Position numbers and translations under genes: made by a program. Positions 1 through 64,000 of a stretch of 64,000 nt of DNA are shown here, one piece after another (position 1 is the first letter of the stretch; every line of letters starts with the position of its first letter). Origin of the DNA: Salminus brasiliensis. Its lineage: Eukaryota; Chordata; Actinopteri; Characiformes; Bryconidae. Under the pieces are notes generated by a model. The model saw nothing but the letters and a program-made list of their open reading frames with translations. It had not been told where the DNA came from and made no database searches. Location: assembly GCF_030463535.1 (NCBI RefSeq), contig NC_132892.1:30462936-30526935 (forward strand), written 5' to 3'.

Positions 1-175
1 TGGTAGTAAAATTAGAAGTAGTTTTAGTAGTAGCAGTATTAGTACTAGTAGAAGTAGTATTATAAGTAGTAGTGGTAGTAAAATTAGGAGTAGTTTTAGA
101 TGTAGATGTAGATGTAGCTGTAGGAGTAGATGTAGTAGTAGAACAAAAAAGTAATAGTAGTAATAGTATAGTATA
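1..175 (+). repeat. End of a GTA/TAG minisatellite (preceding unit)
   Basis: Degenerate GTA/TAG trinucleotide array. It matches 37750-37925 and 51210-51375 closely, so another unit probably lies to the left of the window. Confidence 0.85.
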
Positions 176-223
176 ACTAAACTAGGAGTTTTCTAATATT
201 ATACTACCACTTAAAATCTTAGA

Positions 224-231
224 TGACGTCA
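224..231. promoter_or_regulatory. CRE palindrome, unit A
   Basis: TGACGTCA, a full cAMP-response-element palindrome, just right of the GTA/TAG array and of the motif ACTACCACTTAAA. It recurs at the matching place in the other units. Confidence 0.35.
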
Positions 232-494
232 GGTGGATCAGACGTCCAATGGACCACCACCATCACCGTTTTCAGTCTACCCGAGAGGCTGGCCTGCACC
301 TACGTCCCAGACCTTTTACTGTCATGTCACTGATGATATGTACAGCTGTGGCCCAAAAGAACCAGAGTTTGACCTCCCTGTGCCAGTACAGTTCAGAAGG
401 AATTGTACAATTATATTACGCTTGAGTGAAACACAGACAACATTTGGAATAAATCAATTTTTTAGTAAATTAAAAAGTGTGGACATAAAATGAT

Positions 495-1067
495 TAGGAA
501 CATTATTTAAAACATACATACAGCATCCATAATGGTGATCATCTCAAATCACAGAAAAGGCTTTTTAGACTAATTAAATCATGAGTTTTAGTTTTAAGGA
601 CATCTGATCACATTATTCAAACACTACCAAAATGTTCAGATTAAATAATAAGCAAACAAAATAAAGGATAAACACAGTCTGCATATACAGCAAACTGTGC
701 CGATGAGACACAGGGTTACATATGGACAAACGAAGAGGAGGCAGGACAGATAAACACTATAAAAGTGGAATGGATTAAAAGTATCCATTATTATTTATTG
801 ATTATGCTATAATCCATTACACATATTTATGCCATATTTGTAATATAATCACTCTCATTGTTTAGGCAAACATGATTATTAAAAAGTAAACATCTTAATC
901 ATTTCAGTAAAATGTTTCTTACTGATTTTAATTACACTCACCAAAAACTACCACTGGTGTTTTCAAAGAAACATGAAATTACTGTCACACAAAAACCTTG
1001 TATCTCCATTTTTGCTGTTTTTGACTCTTTGTCATAATGTGAAGCAGTTGTTGTTGGTAGTAGTTCT
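495..1067. other. Unit A 3' flank, no gene seen
   Basis: AT-rich single-copy-like sequence shared with units C and D. An 86-codon frame at 233-493 begins with GTG and has no family likeness. Nothing else is supported. Confidence 0.6.
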
Positions 1068-1262
1068 TTACTTATTCTTTATTATTCTCTGTCTGTACTG
1101 TGTTGTGTTGTCTGTCCGCACTTGTTTGTGTTGCACTTGTGTTCTATATGCACTGTCTATGTTGCACCATGGTCCTGGAGGAACGTTGTTTAGTTTCACT
1201 GTGTACTCTGTATGTAGCTGAAATGACAATTAAACCCACTTGACTTGACTTGACTTGGCTTG
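1068..1262 (-). mobile_element. Short retroposon insertion with TGACT tail (unit A only)
   Basis: A ~195-bp segment absent from the otherwise identical units C (at about 38790) and D (at about 52268), where CTTTACATTTGTAAGG is uninterrupted. It ends in (TGACT)n-like repeats next to AATTGTCATTTCAGCT (minus strand). The same family occurs at 27776-28060. I do not assign it to a named SINE or LINE family. Confidence 0.65.
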
Positions 1263-1679
1263 ACATTTGTAAGGGCTGGCTCCAGGGCTCAGCCACCTCG
1301 GGCCACCAGAGGGAGACAAAATGTATCTTCTGGAGCCAATCAAGCCCAACACCTGGGCTAAGGGCTTCATTGGGGAGACACACAGACACACATTGCTGTC
1401 ACGAGGACAGCCGGGCAAAGGGTTGAGAACTCTTGCTCTCCCCTCATCTTTGCTCTTCCCATGACTCTTGAGTCCTCTTTAAAAAAACCTGCACTCCAGT
1501 TAATTTTCTTCTGTGGGTCCTATTAACCACTAGCTCACCTAGTAAGGAGGTCGTGCTGTAACCAACACTAGGTTTGATTCCCTTCTCAGGGTGAGCCACT
1601 ACAACTTTTTGTGATGAATGGACCAATAGAAATGCTCCACAATGACTTGGAAAAAAATCTTTTTTTCATTGACTTCCTT

Positions 1680-2213
1680 TGAAGAAGAAGGAGAGCTGGG
1701 CAGGGAGGGATCAGATGACGATGCCAAGACGAGGAAGATGACTCCACCTTTCCTGCCCAAAAGCCTAGACCTCCCAACGCCGCCGACATGGGCTCTTAGG
1801 CTGACAGCAACCTGTATGAGGTGTGTAAACGGGCCGCCGCCAAACTGGCCATACCGTGGTTAGGTGCACTTAACGAAGATGGGACCTTTATGATTAAAAA
1901 CAGCTCCCCCACCTCAAACCCCCTGTCAGGGCCCTGTGTAGTATATAGATAGGACAGCTGGTTTTAGGAGGTACGATCAGCTTTTTGTGTCATAAACTCT
2001 TTTTAAAGTTACCCTTGTCTTGTCAGCGGTTGTCACACTGGATTGTGGGTCCTATTGCTGTGGCATACGAATGTAGGGCTTAGAACTACAGAGGGACATG
2101 TTTGCACAATCCTACAGGCTGCATGTTTCAGGTTCATTCCTTGCCCAAGGTAATTCCCATAGTGAAACACCTCACTCTGTTATCAAATAACCAGGAATTA
2201 CGTTCAGTAACCC
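1680..2213 (+). mobile_element. Internally deleted DIRS-like retroelement remnant (unit A)
   Basis: Plus-strand fragments resemble fish DIRS-type polyproteins. One, at 1790-1945, reads A-D-S-N-L-Y-E-V-C-K-R-A-A-A-K-L (gag-like); here it carries a stop just before A-D-S-N. Another, at about 2020-2090, reads Q-R-L-S-H-W-I-V-G-P-I-A-V-A-Y-E (C-terminal part of a tyrosine recombinase). The middle is missing. The family match is from memory. Confidence 0.5.
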
Positions 2214-2342
2214 AACATTTTTCCACCTCCTGTAAAGTTTCCATTTTTGGGAGATGAGGATTTTCATACAGATGCAGCAGACTGACATTAGGTTAGAATA
2301 CTACTTTTATGATAATTTCACTGGAGCATCATTTTGGACTTC

Positions 2343-4264
2343 TCAAGCAATCACACATTTTGATTCATTTTTTAGTTCGTCAATTTCTGCTCGTAATTTC
2401 TGAATTTCCTCACTTTTTTGACTTTCAGTGAGTTTATGGAGATTCTCCAGAAGCTCATACCGTTTCTGATGCTGTTCAGTGAGCCCCAGTATATGTTTAT
2501 TTTGTCTTTCATTGAAGTCATTGAATTGCTCTGCCTGCTTCCTGGCAATATCTTCATATTTACTCTTCATGTCCTTCATTTCCTGATCATGCTTCTTTTC
2601 CAATTCCTCACGTTCCTTCTTCTCTCTAGCCATGCTTTCTTCCTCTCTCCTCTTAATGTTCTGCTGACATTCTCTTCGTATCTCCTCTTCTCTTTCCTGC
2701 AGTCTTTTTCTTTCTTCTTCTCTTTTCTCGTCTTCTTGTCTTCTTCTCTCCTGCTCTTCCCTCCTCATTTTCTCCATCTCTGCTACCATTGCACATTTCT
2801 TTTTCTCGTACTCTTTGTCTTTTCGCTCACTTGTTTCCCTCCACTTTCGTTTCTCCTCTTCTCGCCGAAGTCTTTCTTCTTTCATACCCCTTTCAAAGTT
2901 CTCTCTCATTCTGTCTTGTTCTTCTTGTTTTGCTTGTAGCTCTTCAGCGTGTTTCTGCTTTCTCTGATGGTCTTCTTCCTTTAGTTCCTGCTTCTGTCTT
3001 TTCATCTCGTCTTCCCATTCCATCAGTTTATGCTTCAGGTCCTCTTGTATTTCCTTCTTCTCGTGTTCAGCTTCTTTTATTTTCCTCTCCCAAGTATGCC
3101 TCTCATCCACTTCTTCTTTTCTCCTTCTATCCTCCTCTAGATCTCTCTTTCTAATTTCTTCATCTTGTCTCTTTCTCAGATCTTCCATGGCTTGTTTTTG
3201 TTGATTTCTGAAATGTTCTTTATCTTGTTTGGATCTCTCTTCTCTCTTTTTGTCCTCCTCATCTCTCTCATTCAGCTGCTTTTCAAATTCATCTCTCTGC
3301 TTTTTATTCTCCATTTCTAACTCATTAATCCTGCTTTGCCATTTCTCCATTTGCTTTCTTATTTCTTCTGACCTCACTCTGTCCTCCATCTCCTGTTTCT
3401 TCTTTTCTACTTCATCTTTTTCCTCAAACTCTTTTTTAAGAGTTTCCATCTTTTCTCTATATTTTCTCTCTATTTGCTGTTTTTCATAATCAGCCTTTTG
3501 TTTTTCGTCCTCCAGTCTTTTCTTCAGCTCGTCCATTCCTTGGCTGTATTTGCTTTTTAGTTTCTCTTTTTCAGCTTCAATCTCTTGCTCTTTCTCTTTC
3601 AGAATTTCCTCAATTTTCTTTTTGATGGACATTTCTGCCTCTTGGAACATGCTGTTTGTAAAGAACTGACTTGATGTGTTTGACTTCATCACAGTTTCAA
3701 TCTGTGTCAGTAGTTCAGACACTTGGGTGCGGTCGTTTTTTTCTCGGTTATTGAATAACACAATCCTGTTTCCACAGTCTCTGAGCATCTTATTGACTGG
3801 CTCAATTGTACATTTCTCTAAGTACTGGTTTATTGTCTGATCTTCCAGGTCATCTGCTCTAGTGAACAGCACTATGCTGAACATTGCAGCCTTTGGACCA
3901 AAGATCTTTTTTATCAGCTCTAAAGTCTCCACATCTTCTTTGGTGTTTCTTCCGATGCTCAGTACAATGATGAACGCATGGGGTCCAGGTGCTGACATCG
4001 AGATGCACTTCACAATTTCCTGTTGTATTTCTTCCTCTGACAGTGTGGCATCAAACAGGCCTGGAGTGTCAACAACAGCAACTGTTCTCCCCAGCACCTC
4101 ACCAGTTTCTTTTTGGCAAACCTTTGTCACAGAATTCATACTGGCTTCAGTAACAAATTCCTTTCTTCCCAGGATAGTGTTTCCTGTTGCACTCTTTCCA
4201 TTCCCAGTCTTTCCAATCAACACCACTCGTAAGCAACTGGAAACCCATTCTTCCTCTTCATCAC
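2343..4264 (-). CDS. gimap8-like: Copy A exon 4: canonical AIG1 domain, long coiled coil, CaaX end
   Basis: The acceptor is ATGTTTTCTTCAG/GTGATG; the apparent Met-Phe-Ser-Ser start lies in the polypyrimidine tract and is not the translation start. The domain has G1 GKTGNGKSATGN, G3 D-T-P-G-L-F-D, signature S-A-P-G-P-H-A-F-I-I-V-L, G4 T-R-A-D-D and G5-like L-F-N-N-R. After it comes ~420 residues almost free of proline and very rich in E, K, R and Q, a long coiled coil. The protein ends S-K-C-V-I-A, a CaaX-type prenylation box. Confidence 0.9.
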
Positions 4265-7200
4265 CTGAAGAAAACATTAGTACTAGTTATTCATTGTGTT
4301 ACTTTACAATGTGTTCCTCAGGTAAACCTCATGATTACAGTTTAAAGTGCTGCTCTAAACCCTTTACAAATGTCTGTATTTCTGTTTAAGATTTAAGCTA
4401 TAATTTGGTCAGATCTTCATCTTATTTCTCTCACTACATGAAGAGAATGACACAAGTTATGTAAATTAATTTCCTGAGCAAACTCAGTACTGAGCATGTC
4501 CAAATAATGTGCAGCTCTAGGAGTATTGGTGTAGTTTTGGTGTAGTTGTAATCAGGTACCAGCAACATCTACAGGAGAATATCAGATTATCCATCTGTTG
4601 CCTGAAGCGTAACTGTAAATGGGCCAAGAAAAAGATACTAGGCACACAAATATGTCTAAAAAGAAATGGGTAAAGCAGGAGAAAATCCCCATTTTGAAGT
4701 CGTAGGACTCTAAAAAGAGTCCTCCACCCAGTATTGCAAAATTAAACCCGATTATCGAAAATGTTTGACTGATGTTCACATACTTTTTTTTCAAATATAT
4801 TTAATGTTGGATCATTCTAAAATAAAATAAAATAAATAAACTTCTATTATAAACTATAATATATTATTATGATTATTATGATGATTATCATCATGTTTTT
4901 CTAGTTTAAGAACTTATGATAAAGATCTAATGACATTTATGATTACATTTATTTAAAAAAACTGAAATTGTAAATGAGTCACAAGCTTTCTAACAACATG
5001 TTATCATTTAATGAAGAATAAGTATGAACACAACACAAATACATACACAAATACAATATTTTCCAATAAGTACTGCCATGCCGAAGATGCTTCTGTGATC
5101 TAAATATCATAGATTTGTGAGTAGATCTTAAACAAGCTGGGCAGCAAGACAACCCAATAACATTTTAGAACTAGAGGCCTTCTACAAAGAGGAGTGGGCA
5201 AACATCCAACTACAAGAACCGAAAGACATTTAGCTACAAAAACCGTGTGTGAGCTTTCTGCTAAAGCTGGTGTTAAAGTCCGGACTCTGTAAGGTGGCCA
5301 ACCTTTTTTTTTATGTTGTGATGGAAAATTTCAAAATATTATGTTTTATATTTGATTAGCTACAGAGGGTGTGTTTACTACTTCTCAATTACAAAAAGAT
5401 GTAATTTGACCAAGGGTGCCCAGTCATTTTTATTGGAATCTGCAGCCACTGTGGCTTCCACTGGACACTGCTGATGTAAATTGAAAACAGTGTTCATACT
5501 GTTCAAGTTGATTTAAATTATAGACAGTAATAAACACTGATTAATCTTATTTTGTCTGTGTGTATAACTATATTGCAATACACTGCTTTTAAATATAATA
5601 TTTGACATTCTTTGTTAATACAGTGTCCAGAATCACTGCTGAAGAACTCTGAGGGATTGCTTGAATGAACATAGTCAAAGCACCTACCTTTTGACTGGAG
5701 CTTCTTCCTTAACTCCTCATTTTCCTTCTCCTTTTTGCTCAGCTCTTCTTTATGCTCTTCCTCCACTTCACGTCTGACTCTTTCTTCCTGAGCCCTCACA
5801 TACATGTCAAGAGAATACGGCTGTGCTTCTATCTTTTTTATAATATCCTCCAGCAGCTTTTCACCTGCTTGTTTGAAGGATTTCCTCAACTCTGTTTTCA
5901 CTATTATGTGTCTCTGATCACACACAGCAAGAAAGTCCCTTATTTCTGTGCTGTGTTCAGTAAACTCTGTGACAGGTTGACTGATCGCATGCTGGGTTGT
6001 GAATAGGACTATTAAATTGTCTTTCACTCTGGAGCTGAAACTCTGCTGAATCTTCTCCATTTCTCCTTTGTGCTCATCAGTGAGGGGACCAACAGGAACG
6101 ACGAAGAGGAAAGCATGGACTCCAGGGTCACAGAGAGAGACACAGTGGAGAGCTGCATACTTCACTTCCTTCTCTTGAGTGTAGCAGAGAGCTGGTATCT
6201 CCACCAGGGTAACTGAGCGTCCAGACACTACTCCAGTTCTCCTCACACACGTTAAGCTGGGCTCTGGACTGTGCTGGCTCTGGCCCAGTATGAGGTCTGA
6301 TATGGAGGCTTTCTGTGCTTCATCATGCCCACAAAGCACCAAGTTCAACCTCTGAGACACTGAATGAGAAAAACAACATATCGTATTAGTCAGGTTTAGA
6401 ACAGAGACGTTTACAATTAAGAACGAGAAATTCGCATGAGCAAAACTGCCCCCTTCACTGGACCCCAAGTCTAAAAGTCTGAACATTTTAATTAACATTT
6501 AAATTGTGGCCAACTAAGAGCTGAATTATTGATGTATTTCTGTGTAAACTGTTCACATAGTAATAATATAGGGGTGAGAAACATTTCATTTAAAACTAGA
6601 AACGTGCATTTCCATAGGAAACTGCAGAATAATCATGCAGCTGAATTGTGCAGGTCAATTCTAGGTGGTTGCTAGGCAGTTGCTATACTGTTTCAACTAA
6701 CAGTACCAACTGCATAGAAATTATGGTTGGTAAGTTGCTTACTATGGTCTTGCTAATCAGTTTCTCTGCTGTTCCAAGTGGCTGCTATGCTGTTGCTAAG
6801 CAGTTGCTATGTTTCCCAGGGTGTTGCTAAATGGGTGTTTTTTGTTAAATGGGGGTGGGGTGCTGCTAGACAGTCGCTATCCCATACATGATGGTTGACA
6901 TGGTGTAGCTAGGTGATTGCTGTTCTGTTCAAGGTAATTGCTATGTGGCAACTATGATCTCCCCACATGGTTGCAATGGAGTTGCTATGTGGTTGCTATG
7001 CTATTTAAGGTGGTTGCGATGTGGCAGTTATAATTTTCCACATGGCTGCAATGGTGTTACTAAGAATACTGCTATTATTAAATTTAGACCATCGGTTCCA
7101 TTGAGATATGGTGGAAAAAACTTGCCTGTCTTGAAAACTGGGGCATTGATTTGGCCGTCAGAAATCTGGGAGAAAAATAGCTTTGCACAATCATCCATGT

Positions 7201-10200
7201 ATTACTCACCCAAGTCATCCTGTTTACCACCACGAGAGAATATCTGCATCAGGCCCCCAAATCTTCCTCCTGGTTGTGGAATATAAATCATGAGCATAGT
7301 AAGGTGATTATTACAGTTTTCTGTAATAGTGCAATTCTAATACCTGATTTATTGCAAACAGTGATCAATTTCAACTAATGAAACTGTTTTTAACGGAATT
7401 TTTGTGACATACTTTTCTTTTTCGGTGCTGTCGGTTGAGCCGCTCTCTGTGCCGTTGATTCAGTCTCTGTCTGTTCTGTTGATTCAGTCTCTGTCTGTTC
7501 TGTTGATTCACTCTCTTGTGTTGTTGATTCAGTGTCTGTCTGTGCTGTTGATTCAGTGTCTGTCTGTGCTGTTGGTTCTGTCCCTGTCTGTGTTGTTGAT
7601 TCAGTGTCTGTCTGTGCCGTTGATTCAGTGTCTGTCTGTTCTGTCGGTTTAGTCTCTCTCTGTTCTGTCGATTCAGTGTCTGCCTGTGTTGTTGATTCAG
7701 TCTCCGTCTGTGCTGTTGGTTCAGCCTCTGTCTGTTCTGTTGATTCAGTCTCTTGTGTTGTTGATTCAGTCTCTGTCTGTTCTGTTGATTCACTCTCTTG
7801 TGTTGTTGATTCAGTGTCTGTCTGTGCTGTTGATTCAGTGTCTCTCTGTGTTGTTGATTCTGTCCCTGTCTGTGTTGTTGATTCTGTGTCTGTCTGTCCT
7901 GTCGGTTTAGTCTCTCTCTGTTCTGTCGATTCAGGGTCTCTCTGTGTTGTCGATTCAGCGTCTGTCTGTGCTGTCGATTCAGCGTCTGTCTTTGCTGTTG
8001 ATTCAGTCTCTCTCTGTGTTGTTGAATCAGTGTCTGTCTGTGTTGTTGATTCTGTGTCTGTCTGTCCTGTCGGTTTAGTCTCTCTCTGTTCTGTCGATTC
8101 AGCGTCTGTCTGTGCTGTCGATTCAGCGTCTGTCTGTGCTGTTGATTCAGTCTCTCTCTGTGTTGTTGAATCAGTGTCTGTCTGTGTTGTTGATTCAGTC
8201 TCTCTCTGTTCTGTTGATTCGGTCTCTCTCTGTGCTGTTGATTCGGTCTCTCTCTGTGCCGTTGATTCAGTGTCTCTCTGTGCCGTTGATTCAGTGTCTC
8301 TCTGTGCCGTTGATTCAGTGTCTCTCTGTGCCGTTGATTCAGTCTCTGTCTGTGCCGTTGATTCAGTCTCTGTCTGTGCCGTTGATTCAGTCTCTGTCTG
8401 TGCCGTTGATTCAGAGTCTGTCTGTGCCGTTGATTCAGAGTCTGTCTGTGCCGTCGATTCAGTGTCTCTCTGTGCCGTCGATTCAGTGTCTCTCTGTGCC
8501 GTCGGTTCAGTCTCTGTCTTTTTAGTTGATTCAGTCTCTTGTGTTGTTGATTCAGTGTCTGTCTGTGCTGTTGATTCAGTGTCTCTCTGTGCCGTCGATT
8601 TAGTCTCTGTCTGTGTTGTTGATTCAGTGTCTCTCTGTGTTGTTGATTCAGTCTCTCTCTGTGTTGTTGATTCAGTGTCTGTCTGTGCTGTTGATTCAGT
8701 GTCTGTCTGTGCTGTTGATTCTGTGTCTGTCTGTTCTGTCGGTTTAGTCTCTCTCTGTTCTGTCGATTCAGCGTCTGTCTGTGTTGTTGATTCAGTGTCT
8801 GTCTGTGCTGTTGATTCAGTGTCTGTCTGTGCTGTTGATTCAGTGTCTCTCTGTTCTGTTGATTCAGTGTCTCTCTGTGCTGTTGATTCAGTGTCTCTCT
8901 GTGCTGTTGATTCACTCTCTTGTGTTGTTGATTCAGTGTCTGTCTGTGCTGTTGATTCAGTGTCTCTCTGTGCTGTTGGTTCAGCCTCTGTCTGTTCTGT
9001 TGATTCAGTCTCTTGTGTTGTTGATTCAGTGTCTGTCTGTGCTGTTGATTCAGCCTCTGTCTGTCTTGTTGATTCAGTCTCTGTCTGTTCTGTTGATTCT
9101 GTCCCTGTCTGTGTTGTTGATTCAGTGTCTGTCTGTGCCGTTGATTCAGTGTCTCTCTGTGCCGTCGATTCAGTGTCTCTCTGTGCCGTCGATTCAGTGT
9201 CTCTCTGTGCCGTCGATTCAGTGTCTCTCTGTGCCGTCGATTCAGTGTCTCTCTGTGCCGTCGATTCAGTCTCTGTCTTTTTAGTTGATTCAGTCTCTTG
9301 TGTTGTTGATTCAGTGTCTGTCTGTGCTGTTGATTCAGTGTCTGTCTGTGCTGTCGGTTCAGTGTCTCTCTGTGCTGTCGGTTCAGTCTCTGTCTTTTCA
9401 GTTGATTCAGTCTCTTGTGTTGTTGATTCAGTGTCTGTCTGTGCTGTTGATTCTGTGTCTGTCTGTTCTGTCGGTTTAGTCTCTCTCTGTTCTGTCGATT
9501 CAGCGTCTGTCTGTGTTGTTGATTCTGTGTCTGTCTGTTCTGTCGGTTTAGTCTCTCTCTGTTCTGTCGGTTTAGTCTCTCTCTGTTCTGTCGGTTTAGT
9601 CTCTGTCTGTGCTGTTGATTCAGTGTCTCTCTGTGTTGTTGATTCAGGGTCTGTCTGTGCTGTTGATTCAGTCTCTCTCTGTGTTGTTGATTCAGTCTCT
9701 CTCTGTGTTGTTGATTCAGTCTCTCTCTGTGTTGTTGATTCAGTCTCTCTCTGTGTTGTAGATTCAGGGTCTGTTGGTGGTCGAGGCTTTTGCTGTTCTG
9801 TTGCAGGTGGAGTCATCACAAATTCCTCCCATTTAAGGTGACCTCCTCCATTCTCTTCAACCATTTTCTCCATCAGCTCCACAAGAGCAGACGGACTGCT
9901 TCCACTTCTAAAGTCAAAATGCCAGTTACTGAACTCTGCTATGATCTCATCAGAGACATTCTCTTCATCTGGATCTACACTGCTGCCGGGTTGCGTCAGC
10001 ACTATGGTGTATTTACAGGCCTCCTCAGATAAAGACCGGAGGATGAAATTCAGCTGTTTCCTGTCTGCCTCAGTGAAGTCGTCTCGCTGTAGGACCAGAA
10101 CTAGAACATGAGGTCCAGGAAGACACAGAGACATGCACTCTCTCACTCGCTCATCCAGTTCCTCGTTAGAGAGTTCAGTATCAAACAGGTGAGGAGTGGT

Positions 10201-11465
10201 GACGAGGCTGAAGCTTTTTCCCTTCACGTTTCCTCTTGCTCCCTCACTGCGGTGAGGAGGAGTTTCAGCATCGAACGCATCTCTTCCCAGAATGAAGTTT
10301 CCCACTCTTCTGTTTTCCTGGTCGTTCTTCCCCAGCAGCAGAATCCGCACTGCGTAATGACAGCGATACTCTTAAATCCACAATATTTCCCACAATTTCA
10401 TGCAAATTCAAAAACACTCTAATGGTTAATGGTCCAACTTATGATTTCTGAAGAACAGAACATTTACACGTAATTCAAAGAATTCAGTGTAGTAAATCCA
10501 GAGAGTAGGAATTCAGTGTAATTTACTGAATGGAGGCGGGGTTAGACTTCGCCTCCTCCGAGGTTGTAATGGATCTGTGCCACAAACAGGAGTTACGAGT
10601 TACTTTCCCATGTACTAATGTTATGCAGCTGTGACATCTAATGCTAGGTGGAAGGCCACGTTAGGTCTCTATCTGTAAATCTAGAAGCATTCCAACAAAT
10701 CCTCCAATGTTGAGATATCACCGCATTACTTAAAATGAGCATGCTGTTTTTATTCATACAAATATTATTTGTTAAAAACGTTGACTTTTGCACTAAATTC
10801 CAAATGATTCCAGTGTTTTCCAGCTGTTTTAAACTAAACTACCAATTCAAAAAAGATTTTCACCACATTAGATCTGTCCATCAGACTGCACACTTCACAT
10901 CAGTGTACTCCTTATACTTTAAAGTCAACACTGGTTCTGGTTTGAACACTATCGTATAGCCCACTGGTGTGAACATTGTGAAAAATTATTTTAGTCTTTA
11001 TGTAGATATTTCATATGGAATAATGGTGACATTCAGTACAGGAACTGTATTTTGCTGAACTAATAACAAACTTTCATGTAAAACCAATCAATAACTTACC
11101 AAAAATGTTTGGCCCTTTTTAAATGTTCTGTTATCTGTGAAGAATCTATAAGCCCTTTCTGTGTTAATGTATGATTAACTGTGATTTATAGAAACAGGTC
11201 AGTATTAATACATTTCAGTACATTAAATAAGTAAGTAAGTAAGTAAGTAAAGTTTTCACATATAAAAGGTGCTGAATATGTGGTTAAACCTCGTATAGAC
11301 TCTGGTAGTAACTCACTACTATCACTGTCTCTGTCTATAAGACACACTGCTGAACTGCATTAAACACTGGACTGGAACAGGCTTCTCTTTTTCATTACTC
11401 ATTATTTTAAAATGATTTTAATTGGGTTTTACAGAAACTGGATACTTACAGATACTCGACGCCAT
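2343..11465 (-). CDS. gimap8-like: GIMAP8-like triple-AIG1 GTPase, copy A (4 exons, predicted 1848 aa)
   Basis: Inferred join on the minus strand: 11465-11450, 10349-7413, 6359-5688, 4264-2343. The joined frame is 5547 bases including TGA, with no internal stop. All three introns are phase 1 with GT-AG ends (donors GTAAGT, GTATGT, GTAGGT). Domains in order: AIG1-1 (residues about 6-195), an octapeptide array of roughly 96 units (about 200-970), AIG1-2 (about 985-1205), AIG1-3 (about 1215-1420, intact P-loop GKTGNGKS), charged coiled coil (about 1420-1830), and C-terminal CVIA. GIMAP proteins are immune-associated GTPases that act at intracellular membranes; three AIG1 domains is the GIMAP8 pattern. 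Mammalian GIMAP8 is about 665 residues, so the excess here comes from the octapeptide array and coiled coil. The longest linker of the four copies is here. Exon joining is inferred from sequence, without transcript data; separate shorter genes are the alternative but would lack proper starts. Confidence 0.85.
4265..5039. other. Unit A intron 3, AT-rich part
   Basis: Intron sequence with an 8-bp-arm inverted repeat (AGGACTCT, AAAA, AGAGTCCT at 4704-4723), conserved in C and D. A 70-codon hydrophobic minus-strand frame (4582-4794) is noted under findings. Confidence 0.6.
5040..5290 (+). mobile_element. Tc1/mariner transposase 3'-end remnant (unit A intron 3)
   Basis: Degenerate text with AACAAGCTGGGCAGCAAGAC, GAGTGGGCAAACATCCAAC and AGCTTTCTGCTAAAGC. 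It aligns by eye to the better-kept 23460-23650 copy, where Tc1 C-terminal features are visible. Confidence 0.45.
5688..6359 (-). CDS. gimap8-like: Copy A exon 3: second, degenerate AIG1 domain
   Basis: 672 bases (224 codons), acceptor CTCATTCAG/TGTCTCAG and donor CAAAAG/GTAGGT. The split codon A/TG from exon 2 reads Met. The domain starts L-N-L-V-L-C-G-H-D-E-A-Q-K-A-S: the first P-loop glycine is kept but the GK[S/T] core is Q-K-A. DxxG is replaced by E-I-P-A. The family signature D-P-G-V-H-A-F-L-F-V-V-P is kept. The last ~35 residues are a charged helix that leads toward exon 4. The open frame runs past both splice sites, which is intron read-through. Confidence 0.85.
6645..7065 (+). repeat. 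Degenerate GTTGCTA repeat tract (unit A intron 2)
   Basis: Irregular 10- to 20-bp repeats of GTTGCTATG, GTTGCTAGG and similar, a common type of decayed fish minisatellite. No gene is seen in it. Confidence 0.75.
7413..10349 (-). CDS. gimap8-like: Copy A exon 2: degenerate AIG1 domain plus octapeptide array
   Basis: 2937 bases (979 codons). The acceptor is CATTACGCAG/TGCGG and the donor AAAA/GTATGT. The first ~195 codons are an AIG1 fold: L-L-L-G-K-N-D-Q-E-N-R-R where the P-loop should be, T-T-P-H at the DxxG position, then the family signature L-P-G-P-H-V-L-V-L-V and a weak G4 (L-T-Q-P). After a proline-rich spacer (P-P-A-T-E-Q-Q-K-P-R-P-P-T) comes the Thr/Glu/Ser/Gln array, which runs to a basic tail P-K-K-K at the donor. 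Reading through the donor ends seven codons later, as expected for intron sequence. Confidence 0.85.
7430..9775 (-). repeat. Coding minisatellite, 24-bp unit (copy A exon 2)
   Basis: About 96 tandem units of 24 bp encoding T-E-S-T-[A/T/E]-Q-[R/T]-[D/E], with occasional 21-bp units. The count is estimated from exon length. The unit is a multiple of three, so several other frames, including the plus strand, stay open for hundreds of codons. The protein segment is predicted to be disordered, hydrophilic, and rich in Ser/Thr followed by acidic residues. Confidence 0.92.
10350..11449. other. Unit A intron 1
   Basis: Intron of 1.1 kb. It holds an imperfect direct repeat of GAATTCAGTGTA (about 10480-10520) and a (TAAG)n microsatellite at about 11228-11251, the latter kept in all four units. 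No gene seen. Confidence 0.65.
11450..11465 (-). CDS. gimap8-like: Copy A exon 1 (start codon micro-exon)
   Basis: The coding part is only 16 bases: ATG-GCG-TCG-AGT-ATC-T (M-A-S-S-I plus the first base of a Leu codon), followed directly by donor GTAAGT. The start has A at -3 and G at +4. The phase-1 overhang joins to TG at the exon 2 acceptor, giving L-R-I-L-L-L-G, a proper first beta strand for an AIG1 domain. This removes the need for the GTG start otherwise required in exon 2. The segment is identical in all four copies. Confidence 0.8.
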
Positions 11466-11547
11466 TTCTGGGGGCTTTTGGGGCTGAAATCAAAAGTGGA
11501 ATCAGGAAGGTTTCAGCAGCTCCCTCTCCGAATCACAGGATCTGGTG

Positions 11548-11553
11548 TTTATA
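11548..11553 (-). promoter_or_regulatory. TATA box of copy A
   Basis: TATAAA on the minus strand, 83 bp upstream of the exon 1 ATG, so transcription would start near 11520 with a ~55-base leader. The motif and spacing are kept in all four copies. No ISRE was seen nearby. Confidence 0.5.
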
Positions 11554-11842
11554 GTGTAGACTATTATTTATCCTCACATTTAGTCTGAAAGCTCATCTTA
11601 CATCTGACTTCTAAATATAGCGTAATCTGAAGCCCTGGGTCCGCCTCTCTGATCCAGGGTCTGTCTGTGGCTCTGTCTTCATAACTTTCATATTACATAT
11701 TCATATATACAGTATTGTTGAGTGTTACCTGGGTTTAAACCTACACTGGGATCAGTTCACTCACTGTATGTGCTCCTGAGCACTTGGGGTCTACGCCTAA
11801 TTCCTAAACTCCATTTCTGCGTCATTACAATTCACACATCTG

Positions 11843-11856
11843 CCACTAGATGGCGC
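11843..11856 (+). promoter_or_regulatory. CTCF-like core motif, unit A
   Basis: CCACTAGATGGCGC fits the CTCF core CCASYAGRKGGCRS at every position. It lies between the TATA promoter of the GIMAP gene and the CCAAT/GC block, an insulator-like place. Binding is inferred from the motif alone. Confidence 0.4.
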
Positions 11857-12289
11857 TATAGTATCATCAGCGGCTGTTACAGCGCTGTCTCTTTACTGAT
11901 GGTTTGCCAGGTAAGTAAGGTAAGGCAAGACGACTGTAAGCACACCTTCAATTCAGATATTTTAATATTCCAGTGAAGTACACTGAAGTTATGCAAAACT
12001 ATAGTCCATATTTATCGAAATATGATATTATTTATGTAAACAAAATAGTACAGATGTAATGTACCCTTCTCACCAACGATTGCTGTTGTTTATTCTTGTA
12101 AGAATAATTTCAGCCCTTAGATTACTGCTATAATACACAGTACACACAAATATATCATACCATTAATTATGCTTATTCATAACACATGACATCATCTTTT
12201 GATAAATACATTAATTAATAATAAAAAGACAGAAAAAAAGTATATTACTGAACATAAATATACTCTTAATATTAGAATTAAAACGACTG

Positions 12290-12440
12290 GAATCCAATCA
12301 GGATTGTTCATACCCTTATTACTGTGATTGACAGGTGTTTGAACCAATCGGCGTCCTGTATTGTCCCACCAACGGCCAATCGTTGGTCAAACTGAGCAGG
12401 TTCAGCTGCGGGTCTGGGGAGGAGGGGGCGGGACAGGCAG
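12290..12440 (+). promoter_or_regulatory. CCAAT/GC-box promoter block, unit A
   Basis: Three CCAAT boxes on the plus strand (12294, 12344, 12376) and a GC box GGGGCGGGAC (12423-12432), followed by a GC- and CpG-richer stretch. The arrangement suggests a TATA-less promoter firing rightward, away from the GIMAP gene. Bidirectional use cannot be excluded. Confidence 0.5.
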
Positions 12441-12479
12441 TTCTCCAGTGTTTTGTAATTAGTCTGCGGTAGACATTTA

Positions 12480-12747
12480 AAACTACTGCGGTCATTTAGC
12501 ACTCGCTGTTCCCTGTTGGTCCTTTAAAAATCTCAAATCCCTCGTTTGAAGCCAACACGGCAGCTCTGATGATCTGTAAACCATACCCCTCACCAACTAC
12601 CTGGTGAAATGAGCTGAAGATCAGCGAATGAACGCAGCGGGTCACGAGCCGGAGTCTCCGTTTTTAAATGAAAACGCTCGCGAGTTCAGTTCTGAGGTAA
12701 ACCGTTGAGAACCGTTGGAGCTCCGAGCTTCGCTTAGGCTCTTTCAG
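12480..12747 (+). other. Candidate plus-strand first exon, unit A
   Basis: Downstream of the CCAAT/GC block lies a stretch with an ATG at 12628, a 23-codon frame beginning M-N-A-A-G-H-E-P-E-S-P-F, and a possible donor GAG/GTAAAC after 12696. A stronger donor, TTTCAG/GTGAGA, follows 12747. I do not recognise the peptide. No matching downstream exon is visible before the GTA/TAG array, so this may be an orphan first exon or a noncoding RNA start carried along by the duplications. Confidence 0.3.
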
Positions 12748-13098
12748 GTGAGACCAGTGTGTTTAATAACCCTCAATATTTACTCATATTTAATGTAGAG
12801 TTCAGCTGTTTGTGCTGCTTTTTACACAGTAACATTGGTTGAGACTGGATATGTAGAAATACTCAAGTATTTGAACTGTTTAACGGGCTTATAAGTTACA
12901 GCTCTGTTCAGAAATCGTCAAGTAAACACAGATTTAGGAGCTGCTGGTGTTAAATATTAAACCCACACAGATTAAGACTAATGAAACTATATATTATCAT
13001 GTTTATTGAGGGAAAATCCAATGTTCAAATTAGCTCACTACAATTTCCTAATTTAACCACATTCCTCAACGACTTCTCATCAGTCTGTTCCCACTGGG
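12748..13098. other. Sequence between candidate first exon and GTA array, unit A
   Basis: Ends in the head module CCACATTCCTCAACGAC ... CCCACTGGGGTAGATG that precedes most GTA/TAG arrays in the window. No gene seen. Confidence 0.55.
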
Positions 13099-16000
13099 GT
13101 AGATGTAGTAGATGTAGTAGTAGGAGTAGATGTAGTAGATGTAGATGTAGTAGATGTAGCTAAGAGTAGATGTAGATGTAGTATTAGTGGTTGTAGATGT
13201 AGCTAAGAGTAGATGTAGATGTAGTATTAGTGGTTGACAGTAGATGTAGCTAAGAGTAGATGTAGATGTAGTAGTAGATGTAGTAGATGTAGCTAAGAGT
13301 AGATGTAGTAGTAGTGGTAGTAGATGTAGTAGTAGTGGTAGTAGATGTAGCTAAGAGTAGATGTAGTATTAGTGGTTGACAGTAGATGTAGCTAAGAGTA
13401 GTAGTAGATGTAGTATTAGTAGATGTAGTAGTAGTAGATGTAGTAGTAGGAGTAGATGTAGTAGTAGTAGATGTAGTAGTAGGAGTAGATGTAGTAGTAG
13501 TAGATGTAGTATTAGTGGTAGATGTAGTAGTAGATGTAGTATTAGTAGGAGTAGTTTTAGTAGTAGATGTAGTATTAGTGGTTGACAGTAGATGTAGCTA
13601 AGAGTAGATGTAGTAGTAGTAGTAGTTTTAGTAGTAATAGATGTAGTATTAGTAGTAGATGTAGGAGTAGTTTTAGTAGTAGTAGATGTAGTATTAGTAG
13701 TAGATGTAGGAGTAGTATTAGTAGTAGTAGATGTAGTAGTAGTAGTAGTTTTAGTAGTAATAGATGTAGTATTAGGAGTAGTATTAGTAGTAGTAGATGT
13801 AGTAGTAGTAGTAGTTTTAGTAGTAATAGATGTAGTATTAGTAGTAGATGTAGGAGTAGTTTTAGTAGTAGTAGATGTAGTATTAGTAGTAGATGTAGGA
13901 GTAGTTTTAGTAGTAGTAGATGTAGTATTAGTAGTAGTAGATGTAGGAGTAGTTTTAGTATTAGTAGATGTAGTAGTAGATGTAGGAGTAGTATTAGTAG
14001 TAGTAGATGTAGGAGTAGTATTAGTAGTTTTAGTAGTAATAGATGTAGTATTAGTAGTAGATGTAGGAGTAGTTTTAGTAGTAGTAGATGTAGGAGTAGT
14101 TTTAGTAGTAGTAGATGTAGTATTAGTAGTAGATGTAGGAGTAGTATTAGTAGTAGTAGATGTAGTAGTAGGAGTAGTTTTAGTAGTAATAGATGTAGTA
14201 TTAGTAGTAGATGTAGGAGTAGTTTTAGTAGTAGTAGATGTAGTATTAGTAGTAGTAGATGTAGGAGTAGTTTTAGTAGTAGTAGATGTAGTATTAGTAG
14301 TAGATGTAGGAGTAGTTTTAGTAGTAGTAGATGTAGTAGTAGGAGTAGTTTTAGTAGTAATAGATGTAGTATTAGTAGTAGATGTAGGAGTAGTTTTAGT
14401 AGTAGTAGATGTAGTATTAGTAGTAGTAGATGTAGGAGTAGTTTTAGTAGTAGTAGATGTAGTAGTAGGAGTAGTTTTAGTAGTAATAGATGTAGTATTA
14501 GTAGTAGATGTAGGAGTAGTTTTAGTAGTAGTAGATGTAGTATTAGTAGTAGTAGATGTAGGAGTAGTTTTAGTAGTAGTAGATGTAGTATTAGTAGTAG
14601 ATGTAGGAGTAGTATTAGTAGTAGTAGATGTAGTAGTAGGAGTAGTTTTAGTAGTAATAGATGTAGTATTAGTAGTAGATGTAGGAGTAGTTTTAGTAGT
14701 AGTAGATGTAGTAGTAGGAGTAGTTTTAGTAGTAATAGATGTAATAGTAGTAGATGTAGGAATAGTTTTAGTAGTAGTAGATGTAGTATTAGTAGTAGTA
14801 GATGTAGGAGTAGTTTTAGTAGTAGTAGATGTAGTAGTAGATGTAGGAGTAGTATTAGTAGTAGTAGATGTAGTATTAGTAGTAGATGTAGGAGTAGTAT
14901 TAGTAGTAGTAGATGTAGTAGTAGGAGTAGTTTTAGTAGTAATAGATGTAGTATTAGTAGTAGATGTAGGAGTAGTTTTAGTAGTAGTAGATGTAGTATT
15001 AGTAGTGGATGTAGGAGTAGTATTAGTAGTAGTAGATGTAGTAGTAGAATTAGTGGTTGACGCAGTAGATGTAGCTAAGAGTAGATGTAGATGTAGGAGT
15101 AGTTTTAGTAGTAATAGATCTAGTATTAGTAGTAGATGTAGGAGTAGTTTTAGTAGTAGTAGATGTAGTATTAGTAGTAGATGTAGGAGTAGTATTAGTA
15201 GTAGTAGATGTAGTAGTAGGAGTAGTTTTAGTAGTAATAGATGTAGTATTAGTAGTAGATGTAGGAGTAGTTTTAGTAGTAGTAGATGTAGTATTAGTAG
15301 TAGATGTAGGAGTAGTATTAGTAGTAGTAGATGTAGTAGTAGAATTAGTGGTTGACGCAGTAGATGTAGCTAAGAGTAGATGTAGATGTAGGAGTAGTTT
15401 TAGTAGAAGTAGTATTAGTAGTAGTATATGTAGTATTAGTAGTAGATGTAGTATTATTAGTAGATGTTGTAGTAGGAGTAGTTTTAGTAGTAGTAGATGC
15501 AGTATTAGTAGATGTAGTAGGAGTAATTTTAGTAGTAGTAGATGTAGTATTATTAGTAGTAGATGTAGTAGTAGGAGTAGTTTTAGTAGGAGTAGTTTTA
15601 GTAGTAGATGTAGTAGCAGGAGTAGGTTTAGTAGTAGTAGATGTAGTATTAGTAGTAGATGTTGTAGTAGGAGTAGTTTTAGTAGTAGTAGATGCAGTAT
15701 TAGTAGATGTAGTAGGAGTAATTTTAGTAGTAGTAGATGTAGTATTAGTAGTAGATGTAGTAGTAGGAGTAGTTTTAGTAGTAGTAGATGTAGTAGCAGG
15801 AGTAGATGTAGTAGGAGGAGTAGTTTTAGTAGTAGATGTAGTAGCAGGAGTAGGTTTAGTAGTAGTAGATGTAGTAGTAGGAGTAGTTTTAGTAGTAGTA
15901 GATGTATTATTATTAATAGTAGATGTAGGAGTAGGAGTAGTTTTAGTAGTAGTAGATGTAGTATTAGTAGTATATGTAGTAGTATTATTAGTTTTAGTAG

Positions 16001-18145
16001 TAGTAGATGTAGTATTAGTAGTAGTTGATGTAGTATTAGTAGTAGATGTAGGAGTAGTTTTAGTAGGAGTAGTTTTAGTAGTAGATGTAGTAGTAGGAGT
16101 AGTTTTAGTAGTAGTAGATGTAGTATTATTAGTAGTAGATGTAGGAGTAGGAGTAGTTTTAGTAGTAGTAGATGTAGTATTAGGAGTAGTTTTAGTAGTA
16201 GTAGATGTAGTATTAGTAGTAGATGTAGTAGTAGGAGTAGTTTTAGTAGTAGATGTAGTAGCAGTAGTTTTAGTAGTAGATGTAGTAGCAGTAGTTTTAG
16301 TAGTAGTAGATGTAGTATTAGTAGTAGTAGATGTAGCAGTAGCAGTAGGAGTAATTTTAGTAGTAGTAGATGTTGTATTAATAGTAAAAGTAGATGTAGT
16401 AGTAGGTGTAGTTTTAGTAGTAGTAGATGTAGTAGTAGAAGTTTCAGTAGTAGTAGATGTAGTATTAGTTGTAGATGTAGTAGTAGGAGTAGTTTTAGTA
16501 GTAGTAGATGTAGTATTATTAGTAGTAGATGTAGTAGCAGGAGTAGTTTTAGTAGTAGATGTAATATTAGTTGTAGTAGATATAGTATTAGTAGTAGATG
16601 TAGTAGTAGATGTAGTATTAGTAGTAGTAGATGTGGTAGTAGTAGTTTTAGTAGTAGTAGATGTAGTATTAGAAGTAGATGTAGTAGTAGTAGTAGATGT
16701 AGTTTTAGTAGTAGTAGATGTAGTATTATTAGTAGTAGATGTAGTAGCAGGAGTAGTTTTAGTAGTAGATGTAATATTAGTTGTAGTAGATATAGTATTA
16801 GTAGTAGATGTAGTAGTAGATGTAGTATTAGTAGTAGTAGATGTGGTAGTAGTAGTTTTAGTAGTAGTAGATGTAGTATTAGAAGTAGATGTAGTAGTAG
16901 TAGTAGATGTAGTTTTAGTAGTAGTAGATGTAGTTTTAGTAGTAGTAGATGTAGTATTAGGAGTAGTTTTAGTAGTAGTAGATGTAGTATTAGTAGTAGA
17001 TGTAGTAGTAGGAGTAGTTTTAGTAGTAGATGTAGTAGCAGTAGTTTTAGTAGTAGATGTAGTAGCAGGAGTAGTTTTAGTAGTAGATGTAGTAGCAGTA
17101 GTTTTAGTAGTAGTAGATGTAGTATTAGTAGTAGTAGATGTAGCAGTAGCAGTAGGAGTAATTTTAGTAGTAGTAGATGTTGTATTAATAGTAAAAGTAG
17201 ATGTAGTAGTAGGTGTAGTTTTAGTAGTAGTAGATGTAGTAGTAGAAGTTTCAGTAGTAGTTGATGTAGTATTAGTAGTAGATGTAGTAGTAGGAGTAGT
17301 TTTAGTAGTAGTAGATGTAGTATTATTAGTAGTAGATGTAGTAGCAGGAATAGTTTTAGTAGTAGATGTAATATTAGTTGTAGTAGATATAGTATTAGTA
17401 GTAGATGTAGTAGTAGATGTAGTATTAGTAGTAGTAGATGTGGTAGTAGTAGTTTTAGTAGTAGTAGATGTAGTATTAGAAGTAGATGTAGTAGTAGTAG
17501 TAGATGTAGTTTTAGTAGTAGTAGATGTAGTATTATTAGTAGTAGATGTAGGAGTAGTTTTAGTAGTAGTAGATGTAGTATTAGGAGTAGTTTTAGTAGT
17601 AGATGTAGTAGCAGTAGTTTTAGTAGTAGATGTAGTAGCAGGAGTAGTTTTAGTAGTAGTAGATGTAGTAGTAGTAGTAGTAGATGTAGCAGTAGGAGTA
17701 ATTTTAGTAGTAGTAGATGTTGTATTAATAGTAAAAGTAGATGTAGTAGTAGGTGTAGTTTTAGTAGTAGTAGATGTAGTATTAGTAGTATATGTAGTAG
17801 TAGGAGTAGTTTTAGATGTAGTAGTAGGAGTAGTATTAGTAGTAGTAGATGTATTAGTAGTAGTAGATGTAGTAGTAGTTGTTTTAGTAGTAGATGTAGT
17901 AGGAGTAGATGTAGTAGTGGTCGGAGTAGTTTTAGTAGTAGCAGATGTAGTTTTAGTTGTTGTAGGGTTACATGTAGTAGGAGTAAATGTAGTAAGAGTA
18001 CTTTTAGAAGTTGTAGGAGTAGTTGTCGTTTTAGTAGTAGTAGATGTATTAATATTAGATGTAGTATTAGTAGTAGATGTAGTAGTAAAGTAGATGTAGT
18101 AGTAAAGTAGATGTAGTAGTGGTAGGAGTAGTTTTAGTAGTAGAA
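13099..18145 (+). repeat. GTA/TAG minisatellite, about 5 kb (unit A)
   Basis: Array of GTA/TAG trinucleotide variants (GATGTAG, GTATTAG, GGAGTAG, TTTTAG) grouped in ~45-bp higher-order units. The plus strand has almost no C; the few C residues occur mainly in TAGCTAAGAG, TGACAG and GTAGCAG variants. Open frames of up to ~490 codons (Ser/Arg/Cys- or Val/Asp-only) result from trinucleotide periodicity and are not genes. Confidence 0.95.
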
Positions 18146-18224
18146 GTCATAGTACTTAGAGGTAAACGACTTCCAAATTTAACCACATTCCTCAATGTCT
18201 TTTCAGCTAATCTGTGCCCTCTGG

Positions 18225-18325
18225 GGTAGATGTAGTATTAGTATTTGAGGTAGTAAATGTAGTAGTAGTAGTAAAAGTAGAAGTACTAGTAGAAGTAGTA
18301 TTAGTAGTAGAAGTAGATGTAGCCT
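18225..18325 (+). repeat. Short GTA/TAG array
   Basis: A second short array preceded by another copy of the module with CCACATTCCTCAA and CTCTGGGGTAGATG, and followed by a CTTTCATTGTAGTTTTTATATTATTATACTA-like tail module. Confidence 0.8.
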
Positions 18326-18379
18326 GCTTTCATTGTAGTTTTTATATTATTATACTAATATAGACACTTTAGAAAGCGT

Positions 18380-18380
18380 C

Positions 18381-18411
<31 letters not shown>

Positions 18412-18420
18412 TTACTCGGC

Positions 18421-18488
<68 letters not shown>

Positions 18489-18495
18489 TTACTTG

Positions 18496-18542
<47 letters not shown>
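18380..18542. repeat. (TA)n/(CA)n microsatellites
   Basis: Three TA runs, two of them followed by short CA runs, with the spacers CATTACTCGGCGCTT and CATTACTTGATGCTT; these look like copies of one ~100-bp unit. Confidence 0.95.
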
Positions 18543-18548
<6 letters not shown>

Positions 18549-18624
18549 GTACAAATTACACAAATTAAGACAAAACAAACTACATTCCTCAACGGCATTT
18601 TAACTAATCTGTGCCCACTAGACG

Positions 18625-18815
18625 TTGTATTAGTAGTTGATGTAGTAAAAGTAGTAGTAGTAGTAGAAGTAGTGAAAGAGAAAGTAAAGTAGTATTTGTA
18701 GTAGTATAAGTAGAAGTTGTAGTAGTAGAAGTAGTAGAAGTAGCAGTAGTAGTACATGTAGTAGTAGAAGTAGCAGTAGATGTAGACATAGAAGTGACAG
18801 TAATAATAGTAGTAG
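18625..18815 (+). repeat. GTAGTA-type array, third block of unit A
   Basis: A GTAGTAGAAG-rich array after a third copy of the head module (CATTCCTCAACGGC) and before the tail module CTTTGTAGTTTTCTGTTATTATACTACC. Confidence 0.85.
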
Positions 18816-18895
18816 TACTTTAGCAAACAAAAAGCTAAATAGCTAGCTTTCTTTGTAGTTTTCTGTTATTATACTACCACTTAAAGTTTTGGTGA

Positions 18896-18903
18896 TGACG
18901 TCA
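18896..18903. promoter_or_regulatory. CRE palindrome, unit B
   Basis: TGACGTCA, followed by three tandem copies of a short GTCAGGTGGAYCA-type segment that is present once or twice in the other units. Confidence 0.35.
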
Positions 18904-20028
18904 GGTGGATCAGACGTCAGGTGGATCAGACGTCAGGTGGACCACCACAGTCACCACAGTAATGGTAGCATTATCTAAAGTTAGCTTAGCAGTGCAAGAT
19001 GATAAGGTGTAATGTCAAAAAATATATCTGTGCAACAATGGAGAAATAGCTTTAAACATTTTAAATGATTGGTAGGTTTATTCAGTATATTTGAGTATAC
19101 ATTATTGTTTTAACAGCAAAATGAGAGTGAATATCAGTTTTTCCTCTTGACACCATCACTGTTTTCAGTCTACCCCAGAGGCTGGTCCCAGACCACACTT
19201 TTACTTTTTACAAGGACTGTGGTCATACATTAATTAGAAACATTGATTTAAACATACATTACATACATTACATTACATACATTAAACAACTATATTGGAG
19301 ATCAAGTCAAATCACAGAAATACTTTTTTAAGATTAATTTTAGGAACATTAGATCACCTTACTACTAAAAGGTACAAATGAAAAAATAAAAAAAGAAAGG
19401 TTTTGTTTAGACAAACATCATTATTAAAAAGTAAACATCCTAACGATTTCAGTAAAACGTTTCTGGTTTCGATTTTAATTACACTCACCAATAACTGCCC
19501 ACTGGTTTCTGCTTGTGTTGATTAAAGTACAAAGAAAAAACCTTGTATCTCCATTCTTGTTGTTGACTTGTTGTTATGATGTGAATCAGTTGTTGTTATC
19601 AGTTGTTTACCTAGGCCACTTCTGGCCACCAGAGGGAAACAAAAGATGTCTTTTGGAGCCAATCAAGTCCAACACCTGGGCAAAGGGCTTCACAGGGGGA
19701 GAGACCCAGACACACATTGCTATGTCTTTGTCTCTGGTTTGCATCACAAGGACAGTAGGCAACACTAACTAGGGTTGATTTCCACTCAGGGTGAGCCGTT
19801 ACATTTCATGGTGAATGAACCAATAGAAATGCTCCACAATGACTTGGAATAAAATCTTTTTTATTGACTTGCATTGCAAAAGTTTTTTTCCTCCTCCTGT
19901 AACGTTGAGTTTTGGAGATGGTATTTCCTACAGATGCAGCAGTCTGACATTAGGTTAGTTAATGGTTTTCTTGTTGTTGCAGAGTGATAATGTTTTGATC
20001 ATTTCACTGCAGCATCATTTTGAATTTC
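18904..20028. other. Unit B 3' flank, no gene seen
   Basis: A shortened, diverged version of the unit A 3' flank, lacking both the DIRS-like remnant and the retroposon. An AATAAA (minus strand, about 19858-19863) could serve as a poly(A) signal roughly 170 bases after the stop. Confidence 0.5.
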
Positions 20029-21935
20029 TCAAAGAATCACACATTTTGATTCAATTTTTAGTTCGCCAATTTCTGCTCGTAATGTCTGAATTTCCTCACT
20101 TTTTTGACCTTCAGTGAGTTTATAGAGATTCTCCAGTAGCTCATACCGTTTCTGATGTTCTTCAGTGAACAACAGGAAGTGTTTATTTTGTCTTTTATTG
20201 AAATCATTGAATTGCTCTGCCTGCTTCCTGGCAATATCTTCATATTTACTCTTCATGTCCTTCATTTCCTGATCATGTTTCTTTTCCAATTCCTCACGTT
20301 CCTTCTTCTCTCTAGTCATGCTTTCTTCCTCTCTCCTCTTAATGTTCTCCTGACATTCTCTTCGTATCTCCTCTTCTCTTTCCTGCAGTCTTTTTCTTTC
20401 TTCTTCTTGTCTTCTTCTCTCCTGCTCTTCCCTCCTCATTTTCTCCATCTCTGCTTCCATTGCACGTTTCTTTTTCTCGTACTCTTTGTCTTTTCGCTCA
20501 CTTTCTTCCCTCCACTTTCGTTTCTCCTCTTCTCGCCGAAGTCTTTCTTCCTCCATATCCCTTTCAAAGTTCTCTCTCATTCTGTCTTGTTCTTCTAGTT
20601 TTGTTCGTAGCTCTTCAGCGTGTCTCTGCCTTCTCTGACGGTCCTCTTCCTTTACTTCCTTCTTCTGTCTTTTCTTCTCGTCTTCCCATTCCCTCAGTTT
20701 ACGCTTCAGGCCCTCTTTTATCTCCTTCCTCTCGTGTTCAGCCTCTTTTATTCTTTTCTCCCAATCACTCCTGTCTTTCTCTTCTCGTTGTCTCCTTCTA
20801 TCCTCCTCCAGATCTCTCTTTCTAATGTCTTCATCTTGTCTCTTTCTCAGATCTTCCATGGCTTGTTTTTGTTGATTTCTGAAATGTTCTTTATCTTGTT
20901 TGTATCTCTCTTCTCTCTTTTTGTCCTCCTCATCTCTCTCATTCAGCTGCTTTTCAAATTCATCTCTCTGCTTTTTATTCTCCATTTCTAACTCATTAAT
21001 CCTGCTTTGCCATTTCTCCATTTGCTTTCTTATTTCTTCTGACCTCACTCTGTCCTCCATCCCCCGTTTCTTCTTTTCTATTTCATCTTTTTCCTCAAAC
21101 TCTTTTTTAAGAGTTTCCATCTTTTCTTTATATTTTCTCTCTATTTGCTGTTTTTCGTAATCTGCCTTTTGTTTTTCTTCCTCCAGTCTTTTCTTCAGCT
21201 CGTCCATTTCTTGGCTGTATTTGGTTTTCAGTTTCTCTTTTTCAGCTTCAATCTCTTGCTCTTTCTCTTTCAGAATTTCCTCAATTTTCTTTTTGACGGA
21301 CATTTCTGCCTCTTGGAACATGCTGTTTGTAAAGAACTGACTTGATGTGTTTGACTTCATCACAGTTTCAATCTGTGTCAGTAGTTCAGAGACTTGGGTG
21401 CGGTCGTTTTTTTCTCGGTTATTGAATAACACAATCCTGTTTCCACAGTCTCTGAGCATCTTATTGACTGGCTCAATTGTACACTTCTCTATGTACTGGT
21501 TTATTGTCTGATCTTCCAGGTCATCTGCTCTAGTGAACAGCACTATGCTGAACATTGCAGCCTTTGGACCAAAGATCATTTTTATCATATCTAAAGTGTC
21601 CACGTCATCTTTGCTGATTCTTCCGATGCTCAGTACAATGATGAACGCATGGGGTCCAGGTGCTGACATCGAGATGCACTTCACAATTTCTTGCTGTATT
21701 TCTTCCTCTGACAGTGTGGCATCAAACAGGCCTGGAGTGTCAACAACAGCAACTGTTCTCCCCAGCACCTCACCAGTTCCTTTTTGGCAAACGTTTGTCA
21801 CAGAATTCATACTGGCTTCAGTAACAAATTCCTTTCTTCCCAGGATAGTGTTTCCTGTTGCACTCTTTCCATTCCCAGTCTTTCCAATCAACACCACTCG
21901 TAAGCAACTGGAAACCCGTTGCTCCTCTTCATCAC
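20029..21935 (-). CDS. gimap8-like: Copy B exon 4: canonical AIG1 domain, coiled coil, CVIL end
   Basis: The acceptor is TTCTTCAG/GTGATG. P-loop GKTGNGKSATGNTILG is intact, with D-T-P-G and T-R-A-D-D. The coiled coil lacks a five-residue segment present in A, C and D (R-R-R-Q-E-E-E against R-R-R-Q-E-D-E-K-R-E-E-E). The C terminus is E-S-K-C-V-I-L; a final Leu usually directs geranylgeranylation. Confidence 0.9.
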
Positions 21936-24900
21936 CTGAAGAAAACATTAGTAGTAGTTATTCATTATGTTGTGATTCTACAGTGTTCAACTAAGGTAAG
22001 CTTCTTGAATACATCTCACAGTGCTGCTGTGAATCATTCACAAATGTCTATTTCTGTTTAAAATTTGACTTACAATATTGTTCAGATCTTCATCTTATCT
22101 AACACAACCTAAAGAGAAAGTTTTTTTTTATTTACTGAGCAGTGAACAGTCCCTGGGACGTGCAGAGATTCTGTGCGCGTTACCGGCGTGTTCAGGTCAA
22201 CTCAACAACAAAGTTTGCGGTTCATGTTCAGGCGAGGCTCTAGAGGCAAGCGAGGTACGTTCGCTTCCATTTAGTTCCAAGGCAACCTACGTTCAGGGCA
22301 GCACGGCTAAGTCAGGTTAGGTCGGCCTTGCCCTTTAGTCTAGTGACTCTAGTTCATGGCTCATGTTCAGGCGAGGTTCTCTGACTTCCTCTAGAGGCAA
22401 GCGAGGTACGTTCGCCTCCGTTTTGGTTCCAAGGTGACTTACCTTCAAGGCAGCACGCTGCACAGCCAGGTTCGGTCGGTCTTTCCCTTTTGTTCTAGCA
22501 GTTCCAAGGCAACGCACATTCAAGGCACCGCGCTGTAAAGTCAGGTTGTTCGGCCTTGCCCCTTTTGTCTAGCGGCTGGTTCCCCAGCCTCCCCCCTCTT
22601 GTTTACATAGCAACTCTGCCCTTTTGTCCTGTTACCCCCCGTTGCCCAAGCACAGCTTGTGGTTCTATGTTCAGGTCCCTTCGTTGGTTCTACCCTAGCT
22701 ACGTACTGTTCTCCACGTTCAGCTCCCTGCTCCTCCCAGTCCCAGGTTTGTTATGTTTGCCATCTCGCTTGTCATGTTTTGATTCTGTTCACTATTTTGC
22801 CCTCTGTTGCTGCTCACGTTTTTCATACCCCTTGTGTTTGTGCTTGTTTTGGTTAATAAACCAAATTTGCTTTGATTTCCGTCTCTGCGAGTGTTCATCC
22901 CTTCAGGTCTGGCCTCACACGCCCTGACAGGTCTACAAATGGATACATTTCAGCACAACTGTTACTCCCCCATGGAGTGGTAAAAAGTGTGTGGTGAATG
23001 GTATTATGAAAATTAAATTTGAGTCCACCATCAGGCAAGCACTGAACCGAATGTTGTGCATGGCAAAATAGCAAAGAGTAATCTCTCCAAAACAAAACTT
23101 TCTGTCTGAAGATTACTTAATGACATGGACAAGCCAACAACTTATTGGAAAAATGCTCTGTGGACATGAGAAGCGTGATGTTTACCAGAAATCAAACACT
23201 GCATTTCAACATAAGAACCTCATCCTGACTGCTAAGCATGGGGGTATCGTGCCATGGTTTAGGACTGCATTGTTGCTACAGGTTTGCCATTATGGATGGA
23301 CCTATAAATTCTACAATGGCAGTAAGGCAATACTGCACAGGTGGTTGGAAGACACAAAATGCCAGTAAACCCTGGATGCAAACATCCAACCATCTGTTAT
23401 AAAAGAAGCTGAACAGAGGAAGGCTTCTATAACAGGATAATGATCCAAAACATACCTAAAAATCCACTGTCTAAATATCATAGAAAATATGTGAATAAAT
23501 CTTAGACAAGCTGTGCAGCAAGGCAATCCAACAACATTTTAGAACCAAGAGGTTCAAAGGAGAGTGGAAAAATATCCAACTACAAGAACCAAGAAACATT
23601 TAGCTACAAAACGCATGTGAGCTTTCTGCTAAAGTCCTGTTTAAGTCCTAACTCTGCTGGTACCCAACCTTTGCCCAACCTATGTTCAGGGTGACGTAAA
23701 CTCTGTGTTCATTCCATAAAAATAATTATACTGAATTATAGACAGTTATAAACACAGATTCATCTTATTTTGTCTGCTTATGTAACTATAAAGCAACACA
23801 CTGCTTTTAAATATAACTACTGAATCCTACTTCTGAAGAACTCTGAGGGATTGCTTGAATGAACATAGTCAAAGCACCTACCTTCTGACTGGAGCTTCCT
23901 CCTTAACTCCTGGATTTCCTTCTCCTTTTTGCTCAGCTCTTCTTTATGCTCTTCCTCCACTTCACGTCTGACTCTTTCTTCCTGAGCCCTCACATACATG
24001 TCAGGAGAATACGGCTGTGCTTCTATCTTTTTTATAATATCCTCCAACAGCTTTTCACCTGCTTGTTTGGAGGATTTCCTCAACTCTGTTTTCACTATTA
24101 TGTGTCTCTGATCACACACAGCAAGAAAGTCCCTTATTTCTGTGTTGTGTTCAGGAAACTCTGTGACAGGTTGACTGATCGCATGCTGGGTTGTGAATAG
24201 GACTATTAAATTGTCTTTCACTCTGGAGCTGAAACTGTCCTGAATCTTCTCCATTTCTCCTTTGTGCTCATCAGTGAGGGGACCAACAGGAACGACGAAG
24301 AGGAAAGCATGGACTCCAGGGTCACAGAGAGAGACACAGTGGAGAGCTGCATACTTCACTTCCTTCTCTTGAGTGTAGCAGAGAGCTGGTATCTCCACCA
24401 GGGTAACTGAGCGTCCAGACACTACTCCATCTCTCCTCACACACGTTAAGCTGGGCTCTGGACTGCGCTGGCTCTGGCCCAGTATGAGATCTGATATGGA
24501 GGCTTTCTGTGCTCCATCATGCCCACAAAGCACCAAGTTCAACCTCTGAGACACTGAATAAGAAAAACATTAGTATTAGTCAGGTTTAGAACAGAGACGT
24601 TTACAATTTAAGAACGAGAAACTCACATAAGTGAAAAATACAAATGATGTAACGATATTCAGTAATTTAATCCATTAATGGTTAGATACACATACACTGT
24701 AAAGTGTTGAGTTTACAACATTGGGAAAGCAATTGCCTAACTTTTGTTTAAGTATAAAGTCAATTTTAGGTTAAGTCTACAAATTAGCTTTTAGGCTGAT
24801 TATTCTTTATTAAAATAGTGGATACATTATGAAGATCATGATCAAGTAATGTTTACTAGAAATTTGCAAATATTTGCTATTTAGTTCCTTTTAAACACAA

Positions 24901-27900
24901 ATAAAATGTCAGTTTAATCAAAAACCTTATCACCTTTAAAAAAACTGTATTTAGAAACATTATCATTTAAATTGTGGCCTACTAAGAACTGAATTATTCA
25001 TGTATTTCTGTGTAAATAAATAAACTGTATATGTAGTGATAATACTGCAGCCACATTCCCCTCGTTAACCTCATGCACAACACCTGGGACTGTGGCTACA
25101 AAAGCTCTGTGCAGTCATGAACTCTGCCGTGAATTCGCAGAATCATTTTGGGTCTGGAGGTTTTCATAGCCAGCTCTATTATTTTCTTTCAGTGCCATGT
25201 TGCTTGTGCTCTGCTTGTATTGTTTGTTAGTTTTGTCCCTTAGTTTGTCCCTTAATTTGCTACCTTGCTTTATCTACCTTAAGCTGCATCTTGTGTTACC
25301 CTGCCATTGTTTATTAAAGTCTTGCATCATACCATTCCCTGCAAGTGTTTCCTAGTTTGTCAGACCAGGCATGACAGAGACGTGCATTTCCAGAAGAAAA
25401 TGCAGTGATTGTGCAGCTGAAACCATTCCTAGGTGAATTCTAGGCGATTTCAATGGCTGCTGCTATGCTGTTCTAAGTGGTTGCTATACTGTTTTTAAGT
25501 CATTGATATGCTGTTGCTAAACAGTGCCTACAGTATCCCAGGTAGAATCCCAACTGCTGTGCAGTTGATAAGTTGCTTAGAATGGTCTTGCTAATCAGTT
25601 TTTCTGCTGTTCCAAGTGATTGTTATGCTTTTGCTAGGCAGTTCCCATGTGTCCCAGGCAGTTGTTTCGATGTTGCTAGATGAAGTTGTTATATGGTGTG
25701 GTGCTGCTAGCTAATTGCTATGCCATATATGATGGTGTGCAGTATGTTGCTAGGAGGTTGCTCTGGTATTCAAGAATCACCTAGAGACAACAGATTCCCG
25801 GGAACTGCTGGATTTCACAATGATCTTGCCATCTTCTTTGAGAACTCACTGTTTGTTTACTCCATCTTCAGAACCACAAAGCCTTGGTGTAGTCATGAAT
25901 GACCAGTTATCGTTCTCAACTCATGTTGCAATTCTAACTCGGTCATGCAGATTTTTCCTTTTTAACATCCATTAGAATTAATGCATCTAGGCTTTTTTTA
26001 TGTCCTGGCACCAAAGTGTTGGAACGATGCTAAGTTAGTTTCAAGTGGTTCCAATGCTAAGTTGTTGTTAAATGTTGGTGAGGTGCTGCTAGTGAGCTGC
26101 TATGCCACATATGATGGTTGCAAGGGTATCGCTAGGAGGTTGCTATGCTATTTAAGGTGGTTGCTATATGGCATTTATAATATCCCACATGGCTGCAAGG
26201 GATATTGTAGACTAGGCATACTGCTATCATTAAAAACATTTGCACCCAAATCTAAACCATTGGTTTCTATGAGATAAAAATTTGACCAAAAATTGCTATG
26301 TGGAGTCTGTACATCAAATCAAAATGCGGTATAGAAGTACACCATTCCTGATAACTTCTATAACAGAATAGTGACCCAAAACATATCTAAAAATTTCAGT
26401 GGCATGTCCTTCACAATACCCTGATCTAAATATCATAGAACATTTGTGAAAAGACCTTAAACAAGCTGGGCAGTAAGACAACCCAAAAACACCTCAGAAC
26501 TAGAGGCCTTCTACAAATAAATGTGAAAAAACATCCCATAAAAAATAATGACACTTAATCATAGACTGTAATAAACACTGATGAATCTTGTTGTCCACTC
26601 ATATACAGTAGATGAAAAAAGTATTAAACACATCACCCATTTTCTAAGTAAACATATTTCTAAAAGGTGCTATTGACTAAGTAGACATGAAAATAAAAAC
26701 GTAGCTGTCCATAAATTAAAGTTGTGTGTATTAATGAGAAATGATACAGTAAAAAGTATTGAACACATGAAGAAAGAGAGATGCAAAAAGCCATGGAAAG
26801 TCACAACACCAGCTGAAATCTATCAGTGATTAGAAAGCAATCCTGCCACTTAGTGCAAATTAATATCAGCTGCTTCAACTGATGGCCTTTAAAAAGCTGT
26901 CTCAATACCAAAGTACCACACAAGAAACATTTCATAATAGGTAAAACCAGTGAGCTCTCTCAAGACCTTTGTAACTTTATTGTTGTAAAACATGCGGATG
27001 GCACTGGTACAGAAGACGTTCTAATCTACTAAAGGTCCCAGTGAGCATTGTTGGGGCCATAATCTGGAAGTGGAAAGAACATAATTTCTTCAAAAAAACA
27101 GCCACGACTAGGTGCTCCCCGCAAGAGTTCAGACAGAGGAGTGAAAAGAGTAATCAGAAGAAGTGTTCAAGAGCCAAGGACAACCTGTGGAGAGCTACAG
27201 AAAGATGTGGAATCAGCAGGTACTAAACAATAAGTAATGCACTCAGCCACCATGGCTTGTACACAGGCTCACCACGTAAGACTCCATTGCTGAGGAAAGG
27301 CAGGTTGAAGCACGTTTGAAGTTCCCTCTCAATATTTAGATTAAGCCTGATGTCTTGCCTGCCTCTGTTTTGTGTTACCATGTGCTGCTCTGTTTGTTTC
27401 CTGTCTGTTCTAGCCCCTCCTGTTCATTAGTGTTCCCACCTGTGCCTCCTCCCTAGCCACGCCCCTTGTTTGTCCCTGTCTATAAGTACCCCTTTGTTTC
27501 AGCCTTCCTCTGTCTGGTCTTGTGTATGTTAACATGTATATGCTTCCATGACGTGGGAATATCCTGGTGTGGTGCTGTTTTTCAGCACTGACATGCTTCA
27601 TATAATTGGAGGAAGAATTAATGGATAAATGTACCACGCTCTTGATAAAAAATCTGCTGCCATCTACCAGGATGATGATGAGACAAAGGTGGACATATCA
27701 GCACGATCCCAAACACACAGTCAAGAAAACTAAAAGCTGCTAGGATGGCCCGGCCACTCACCCGACCTGAATCCAAGTCAAGTCATGTGGCTTTTATTGT
27801 CATTTCAGCTCTGTACAAGTATATAGTGGAATGAAATTACGTTTTCTCCAGAACTAGGGTGCAACATGGAACAAAACGAGAACAAAAACAAAACATTGCA

Positions 27901-30900
27901 GCCTGCAGAAAGTGCAACATGCAAGACAGTACAATAAATACTCAATTCTGGGTATTAAGTGTAAGGTGCCTAGATATTTAACAGATATACAACGCACATG
28001 AAACACAGCAGGTACTGAGGTAGTAAAGTGTGGAATATATAAATAGAATAAATGCAAACAGGTTAAAATGCTATGGATTGTGCGGGTTCATAGATTTTCA
28101 ATTGAAATAAAGTTCAGTTCATAGAAGGAGCACACATAAGCTTCAGGATTTGAAGAGTGTTTGTGTGGAGGAATGAGTCAAAATCACACCTGATTTTCCA
28201 TATTGGAGGTGTCTTGAAGCTGTTATCACCAACAATAAATTCTGTGTTTAATACTTTGAAAAAGTGAACTGAAAAACCCTGGGTTGCTTTAATGAATATA
28301 AAGTCAAAGCACCTACCTTCTGACTGGAGCTTCTTCCTTAACTCATTTTCCTTCTCCTTTTTGCTCAGCTCTTCTTTATACTCTTCCTCCACTTCATGTC
28401 TGACTCTTTTTTCCTGAGCCCTCACATACATGTAAAGAGTATATGGCTGTGCTTCTATCTTTTTTATAATATCCTCCAGCAGCTTTTCACCTGCTTGTTT
28501 GGAGGATTTCCTCAACTCTGTTTTCACTATTATGTGTCTCTGATCACACACAGCAAGAAAGTCCCTTATTTCTGTGTTGTGTTCAATAAAATGTGTGACG
28601 CGTTGACTGATCGCATGCTGGGTTGTGAATAGGACTATTAAATTGTCTTTCACTCTGGAGCTGAAACTCTCCTGAATCTTCTCCATTTCTCCTTTGTGTT
28701 CATCAGTGAGGGGACCAACAGGAAAGACGAAGAGGAACGCATGGACTCCAGGGTCACAGAGAGAGACACAGTGGAGAGCTTCATACTTCACTTTTCTCTT
28801 TTGAGTGTAGCAGAGAGCTGGTATCTCCACCAGGGTAACTGAGCGTCCAGACACTACTCCAGTTCTCCTCACACACGTTAAGCTGGGCTCTGGACTACGC
28901 TGGCTCTGGCCCAGTATGAGGTCTGATATGGAGGCTTTCTGTACTCCATCATTTCCACATAGAACCAAGTTCAACCTCTGAGACACTGAATGAGAAAAAC
29001 AACATATCGTATTAGTCAGGTTTAGAACAGAGACGTTTACAATTAGTTAGATGCACATACACTGTAATGTGTTGATTTTACAACACTGGGAAAGCAACTG
29101 CCTTACTTTTTTAGGGTATAAAATCAATTTTAAGTTAAGTCTACAAATGAACTGGTTATTAAATAGTGGATACATTTAGGATCGAGTAATGTTTACTAGA
29201 AATGTACTTATATTTGCTGTTTAGTTCCTTTTAAATACAAATAGTTGGACAACAGTATACAACAGTTTATTCAAAAACCTTTGTACCTTTTGTAGTAATG
29301 TTCATTTTGAATGAACATTACTACAAACTTGTAATAAACATTGTAATGTTTCATTTCATCTTGCTAATCAGTGTCTCTGTTGTTTCAAGTTTGTGCCATG
29401 CTGTTGCTAAGCAGTTGCTATGTATCCCAGGGTGTTGCTAGGATGTTGCTAAGTTGTTGTTAAATGTTGGTGGGGTGCTGCTAGCCAGTTGCTATCCCAT
29501 AGATGATGGGAGAAAGGGTGTTTCAAGGTGGTTGCTATGTGGCAGCTATTATGTCCCACATGGTTACAAGCGTGTTGCTAGGTGGTTGCTATGCTATGTA
29601 AGGAGGTTGCTATGCTGTAGTTATAATATCCCACATGGCTGCAAGGGTGTTATTAGGCATACTGCTATCATTAAGAACTTGCACTCAAATTTAGACCATT
29701 GGTTTCTATGGGATAAAAATTGGACAAGAAAACTTTGCTACGTGGAAACTGTACATCAAATAAACACCTTCCTGAGCAAACACCTTAAAGTTCTAATATT
29801 TGTCTCTGAAACTGGGGGGTTGATTTGGCCGGCAGAAACATGGGAGAAAAATAGCACAGTCACTAATAAGATTGAGTATTACACACCCTCGTTATCTTGT
29901 TTACCACCACAAGTGAGTCTCTGCAACAGACTTCCAAGTCCTCCTCCTGGTTCTGGAATAAAGCATAGTAATGTGATTATTACAGTTTTCTGTAATAATG
30001 CAGTTCTAATACCTGATTTATTGCAATAAATAAATCAGGTATTTAAAAAAGGATTATGGTATTTTGAGGGCCAGAGGGAGGGGGAGGCTAAAACTAATTT
30101 AAATAATTAAATAATTACCTCAACAAATGAAACTGTTTCCCTTGATTTTAACTGCATTTTTTCTGCACTTACTTTTCTTTCTCTGTGTTGTTGATTCAGT
30201 CTCTCTCTGTTCTGTTGATTCAGGGTCTGTCTGTGTTGTTGATTCAGTGTCTCTCTGTGTTGTTGGTTCAGTCTTTCTCTGATCTGTTGATTCAGTCTCT
30301 CTCTGTTCTGTTGATTCAGTGTCTGTCTGTTCTGTTGATTCAGTCTCTCTCTGTGCTGTTGATTCAGTCTCTCTCTGTTCTGTTGATTCAGTGTCTCTCT
30401 GTGTTGTTGATTCAGTGTCTGTCTGTGCCGTTGATTCAGTGTCTCTCTGTGCTGTTGATTCAGTCTCTCTCTGTGCTGTTGATTCAGTGTCTGTCTGTGC
30501 TGTTGATTCAGTCTCTCTCTGTTCTGTTGATTCAGTGTCTCTCTGTTCTGTTGATTCAGTGTCTGTCTGTGCTGTTGATTCAGTCTCTCTCTGTGCTGTT
30601 GATTCAGTCTCTCTCTGTTCTGTTGATTCAGTGTCTCTCTGTGCCGTTGATTCAGTCTCTCTCTGTTCTGTTGATTCAGTGTCTCTCTGTGCTGTTGATT
30701 CAGTGTCTCTCTGTGCTGTTGATTCAGTGTCTGTCTGTGCCGTTGATTCAGTGTCTCTCTGTGCTGTTGATTCAGTCTCTCTCTGTGCTGTTGATTCAGT
30801 GTCTGTCTGTGCCGTTGATTCAGTGTCTCTCTGTGTTGTTGATTCAGTCTCTCTCTGTTCTGTTGATTCAGCGTCTGTCTGTGCTGTTGGTTCAGGCTCT

Positions 30901-33900
30901 CTTTCTGCTGTTGATTCAGTGTCTGTCTGTGCCGTTGATTCAGTGTCTCTCTGTGTTGTTGATTCAGTCTCTCTCTGTGCTGTTGATTCAGTGTCTGTCT
31001 GTGCCGTTGATTCAGTCTCTCTCTGTGTTGTTGATTCAGTCTCTCTCTGTGCTGTTGATTCAGTCTCTCTCTGTGCTGTTGATTCAGTGTCTGTCTGTGC
31101 CGTTGATTCAGTGTCTCTCTGTGTTGTTGATTCAGTCTCTCTCTGTTCTGTTGATTCGGTCTCTGTCTGTGCTGTTGATTCAGCGTCTGTCTGTGCTGTT
31201 GGTTCAGGCTCTCTTTCTGCTGTTGGTGGTCGAGGCTTTTGCTGTTCTGTTGCAGGTGGAGCCATCACAAATTCCTCCCATTTAAGGTGACCTCCTCCAT
31301 TCTCTTCAACCATCTTCTCCATCAGCTCCACAAGAGCAGACGGACTGCTTCCACTTCTAAAGTCAAAATGCCAGTTACTGAACTCTGCTATGATCTCATC
31401 AGAGACATTCTCTTCATCTGGATCTACACTGCTGCCGGGTTGCGTCAGCACTATGGTGTATTTACAGGCCTCCTCAGATAAAGACCGGAGGATGAAATTC
31501 AGCTGTTTCCTGTCTGCCTCAGTGAAGTCGTCTCGCTGTAGGACCAGAACTAGAACATGAGGTCCAGGAAGACACAGAGACATGCACTCTCTCACTCGCT
31601 CATCCAGTTCCTCGTTAGAGAGTTCAGTATCAAACAGGTGAGGAGTGGTGACGAGGCTGAAGCTTTTTCCCTTCACGTTTCCTCTTGCTCCCTCACTGCG
31701 GTGAGGAGGAGTTTCAGCATCGAACGCATCTCTTCCCAGAATGAAGTTTCCCACTCTTCTGTTTTCCTGGTCGTTCTTCCCCAGCAGCAGAATCTGCACT
31801 GCGTAATGACAGCGATACTCTTAAATCCACAATATTTCCCACAATTTCATGCAAATTCAAAAACACTCTAATGGTTAATGGTCCAACTTATGATTTCTGA
31901 AGAACAGAACATGTAATTGAAAGAATTCAGTGTAGTAAATCCAGAGAGTAGGAATTCAGTGTAACTTACTGAATGGAGGCTGGTTTAGACTTTGCGTCCT
32001 CCGAGGTTGTAATGGATCTGTGCCACAAACAGGAGTTACGAGTTACTTTCCCATGTACTAATGTTATGCAGCTGTGACATCTAATTCTAGGTGGAAGGCC
32101 ACATTAGGTCTCTATCTGTAAATCTAGAAGCATTCCAACAAACTCCAACAAACCAAACAGCAAATCCTTCAACATTAATATATTACTACATTACCTGAAA
32201 ATGAGCATCTGGTTATAAAGACACACATTATTAGTTAAAAACGTTCCAGTTTGCACTGAATTTCACATTCCTCCAGTGATTTCACATCTGTTTGAACTGC
32301 ACACTTCACATCAGTCTACTCCCTCTACTATAAAGTCAACACTGGTTTTGGTTTGAGCCTGTCATACCTGCCTCTGTTCTGTTCTGTCATACCTGCCACT
32401 GTTCTGTTCTGTCATACCTGCCTCTGTTCTGTTCTGTCATACCTGCCTCTGTTCTGTTCTGTCATACCTGCCACTGTTCTGTTCTGTCATACCTGCCTCT
32501 GTTCTGTTCTGTCATACCTGCCTCTGTTCTGTTCTGTCATACCTGCCTCTGTTCTGTTCTGTCATACCTGCCTCTGTTCTGTTCTGTCATGTCTGCCTCT
32601 GTTCTGTTCTGTCATGCCTGTCTCTGTTCTGTTCTGTCATGCCTGCCTCTGTTCTGTTCTGTCATACCTGCCACTGTTCTGTTCTGTCATGCCTGCCTCT
32701 GTTCTGTTCTGTCATACCTGCCTCTGTTCTGTTCTGTCATACCTGCCACTGTTCTGTTCTGTCATACCTGCCACTGTTCTGTTCTGTCATACCTGCCACT
32801 GTTCTGTTCTGTCATACCTGCCACTGTTCTGTTCTGTCATACCTGCCTCTGTTCTGTTCTGTCATACCTGCCTCTGTTCTGTTCTGTCATACCTGCCACT
32901 GTTCTGTTCTGTCATGCCTGCCACTGTTCTGTTCTGTCATACCTGCCTCTGTTCTGTTCTGTCATACCTGCCACTGTTCTGTTCTGTCATACCTGCCTCT
33001 GTTCTGTTCTGTCATACCTGCCTCTGTTCTGTTCTGTCATACCTGCCACTATTCTGTTCTGTCATACCTGCCACTGTTCTGTTCTGTCATGCCTGCCTCT
33101 GTTCTGTCATGCCTGCCACTGTTCTGTTCTGTCATACCTGCCACTGTTCTGTTCTGTTCTGTCATACCTGCCACTGTTCTGTTCTGTCCTGTCATACCTG
33201 CCACTGTTCTGTTCTGTCATACCTGCCGCTGTTCTGTTCTGTCATGTCTGCCTCTGTTCTGTTCTGTCATGTCTGCCTCTGTTCTGTTCTGTCATGCCTG
33301 CCTCTGTTCTGTTCTGTCATGCCTGCCACTGTTCTGTCATGCCTGCCACTGTTCTGTCATGCCTGCCTCTGTTCTGTTCTGTCATACTTGCCTCTGTTCT
33401 GTTCTGTCATACCTGCCTCTGTTCTGTTCTGTCATACTTGCCTCTGTTCTGTCATGTCTGCCTCTGTTTTGTGTTGCTGTGTGCTCCAAAGCTCTGTTTG
33501 CGTCTTGTCTGTCCTAGCCCTACCTGTCCATTAGTGTTTCCACCAGTGTCTCCTTTGTAACCACGCCCCCTGTTACTCTCAGGTGTTCCTCATTATCCTC
33601 TGTATAAGTTACACTTTGTTTCAGTTGTGCCTTGTCTGGTCTTGTGCATGTTTGTGTTCATGATTGTGGGCGTTCATGTTTTTGTTTGTTTTGTTTTATA
33701 TTTCTATATTAATAAATATCCTGTGTGTCCGCCTCCGTCTCCAAGTGTGAAAAACCGTGACAGAAGACCAGACCCGCAAATGGATGTAGCAGGTAATCCC
33801 TGGGCCAGATGCGCTCTTAGGAAGGAGAAAGAGCCCTTCTCCACCCGAGGCTGCAGGAGACGGTTTTCCCTGCAGGAGAGGGTTCCCGGGTTCCCGGGTC

Positions 33901-34891
33901 TCTCCCTCATTTGAAGGTTTTCCCCTATGGAATGGGGAGGACTTTGAGGCAGAGATAGGGCTTGGTGCGGTTAGTCTGAGGGCAATGTAGACAAGGCTAA
34001 CCGGGGAGCCTGGCATGAGCATCCTAGCTAGTGGGACATTTTTTACTTTCTCATGTACGTGCCCATTGCACCAGAGGAGGCTGTTTAAGCTCCAGCGTCT
34101 GTGCCCAAGGTCCCAGCTCCAGTGTCTTCGTCCAGGCCTCCTGCCTCTGTTCCTGTCCCAGCAGTGGTGTCTGCATCTGCTACAGGGCAAGCAGTGCAGG
34201 CTGCCCCTGTTTCTGTTCCGGCAGTGGTATCTGCGCCTGCTACCAGAGCCGGCCCCCAGGTCGTCTGCTCCAGTGCCTATGGCTCCCAGGTCGTCTCCCC
34301 CAGTGGCAGCGAAGAATTTGGTATGACAGCGGTTCCCAATCTTAGTCTGGAAGTAACCCTAACTCTGAATCCAAATAATCAGTTCATTAACAAGCCGTGT
34401 GTGTGTGAGAAAACCCTAAAATGTCCAGGGTGAGAAACTATGCTGTTTTATTTTTGCCTCTACTCAGGAATGATCACTCTGTGTCACCAGTGTTTGATAT
34501 TAAATGTATTTATTTATAATGTATCAGTGTTTTATTATAAAACTGTTGTTTTTACTAGTAATTACACCTGATCAAATACCACTGGCTTTAAATGATCTAA
34601 TGAACTGTGATTTATAGAAACAGGTCAGTATTAATACATTTCAGTACATTAAATAAGTAAGTAAGTAAGTAAGTAAAGTTTTCACATATAAAAGGTGCTG
34701 AATATGTGGTTAAACCTCGTATAGACTCTGGTAGTAACTCACTACTATCACTGTCTCTGTCTATAAGACACACTGCTGAACTGCATTAAACACTGGACTG
34801 GAACAGGCTTCTCTTTTTCATTACTCATTATTTTAAAATGATTTTAATTGGGTTTTACAGAAACTGGATACTTACAGATACTCGACGCCAT
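20029..34891 (-). CDS. gimap8-like: GIMAP8-like GTPase, copy B, with duplicated exon 3 (5 exons, predicted 1629 aa, four AIG1 domains)
   Basis: Inferred join: 34891-34876, 31798-30173, 28985-28317, 24553-23882, 21935-20029, total 4890 bases with stop. It differs from the other copies by an extra exon 3 about 3.8 kb upstream of the usual one. Both copies have consensus splice sites, are phase 1 to phase 1, and are open, so inclusion of both, or of either alone (1405 or 1406 aa), keeps the frame. The split codon between the two exon 3 copies reads Val (G/TG). The octapeptide array has about 43 units. The C terminus is C-V-I-L, unlike C-V-I-A in A, C and D. The introns carry far more transposon sequence than in the other copies, and the DIRS-like remnant in the 3' flank is missing, so this is the most diverged unit. 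Transcript evidence is needed to know which exon 3 is used. Confidence 0.8.
22120..22929 (+). mobile_element. LTR-like element (unit B intron 4)
   Basis: The right end is CCCTGACA (22929), with an AATAAA at 22855-22860 about 70 bp before it, as in an LTR. A possible left end, TGTTCAGG, is at 22189. Inside are direct repeats of a ~140-bp segment (GGCAAGCGAGGTACGTTCGC twice, GTTCCAAGGCAAC). No gag or pol is seen, so it is probably a solo LTR. Confidence 0.5.
23100..23660 (+). mobile_element. Tc1/mariner remnant (unit B intron 4)
   Basis: Longer version of the same remnant. It includes GGATAATGATCCAAAACATAC (the D-N-D-P-K-H-T region of Tc1 transposases) and the downstream helix region, with many stops and frame breaks. 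Confidence 0.55.
23882..24553 (-). CDS. gimap8-like: Copy B exon 3 (AIG1-2)
   Basis: 672 bases. The acceptor is CTTATTCAG/TGTCTCAG and the donor CAGAAG/GTAGGT. P-loop region: L-V-L-C-G-H-D-G-A-Q-K-A-S. The C-terminal helix reads E-I-Q-E-L-R-R-K-L-Q-S-E, as in copy C and unlike A and D (E-N-E-E-L-R-K-K). Confidence 0.85.
25040..25376 (+). mobile_element. Solo-LTR-like segment (unit B intron 3)
   Basis: Ends GGCATGACA (25376) with ATTAAA at 25313-25318. It is absent at the matching place in A, C and D (where GTAATAATATAGGG runs on toward ACGTGCATTTCC). The left boundary is uncertain. Confidence 0.45.
25440..26205 (+). repeat. Degenerate GTTGCTA repeat tract (unit B intron 3)
   Basis: Two blocks of GTTGCTA-type repeats with ~250 bp of unrelated sequence between (about 25770-26030). 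Confidence 0.65.
26330..26545 (+). mobile_element. Tc1/mariner remnant (unit B intron 3)
   Basis: A further degenerate copy with GTGACCCAAAACATATC and AACAAGCTGGGCAGTAAGAC. Confidence 0.45.
26600..27775 (+). mobile_element. Tc1-like DNA transposon, decayed and interrupted (unit B intron 3)
   Basis: The left end has GATGAAAAAAGTATTAAACACATCACC, typical of fish Tc1-like elements. The body encodes broken transposase text, and the right part has ATCAGCACGATCCCAAACACACAG (D-P-K-H-T). An LTR fragment at 27351-27545 interrupts it. Confidence 0.55.
27351..27545 (+). mobile_element. LTR fragment inserted in the Tc1-like element
   Basis: Begins TGTCTTGCCTGCC and matches the unique part of the LTR at 33455-33660 (CTGTCTGTTCTAGCCC, CCATTAGTG-like, TATAAGTACCCCTTTGTTTCAG). 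It has only one copy of the segment expanded to ~44 copies at 32360. Confidence 0.55.
27776..28060 (+). mobile_element. Retroposon related to the unit A 1068-1262 insertion
   Basis: Starts AAGTCAAGTCATGTGGCTTTTATTGTC and shares TGTCATTTCAGCT and GGGTGCAACAT with the minus strand of 1068-1262. Confidence 0.55.
28317..28985 (-). CDS. gimap8-like: Copy B extra exon 3 (AIG1-2 duplicate)
   Basis: 669 bases (223 codons), one codon shorter than the other exon 3 copies (E-N-E-L-R against E-N-E-E-L-R). The acceptor CTCATTCAG/TGTCTCAG and donor CAGAAG/GTAGGT are intact. P-loop region: L-V-L-C-G-N-D-G-V-Q-K-A-S, again without GK[S/T]. It has private changes (Q-K-R-K-V-K-Y, R-V-T-H-F-I) and no stop, so it looks maintained and not dead. 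It is followed by a tract unlike the tail seen after the other copies. Confidence 0.75.
29289..29327. repeat. Perfect 18-bp inverted repeat with 3-base loop
   Basis: TTTGTAGTAATGTTCATT, loop TTG, then the exact reverse complement. It lies in intron 2 of copy B between exon 2 and the extra exon 3, and is not seen in A, C or D. Confidence 0.9.
29360..29660 (+). repeat. Degenerate GTTGCTA repeat tract (unit B intron 2)
   Basis: Same repeat type upstream of the extra exon 3. Its presence both here and upstream of the normal exon 3 shows that the duplicated segment included part of intron 2. Confidence 0.7.
30173..31798 (-). CDS. gimap8-like: Copy B exon 2: degenerate AIG1 domain plus octapeptide array
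   Basis: 1626 bases (542 codons). The donor is AAAA/GTAAGT, stronger than GTATGT in the other copies. The AIG1 part is nearly identical to copy A. The array (30178 to about 31225) is more regular than in A: almost every unit is an eight-residue T-E-S-T-x-Q-x-[D/E], with few of the seven-residue units seen in A. The exon ends R-K-K at the donor. Confidence 0.85.
30178..31225 (-). repeat. Coding minisatellite, 24-bp unit (copy B exon 2)
   Basis: About 43 units, very uniform in length. The segment D-T-E-S-T-A-E-R-E-P-E-P-T-A-Q appears both at the array start and once inside, which marks an internal block duplication. Confidence 0.92.
32360..33465 (+). repeat. 25-bp VNTR inside the LTR
   Basis: About 44 copies of a unit reading TGTCATACCTGCCWCTGTTC plus TGTTC, with a few 20-bp and 30-bp units. 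Because 25 is not a multiple of three, the frame rotates and all three plus frames stay open for 290 to 390 codons; these are not genes. Confidence 0.95.
32360..33762 (+). mobile_element. LTR with internal 25-bp repeat expansion (unit B intron 1)
   Basis: Begins TGTCA and ends TGACA, a 5-bp inverted end. TATAAG is near 33602 and AATAAA near 33711, as in an LTR promoter and poly(A) region. Most of its length is a 25-bp tandem array at the left end. Confidence 0.65.
33763..34330 (+). mobile_element. 5' internal part of an LTR retroelement (gag-like), truncated
   Basis: Follows the LTR directly. From about 34085 a plus-strand frame is Pro/Ala/Val/Ser-rich (P-A-P-V-S-S-S-R-P-P-A-S-V-P-V-P), as in N-terminal gag regions of fish Ty3/gypsy-type elements. 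It breaks off near 34330; no pol and no second LTR are present. Confidence 0.45.
34876..34891 (-). CDS. gimap8-like: Copy B exon 1 (start codon micro-exon)
   Basis: Sixteen coding bases encoding M-A-S-S-I plus one base, then donor GTAAGT. Intron 1 of this copy is 3.1 kb rather than 1.1 to 1.4 kb because of an LTR element. TATAAA lies 83 bp upstream of the ATG. Confidence 0.8.
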
Positions 34892-34973
34892 TTCTGGGGG
34901 CTTTTGGAGCTGAAATCTAAAGTGGAATCCGGAAACTTTCAGCAGCTCCCTCTCCGAATCACAGGATCTGGTG

Positions 34974-34979
34974 TTTATA
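34974..34979 (-). promoter_or_regulatory. TATA box of copy B
   Basis: TATAAA, 83 bp upstream of the copy B ATG, in a context almost identical to copy A. The presumed leader contains GAAAGTTTCC where A has GAAACCTTCC. Confidence 0.5.
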
Positions 34980-35282
34980 GTGTAGACTATTATTTATCCT
35001 CACATTTAGTCTGAAAGCTCATCTTACATCTGACTTCTAAATATAGCGTAATCTGAAGCCCTGGGTCCGCCTCTCTGATCCAGGGTCTGTCTGTGGCTCT
35101 GTCTTCATAACTTTCATAACGACATATTCATATTTATGATCATAAATAACAGTATTGTTGAGTGTTACCTGGGTTTAAACCTACACTGGGATCAGTTCAC
35201 TCACTGTATGTGCTCCTGAGCACTTGGGGTCTACGCCTAATTCCTAAACTCCATTTCTGCGTCATTACAATTCACACATCTG

Positions 35283-35296
35283 CCACTAGATGGCGC
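35283..35296 (+). promoter_or_regulatory. CTCF-like core motif, unit B
   Basis: Same 14-base core at the same place relative to exon 1 (about 390 bp upstream of the ATG). Confidence 0.4.
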
Positions 35297-35732
35297 TATA
35301 GTATCATCAGCGGCTCTTACAGCGCTGTCTCTTTACTGATGGTTTGCCAGGTAAGTAAGGTAAGGCAAGACGACTGTAAGCACACCTTCAATTCAGATAT
35401 TTTAATATTCCAGTGAAGTACACTGAAGTTATGCAAAACTATAGTCGATATTTATCGAAATATGATATTATTTATGTAAACAAAATAGTACAGATGTAAT
35501 GTACCCTTCTCACCAACGATTGCTGTTGTTTATTCTTGTAAGAATTATTTCAGCCCTTAGATTACTGCTATAATACACAGTACACACAAATATATCATAC
35601 CATTAATTATGCTTATTCATAACACATGACATCATCTTTTGATAAATACATTAATTAATAATAAAAAGACAGAAAAAAGTATATTACTGAACATAAATAT
35701 ACTCTTAATATTATAATTAAAACGACTGGAAT

Positions 35733-35880
35733 CCAATCAGGATACTTCATACCCTTATTACTGTGATTGACAGGTGTTTGAACCAATCGGCGTCCTGTAT
35801 TGTCCCACCAACGGCCAATCGTTGGTCAAACTGAGCAGGTTCAGCTACGGGTCTGGGGAGGAGGGGGCGGGACAGGCAGT
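35733..35880 (+). promoter_or_regulatory. CCAAT/GC-box promoter block, unit B
   Basis: Same three CCAAT boxes and GC box as in unit A with few substitutions. Confidence 0.5.
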
Positions 35881-35919
35881 TCTCCAGTGTTTTGTAATTA
35901 GTCTGCGGTAGACATTTAA

Positions 35920-36186
35920 AACTACTGCGGTCATTTAGCACTCGCTGTTCCCTGTTGGTCCTTTAAAAATCTCAAATCCCTCGTTTGAAGCCAACACGGC
36001 AGCTCTGATGATCTGTAAACCATACCCCTCACCAACTACCTGGTGAAATGAGCTGAAGATCAGCGAATGAACGCAGCGGGTCACGAGCCGGAGTCTCCGT
36101 TTTTAAATGAAAGCGCTCGCGAGTTCAGTTCTGAGGTAAACCGTTGAGAACCGTTGGAGCTCCGAGCTTCGCTTAGGCTCTTTCAG
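35920..36186 (+). other. Candidate plus-strand first exon, unit B
   Basis: The ATG at 36067 has a 23-codon frame to a possible donor after 36135; the second donor TTTCAG/GTGAGA follows 36186. It differs from unit A by one Asn-to-Ser codon. The start and both donors are kept. Confidence 0.3.
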
Positions 36187-36536
36187 GTGAGACCAGTGTG
36201 TTTAATAACCCTCAATATTTACTCATATTTAATGTAGAGTTCAGCTGTTTGTGCTGCTTTTTACACAGTAACATTGGTTGAGACTGGATATGTAGAAATA
36301 CTCAAGTATTTGAACTGTTTAACGGGCTTATAAGTTACAGCTCTGTTCAGAAATCGTCAAGTAAACACAGATTTAGGAGCTGCTGGTGTTAAATATTAAA
36401 CCCACACAGATTAAGACTAATGAAACTATATATTATCATGTTTATTGAGGGAAAATCCAATGTTCAAATGAGCTCACTACAATTTCCTAATTTAACCACA
36501 TTCCTCAACGACTTCTCATCAGTCTGTTCCCACTGG

Positions 36537-37930
36537 GGTAGATGTAGTAGATGTAGTAGTAGGAGTAGTAGATGTAGATGTAGTATTAGTGGTTGACAGT
36601 AGATGTAGCTAAGAGTAGTAGTAGATGTAGTAGTAGATGTAGCTAAGAGTAGATGTAGTAGTAGTGGTAGTAGATGTAGATGTAGTAGATGTAGGAGTAG
36701 TGGTTGACAGTAGATGTAGCTAAGAGTAGATGTAGTAGTAGTGGTAGTAGATGTAGGAGTAGATGTAGCTAAGAGTAGATGTAGATGTAGTATTAGTGGT
36801 AGATGTAGTAGTAGTGGTTGACAGTAGATGTAGCTAAGAGTAGATGTAGTATTAGTAGTAGATGTAGTAGTAGATGTAGTATTAGTAGTAGATGTAGTAG
36901 TAGATGTAGTATTAGTGGTAGATGTAGTCGTAGATGTAGGAGTAGATGTAGCTAAGAGTAGATGTAGATGTAGTATTAGTGGTAGTAGTAGGAGTAGATA
37001 TAGTAGTAGTAGATGTAGTATTAGTAGTAGATGTAGTAGTAGATGTAGTATTAGTAGTAGATGTAGTAGTAGATGTAGTATTAGTGGTAGATGTAGTAGT
37101 AGATATAGGAGTAGATGTAGTAGTAGATGTAGCTAAGAGTAGATGTAGATGTAGTATTAGTGGTAGTAGTAGGAGTAGATGTAGTAGTAGTAGATGTAGT
37201 ATTAGTGGTAGATGTAGTAGTAGTGGTTGACAGTAGATGTAGTATTAGTAGTAGATGTAGTAGTAGATGTAGTATTAGTAGTAGATGTAGTAGTAGATGT
37301 AGTATTAGTGGTAGATGTAGTAGTAGATGTAGTATTAGTGGTAGATGTAGTAGTAGATGTAGTATTAGTGGTTGACAGTAGATGTAGCTAAAAGTAGATG
37401 TAGATGTAGTAGTAGTAGTAGTTTTAGTAGTAATAGATGTAGTATTAGTAGTAGTAGATGTAGGAGTAGTTTTAGTAGTAGTAGATGTAGTATTAGTAGT
37501 AGATGTAGGAGTAGTAATAGTAGTAGTGGATGTAGTAGTAGTAGATGTAGTATTAGTGGTAGATGTAGTAGTAGGAGTAGATGTAGTATTAGTAGTAGTA
37601 TTAGTAGTAGTAGATGTAGCTAGGAGTAGTAGTAGTAGTAGTAGATGTAGTATTAGTAGTAGTAGTAGTAGTAGATGTAGCTAGGAGTAGTAGTAGTAGT
37701 AGTAGATGTAGTATTAGTAGTAGTAGTAGTAGTAGTAGATGTAGCTAGGAGTAGTAGTTTTAGTTAGAAGTAGTTTTAGTAGTAGCAGTATTAGTACTAG
37801 TAGAAGTAGTATTATAAGTAGTAGTGGTAGTAAAATTAGAAGTAGTTTTAGTAGTAGCAGTAGATGTAGCTGTAGAAGTAGATGTAGTAGTAGAACAAAA
37901 AAGTAATAGTAGTAATAGTATTCGTACTTT
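36537..37930 (+). repeat. GTA/TAG minisatellite, 1.4 kb (unit B)
   Basis: Starts right after CCCACTGGGGTAGATG. The left part has GTTGACAGTAGATGTAGCTAAGAG units and the right part the TTTTAG-rich type seen in unit A. Confidence 0.95.
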
Positions 37931-37970
37931 AGGAGTTTTCTAATATTATACTACCACTTAAAATCTTAGA

Positions 37971-37978
37971 TGACGTCA
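37971..37978. promoter_or_regulatory. CRE palindrome, unit C
   Basis: TGACGTCA at the right edge of the GTA/TAG array. Confidence 0.35.
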
Positions 37979-39194
37979 GGTGGATCAGACGTCCAATGGA
38001 CCACCACCATCACTGTTTTCAGTCTACCCGAGAGGCTGGCCTGCACCTACGTCCCAGACCTTTTACTGTCATGTCACTGATGATATGTACAGCTGTGGCC
38101 CAAAAGAACCAGAGTTTGACCTCCCTGTGCCAGTACAGTTCAGAAGGAATTGTACAATTATATTACGCTTGAGTGAAACACAGACAACATTTGGAATAAA
38201 TCCATTTTTTAGTAAATTAAAAAGTGTGGACATAAAATGATTAGGAACATTATTTAAAACATACATACAGCATCCATAATGGTGATCATCTCAAATCACA
38301 GAAAAGGCTTTTTAGACTAATTAAATCATTAGTTTTAATTTTAGGGACATCTGATCACATTATTTAAACACTACTAAAATGTTCAGATTAAATAATAAGC
38401 AAACAAAATAAAGGATAAACACAGTCTGCATATACAGCAAACTGTGCCGATGAGACACAGGGTTACATATGGACAAACGAAGAGGAGGCAGGACAGATAA
38501 ACACTATAAAAGTGGAATGGATTAAAAGTATCCATTATTATTTATTGATTATGTTATAATCCATTACACATATTTATGCCATATTTGTAATATAATCAGT
38601 CATTGTTTAGGCAAACATGATTATTAAAAAGTAAACATCTTACTGATTTTAATTACACTCACCAAAAACTACCACTGGTGTGTTCAAAGAAACATGAAAT
38701 TACTGTCACACAAAAACCTTGTATCTCCATTTTTGCTGTTTTTGACTCTGTCATAATGTGAAGCAGTTGTTGTTGGTAGTAGTTCTTTACATTTGTAAGG
38801 GCTGGCTCCAGGGCTCAGCCACCTCGGGCCACCAGAGGGAGACAAAATGTATCTTCTGGAGCCAATCAAGCCCAACACCTGGGCTAAGGGCTTCATTGGG
38901 GAGAGACACAGACACACATTGCTGTCACGAGGACAGCCGGGCAAAGGGTTGAGAGCTCTTGCTCTCCCCTCATCTTTGCTCTTCCCATGACTCTTGAGTC
39001 CTCTTTAAAAAACCTGCACTCCAGTTAATTTTCTTCTGTGGGTCCTATTAACCACTAGCTCACCTAGTAAGTAGGTTGTGCTGTAACCAACACTAGGTTT
39101 GATTCCCTTCTCAGGGTGAGCCACTACAACTTTTTGTGATGAATGGACCAATAGAAATGCTCCACAATGACTTGGAATAAAATCTTTTTTTTAT
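37979..39194. other. Unit C 3' flank, no gene seen
   Basis: Same sequence as unit A 232-1679 but without the retroposon, so it is the empty-site allele. AATAAA (minus strand, about 39190-39196) is a possible distal poly(A) signal for copy C. Confidence 0.5.
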
Positions 39195-39742
39195 TGACTT
39201 CCTTTGAAGAAGAAGGAGAGCTGGGCAGGGAGGGATCAGATGGTGATGCCAAGACGAGGAAGATGACTCCACCTTTCCTTCCCAAAAGCCTAGACCTCCC
39301 AACACCGCCGACATGGGCTCTCAGGCTGACAGCAACCTGTATGAGGTGTGTAAACGGGCCGCCGCCAAACTGGCCATACCGTGGTTAGGTGCACTTAACG
39401 AAGATGGGACCTTTATGATTAAAAACAGCTCCCCCACCTCAAACCCCCTGTCAGGGCCCTGTGTAGTATATAGATAGGACAGCTGGTTTTAGGAGGTACG
39501 ATCAGCTTTTTGTGTCATAAACTCTTTTTAAAGTTACCCTTGTCTTGTCAGCGGTTGTCACACTGGATTGTGAGTGCTATTGCTGTGGCATACGAATGTA
39601 GGGCTTACAACTACAAAGGGACATGTTTGCACAATCCTACAGGCTGCATGTTTCAGGTTCATTCCTTGCCCAAGGTAATTCCCATAGTGAAACACCTCAC
39701 TCTGTTATCAAATTACCAGGAATTACGTTCAGTAACCGAAAC
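39195..39742 (+). mobile_element. DIRS-like retroelement remnant (unit C)
   Basis: Same insert as in unit A; the gag-like part is open here (M-G-S-Q-A-D-S-N-L-Y-E-V). Confidence 0.5.
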
Positions 39743-39879
39743 ATTTTTCCACCTCCTGTAAAGTTTCTATTTTTGGGAGATGAGGATTTTCATACAGATG
39801 CAGCAGACTGACATTAGGTTAGAATGGTTTTCTTGTTGCAGAGTACTACTTTTATGACTGGAGCATCATTTTGGACTTC

Positions 39880-41798
39880 TCAAGCAATCACACAATTTGA
39901 TTCAATTTTTAGTTCATCAATTTCTGCTCGTAATTTTTTAATTTTCTCACTTTTTTGACCCTCAGTGAGTTTATAGAGATTCTCCAGAAGCTCATACCGT
40001 TTCTGATGCTGTTCAGTAAACAACAGGAAGTGTTTTTGTCTTTCATTGAAGTCATTGACCTGCTCTGCCTGCTTTCTGACAATATCTTCATATTTACTCT
40101 TCATGTCCTTCATTTCCTGATCATGCTTCTTTTCCAATTCCTCACGTTCCTTCTTCTCTCTAGCCATGCTTTCTTCCTCTCTCCTCTTAATGTTCTCCTG
40201 ACATTCTCTTCGTATCTCCTCTTCTCTTTCCTGCAGTCTTTTTCTTTCTTCTTCTCTTTTCTCGTCTTCTTGTCTTCTTCTCTCCTGCTCTTCCCTCCTC
40301 ATTTTCTCCATCTCTGCTTCCATTGCACGTTTCTTTTTCTCGTACTCTTTGTCTTTTTGCTCACTTTCTTCCCTCCACTTTCGTTTCTCCTCTTCTCGCC
40401 GAAGTCTTTCTTCCTCCATATCCCTTTCAAAGTTCTCTCTCATTCTGTCTTGTTCTTCTAGTTTTGTTCGTAGTTCTTCAGCGTGTCCTTGCCTTCTCTG
40501 ACGGTCCTTTTCCTGTAGTTCCTTCATCTGTTTTTTCTTCTCGTCTTCCCATTCCCTCAGTTTACGCTTCAGGCCGTCTTGTATCTCCTTCTTCTCGTGT
40601 TCAGCCTCTTTTATTTTCCTCTCCCAAGTATGCCTCTCATCCACTTCTTCTTTTCTCCTTCTATCCTCCTCCAGATCTCTCTTTCTAATGTCTTCATCTT
40701 GTCTCTTTCTCAGATCTTCCATGGCTTGTTTTTGTTGATTTCTGAAATGTTCTTTATCTTGTTTGTATCTCTCTTCTCTCTTTTTGTCCTCCTCATCTCT
40801 GTCATTCAGCTGCTTTTCAAATTCATCTCTCTGCTTTTTATTCTCCATTTCTAACTCATTAATCCTGCTTTGCCATTTCTCCATTTGCTTTCTTATTTCT
40901 TCTGACCTCACTCTGTCCTCCATCTCCTGTTTCTTCTTTTCTATTTCATCTTTTTCCTCAAACTCTTTTTTAAGAGTTTCCATCTTTTCTCTATATTTTC
41001 TCTCTATTTGCTGTTTTTCATAATCAGCCTTTTGTTTTTCGTCCTCCAGTCTTTTCTTCAGCTCGTCCATTCCTTGGCTGTATTTGCTTTTTAGTTTCTC
41101 TTTTTCAGCTTCAATCTCTTGCTCTTTCTCTTTCAGAATTTCCTCAATTTTCTTTTTGATGGACATTTCTGCCTCTTGGAACATGCTGTTTGTAAAGAAC
41201 TGACTTGATGTGTTTGACTTCATCACAGTTTCAATCTGTATCAGTAGTTCAGAGACTTGGGTGCGGTCGTTTTTTTCTCGGTTATTGAATAACACAATCC
41301 TGTTTCCACAGTCTCTGAGCATCTTATTGACTGGCTCAATTGTACACTTCTCTATGTACTGGTTTATTGTCTGATCTTCCAGGTCATCTGCTCTAGTGAA
41401 CAGCACTATGCTGAACATTGCAGCCTTTGGACCAAAGATCTTTTTTATCAGCTCTAAAGTCTCCACATCTTCTTGGCTGATTCTTCCGATGCTCAGTACA
41501 ATGATGAACGCATGGGGTCCAGGTGCTGACATCGAGATGCACTTTACAATTTCTTGCTGTATTTCTTTTTTTGACAGTGTGGCATCAAACAGGCCTGGAG
41601 TGTCAACAACAGCAACTGCTCTCCCCAGTACCTCACCAGTTCCTTTTTGGCAAACCCTTGTCACAGAATTCATACTGGCTTCAGTAACAAATTCCTTTCT
41701 TCCCAGGATATTGTTTCCTGTTGCACTCTTTCCATTCCCAGTCTTTCCAATCAACACCACTCGTAAGCAACTGGAAACCCGTTCTTCCTCTTCATCAC
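39880..41798 (-). CDS. gimap8-like: Copy C exon 4: canonical AIG1 domain, coiled coil, CVIA end
   Basis: P-loop GKTGNGKSATGNNILG is intact (N-N in place of N-T). S-K-K-E-I-Q-Q-E-I follows the DxxG motif where the others have S-E-E-E. One codon is missing near the end (N-E-R-Q-K-H against N-E-R-Q-N-K-H). The C terminus is E-S-N-C-V-I-A. Confidence 0.9.
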
Positions 41799-44700
41799 CT
41801 GAAGAAAACATTAGTACTAGTTATTCATTGTGTTACTTTACAATGTGTTCCTCAGGTAAACCTCATGATTAAAGTTTAAAGTGCTGCTCTAAACCCTTTA
41901 CAAATTCTGTTTAAGATTTAAGCTATAATTTGGTCAGATCTTCATCTTATTTCTCTCACTACATGAAGAGAATGACACAAGTTATGTAAATTAATTTCCT
42001 GAGCAAACACTGAGCATGTCCAAATAATGTGCAGCTCTAGGAATATTGGTGTAGTTTTGGTGTAGTTGTAATCAGGTACCAGCAACATCTACAGGAAAAT
42101 ATCAGATTATCCATCTGTTGCCTGAAGCGTAACTGTAAATGGGCCAAGAAAAAGATACTAGGCACACAAATATGTCTAAAAAGAAATGGCAGAAGCAGGA
42201 GAAAATCCCCATTTTGAAGTCGTAGGACTCTAAAAAGAGTCCTCCACCCAGTATTGCAAAATTAAACCCGATTATCGAAATATACTATAAATATATATAC
42301 TTTTTTTCAAATGTATTTAATGTTGGATAATTCTAAAATAAAATAAAATAAATAAACTTCTATTATAAACTATAATATATTATTATGATGATTATCATGT
42401 TTTTCTAGTTTAAGAACTTATGATAAAGATCTAATGACATTAAAAAAACTGAAATTGTAAATGAGTCACAAGCTTTCTAACAACATGTTATCATTTAATG
42501 AAGAATAAGTATGAACACAACACAAATACATACACAAATACAATATTTTCCAATAAGTACTGCCATGCCGAAGGTGCTTCTGTGATCTAAATATCATAGA
42601 TTTGTGAGTAGATCTTAAACAAGCTGGGCAGCAAGACAATCCAATAACATTTTAGAACTAGAGGCCTTCTACAAAGAAGAGTGGGAAAACATCCAACTAC
42701 AGGAACCGAAAGACATTTAGCTACAAAAACCGTGTGTGAGCTTTCTGCTAAAGCTGGTGTTAAAGTCCGGACTCTGTAAGGTGGCCAACCTTTTTTTTTT
42801 ATGTTGTGATGGAAAATTTCAAAATATTATGTTTTATATTTGATTAGCTACAGAGGGAGTGTTTACTACTTCTCAATTACAAAAAGATGTAATTTGACCA
42901 AGGGTGCCCAGTCATTTTTATTGGAATCTGCGGTCACTGTGGCTTCCACTGGACACTGCTGATGTAAATTGAAAGCAGTGTTCATACTGTTCAGGTTGAT
43001 TTAAATTATAGACAGTAATAAACACTGATTAATCTTATTTTGTCTGTGTGTATAACTATATTGCAATACACTGCTTTTAAATATAATATTTGACATTCTT
43101 TGTTAATACAGTGTCCAGAATCAATGCTGAAGAACTCTGAGGGATTGCTTGAATGAACATAGTCAAAGCACCTACCTTCTGACTGGAGCTTCCTCCTTAA
43201 CTCCTGGATTTCCTTCTCCTTTTTGCTGAGCTCTTCTTTATGCTCTTCCTCCACTTCACGTCTGACTCTTTCTTCCTGAGCCCTCACATACATGTCAAGA
43301 GAATACGGCTGTGCTTCTATCTTTTTTATAATATCCTCCAACAGCTTTTCACCTGCTTGTTTGGAGGATTTCCTCAACTCTGTTTTCACTATTATGTGTC
43401 TCTGATCACACACAGCAAGAAGGTTCCTTATTTCTGTGCTGTGTTCAGTAAACTCTGTGACAGGTTGACTGATCGCATGCTCTGTTGTAAACAGGACTAT
43501 TAAATTGTCTTTCACTCTGGAGCTGAAACTGTCCTGAATCTTCTTCATTTCTCCTTTGTGTTCATCAGTGAGGGGACCAACAGGAACGACGAAGAGGAAA
43601 GCATGGACTCCAGGGTCACAGAGAGAGACACAGTGGAGAGCTTCATACTTCACTTCCTTCTCTTGAGTGTAGCAGAGAGCTGGTATCTCCACCAGGGTAA
43701 CTGAGCGTCCAGACACTACTCCAGCTCTCCTCACACACGTTAAGCTGGGCTCTGGACTGTGCTGGCTCTGGCCCAGTATGAGGTCTGATATGGAGGCTTT
43801 CTGTGCTCCATCATGTCCACACAGCACCAGGTTCAACTTCTGAAACACTGAATGAGAAAAACAACATATCGTATTAGTCAGGTTTAGAACAGAGACCTCT
43901 ACAATTAAGAACGAGAAATTCACATGAGGAAAACTGCCCCCTTCACTGGACACCAAGTCTAAAAGTCTGAACATTTTAATTAACATTTAAATTGTGGCCA
44001 ACTAAGAGCTGAATTATTGATGTATTTCTGTGTAAACTGTTCACATAGTAATAATATAGGGGTGAGAAACATTTCATTTAAAACTAGAAACGTGCATTTC
44101 CATAAGAAACTGCAGAATAATCATGCAGCTGAATTGTGCAGGTCAATTCTAGGTGGTTGCTAGGCAGTTGCTATACTGTTTCAACTAACAGTACCAACTG
44201 CATAGAAATTATGGTTGGTAAGTTGCTTACTATGGTCTTGCTAATCAGTTTCTCTGCTGTTCTAAGTGGCTGCTATGCTGTTGCTAAGCAGTTGCTATGT
44301 TTCCCAGGGTGTTGCTAAATGGGTGTTTTTTGTTTAATGGGGGTGGGGTGCTGCTAGACAGTCGCTATCCCATACATGATGGTTGACATGGTGTAGCTAG
44401 GTGATTGCTATTCTGTTCAAGGTAATTGCTATGTGGCAACTATGATCTCCCCACATGGTTGCAATGGAGTTGCTATGTGGTTGCTATGCTATTTAAGGTG
44501 GTTGCGATGTGGCAGTTATAATTTTCCACATGGCTGCAATGGTGTTACTAAGAATACTGCTATTATTAAATTTAGACCATCGGTTCCATTGAGATATGGC
44601 GGAAAAGAACTTGCCTGTCTTGAAAACTGGGGCATTGATTTGGCCGTCAGAAATCTGGGAGAAAAATAGCTTTGCACAATCATCCATGTAATACTCACCC

Positions 44701-47679
44701 AAGTCATCCTGTTTACCACCACGAGAGAATATCTGCATCAGGCCTCCAAATCTTCCTCCTGGTTGTGGAATATAAATCATGAGCATAGTAAGGTGATAAT
44801 TACAGTTTTCTGTAATAGTGCAATTCTAATACCTGATTTATTGCAAACAGTGATTAATTTCAACTAATGAAACTGAATTTTTGTGACATACTTTTCTTTT
44901 TCGGTGCTGTCGCTCTCTGTGCCGTTGATTCAGAGTCTCTCTGTGCTGTCGATTCAGTCTCTGTCTTTTCAGTTGATTCAGTCTCTGTCTTTTCAGTTGA
45001 TTCAGTGTCTGTCTGTGCCGTTGATTCAGTGTCTCTCTGTGCTGTTGATTCAGTCTCTGTCTGTGCTGTTGATTCAGTCTCTCTCTGTGCCGTTGATTCA
45101 GTCTCTCTCTGTGCCGTTGATTCAGTCTCTCTCTGTGCCGTTGATTCAGTGTCTGTCTGTGCTGTTGATTCAGTGTCTGTCTGTGCTGTTGATTCAGTGT
45201 CTCTCTGTGCTGTCGGTTCAGTCTCTGTCTTTTCAGTTGATTCAGTCTCTTGTGTTGTTGATTCAGTGTCTGTCTGTGCTGTTGATTCAGTGTCTCTCTG
45301 TGCCGTCGATTCAGTCTCTCTCTGTGCCGTCGATTCAGTCTCTCTCTGTGTTGTTGATTCAGTCTCTCTCTGTTCTGTTGATTCAGGGTCTGTCTGTGTT
45401 GTTGATTCAGTCTCTCTCTGTGTTGTTGATTCAGTCTCTCTCTGTGTTGTTGATTCAGGGTCTGTCTGTGTTGTTGATTCAGTCTCTCTCTGTGTTGTTG
45501 ATTCAGGGTCTGTCTGTGTTGTTGATTCAGTCTCTCTCTGTGTTGTTGATTCAGGGTCTGTCTGTGTTGTTGATTCAGTCTCTCTCTGTGTTGTTGATTC
45601 AGGGTCTCTCTGTGTTGTTGATTCAGGGTCTGTCTGTGCTGTTGATTCTGTCTCTGTCTGTGCTGTTGATTCAGCGTCTGTCTGTGCTGTTGGTTCAGGC
45701 TCTCTTTCTGCTGTTGGTGGTCGAGGCTTTTGCGGTTCTGTTGCAGGAGGAGCCATCACAAATTCCTCCCATTTAAGGTGACCTCCTCCATTCTCTTCAA
45801 CCATCTTCTCCATCAGCTCCACAAGAGCAGACGGACTGCTTCCACTTCTAAAGTCAAAATGCCAGTTACTGAACTCTGCTATGATCTCATCAGAGACATT
45901 CTCTTCATCTGGATCTACACTGCTGCCGGGTTGCGTCAGCACTATGGTGTGTTTACAGGCCTCCTCAGATAAAGACCGGAGGATGAAATTCAGCTGTTTC
46001 CTGTCTGCCTCAGTGAAGTCGTCTCGCTGTAGGACCAGAACTAGAACATGAGGTCCAGGAGGACACAGAGACATGCACTCTCTCACTCGCTCATCCAGTT
46101 CCTCGTTAGAGAGTTCAGTATCAAACAGGTGAGGAGTGGTGACGAGGCTGAAGCTTTTTCCCTTCACGTTTCCTCTTGCTCCCTCACTGCGGTGAGGAGG
46201 AGTTTCAGCATCGAACGCATCTCTTCCCAGAATGAAGTTTCCCACTCTTCTGTTTTCCTGGTCGTTCTTCCCCAGCAGCAGAATCTGCACTGCGTAATGA
46301 CAGCGATACTCTTAAATCCACAATATTTCCCACAATTTCATGCAAATTCAAAAACACTCTAATGGTTAATGGTACAACTTATGATTTCTGAAGAACAGAA
46401 CATTTACATGTAATTCAAAGAATTCAGTGTAGTAAATCCAGAGAGTAGGAATTCAGTGTAATTTACTGAATGGAGGCGGGGTTAGACTTCGCCTCTTCCG
46501 AGGTTGTAATGGATCTGTGCCACAAACAGGAGTTACGAGTTACTTTCCCATGTACTAATGTTATGCAGCTGTGACATCTAATGCTAGGTGGAAGGCCACG
46601 TTAGGTCTCTATCTGTAAATCTAGAAGCATTCCAACAAATCCTCCAATGTTGAGATATCACCGCATTACTTAAAATGAACATGCTGTTTTTATTCATACA
46701 AATATTATTAGTTAAAAACGTTCACTTTTTGCACTAAATTCCAAATGATTCCAGTGTTTTCCAGCTGTTTTAAACTAAACTACCAATTCAAAAAAGATTC
46801 ACTACATTAGATCTGACCATCAGACTGCACACTTCACATCAGTGTACTCCTTATACTTTAAAGTCAACACTGGTTCTGGTTTGAGCACTATCGTATAGCC
46901 CACCGGTGTGAACATTGTGAAAAATTATTTTAGTCTTTATGTAGATATTTCATATGGAATAATGGTGACATTCAGTACAGGAACTGTATTTTGCTGAACT
47001 AATAACAAACTTTCATGTAAAACCAATCAATAACTTACCAAAAATGTTTGGCCCTTTTTAAATGTTCTGTTATCGGTGAAGAATTCAATATGACAGCGGT
47101 TACTGATCCTAGTCCTGAAGTAACCCTAACTCTGAATCCAAATAATCAGTTCATTAACAAGCCCTCTCTCTCTGTGTTGGTGTGTGTGTGTGTGTATAAA
47201 ACCCTAAAATGTCCAGGGTGAGAAACTATGCTGTTTTATTTTTGCCTCTACTCAGGAATGATCACTCTGTGTCACCAGTGTTTGATATTAAATGTATTTA
47301 TTTATAATGTATCAGTGTTTTATTATAAAACTGTTGTTTTTACTAGTAATTACACCTGATCAAATACCACTGGCTTTAAATGATCTAATGAACTGTGATT
47401 TATAGAAACAGGTCAGTATTAATACATTTCAGTACATTAAATAAGTAAGTAAGTAAGTAAGTAAAGTTTTCACATATAAAAGGTGCTGAATATGTGGTTA
47501 AACCTCGTATAGACTCTGGTAGTAACTCACTACTATCACTGTCTCTGTCTATAAGACACACTGCTGAACTGCATTAAACACTGGACTGGAACAGGCTTCT
47601 CTTTTTCATTACTCATTATTTTAAAATGATTTTAATTGGGTTTTACAGAAACTGGATACTTACAGATACTCGACGCCAT
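39880..47679 (-). CDS. gimap8-like: GIMAP8-like triple-AIG1 GTPase, copy C (4 exons, predicted 1334 aa)
   Basis: Inferred join: 47679-47664, 46289-44892, 43847-43176, 41798-39880, total 4005 bases with stop and no internal stop. This is the shortest protein because its octapeptide array has only about 32 units. AIG1-3 starts near residue 696. Unlike the other three copies, exon 3 begins M-F-Q-K-L and not M/V-S-Q-R-L. The array carries a run of alternating T-D-P and R-E-T units, a local amplification not seen in B. In the coiled coil it is partly A-like and partly B-like, so this copy looks like a product of exchange between paralogues. Intron 1 carries a ~310-bp segment shared with B but not with A or D. 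Confidence 0.87.
42540..42785 (+). mobile_element. Tc1/mariner remnant (unit C intron 3)
   Basis: Same remnant as in unit A intron 3, at the same place. Confidence 0.45.
43176..43847 (-). CDS. gimap8-like: Copy C exon 3 (AIG1-2)
   Basis: 672 bases, acceptor CTCATTCAG/TGTTTCAG, donor CAGAAG/GTAGGT. P-loop region: L-V-L-C-G-H-D-G-A-Q-K-A-S. It shares F-T-T-E-H-A with copy D where A and B have F-T-T-Q-H-A, and E-I-Q-E-L-R-R-K-L with B. Confidence 0.85.
44133..44553 (+). repeat. Degenerate GTTGCTA repeat tract (unit C intron 2)
   Basis: Nearly identical to the unit A tract. Confidence 0.75.
44892..46289 (-). CDS. gimap8-like: Copy C exon 2: degenerate AIG1 domain plus short octapeptide array
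   Basis: 1398 bases (466 codons), donor AAAA/GTATGT. The AIG1 part has C-P-P-G-P-H where the others have C-L-P-G-P-H. The array (about 44930-45715) includes repeated T-D-P-E-S-T-T-Q-R-E-T-E-S-T-T-Q double units, giving a 48-bp higher-order period. Confidence 0.85.
44930..45715 (-). repeat. Coding minisatellite, 24-bp unit (copy C exon 2)
   Basis: About 32 units, the shortest array. The half nearest the AIG1 domain alternates T-D-P and R-E-T units, indicating recent amplification of a two-unit block. Confidence 0.92.
46290..47663. other. Unit C intron 1
   Basis: 1.4 kb. The part at about 47086-47395 (from TATGACAGCGGTT to CTTTAAATGATCTAATG) is shared with B (34326-34605) but is replaced in A and D by a short CTATAAGCCCTTTCTGTG stretch. 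A (GT)n run lies at about 47180-47196. Confidence 0.6.
47664..47679 (-). CDS. gimap8-like: Copy C exon 1 (start codon micro-exon)
   Basis: Sixteen coding bases (M-A-S-S-I plus one base) with donor GTAAGT; the flanking 100 bases are nearly identical to B and D. TATAAA is 83 bp upstream of the ATG. Confidence 0.8.
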
Positions 47680-47761
47680 TTCTGGGGGCTTTTGGAGCTG
47701 AAATCTAAAGTGGAATCAGGAAACTTTCAGCAGCTCCCTCTCCGAATCACAGGATCTGGTG

Positions 47762-47767
47762 TTTATA
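47762..47767 (-). promoter_or_regulatory. TATA box of copy C
   Basis: TATAAA, 83 bp upstream of the copy C ATG. Confidence 0.5.
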
Positions 47768-48070
47768 GTGTAGACTATTATTTATCCTCACATTTAGTCT
47801 GAAAGCTCATCTTACATCTCACTTCTAAATATAGCGTAATCTGAAGCCCTGGGTCCGCCTCTCTGATCCAGGGTCTGTCTGTGGCTCTGTCTTCATAACT
47901 TTCATAACGACATATTCATATTTATGATCATAAATAACAGTATTGTTGAGTGCTACCTGGGTTTAAACCTACACTGGGATCAGTTCACTCACTGTATGTG
48001 CTCCTGAGCACTTGGGGTCTACGCCTAATTCCTAAACTCCATTTCTGCGTCATTACAATTCACACATCTG

Positions 48071-48084
48071 CCACTAGATGGCGC
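48071..48084 (+). promoter_or_regulatory. CTCF-like core motif, unit C
   Basis: Same 14-base core, about 390 bp upstream of the copy C ATG. Confidence 0.4.
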
Positions 48085-48514
48085 TATAGTATCATCAGCG
48101 GCTCTTACAGCGCTGTCTCTTTACTGATGGTTTGCCAGGTAAGTAAGGTAAGGCAAGACGACTGTAAGCACACCTTCAATTCAGATATTTTAATATTCCA
48201 GTGAAGTACACTGAAGTTATGCAAAACTATAGTCGATATTTATCGAAATATGATATTATTTATGTAAACAAAATAGTACAGATGTAATGTACCCTTCTCA
48301 CCAACGATTGCTGTTGTTTATTCTTGTAAGAATTATTTCAGCCCTTAGATTACTGCTATAATACACAGTACACACAAATATATCATACCATTAATTATGC
48401 TTATTCATAACACATGACATCATCTTTTGATAAATACATTAATTAATAATAAAAAGACAGAAAAAGGTATATTACTGAACATAAATATACTCTTAATATT
48501 AGAATTAAAACGAC

Positions 48515-48668
48515 TGGAATCCAATCAGGATACTTCATACCCTTATTACTGTGATTGACAGGTGTTTAAACCAATCGGCGTCCTGTATTGTCCCACCAAC
48601 GGCCAATCGTTGGTCAAACTGAGCAGGTTCAGCTGCGGGTCTGGGGAGGAGGGGGCGGGACAGGCAGT
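48515..48668 (+). promoter_or_regulatory. CCAAT/GC-box promoter block, unit C
   Basis: Three CCAAT boxes and the GC box are conserved. Confidence 0.5.
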
Positions 48669-48707
48669 TCTCCAGTGTTTTGTAATTAGTCTGCGGTAGA
48701 CATTTAA

Positions 48708-48974
48708 AACTACTGCGGTCATTTAGCACTCGCTGTTCCCTGTTGGTCCTTTAAAAATCTCAAATCCCTCGTTTGAAGCCAACACGGCAGCTCTGATGAT
48801 CTGTAAACCATACCCCTCACCAACTACCTGGTGAAATGAGCTGAAGATCAGCGAATGAACGCAGCGGGTCACGAGCCGGAGTCTCCGTTTTTAAATGAAA
48901 ACGCTCGCGAGTTCAGTTCTGAGGTAAACCGTTGAGAACCGTTGGAGCTCCGAGCTTCGCTTAGGCTCTTTCAG
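48708..48974 (+). other. Candidate plus-strand first exon, unit C
   Basis: The ATG at 48855 has 23 codons to the donor after 48923; the second donor follows 48974. The reading frame matches unit A. Confidence 0.3.
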
Positions 48975-49324
48975 GTGAGACCAGTGTGTTTAATAACCCT
49001 CAATATTTACTCATATTTAATGTAGAGTTCAGCTGTTTGTGCTGCTTTTTACACAGTAACATTGGTTGAGACTGGATATGTAGAAATACTCAAGTATTTG
49101 AACTGTTTAACGGGCTTATAAGTTACAGCTCTGTTCAGAAATCGTCAAGTAAACACAGATTTAGGAGCTGCTGATGTTAAATATTAAACCCACACAGATT
49201 AAGACTAATGAAACTATATATTATCATGTTTATTGAGGGAAAATCCAATGTTCAAATGAGCTCACTACAATTTCCTAATTTAACCACATTCCTCAACGAC
49301 TTCTCATCAGTCTGTTCCCACTGG

Positions 49325-50945
49325 GGTAGATGTAGTAGATGTAGTAGTAGGAGTAGTAGATGTAGATGTAGTATTAGTGGTTGACAGTAGATGTAGCTAA
49401 GAGTAGTAGTAGATGTAGTAGTAGATGTAGCTAAGAGTAGATGTAGTAGTAGTGGTAGTAGATGTAGATGTAGTAGATGTAGGAGTAGTGGTTGACAGTA
49501 GATGTAGCTAAGAGTAGATGTAGTAGTGGTAGTAGATGTAGGAGTAGATGTAGCTAAGAGTAGATGTAGATGTAGTATTAGTGGTAGATGTAGTAGTAGT
49601 GGTTGACAGTAGATGTAGCTAAGAGTAGATGTAGTATTAGTAGTAGATGTAGTATTAGTAGTAGATGTAGTAGTAGATGTAGTATTAGTGGTAGATGTAG
49701 TCGTAGATGTAGGAGTAGATGTAGCTAAGAGTAGATGTAGATGTAGTATTAGTGGTAGTAGTAGGAGTAGATATAGTAGTAGTAGATGTAGTATTAGTAG
49801 TAGATGTAGTAGTAGATGTAGTATTAGTAGTAGATGTAGTAGTAGATGTAGTATTAGTGGTAGATGTAGTAGTAGATATAGGAGTAGATGTAGTAGTAGA
49901 TGTAGCTAAGAGTAGATGTAGATGTAGTATTAGTGGTGGTAGTAGTAGGAGTAGATGTAGTAGTAGTAGATGTAGTATTAGTGGTAGATGTAGTAGTAGG
50001 AGTAGTAGGAGTAGATGTAGTATTAGTGGTTGACAGTAGATGTAGCTAAGAGTAGATGTAGATGTAGTAGATGTAATAGATGTAGCTAAGAGTAGATGTA
50101 GATGTAGTATTAGTGGTTGACAGTAGATGTAGCTAAGAGTAGATGTAGATGTAGTATTAGTGGTTGACAGTAGATGTAGCTAAGAGTAGATGTAGATGTA
50201 GCTAAGAGTAGATGTAGATGTAGGAGTAGATGTAGCTAAGAGTAGATGTAGATGTAGGAGTAGATGTAGTAGATGTAGCTAAGAGTAGATGTAGTAGTAG
50301 ATGTAGCTAAGAGTAGATGTAGTAGTAGATGTAGTAGATGTAGCTAAGAGTAGATGTAGATGTAGTAGTGGTTGACAGTAGATGTAGCTAAGAGTAGATG
50401 TAGATGTAGTATTAGTGGTTGACAGTAGATGTAGCTAAGAGTAGATGTAGATGTAGTATTAGTGGTTGACAGTAGATGTAGCTAAGAGTAGATGTAGATG
50501 TAGTATTAGTGGTTGACAGTAGATGTAGCTAAGAGTAGATGTAGATGTAGTAGTAGATGTAGTAGATGTAGCTAAGAGTAGATGTAGATGTAGTATTAGT
50601 GGTTGACAGTAGATGTAGCTAAGAGTAGATGTAGATGTAGTAGTAGTGGTAGTAGATGTAGCTAAGAGTAGATGTAGATGTAGGAGTAGATGTAGTATTA
50701 GTGGTAGATGTAGTATTAGTGGTAGATGTAGTATTAGTGGTTGATGTAGCTAAGAGTAGATGTAGTATTAGTAGTAGTAGGAGTAGATGTAGCTAGGAGT
50801 AGGAGTAGATGTAGGAGTAGATGTAGCTAAGAGTAGTGGTAGATGTAGTATTAGTAGTAGTAGATGTAGGAGTATTTGTAGGAGTAGTAGGAGTAGTATT
50901 AGTAGTAGATGTAGTAGATGTAGTGTTAGTAGATGTAGCTAGGAG
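49325..50945 (+). repeat. GTA/TAG minisatellite, 1.6 kb (unit C)
   Basis: Around 50100-50640 it shows a regular 47-bp higher-order unit containing TTGACAGTAGATG, TAGCTAAGAG and GTATTAGTGG. Confidence 0.95.
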
Positions 50946-51199
50946 TTGATCCTGGATTTGTAAAAATATTAAAGTATTTGAACTGTTAACTGTAATGGGC
51001 TTATATGTTATGTTTCTGTTCAGAAATCAAGTCACACAGTCAAGTAAACACAGATTAAGGGCTGGTTATTATATTAAATACACACACAATAAGACTAAAG
51101 AACCTACATATTAAGTGAAAACTCAGTGTTAAAATGACCACTTCCAAGTTCAACCACGTTTCCTCAATGTCCTTTAAACTAATCTGTTCCCACTGGGGT

Positions 51200-51375
51200 A
51201 GACAAAGTATTAGTAGTTAGAAGTAGTTTTAGTAGTAGCAGTATTAGTACTAGTAGAAGTAGTATTTTAAGTAGTAGTGGTAGTAAAATTAGAAGTAGTT
51301 TTAGTAGTAGCAGTAGATGTAGCAGTAAGAGTAGATGTAGTAGTAGAACAAAAAAGTAATAGTAGTAATAGTATT
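51200..51375 (+). repeat. Short GTA/TAG array before unit D
   Basis: Follows another head module (CCTCAATGTCC and CCCACTGGGGTAGA at about 51150-51205) and matches 1-175 of the window. Confidence 0.85.
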
Positions 51376-51423
51376 CGTACTTTAGGAGTTTTCTAATATT
51401 ATACTACCACTTAAAATCTTAGA

Positions 51424-51431
51424 TGACGTCA
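51424..51431. promoter_or_regulatory. CRE palindrome, unit D
   Basis: TGACGTCA at the right edge of the GTA/TAG array. Confidence 0.35.
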
Positions 51432-52674
51432 GGTGGATCAGACGTCCAATGGACCACCACCATCACTGTTTTCAGTCTACCCGAGAGGCTGGCCTGCACC
51501 TACGTCCCAGACCTTTTACTGTCATGTCACTGATGATATGTACAGCTGTGGCCCAAAAGAACCAGAGTTTGACCTCCCTGTGCCAGTACAGTTCAGAAGG
51601 AATTGCACAATTATATTACGCTTGAGTGAAACACAGACAACATTTGGAATAAATCAATTTTTTAGTAAATTAAAAAGTGTGGACATAAAATGATTAGGAA
51701 CATTATTTAAAACATACATACAGCATCCATAATGGTGATCATCTCAAATCACAGAAAAGGCTTTTTAGACTAATTAAATCATGAGTTTTAGTTTTAAGGA
51801 CATCTGATCACATTATTCAAACACTACCAAAATTTTCAGATTAAATAATAAGCAAACAAAATAAAGGATAAACACAGTCTGCATATACAGCAAACTGTGC
51901 CGATGAGACACAGGGTTACATATGGACAAACGAAGAGGAGGCAGGACGGATAAACACTATAAAAGTGGAATGGATTAAAAGTATCCATTATTATTTATTG
52001 ATTATGTTATAATCCATTACACATATTTATGCCATATTTGTAATATAATCACTCTCATTGTTTAGGCAAACATGATTATTAAAAAGTAAACATCTTAATC
52101 ATTTCAGTAAAATGTTTCTTACTGATTTTAATTACACTCACCAAAAACTACCACTGGTGTTTTCAAAGAAACATGAAATTACTGTCACACAAAAACCTTG
52201 TATCTCCATTTTTGCTGTTTTTGACTCTGTTATAATGTGAAGCAGTTGTTGTTGGTAGTAGTTCTTTACATTTGTAAGGGCTGGCTTCAGAGCTCAGCCA
52301 CCTCGGGCCACCAGAGGGAGACAAAAAGTATCTTCTGGAGCCAATCAAGCCCAACACCTGGGCTAAGGGCTTCATTGGGGAGAGACACAGACACACATTG
52401 CTGTCACGAGGACAGCCGGGCAAAGGGTTGAGAACTCCTGCACTCCTCTCATCTTTGCTCTTCCCATGACTCTTGAGTCCTCTTTAAAAAACCTGCACTC
52501 CAGTTAATTTTCTTCTGTGGGTCCTATTAACCACTAGCTCACCTAGTAAGTAGGTTGTGCTGTAACCAACACTAGGTTTGATTCCCTTCTCAGGGTGAGC
52601 CACTACAACTTTTTGTGATGAATGGACCAATAGAAATGCTCCACAATGACTTGGAATAAAATCTTTTTTTTATT
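51432..52674. other. Unit D 3' flank, no gene seen
   Basis: Matches unit C 37979-39194, also without the retroposon. Nothing coding is supported. Confidence 0.5.
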
Positions 52675-53235
52675 GACTTCCTTTGAAGAAGAAGGAGAGC
52701 TGGGCAGGGAGGGATCAGATGGCGATGCCAAGACGAGGAAGATGACTCCACCTTTCCTTCCCAAAAGCCTAGACCTCCCAACGCCGCCGACATGGGCTCT
52801 CAGGCTGACAGCAACCTGTATGAGGTGTGTAAACGGGCCGCCGCCAAACTGGCCATACCGTGGTTAGGTGCACTTAACGAAGAGGGGACCTTTATGATTA
52901 AAAACAGCTCCCCCACCTCAAACCCCTACAAACCCCCTGTCAGGGCCCTGTGTAGTATATAGATAGGACAGCTGGTTTTAGGAGGTACGATCAGCTTTTT
53001 GTTTCATAAACTCTTTTTAAAGTTACCCTTGTCTTTTTAGCGGTTGTCACACTGGATTGTGGGTGCTATTGCTGTGGCATACGAATGTAGGGCTTACAAC
53101 TACAGAGGGACATGTTTGCGTGATCCTACAGGCTGCATGTTTCAGGTTCATTCCTTGCCCAAGGTAATTCCCATAGTGAAACACCTCACTCTGTTATCAG
53201 ATGACCAGGATTTACGTTCAGTAACCCAACATTTT
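52675..53235 (+). mobile_element. DIRS-like retroelement remnant (unit D)
   Basis: Same insert, with a short extra CCTACAAACC near 52925. The recombinase-like part reads R-L-S-H-W-I-V-G-A-I-A-V-A-Y-E. Confidence 0.5.
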
Positions 53236-53356
53236 TCCACCTCCTGTAAAGTTTCCATTTTTGGGAGATGAGGATTTTCATACAGATGCAGCAGACTGAC
53301 ATTAGGTTAGAATACTACTTTTATGATAATTTCACTGGAGCATCATTTTGGACTTC

Positions 53357-55278
53357 TCAAGCAATCACACATTTTGATTCATTTTTTAGTTCATCAATTT
53401 CTGCTCGTAATTTCTGAATTTCCTCACTTTTTTGACTTTTAGTGAGTTTATAGAGATTCTCCAGAAGTTCATACCGTTTCTGATGCTGTTCAGTGAGCCC
53501 CAGTATATGTTTATTTTGTCTTTCATTGAAGTCATTGACCTGCTCTGCCTGCTTCCTGGCAATATCTTCATATTTACTCTTCATGTCCTTCATTTCCTGA
53601 TCATGCTTCTTTTCCAATTCCTCACGTTCCTTCTTCTCTCTAGCCATGCTTTCTTCCTCTCTCCTCTTAATGTTCTCCTGACATTCTCCTCGTATCTCCT
53701 CTTCTCTTTCCTGCAGTCTTTTTCTTTCTTCTTCTCTTTTCTCGTCTTCTTGTCTTCTTCTCTCCTGCTCTTCCCTCCTCATTTTCTCCATCTCTGCTTC
53801 CATTGCATGTTTCTTTTTCTCGTACTCTTTGTCTTTTTGCTCACTTTCTTCCCTCCACTTTCTTTTCTCCTCTTCTCGCCGAAGTCTTTCTTCCTCCATA
53901 TCCCTTTCAAAGTTCTCTCTCATTCTGTCTTGTTCTTCTTGTTTTGCTTGTAGCTCTTCAGCGTGTTTCTGCTTTCTCTGATGGTCTTCTTCCTTTAGTT
54001 CCTGCTTCTGTCTTTTCATCTCGTCTTCCCATTCCATCAGTTTACGCTTCAGGTCCTCTTGTATCTCCTTCTTCTCGTGTTCAGCCTCTTTTATTCTTTT
54101 CTCCCAATCACTCCTGTCTTTCTCTTCTTCTTTTCTCCTTCTATCCTCCTCCAGATCTCTCTTTCTAATGTCTTCATCTTGTCTCTTTCTCAGATCTTCC
54201 ATGGCTTGTTTTTGTTGATTTCTGAAATGTTCTTTATCTTGTTTGTATCTCTCTTCTCTCTTTTTGTCCTCCTCATCTCTCTCATTCAGCTGCTTTTCAA
54301 ATTCATCTCTCTGCTTTTTATTCTCCATTTCTAACTCATTAATCCTGCTTTGCCATTTCTCCATTTGCTTTCTTATTTCTTCTGACCTCACTCTGTCCTC
54401 CATCTCCTGTTTCTTCTTTTCTACTTCATCTTTTTCCTCAAACTCCTTTTTAAGAGTTTCCATCTTTTCTTTATATTTTCTCTCTATTTGCTGTTTTTCA
54501 TAATCAGCCTTTTGTTTTTCGTCCTCCAGTCTTTTCTTCAGCTCGTCCATTCCTTGGCTGTATTTGCTTTTTAGTTTCTCTTTTTCAGCTTCAATCTCTT
54601 GCTCTTTCTCTTTCAGAATTTCCTCAATTTTCTTTTTGACTGACATTTCTGCCTCTTGGAACATGCTGTTTGTAAAGAACTGACTTGATGTGTTTGAGTT
54701 TATCACAGTTTCAATCTGTGTCAGTAGTTCAAACACTTGGGTGCGGTCGTTTTTTTCTCGGTTATTGAATAACACAATCCTGTTTCCACAGTCTCTGAGC
54801 ATCTTCTTGATTGGCTCAATTGTACACTTCTCTATGTACTGGTTTATTGTCTGATCTTCCAGGTCATCTGCTCTAGTGAACAGCACTATGCTGAACATTG
54901 CAGCCTTTGGACCAAAGATCTTTTTTATCAGCTCTAAAGTCTCCACATCTTCTTTGGTGTTTCTTCCGATGCTCAGTACAATGATGAACGCATGGGGTCC
55001 AGGTGCTGACATCGAGATGCACTTCACAATTTCCTGTTGTATTTCTTCCTCTGACAGTGTGGCATCAAATAGGCCTGGAGTGTCAACAACAGCAACTGTT
55101 CTCCCCAGCACCTCACCAGTTCCTTTTTGGCAAACCTTTGTCACAGAATTCATACTGGCTTCAGTAACAAATTCCTTTCTTCCCAGGATAGTGTTTCCTG
55201 TTGCACTCTTTCCATTCCCAGTCTTTCCAATCAACACCACTCGTAAGCAACTGGAAACCCGTTCTTCCTCTTCATCAC
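53357..55278 (-). CDS. gimap8-like: Copy D exon 4: canonical AIG1 domain, coiled coil, CVIA end
   Basis: The acceptor context is TTACTTTCAG/GTGATG, different from the TTTTCTTCAG of the other copies but valid. P-loop GKTGNGKSATGNTILG, D-T-P-G and T-R-A-D-D are intact. It has E-P-I-K-K-M-L where the others have E-P-V-N-K-M-L. The C terminus is E-S-K-C-V-I-A. Confidence 0.9.
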
Positions 55279-58200
55279 CTGAAAGTAACATTAGTACTAG
55301 TTATTCATTGTGTTACTTTACAATGTGTTCCTCAGGTAAACCTCATGATTACAGTTTAAAGTGCTGCTCTAAACCCTTTACAAATGTCTGTATTTCTGTT
55401 TAAGATTTATGTAAATTAATTTCCTGAGCAAACTCAGTACTGAGCATGTCCAAATAATGTGCAGCTCTAGGAATATTGGTGTAGTTTTGGTGTAGTTGTA
55501 ATCAGGTACCAGCAACATCTACAGGAGAATATCAGATTATCCATCTGTTGCATGAAGTGTAACTGTAAATGGGCCAAGAAAAAGATACTAGGCACACAAA
55601 TATGTCTAAAAAGAAATGGAGAAAGCAGGAGAAAATCCCCATTTTGAAGTCGTAGGACTCTAAAAAGAGTCCTCCACCCAGTATTGCAAAATTAAACCCG
55701 ATTATCGAAAATGTTTGACTGATGTTCACATACTTTTTTTCAAATGTATTTAATGTTGGATAATTCTAAAATAAAATAAAATAAATAAACTTATATTATA
55801 AACTATAATATATTATTATGATTATTATGATGATTATCATCATGTTTTTCTAGTTTAAGAACTTATGATAAAGATCTAATGACATTTATGATTACATTTA
55901 TTTAAAAAAACTGAAATTGTAAATGAGTCACAAGCTTTCTAACAACATGTTATCATTTAATGAAGAATAAGTATGAACACAACACAAATACATACACAAA
56001 TACAATATTTTCCAATAAGTACTGCCATGCCGAAGGTGCTTCTGTGATCTAAATATCATAGATTTGTGAGTAGATCTTAAACAAGCTGGGCAGCAAGACA
56101 ACCCAATAACATTTTAGAACTAGAGGCCTTCTACAAAGAAGAGTGGGCAAACATCCAACTACAATAACCGAAAGACATTTAGCTACAAAAACCGTGTGTG
56201 AGCTTTCTGCTAAAGCTGGTGTTAAAGTCTCTGTAAGGTGGCCAACCTTTGAACACTGATGATTTAGACTTTTATGTTGTGATGGAAAATTTCAAAATAT
56301 TATGTTTTATATTTGATTAGCTACAGAGGGTGTGTTTACTACTTCTCAATTACAAAAAGATGTAATTTGACCAAGGGTGCCCAGTCATTTTTATTGGAAT
56401 CTGCAGCCACTGTGGCTTCCACTGGACACTGCTGATGTAAATTGAAAGCAGTGTTAAATTATAGACAGTAATAAACACTGATTAATCTTATTTTGTCTGT
56501 GTGTATAACTATATTGCAATACACTGCTTTTAAATATAATATTTGACATTCTTTGTTAATACAGTGTCCAGAATCAATGCTGAAGAACTCTGAGGGATTG
56601 CTTGAATGAACATAGTCAAAGCACCTACCTTTTGACCGGAGCTTCTTCCTTAACTCCTCATTTTCCTTCTCCTTTTTGCTGAGCTCTTCTTTATACTCTT
56701 CCTCCACTTCACGTCTGACTCTTTCTTCCAGAGCCCTCACATACATGTCAAGAGAATACGGCTGTGCTTCTATCTTTTTTATAATATCCTCCAGCAGCTT
56801 TTCACCTGCTTGTTTGAAGGATTTCCTCAACTCTGTTTTCACTATTATGTGTCTCTGATCACACACAGCAAGAAAGTCCCTTATTTCTGTGTTGTGTTCA
56901 GTAAACTCTGTGACAGGTTGACTGACAGCATGCTCTGTTGTAAACAGGACTATTAAATTGTCTTTCACTCTGGAGCTGAAACTGTCCTGAATCTTCTTCA
57001 TTTCTCCTTTGTGCTCATCAGTGAGGGGACCAACAGGAACGACGAAGAGGAAAGCATGGACTCCAGGGTCACAGAGAGAGACACAGTGGAGAGCTTCATA
57101 CTTCACTTCCTTCTCTTGAGTGTAGCAGAGAGCTGGTATCTCCACCAGGGTAACTGAGCGTCCAGACACGACTCCAGTTCTCCTCACACACGTTAAGCTG
57201 GGCTCTGGACTGTGCTGGCTCTGGCCCAGTATGAGGTCTGATATGGAGGCTTTCTGTGCTTCATCATGCCCACAAAGCACCAAGTTCAACCTCTGAGACA
57301 CTGAATGAGAAAAACAACATATCGTATTAGTCAGGTTTAGAACAGAGACGTCTACAATTAAGAACGAGAAATTCACATGAGCAAAACTGCCCCCTTCACT
57401 GGACCCCAAGCCTAAAAGTCTGAACGTTTTAATTAACATTTAAATTGTGGCCAACTAAGAGCTGAATTATTGATGTATTTCTGTGTAAACTGTTCACATA
57501 GTAATAATATAGGGGTGAGAAACATTTCATTTAAAACTAGAAACGTGCATTTCCATAGGAAACTGCAGAATAATCATGCAGCTGAATTGTGCAGGTCAAT
57601 TCTAGGTGGTTGCTAGGCAGTTGCTATACTGTTTCAACTAACAGTACCAACTGCATAGAAATTATGGTTGGTAAGTTGCTTACTATGGTCTTGCTAATCA
57701 GTTTCTCTGCTGTTCCAAGTGGCTGTTATGCTATTGCTAAGCAGTTGCTATGTTTCCCAGGGTGTTGCTAAGTTTTTGTTAAATGGGGGTGGGGTGCTGC
57801 TAGACAGTCGCTATCCCATACATGATGGTTGACATGGTGTAGCTAGGTGATTGCTATTCTGTTCAAGGTAATTGCTATGTGGCAACTATGATCTCCCCAC
57901 ATGGTTGCAATGGAGTTGCTATGTGGTTGCTATGCTATTTAAGGTGGTTGCGATGTGGCAGTTATAATTTTCCACATGGCTGCAATGGTGTTACTAAGAA
58001 TACTGCTATTATTAAATTTAGACCATCGGTTCCATTGAGATATGGCGGAAAAGAACTTGCCTGTCTTGAAAACTGGGGCATTGATTTGGCCGTCAGAAAT
58101 CTGGGAGAAAAATAGCTTTGCACAATCATCCATGTATTACTCACCCAAGTCATCCTGTTTACCACCACGAGAGAATATCTGCATCAGGCCCCCAAATCTT

Positions 58201-61126
58201 CCTCCTGGTTGTGGAATATAAATCATGAGCATAGTAAGGTGATGATTACAGTTTTCTGTAATAGTGCAATTCTAATACCTGATTTATTGCAAACAGTGAT
58301 CAATTTCAACTAATGAAACAGTTTTTAACGGAATTTTTGTGACATACTTTTCTTTTTCGGTGCTGTCGGTTGAGCTGCTCTCTGTGCCGTTGATTCAGTC
58401 TCTGTCTGTTCTGTTGATTCAGTCTCTGTCTGTTCTGTTGATTCACTCTCTTCTGTTGTTGATTCAGTCTCTGTCTGTGCTGTTGATTCAGTCTCTGTCT
58501 GTGCTGTTGATTCAGTCTCTGTCTGTGCTGTTGATTCAGTGTCTCTCTGTGCCGTTGATTCAGTCTCTGTCTGTTCTGTTGATTCAGTCTCTGTCTGTTC
58601 TGTTGATTCACTCTCTTGTGTTGTTGATTCAGTGTCTGTCTGTGCTGTTGATTCAGTGTCTCTCTGTGCTGTTCGTTCAGCCTCTGTCTGTCTTGTTGAT
58701 TCAGTCTCTGTCTGTTCTGTTGATTCTGTCCCTGTCTGTGTTGTTGATTCAGTGTCTGTCTGTGTTGTTGATTCAGTGTCTGTCTGTGTTGTTGATTCAG
58801 TGTCTGTCTGTGTTGTTGATTCAGTGTCTGTCTGTTCTGTTGATTCAGTGTCTGTCTGTCCTGTCGGTTTAGTCTCTCTTTGTTGTGTCGATTCAGCGTC
58901 TGTCTGTGCTGTCGATTCAGTCTCTCTCTGTGCCGTTGATTCAGTCTCTGTCTGTGCCGTCGATTCAGTCTCTGTCTGTGCCGTCGATTCAGAGTCTGTG
59001 TGTGCCGTCGATTCAGAGTCTGTGTGTGCCGTCGGTTCAGTGTCTCTCTGTGCTGTCTGTTCAGTCTCTGTCTTTTCAGTTGATTCAGTCTCTTGTGTTG
59101 TTGATTCAGTGTCTGTCTGTGCTGTTGATTCAGTGTCTCTCTGTGCCGTCGATTCAGTGTCTGTCTGTGTTGTTGATTCAGTCTCTGTCTGTGTTGTTGA
59201 TTCAGTCTCTGTCTGTGTTGTTGATTCAGTCTCTCTCTGTGTTGTTGATTCAGTGTCTGTCTGTGCTGTTGATTCTGTGTCTGTCTGTTCTGTCGGTTTA
59301 GTCTCTCTCTGTTCTGTCGATTCAGCGTCTGTCTGTGCTGTTGATTCTGTCTCTGTCTGTGCTGTTGATTCTGTCTCTGTCTGTGCTGTTGATTCAGCGT
59401 CTGTCTGTGCTGTTGGTTCAGGCTCTCTTTCTGCTGTTGGTGGTCGAGGCTTTTGCTGTTCTGTTGCAGGTGGAGCCATCACAAATTCCTCCCATTTAAG
59501 GTGACCTCCTCCATTCTCTTCAACCATCTTCTCCATCAGCTCCACAAGAGCAGACGGACTGCTTCCACTTCTAAAGTCAAAATGCCAGTTACTGAACTCT
59601 GTTATGATCTCATCAGAGACATTCTCTTCACCTGGATCTACACTGCTGCCGGGTTGCGTCAGCACTATGGTGTGTTTACAGGCCTCCTCAGATAAAGACC
59701 GGAGGATGAAATTCAGCTGTTTCCTGTCTGCCTCAGTGAAGTCGTCTCGCTGTAGGACCAGAACTAGAACACGAGGTCCAGGAAGACACAGAGACATGCA
59801 CTCTCTCACTCGCTCATCCAGTTCCTCGTTAGAGAGTTCAGTATCAATCAGGTGAGGAGTGGTGACGAGGCTGAAGCTTTTTCCCTTCACGTTTCCTCTT
59901 GCTCCCTCACTGCGGTGAGGAGGAGTTTCAGCATCGAACGCATCTCTTCCCAGAATGAAGTTTCCCACTCTTCTGTTTTCCTGGTCGTTCTTCCCCAGCA
60001 GCAGAATCTGCACTGCGTAATGACAGCGATACTCTTAAATCCACAATATTTCCCACAATTTCATGCAAATTCAAAAACACTCTAATGGTTAATGGTACAA
60101 CTTATGATTTCTGAAGAACAGAACATTTACATGTAATTCAAAGAATTCAGTGTAGTAAATCCAGAGAGTAGGAATTCAGTGTAATTTACTGAATGGAGGC
60201 GGGGTTAGACTTCGCCTCCTCCGAGGTTGTGATGGATCTGTGCCACAAACAGGAGTTACGAGTTACTTTCCCATGTACTAATGTTATGCAGCTGTGACAT
60301 CTAATGCTAGGTGGAAGGCCACGTTAGGTCTCTATCTGTAAATCTAGAAGCATTCCAACAAATCCTCCAATGTTGAGATATCACCGCATTACTTAAAATG
60401 AACATGCTGTTTTTATTCATACAAATATTATTTGTTAAAAACGTCCCTTTTTGCACTAAATTCCAAATGATTCCAGTGTTTTCCAGCTGTTTTAAACTAA
60501 ACTACCAATTCAAAAAAGATTCACCACATTAGATCTGACCATCAGACTGCACACTTCACATCAGTGTACTCCTTATACTTTAAAGTCAACACTGGTTCTG
60601 GTTTGAGCACTATCGTATAGCCCACCGGTGTGAACATTGTGAAAAATTATTTTAGTCTTTATGTAGATATTTCATATGGAATAATGGTGACATTCAGTAC
60701 AGGAACTGTATTTTGCTGAACTAATAACAAACTTTCATGTAAAACCAATCAATGACTTACCAAAAATGTTTGGCCCTTTTTAAATGTTCTGTTATCTGTG
60801 AAGAATCTATAAGCCCTTTCTGTGTTAATGTATGATTAACTGTGATTTATAGAAACAGGTCAGTATTAATACATTTCAGTACATTAAATAAGTAAGTAAG
60901 TAAGTAAGTAAAGTTTTCACATATAAAAGGTGCTGAATATGTGGTTAAACCTCGTATAGACTCTGGTAGTAACTCACTACTATCACTGTCTCTGTCTATA
61001 AGACACACTGCTGAACTGCATTAAACACTGGACTGGAACAGGCTTCTCTTTTTCATTACTCATTATTTTAAAATGATTTTAATTGGGTTTTACAGAAACT
61101 GGATACTTACAGATACTCGACGCCAT
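53357..61126 (-). CDS. gimap8-like: GIMAP8-like triple-AIG1 GTPase, copy D (4 exons, predicted 1424 aa)
   Basis: Inferred join: 61126-61111, 60012-58348, 57300-56629, 55278-53357, total 4275 bases with stop. All junctions are phase 1 with consensus sites. The octapeptide array has about 43 units. It is closest to A in the last third of the coiled coil and in the CVIA tail, but B-like in the D-R-S-D-W-E-K-R-I segment just before. AIG1-3 starts near residue 785. The region upstream of this gene is disturbed: its CCAAT promoter block is cut short at 62123 by a GTA/TAG array, and a complete block follows at 63028. Any regulatory effect of that is unknown. Confidence 0.87.
56000..56250 (+). mobile_element. 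Tc1/mariner remnant (unit D intron 3)
   Basis: Same remnant, with a small deletion near 56230 (TTAAAGTCTCTGTAAGG). Confidence 0.45.
56629..57300 (-). CDS. gimap8-like: Copy D exon 3 (AIG1-2)
   Basis: 672 bases, acceptor CTCATTCAG/TGTCTCAG, donor CAAAAG/GTAGGT. P-loop region as in copy A (C-G-H-D-E-A-Q-K-A-S). C-terminal helix E-N-E-E-L-R-K-K-L-R-S-K. Confidence 0.85.
57588..57998 (+). repeat. Degenerate GTTGCTA repeat tract (unit D intron 2)
   Basis: Nearly identical to unit A, with a ~10-bp deletion near 57770. Confidence 0.75.
58348..60012 (-). CDS. gimap8-like: Copy D exon 2: degenerate AIG1 domain plus octapeptide array
   Basis: 1665 bases (555 codons), donor AAAA/GTATGT. Private AIG1 changes: T-T-P-H-L-I-D (others L-F-D), G-P-R-V (others G-P-H-V, altering a conserved family position), and V-D-P-G-E-E. 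The array mixes eight- and seven-residue units and ends in the A-like tail A-A-Q-P-T-A-P-K-K-K. Confidence 0.85.
58385..59440 (-). repeat. Coding minisatellite, 24-bp unit (copy D exon 2)
   Basis: About 43 units, with a few seven-residue units and variants such as T-A-H-T-D-S that are absent from the other copies. Confidence 0.92.
60013..61110. other. Unit D intron 1
   Basis: 1.1 kb, colinear with unit A intron 1, including (TAAG)n; lacks the block shared by B and C. No gene seen. Confidence 0.6.
61111..61126 (-). CDS. gimap8-like: Copy D exon 1 (start codon micro-exon)
   Basis: Sixteen coding bases (M-A-S-S-I plus one base) with donor GTAAGT, same context as the other copies. TATAAA is 83 bp upstream of the ATG. 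Confidence 0.8.
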
Positions 61127-61208
61127 TTCTGGGGGCTTTTGGAGCTGAAATCTAAAGTGGAATCAGGAAACTTTCAGCAGCTCCCTCTCCGAATCACAGG
61201 ATCTGGTG

Positions 61209-61214
61209 TTTATA
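61209..61214 (-). promoter_or_regulatory. TATA box of copy D
   Basis: TATAAA, 83 bp upstream of the copy D ATG. Confidence 0.5.
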
Positions 61215-61517
61215 GTGTAGACTATTATTTATCCTCACATTTAGTCTGAAAGCTCATCTTACATCTGACTTCTAAATATAGCGTAATCTGAAGCCCTGGG
61301 TCCGCCTCTCTGATCCAGGGTCTGTCTGTGGCTCTGTCTTCATAACTTTCATAACGACATATTCATATTTATGATCATAAATAACAGTATTGTTGAGTGC
61401 TACCTGGGTTTAAACCTACACTGGGATCAGTTCACTCACTGTATGTGCTCCTGAGCACTTGGGGTCTACGCCTAATTCCTAAACTCCATTTCTGCGTCAT
61501 TACAATTCACACATCTG

Positions 61518-61531
61518 CCACTAGATGGCGC
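61518..61531 (+). promoter_or_regulatory. CTCF-like core motif, unit D
   Basis: Same 14-base core, about 390 bp upstream of the copy D ATG. Confidence 0.4.
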
Positions 61532-61961
61532 TATAGTATCATCAGCGGCTCTTACAGCGCTGTCTCTTTACTGATGGTTTGCCAGGTAAGTAAGGTAAGG
61601 CAAGACGACTGTAAGCACCCCTTCAATTCAGATATTTTAATATTCCAGTGAAGTACACTGAAGTTATGCAAAACTATAGTCGATATTTATCGAAATATGA
61701 TATTATTTATGTAAACAAAATAGTACAGATGTAATGTACCCTTCTCACCAACGATTGCTGTTGTTTATTCTTGTAAGAATGATTTCAGCCCTTAGATTAC
61801 TGCTATAATACACAGTACACACAAATATATCATACCATTAATTATGCTTATTCATAACACATGACATCATCTTTTGATAAATACATTAATTAATAATAAA
61901 AAGACAGAAAAAAGTATATTACTGAACATAAATATACTCTTAATATTATAAATAAAACGAC

Positions 61962-62123
61962 TGGAATCCAATCAGGATACTTCATACCCTTATTACTGTG
62001 ATTGACAGGTGTTTAAACCAATCGGCGTCCTGTATTGTCCCACCAACGGCCAATCGTTGGTCAAACTGAGCAGGTTCAGCTACGGGTCTGGGGAGGAGGG
62101 GGCGGGACAGGCAGTTCTCCAGT
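61962..62123 (+). promoter_or_regulatory. Truncated CCAAT/GC-box promoter block, unit D
   Basis: The CCAAT and GC boxes are present, but the block stops at CAGTTCTCCAGTG and continues directly as GTA/TAG array. The first-exon part is missing here and is found with a second, complete block further right. Confidence 0.6.
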
Positions 62124-62700
62124 GATGTAGTATTAGTAGTAGATGTAGGAGTAGTTTTAGTAGTAATAGATGTAGGATTAGTAGTAGATGTAGTTTTAGT
62201 AGTAGATTTAGGAGTAATAGATGTAGTATTAGTAGTAGTAGATGTAGGAGTAGTTTTAGTAGTAGTAGATGTAGTATTAGTAGTAGATGTAGTTTTAGTA
62301 GTAGTAGATGTAGTAGTAGGAGTAGTTTTAGTAGTAATAGATGTAGTATTAGTAGTAGATGTAGGAGTAGTTTTAGTAGTAGTAGATGTAGTAGTAGGAG
62401 TAGTTTTAGTAGTAGTAGATGTAGTATTAGTAGTAGATGTAGGAGTAGTATTAGTTGTAGTGGATGTAGAAGTAGTAGTAGATGTAGTATTAGTAGTAGA
62501 TTTAGGAGTAGTTTTAGTAGTAGTAGTAGTAGATGTAGTAGTAGGAGTAGTTTTAGTAGTAATAGATGTAGTATTAGTAGTAGATGTAGGAGTAGTATTA
62601 GTTGTAGTGGATGTAGAAGTAGTAGTAGATGTAGTATTAGTAGTAGATTTAGGAGTAGTTTTAGTAGTAGTAGTAGTAGTAGATGTAGTATTAGCAGATG
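62124..62700 (+). repeat. GTA/TAG minisatellite, 0.6 kb (unit D)
   Basis: An array fused directly to the truncated CCAAT block without the usual head module. It contains a direct duplication of ~115 bp (about 62450-62545 and 62575-62690). Confidence 0.9.
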
Positions 62701-63027
62701 TAGCCTTCTTACTTTGTAGTTTTTCTATTATTTTACTATCATTTAGTCTTAGTCTTAGTCTTAGTACTTAATGAAATATCCTTAACTGGACGACATCTGG
62801 TGGACCCTTCTCTTTGGCTCTTTCATTAATTATGCATATTCCTACCTCAACTGTTTAAACGTGCTCTCTTTGTGCATTTAATCTAAAATATAACACATGA
62901 CATCATCTTTTGATAAATACATTAATGAATATTAAAAAGATTTTTAAAAATAATACATGATAAAAAGACAGAAAAAAAGTATATTGCTGAACATAAATAT
63001 ACTCTTAATATTATAATTAAAACGACT
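62701..63027. other. Spacer between the two promoter blocks of unit D
   Basis: Starts with the array tail module (CTTTGTAGTTTTTCTATTATT) and three TTAGTC repeats, and ends with a second copy of the AT-rich sequence found at 61855-61960. No gene seen. Confidence 0.6.
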
Positions 63028-63180
63028 GGAATCCAATCAGGATTGTTCATACCCTTATTACTGTGATTGACAGGTGTTTGAACCAATCGGCGTCCTGTAT
63101 TGTCCCACCAACGGCCAATCGTTGGTCAAACTGAGCAGGTTCAGCTGCGGGTCTGGGGAGGAGGGGGCGGGACAGGCAGT
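63028..63180 (+). promoter_or_regulatory. Second, complete CCAAT/GC-box promoter block, unit D
   Basis: A repeat of the block that is truncated at 62123. About 150 bp of its left flank (from about 62880) also repeats sequence found at 61855-61960, so the event was a local duplication with an array between the copies. Confidence 0.5.
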
Positions 63181-63219
63181 TCTCCAGTGTTTTGTAATTA
63201 GTCTGCGGTAGACATTTAA

Positions 63220-63486
63220 AACTACTGCGGTCATTTAGCACTCGTTGTTCCCTGTTGGTCCTTTAAAAATCTCAAATCCCTCGTTTGAAGCCAACACGGC
63301 AGCTCTGATGATCTGTAAACCATACCCCTCACCAACTACCTGGTGAAATGAGCTGAAGATCAGCGAATGAACGCAGCGGGTCACGAGCCGGAGTCTCCGT
63401 TTTTAAATGAAAGCGCTCGCGAGTTCAGTTCTGAGGTAAACCGTTGAGAACCGTTGGAGCTCCGAGCTTCGCTTAGGCTCTTTCAG
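63220..63486 (+). other. Candidate plus-strand first exon, unit D
   Basis: The ATG at 63367 has 23 codons to the possible donor after 63435; the second donor follows 63486. Coding sequence is as in unit B. Confidence 0.3.
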
Positions 63487-63836
63487 GTGAGACCAGTGTG
63501 TTTAATAACCCTCAATATTTACTCATATTTAATGTAGAGTTCAGCTGTTTGTGCTGCTTTTTACACAGTAACATTGGTTGAGACTGGATATGTAGAAATA
63601 CTCAAGTATTTGAACTGTTTAACGGGCTTATAAGTTACAGCTCTGTTCAGAAATCGTCAAGTAAACACAGATTTAGGAGCTGCTGATGTTAAATATTAAA
63701 CCCACACAGATTAAGACTAATGAAACTATATATTATCATGTTTATTGAGGGAAAATCCAATGTTCAAATGAGCTCACTACAATTTCCTAATTTAACCACA
63801 TTCCTCAACGACTTCTCATCAATCTGTTCCCACTGG

Positions 63837-64000
63837 GGTAGATGTAGTAGATGTAGTAGTAGGAGTAGTAGATGTAGATGTAGTATTAGTGGTTGACAGT
63901 AGATGTAGCTAAGAGTAGTAGTAGATGTAGTTTTAGTAGTAGATGTAGTATTAGTGGTTGACAGTAGATGTAGCTAAGAGTAGTAGTAGTAGATGTAGTT
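63837..64000 (+). repeat. GTA/TAG minisatellite running off the window
   Basis: Starts after the CCCACTGGGGTAGATG head module as in units B and C, and continues past the end. Confidence 0.9.

Follow-up and report, generated by a model that had tools for sequence, protein, structure and literature searches.

A tandem array of GIMAP genes

The window, a 64,000-nucleotide stretch of the Salminus brasiliensis genome (NC_132892.1, positions 30,462,936 to 30,526,935), holds a tandem cluster of four immune-type GTPase (GIMAP) genes, here called A, B, C and D. A search of the window with one of the two exon 3 copies of gene B (3a) gave five copies of this exon, two in gene B and one each in genes A, C and D. 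The exons of gene B and the single exons used for comparison are located as follows.

30173..31820, minus strand: exon 2 of gene B, with a degenerate AIG1 domain and a coding 24-bp minisatellite; Pfam AIG1 73.9 bits
28317..28985, minus strand: exon 3b of gene B, a 669-bp exon of phase 1-1 with a degenerate AIG1 domain
24554..28316, minus strand: intron between 3b and 3a, 3763 bp, holding the duplication junction
23882..24553, minus strand: exon 3a of gene B, a 672-bp exon of phase 1-1 with a degenerate AIG1 domain
20029..21935, minus strand: exon 4 of gene B, with the motif GKTGNGKS in a canonical AIG1 domain; Pfam AIG1 224.8 bits
43176..43847, minus strand: single exon 3 of gene A, comparison copy
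5688..6359, minus strand: single exon 3 of gene C, comparison copy
56629..57300, minus strand: single exon 3 of gene D, comparison copy

In gene B, the open frame of exon 2 starts at 31820, where the acceptor is probably AG/AG (31820/31819; a slash marks the exon boundary). The minisatellite of this exon comes after the AIG1 domain, and its donor, A/GTAAGTGC, is in phase 1. The AIG1 domain of exon 4 is followed by a long charged tail, by inspection probably a coiled coil, and then by the stop codon. A scan of about 4-6 kb upstream of exon 2, restricted to phase-1 GTRAG donors, found no confident candidate for an exon 1 with a start codon; three short candidates common to all four genes were unconvincing, and two of the three led to a stop codon at the junction with exon 2 as placed here.

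Gene B carries two in-frame copies of exon 3

The initial annotation had described 28985-28317 and 24553-23882 as complete copies of exon 3, and the coordinates, splice sites, lengths (669 and 672 bp), phases and open frames it gave were correct. The two copies share 94.5% DNA identity across the exon, a likeness well beyond chance; their acceptors read ...ttctcattcag/TG and ...ttcttattcag/TG, and both have the donor AAG/GTAGGTGC. Neither contains a stop codon, and both are in phase 1 at either end. As adjacent homologous exons within gene B, with homologous intron flanks, they form a tandem exon duplication. Copy 3a is closest to exon 3 of gene C, with 17 differences in 669 coding bases.

The junctions 2-3b, 3b-3a and 3a-4 are all in frame without interruption. 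Counted from the frame start in exon 2 to the stop codon, the open frame has 1631 residues with both exon 3 copies, 1408 without 3b, 1407 without 3a and 1184 without either, bearing out the proposal that these exons could be gained or skipped with no change of frame. The accompanying statement that all introns of the gene are phase 1 holds for those after exons 2, 3b and 3a.

The duplicated exon encodes a degenerate AIG1 unit

Exons 2, 3b, 3a and 4 all score above the curated cutoff of 27 bits for the Pfam AIG1 family (PF04548), with 82.9 bits for 3b and 78.9 bits for 3a, and the model predicted for 3b has a GIMAP-type GTPase fold. No NCBIfam model scored above its cut-off on 3b, 3a or exon 4. 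The G1 P-loop motif of an active GIMAP GTPase is GxxxxGKS/T. In gene B this motif is intact in exon 4 only (GKTGNGKS); the G1 site reads GNDGVQKA in 3b and GHDGAQKA in 3a (Gly to Gln, Ser to Ala), and exon 2 has GKNDQENRR at the P-loop position. Because key G1 residues are missing, the exon 3 unit is probably a pseudo-GTPase, with an AIG1 fold but no active GTPase. The fourth AIG1 domain that had been assigned to gene B is upheld by profile, fold and in-frame duplication, but its G1 motif is degenerate.

Exons 2-3b-3a-4 form one open frame with four AIG1 units, and gene B is GIMAP8-like in the sense of having at least three. Its neighbours in the array, with a single exon 3 each, could encode three-domain proteins. 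Since exon 3 is phase 1-1 with standard splice signals, both copies should enter the mRNA in the order 2-3b-3a-4, so that all four units would lie in one mRNA. In the product, three degenerate AIG1 units would then precede a single canonical GTPase that bears the long charged tail, and the extra unit would probably act as a non-catalytic binding or assembly module next to the exon 4 GTPase. We regard it as fairly probable that, in a multi-AIG1 gene of GIMAP8-like type, tandem duplication of exon 3 gave gene B a four-unit product, its exons being converted later.

Constraint on exon 3b and its possible use

An unlikely alternative to the four-unit product is that 3b is real but unused, either skipped or being lost, its open frame being a remnant of gene conversion and not the work of selection. 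This would fit the finding that, among the five exon 3 copies, 3b has diverged most. It would also fit the dN/dS comparison proposed in the initial annotation, which when run left 3b indistinguishable both from the other copies and from neutrality. In a branch codon model, which has little power, omega was 0.75 on the 3b branch against 0.64 on the others (p=0.76) and did not differ from 1 (p=0.51), nor did the value of 0.68 for all exon 3 branches together (p=0.14). The remaining branches did not differ from the rest either, with p values of 0.39 (3a), 0.135 (A), 0.088 (C) and 0.32 (D), and the A branch alone fell below 1 (omega 0.34, p=0.043, uncorrected). Among codons private to 3b, counted with the exclusion of gap codons and of codons where the other four copies disagree, 12 are amino-acid-changing and 3 silent. 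Measured against a consensus of the other four copies (by majority, ties set arbitrarily), 3b has 34 substitutions, and 28% of copies with that number stayed stop-free in a neutral simulation; base changes unique to 3b number 21. Against disuse, however, both splice sites of 3b equal those of the other copies in quality, and its AIG1 score is not below that of 3a. Moreover, the sole indel in exon 3 is one whole codon, although, with about 0.12 indels per substitution in the introns, 34 substitutions would by our arithmetic bring about 4 indels, mostly frame-breaking.

Less probable still is that 3b and 3a are alternative exons, mutually exclusive or tissue-specific, which would yield two three-domain isoforms. 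Such a division of labour would accord with the differences between the two copies at 20 of 222 aligned residues and with the net charge, which is +3 in 3b and -4 or -5 in each of the four remaining copies, a shift that arose in 1-2% of simulations under a test chosen after the pattern had been noticed. Double inclusion is, however, permitted by the frame, both lengths being multiples of three, and 3b and 3a lie 3763 bp apart; an intron of this length is too long for steric interference between its flanking exons.

Extent and junction of the duplicated segment

The duplicated units and the sequence between them are as follows.

26355..29764, minus strand: first copy of the duplicated unit, comprising the end of intron 2, exon 3b and the start of intron 3
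23424..26322, minus strand: second copy of the duplicated unit, comprising the end of intron 2, exon 3a and the start of intron 3
26323..26354, minus strand: filler between the units, about 32 bp, read by eye and aligning with neither side

The units are bounded by the self-alignments 29764-29560/26322-26114 and 26500-26355/23545-23424. The first is larger by about 1.6 kb near 28.2-26.6 kb, and this extra part could not be aligned to the other copies. Alignment confirmed the earlier suggestion that the duplicated segment included part of intron 2 and extended it to part of intron 3. The argument from GTTGCTA repeats upstream of both exons was sound and agrees with the alignment, but GTTGCTA marks intron 2 of every copy: 35 of its 36 plus-strand occurrences in the window fall within the counted intron 2 stretches, with 9 upstream of 3b, 6 upstream of 3a and 7, 7 and 6 in genes A, C and D. 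A 76-bp repeat accounts for two of the occurrences in each of A, C and D and for none of those in B.

An intron 2-to-intron 3 segment of gene B was evidently duplicated in tandem, most likely, because of the short filler at the junction, by error-prone joining or illegitimate unequal exchange. Intron 2 distances place the duplication at roughly the time when gene B separated from the common ancestor of the other three genes; they form a near-trichotomy, in which the order of the two events is not given by the introns. Past its first ~50 bp, intron 3 was too divergent or gapped for use, as was distal intron 2; a poor-quality alignment of far intron 3 grouped 3a with C.

Exons and introns appear to record different histories

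Between 3a and 3b, the alignable intron 2 sequence differs by 22% and the exons by 5%. Silent divergence of exon 3 is 2-11% over all pairs of copies, whereas the divergence of intron 2 is 1% within the set A, C and D and 20-26% between B and these genes. The exon-intron contrast, measured on part of intron 2, ran in the expected direction in all 10 pairs; with introns 2 and 3 pooled it was significant for A-C (p=0.006) and C-D (p=0.026) and not for A-D (p=0.30). A PHI-like clustering test was weak (p of 0.05, 0.10, 0.24 and 0.10 by window).

Upstream of 3b the identical tract reaches about 60 bp into the intron, and downstream of 3a it reaches 40 bp. Tract edges are well marked upstream of 3b and close to 3a and unclear at exon 2, upstream of which B stays similar to the other genes for at least 200 bp. 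No identical stretch lies downstream of 3b, and the similarity of 3a returns (14-17 of 20) deeper in intron 3.

There is strong support for later gene conversion having overwritten the exons within a common exon pool, with exon 3 tracts that would reach about 40-80 bp into the intron. With such tracts, the exons would remain close while the introns do not. Conversion templated by cDNA was rejected, since the identity enters the intron at both of these edges, which is impossible from spliced cDNA. As conversion would have refreshed the exons, the time over which 3b could drift would be shorter than the age of the duplication, and the absence of stop codons is therefore weakened as evidence of constraint on 3b.

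That selection conserved the exons while the introns drifted fast, with no gene conversion, is very improbable. Exons more conserved than introns are the usual pattern, and selection at silent sites could lower silent divergence. However, exon 3 has diverged more than intron 2 among A, C and D (silent 0.042-0.070 against 0.009-0.011), so that purifying selection alone, with an exon that is not slow among these genes, was rejected as the source of the similarity; exon 2 shows zero silent changes in 558 bp between B and A, despite the intron 2 distance of B from the other genes, and exon 3 holds incompatible site patterns. We give hardly any credence to an assembly artefact in which two haplotypes or two genes were misjoined as gene B: the region is repeat-rich and one assembly was examined, but in intron 2 the flanks of the two copies are about 22% apart and carry different insertions, well beyond what two alleles would show, a defined junction joins the two units, and both exons lie between one exon 2 and one exon 4.

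Comparison with known systems

Mammalian GIMAP8 is described in excerpts of three reports as having three GTPase domains (PMC8201404, PMC3100574, PMC4201521). Like it, gene B has several AIG1 units per polypeptide, four instead of three. Each AIG1 unit of gene B has its own exon, the tested introns are phase 1 and exon 3 can be skipped in frame, whereas joining of exon 2 to exon 5 in mouse Gimap8 is expected to be out of frame (excerpt of PMC4201521). The AIG/GIMAP genes of Biomphalaria glabrata, as excerpted, resemble gene B in mostly having one exon per AIG1 domain (two for dual domains) and in lying, many of them, in tandem arrays; they belong to a different lineage, and the excerpt describes no duplication of a single AIG1 exon within a gene (PMC7053062). 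In excerpts of the open-licence literature, we found neither an in-gene AIG1 exon duplication in fish nor exon conversion in GIMAP genes.

Full-exon duplications are put at about 4-7% of vertebrate genes (excerpt of PMC12343006), and in EBF/COE a duplicated exon became mandatory (excerpt of PMC2394523). In contrast to duplications of the EBF/COE type, gene B gains a whole GTPase-fold domain and sits in an array in which conversion between exons seems to occur. Exon duplication of this kind is ordinary, but the exons seem to be exchanged between genes as the introns flanking them diverge. Exon-specific conversion in a large fish immune family has a parallel in the zebrafish NLR-B30.2 genes, for which differences in gene conversion between exons were argued from synonymous divergence (excerpt of PMC4852459); those are other proteins with an exon-versus-exon contrast, whereas the contrast in the GIMAP array is exon-versus-intron and includes two copies within gene B. 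We suggest, tentatively and as a rather doubtful extension, that AIG1 exons act as exchangeable cassettes, with conversion swapping their sequences between genes, for exon 3 in tracts ending shortly inside the introns, and in-frame duplication setting their number; 3b would have drifted away from the pool, its net charge moving from about -4 to +3, to give a four-unit immune protein a new binding surface.

Teleost GIMAP families reach nearly 190 genes (excerpt of PMC9245644). Gene B, set against its three sister genes without the additional intact AIG1 cassette, offers a direct test of the effect of domain number on the protein. An open reading frame alone would seem neither to date an exon nor to prove constraint on it in this array and, to judge from the disagreement between exon and intron histories, gene trees built from coding sequence only can mislead in the GIMAP family.

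Gene B carries two complete in-frame copies of exon 3

Four tandem GIMAP-type genes, A to D, have exons related to AIG1, the Pfam domain of GIMAP GTPases:

60034-53357, minus strand: gene D; exons 2, 3 and 4 AIG1-related
46311-39880, minus strand: gene A; exons 2, 3 and 4 AIG1-related
31820-20029, minus strand: gene B; exons 2, 3b, 3a and 4 AIG1-related
10371-2343, minus strand: gene C; exons 2, 3 and 4 AIG1-related

Pfam AIG1 matches were found in all 8 exons run, out of the 13 exons in genes A-D. Among the four genes of the window, only gene B has two exon 3 copies, 3b (28985-28317) and 3a (24553-23882). Both are preceded by a normal acceptor, end with the donor AAG|GTAGGTGC common to all five exon 3 copies, and have phase 1 at both ends, and the spliced 2-3b-3a-4 is a single open frame of 1631 residues. 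The in-frame exon 3 duplication described in the initial annotation is therefore confirmed, and its basic interpretation, an ordinary kind of change, is sound. The frame also stays open without 3b, without 3a or without both, as expected from the proposal that these exons can be skipped without frame loss.

Intron 2 also contains a possible mini-exon:

29887-29952, minus strand: possible mini-exon of 60-66 bp, phase 1 (PGGGLGSLLQRLTCGGKQDNE in gene B), with a donor present in all four genes

Its counterparts lie near 44.7, 7.2 and 58.2 kb, and its outer acceptor is CAG in B versus CAC in A, C and D. The divergence of this sequence looks on par with that of introns.

Full-exon duplication has been reported in ~4-7% of vertebrate genes (PMC12343006). 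Mammalian GIMAP8, with three GTPase domains, has been termed highly unusual (PMC4201521, PMC3100574, PMC8201404), and snail AIG genes mostly have a single exon per AIG1 domain (PMC7053062). In the accessible portions of the open-licence papers searched, neither duplication of an AIG1 exon within a gene nor exon conversion in GIMAP genes was seen.

Extent and origin of the duplicated unit

Comparison of gene B with itself gave two alignments, 29764-29560 to 26322-26114 and 26500-26355 to 23545-23424, and exon 3 lies between them. Since these alignments flank exon 3 on both sides, the duplicated unit spanned intron 2 into intron 3; the earlier proposal that it took in part of intron 2 thus holds, and part of intron 3 was included too. 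At the junction of the two units (~26355/26322, read by eye), some 32 bp align with neither side. The first copy, holding 3b, has ~1.6 kb of intron 3 without alignment to other copies, and this extra sequence matches the rest of the window at just two short stretches. Intron 2 of 3a and of 3b have in common a 14-16-base stretch and a longer insert, both absent from A, C and D, which suits a duplication within the B lineage, but the intron 2 substitution distances form a near-trichotomy (3a-3b 0.220, 3a-C 0.253, 3b-C 0.203).

Exons and introns give conflicting relationships

The more informative feature of this locus is a conflict between its exons and introns. Where intron 2 could be used for comparison, A, C and D are ~1% apart, whereas B differs from them by 20-26%. 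Silent-site divergence in exon 3 is 4-7% among A, C and D, 2-11% between the B copies and A, C or D, and 7.7% between 3a and 3b. Exon 3 was significantly closer than intron 2 in all seven pairs with a B copy and significantly more distant in all three pairs among A, C and D, the pairs being non-independent and the p values uncorrected. When introns 2 and 3 are combined and every exon site is counted, the latter contrast remains significant for A-C (p=0.006) and for C-D (p=0.026), but not for A-D (p=0.30).

Exon 3 sites splitting 3a, 3b and C grouped 3a with C at 26 sites versus 8 and 6, whereas in intron 2 this grouping was not favoured (32 versus 49 and 41); in far intron 3, where alignment is poor, 3a again grouped with C (60 versus 27 and 34). 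Among informative site pairs of exon 3, 102 of 171 were incompatible with any single tree; a test for clustering of the conflicting sites within it gave no clear significance (p 0.05-0.24). In exon 2, the AIG1 parts of B and A differ at 2 of 558 bases, neither silent. For exon 4, silent distances of B to the other genes (0.03-0.09) span a range that overlaps the one within A, C and D (0.02-0.08).

Upstream of 3b, 58-60 of 60 bases are identical, then 5-6 of 20; upstream of 3a, identity is 80-95% over ~80 bases, then 6-7 of 20. Downstream of 3a, 40 of 40 bases are identical, followed by 12-13 and 1 of 20; further on, up to 17 of 20 match again. On the downstream side of 3b, identity drops from the outset (17, 15, 11 and 1 of 20). 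Identity falls within ~40 bp upstream of exon 4, and no identity edge was found within 200 bp upstream of exon 2. The simplest account of the exon-intron conflict is gene conversion between exons, with genomic DNA as the source and tracts that tend to stop where introns cease matching. In zebrafish NLR genes, gene conversion has been argued to have hit exons of one gene differently (PMC4852459).

Constraint on 3b

The conflict alters how the intact frame of 3b is to be read. Pairwise dN/dS of 3b was 0.46-0.72. The dN/dS comparison proposed in the initial annotation did not set 3b apart: under a codon model assuming a single tree, which gene conversion violates, omega on the 3b branch was 0.75 versus 0.64 elsewhere (p=0.76), not separable from 1 (p=0.51), and omega for the whole exon 3 set was 0.68, likewise indistinguishable from 1 (p=0.14). 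At codons identical in the remaining four copies, private replacement:silent changes numbered 12:3 in 3b, 1:1 in 3a, 4:1 in A, 0:0 in C and 3:2 in D.

The net charge of 3b (28318-28983, minus strand) is +3, versus -4 or -5 in the other four copies, a shift arising in ~1-2% of random-substitution simulations, in a test picked after the data were seen. At the beginning of the helix that follows the degenerate G3 motif, EKE has become KRK (residues 62-64). In neutral simulations with 34 substitutions, 28% of cases were stop-free, and the open frame alone is therefore weak evidence. Together, the open frame, intact splice sites and one whole-codon deletion lean towards use of 3b, and the function claimed for it as a fourth AIG1 domain is putative.

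Repeats and spacers in the array

Exon 2 of each gene contains a coding 24-bp minisatellite, open in all four, that encodes an 8-residue unit such as TESTAQTD:

30180-31225: gene B, ~44 copies
44909-45716: gene A, ~34 copies
58381-59439: gene D, ~44 copies
7446-9774: gene C, ~98 copies

The spacer upstream of B includes a 1303-bp stretch with 99% identity to its counterpart in D, and those of A and D are likewise 99% identical (34600-35902, 47388-48690 and 60835-62137). Intron 2 of B nevertheless differs by >20% from that of A and D, which gives gene B the look of an old island within an array that was homogenised recently.

Where the young spacer meets the divergent gene B, upstream of its exon 2, lies a 25-bp minisatellite (32359-33452, 44 copies), the sole array of its unit among the arrays listed. 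The genes are also separated or flanked by long satellite arrays of GTAGTA/GTAGAT type (13105-18147, 36544-37893, 49335-50917 and 62124-62703).
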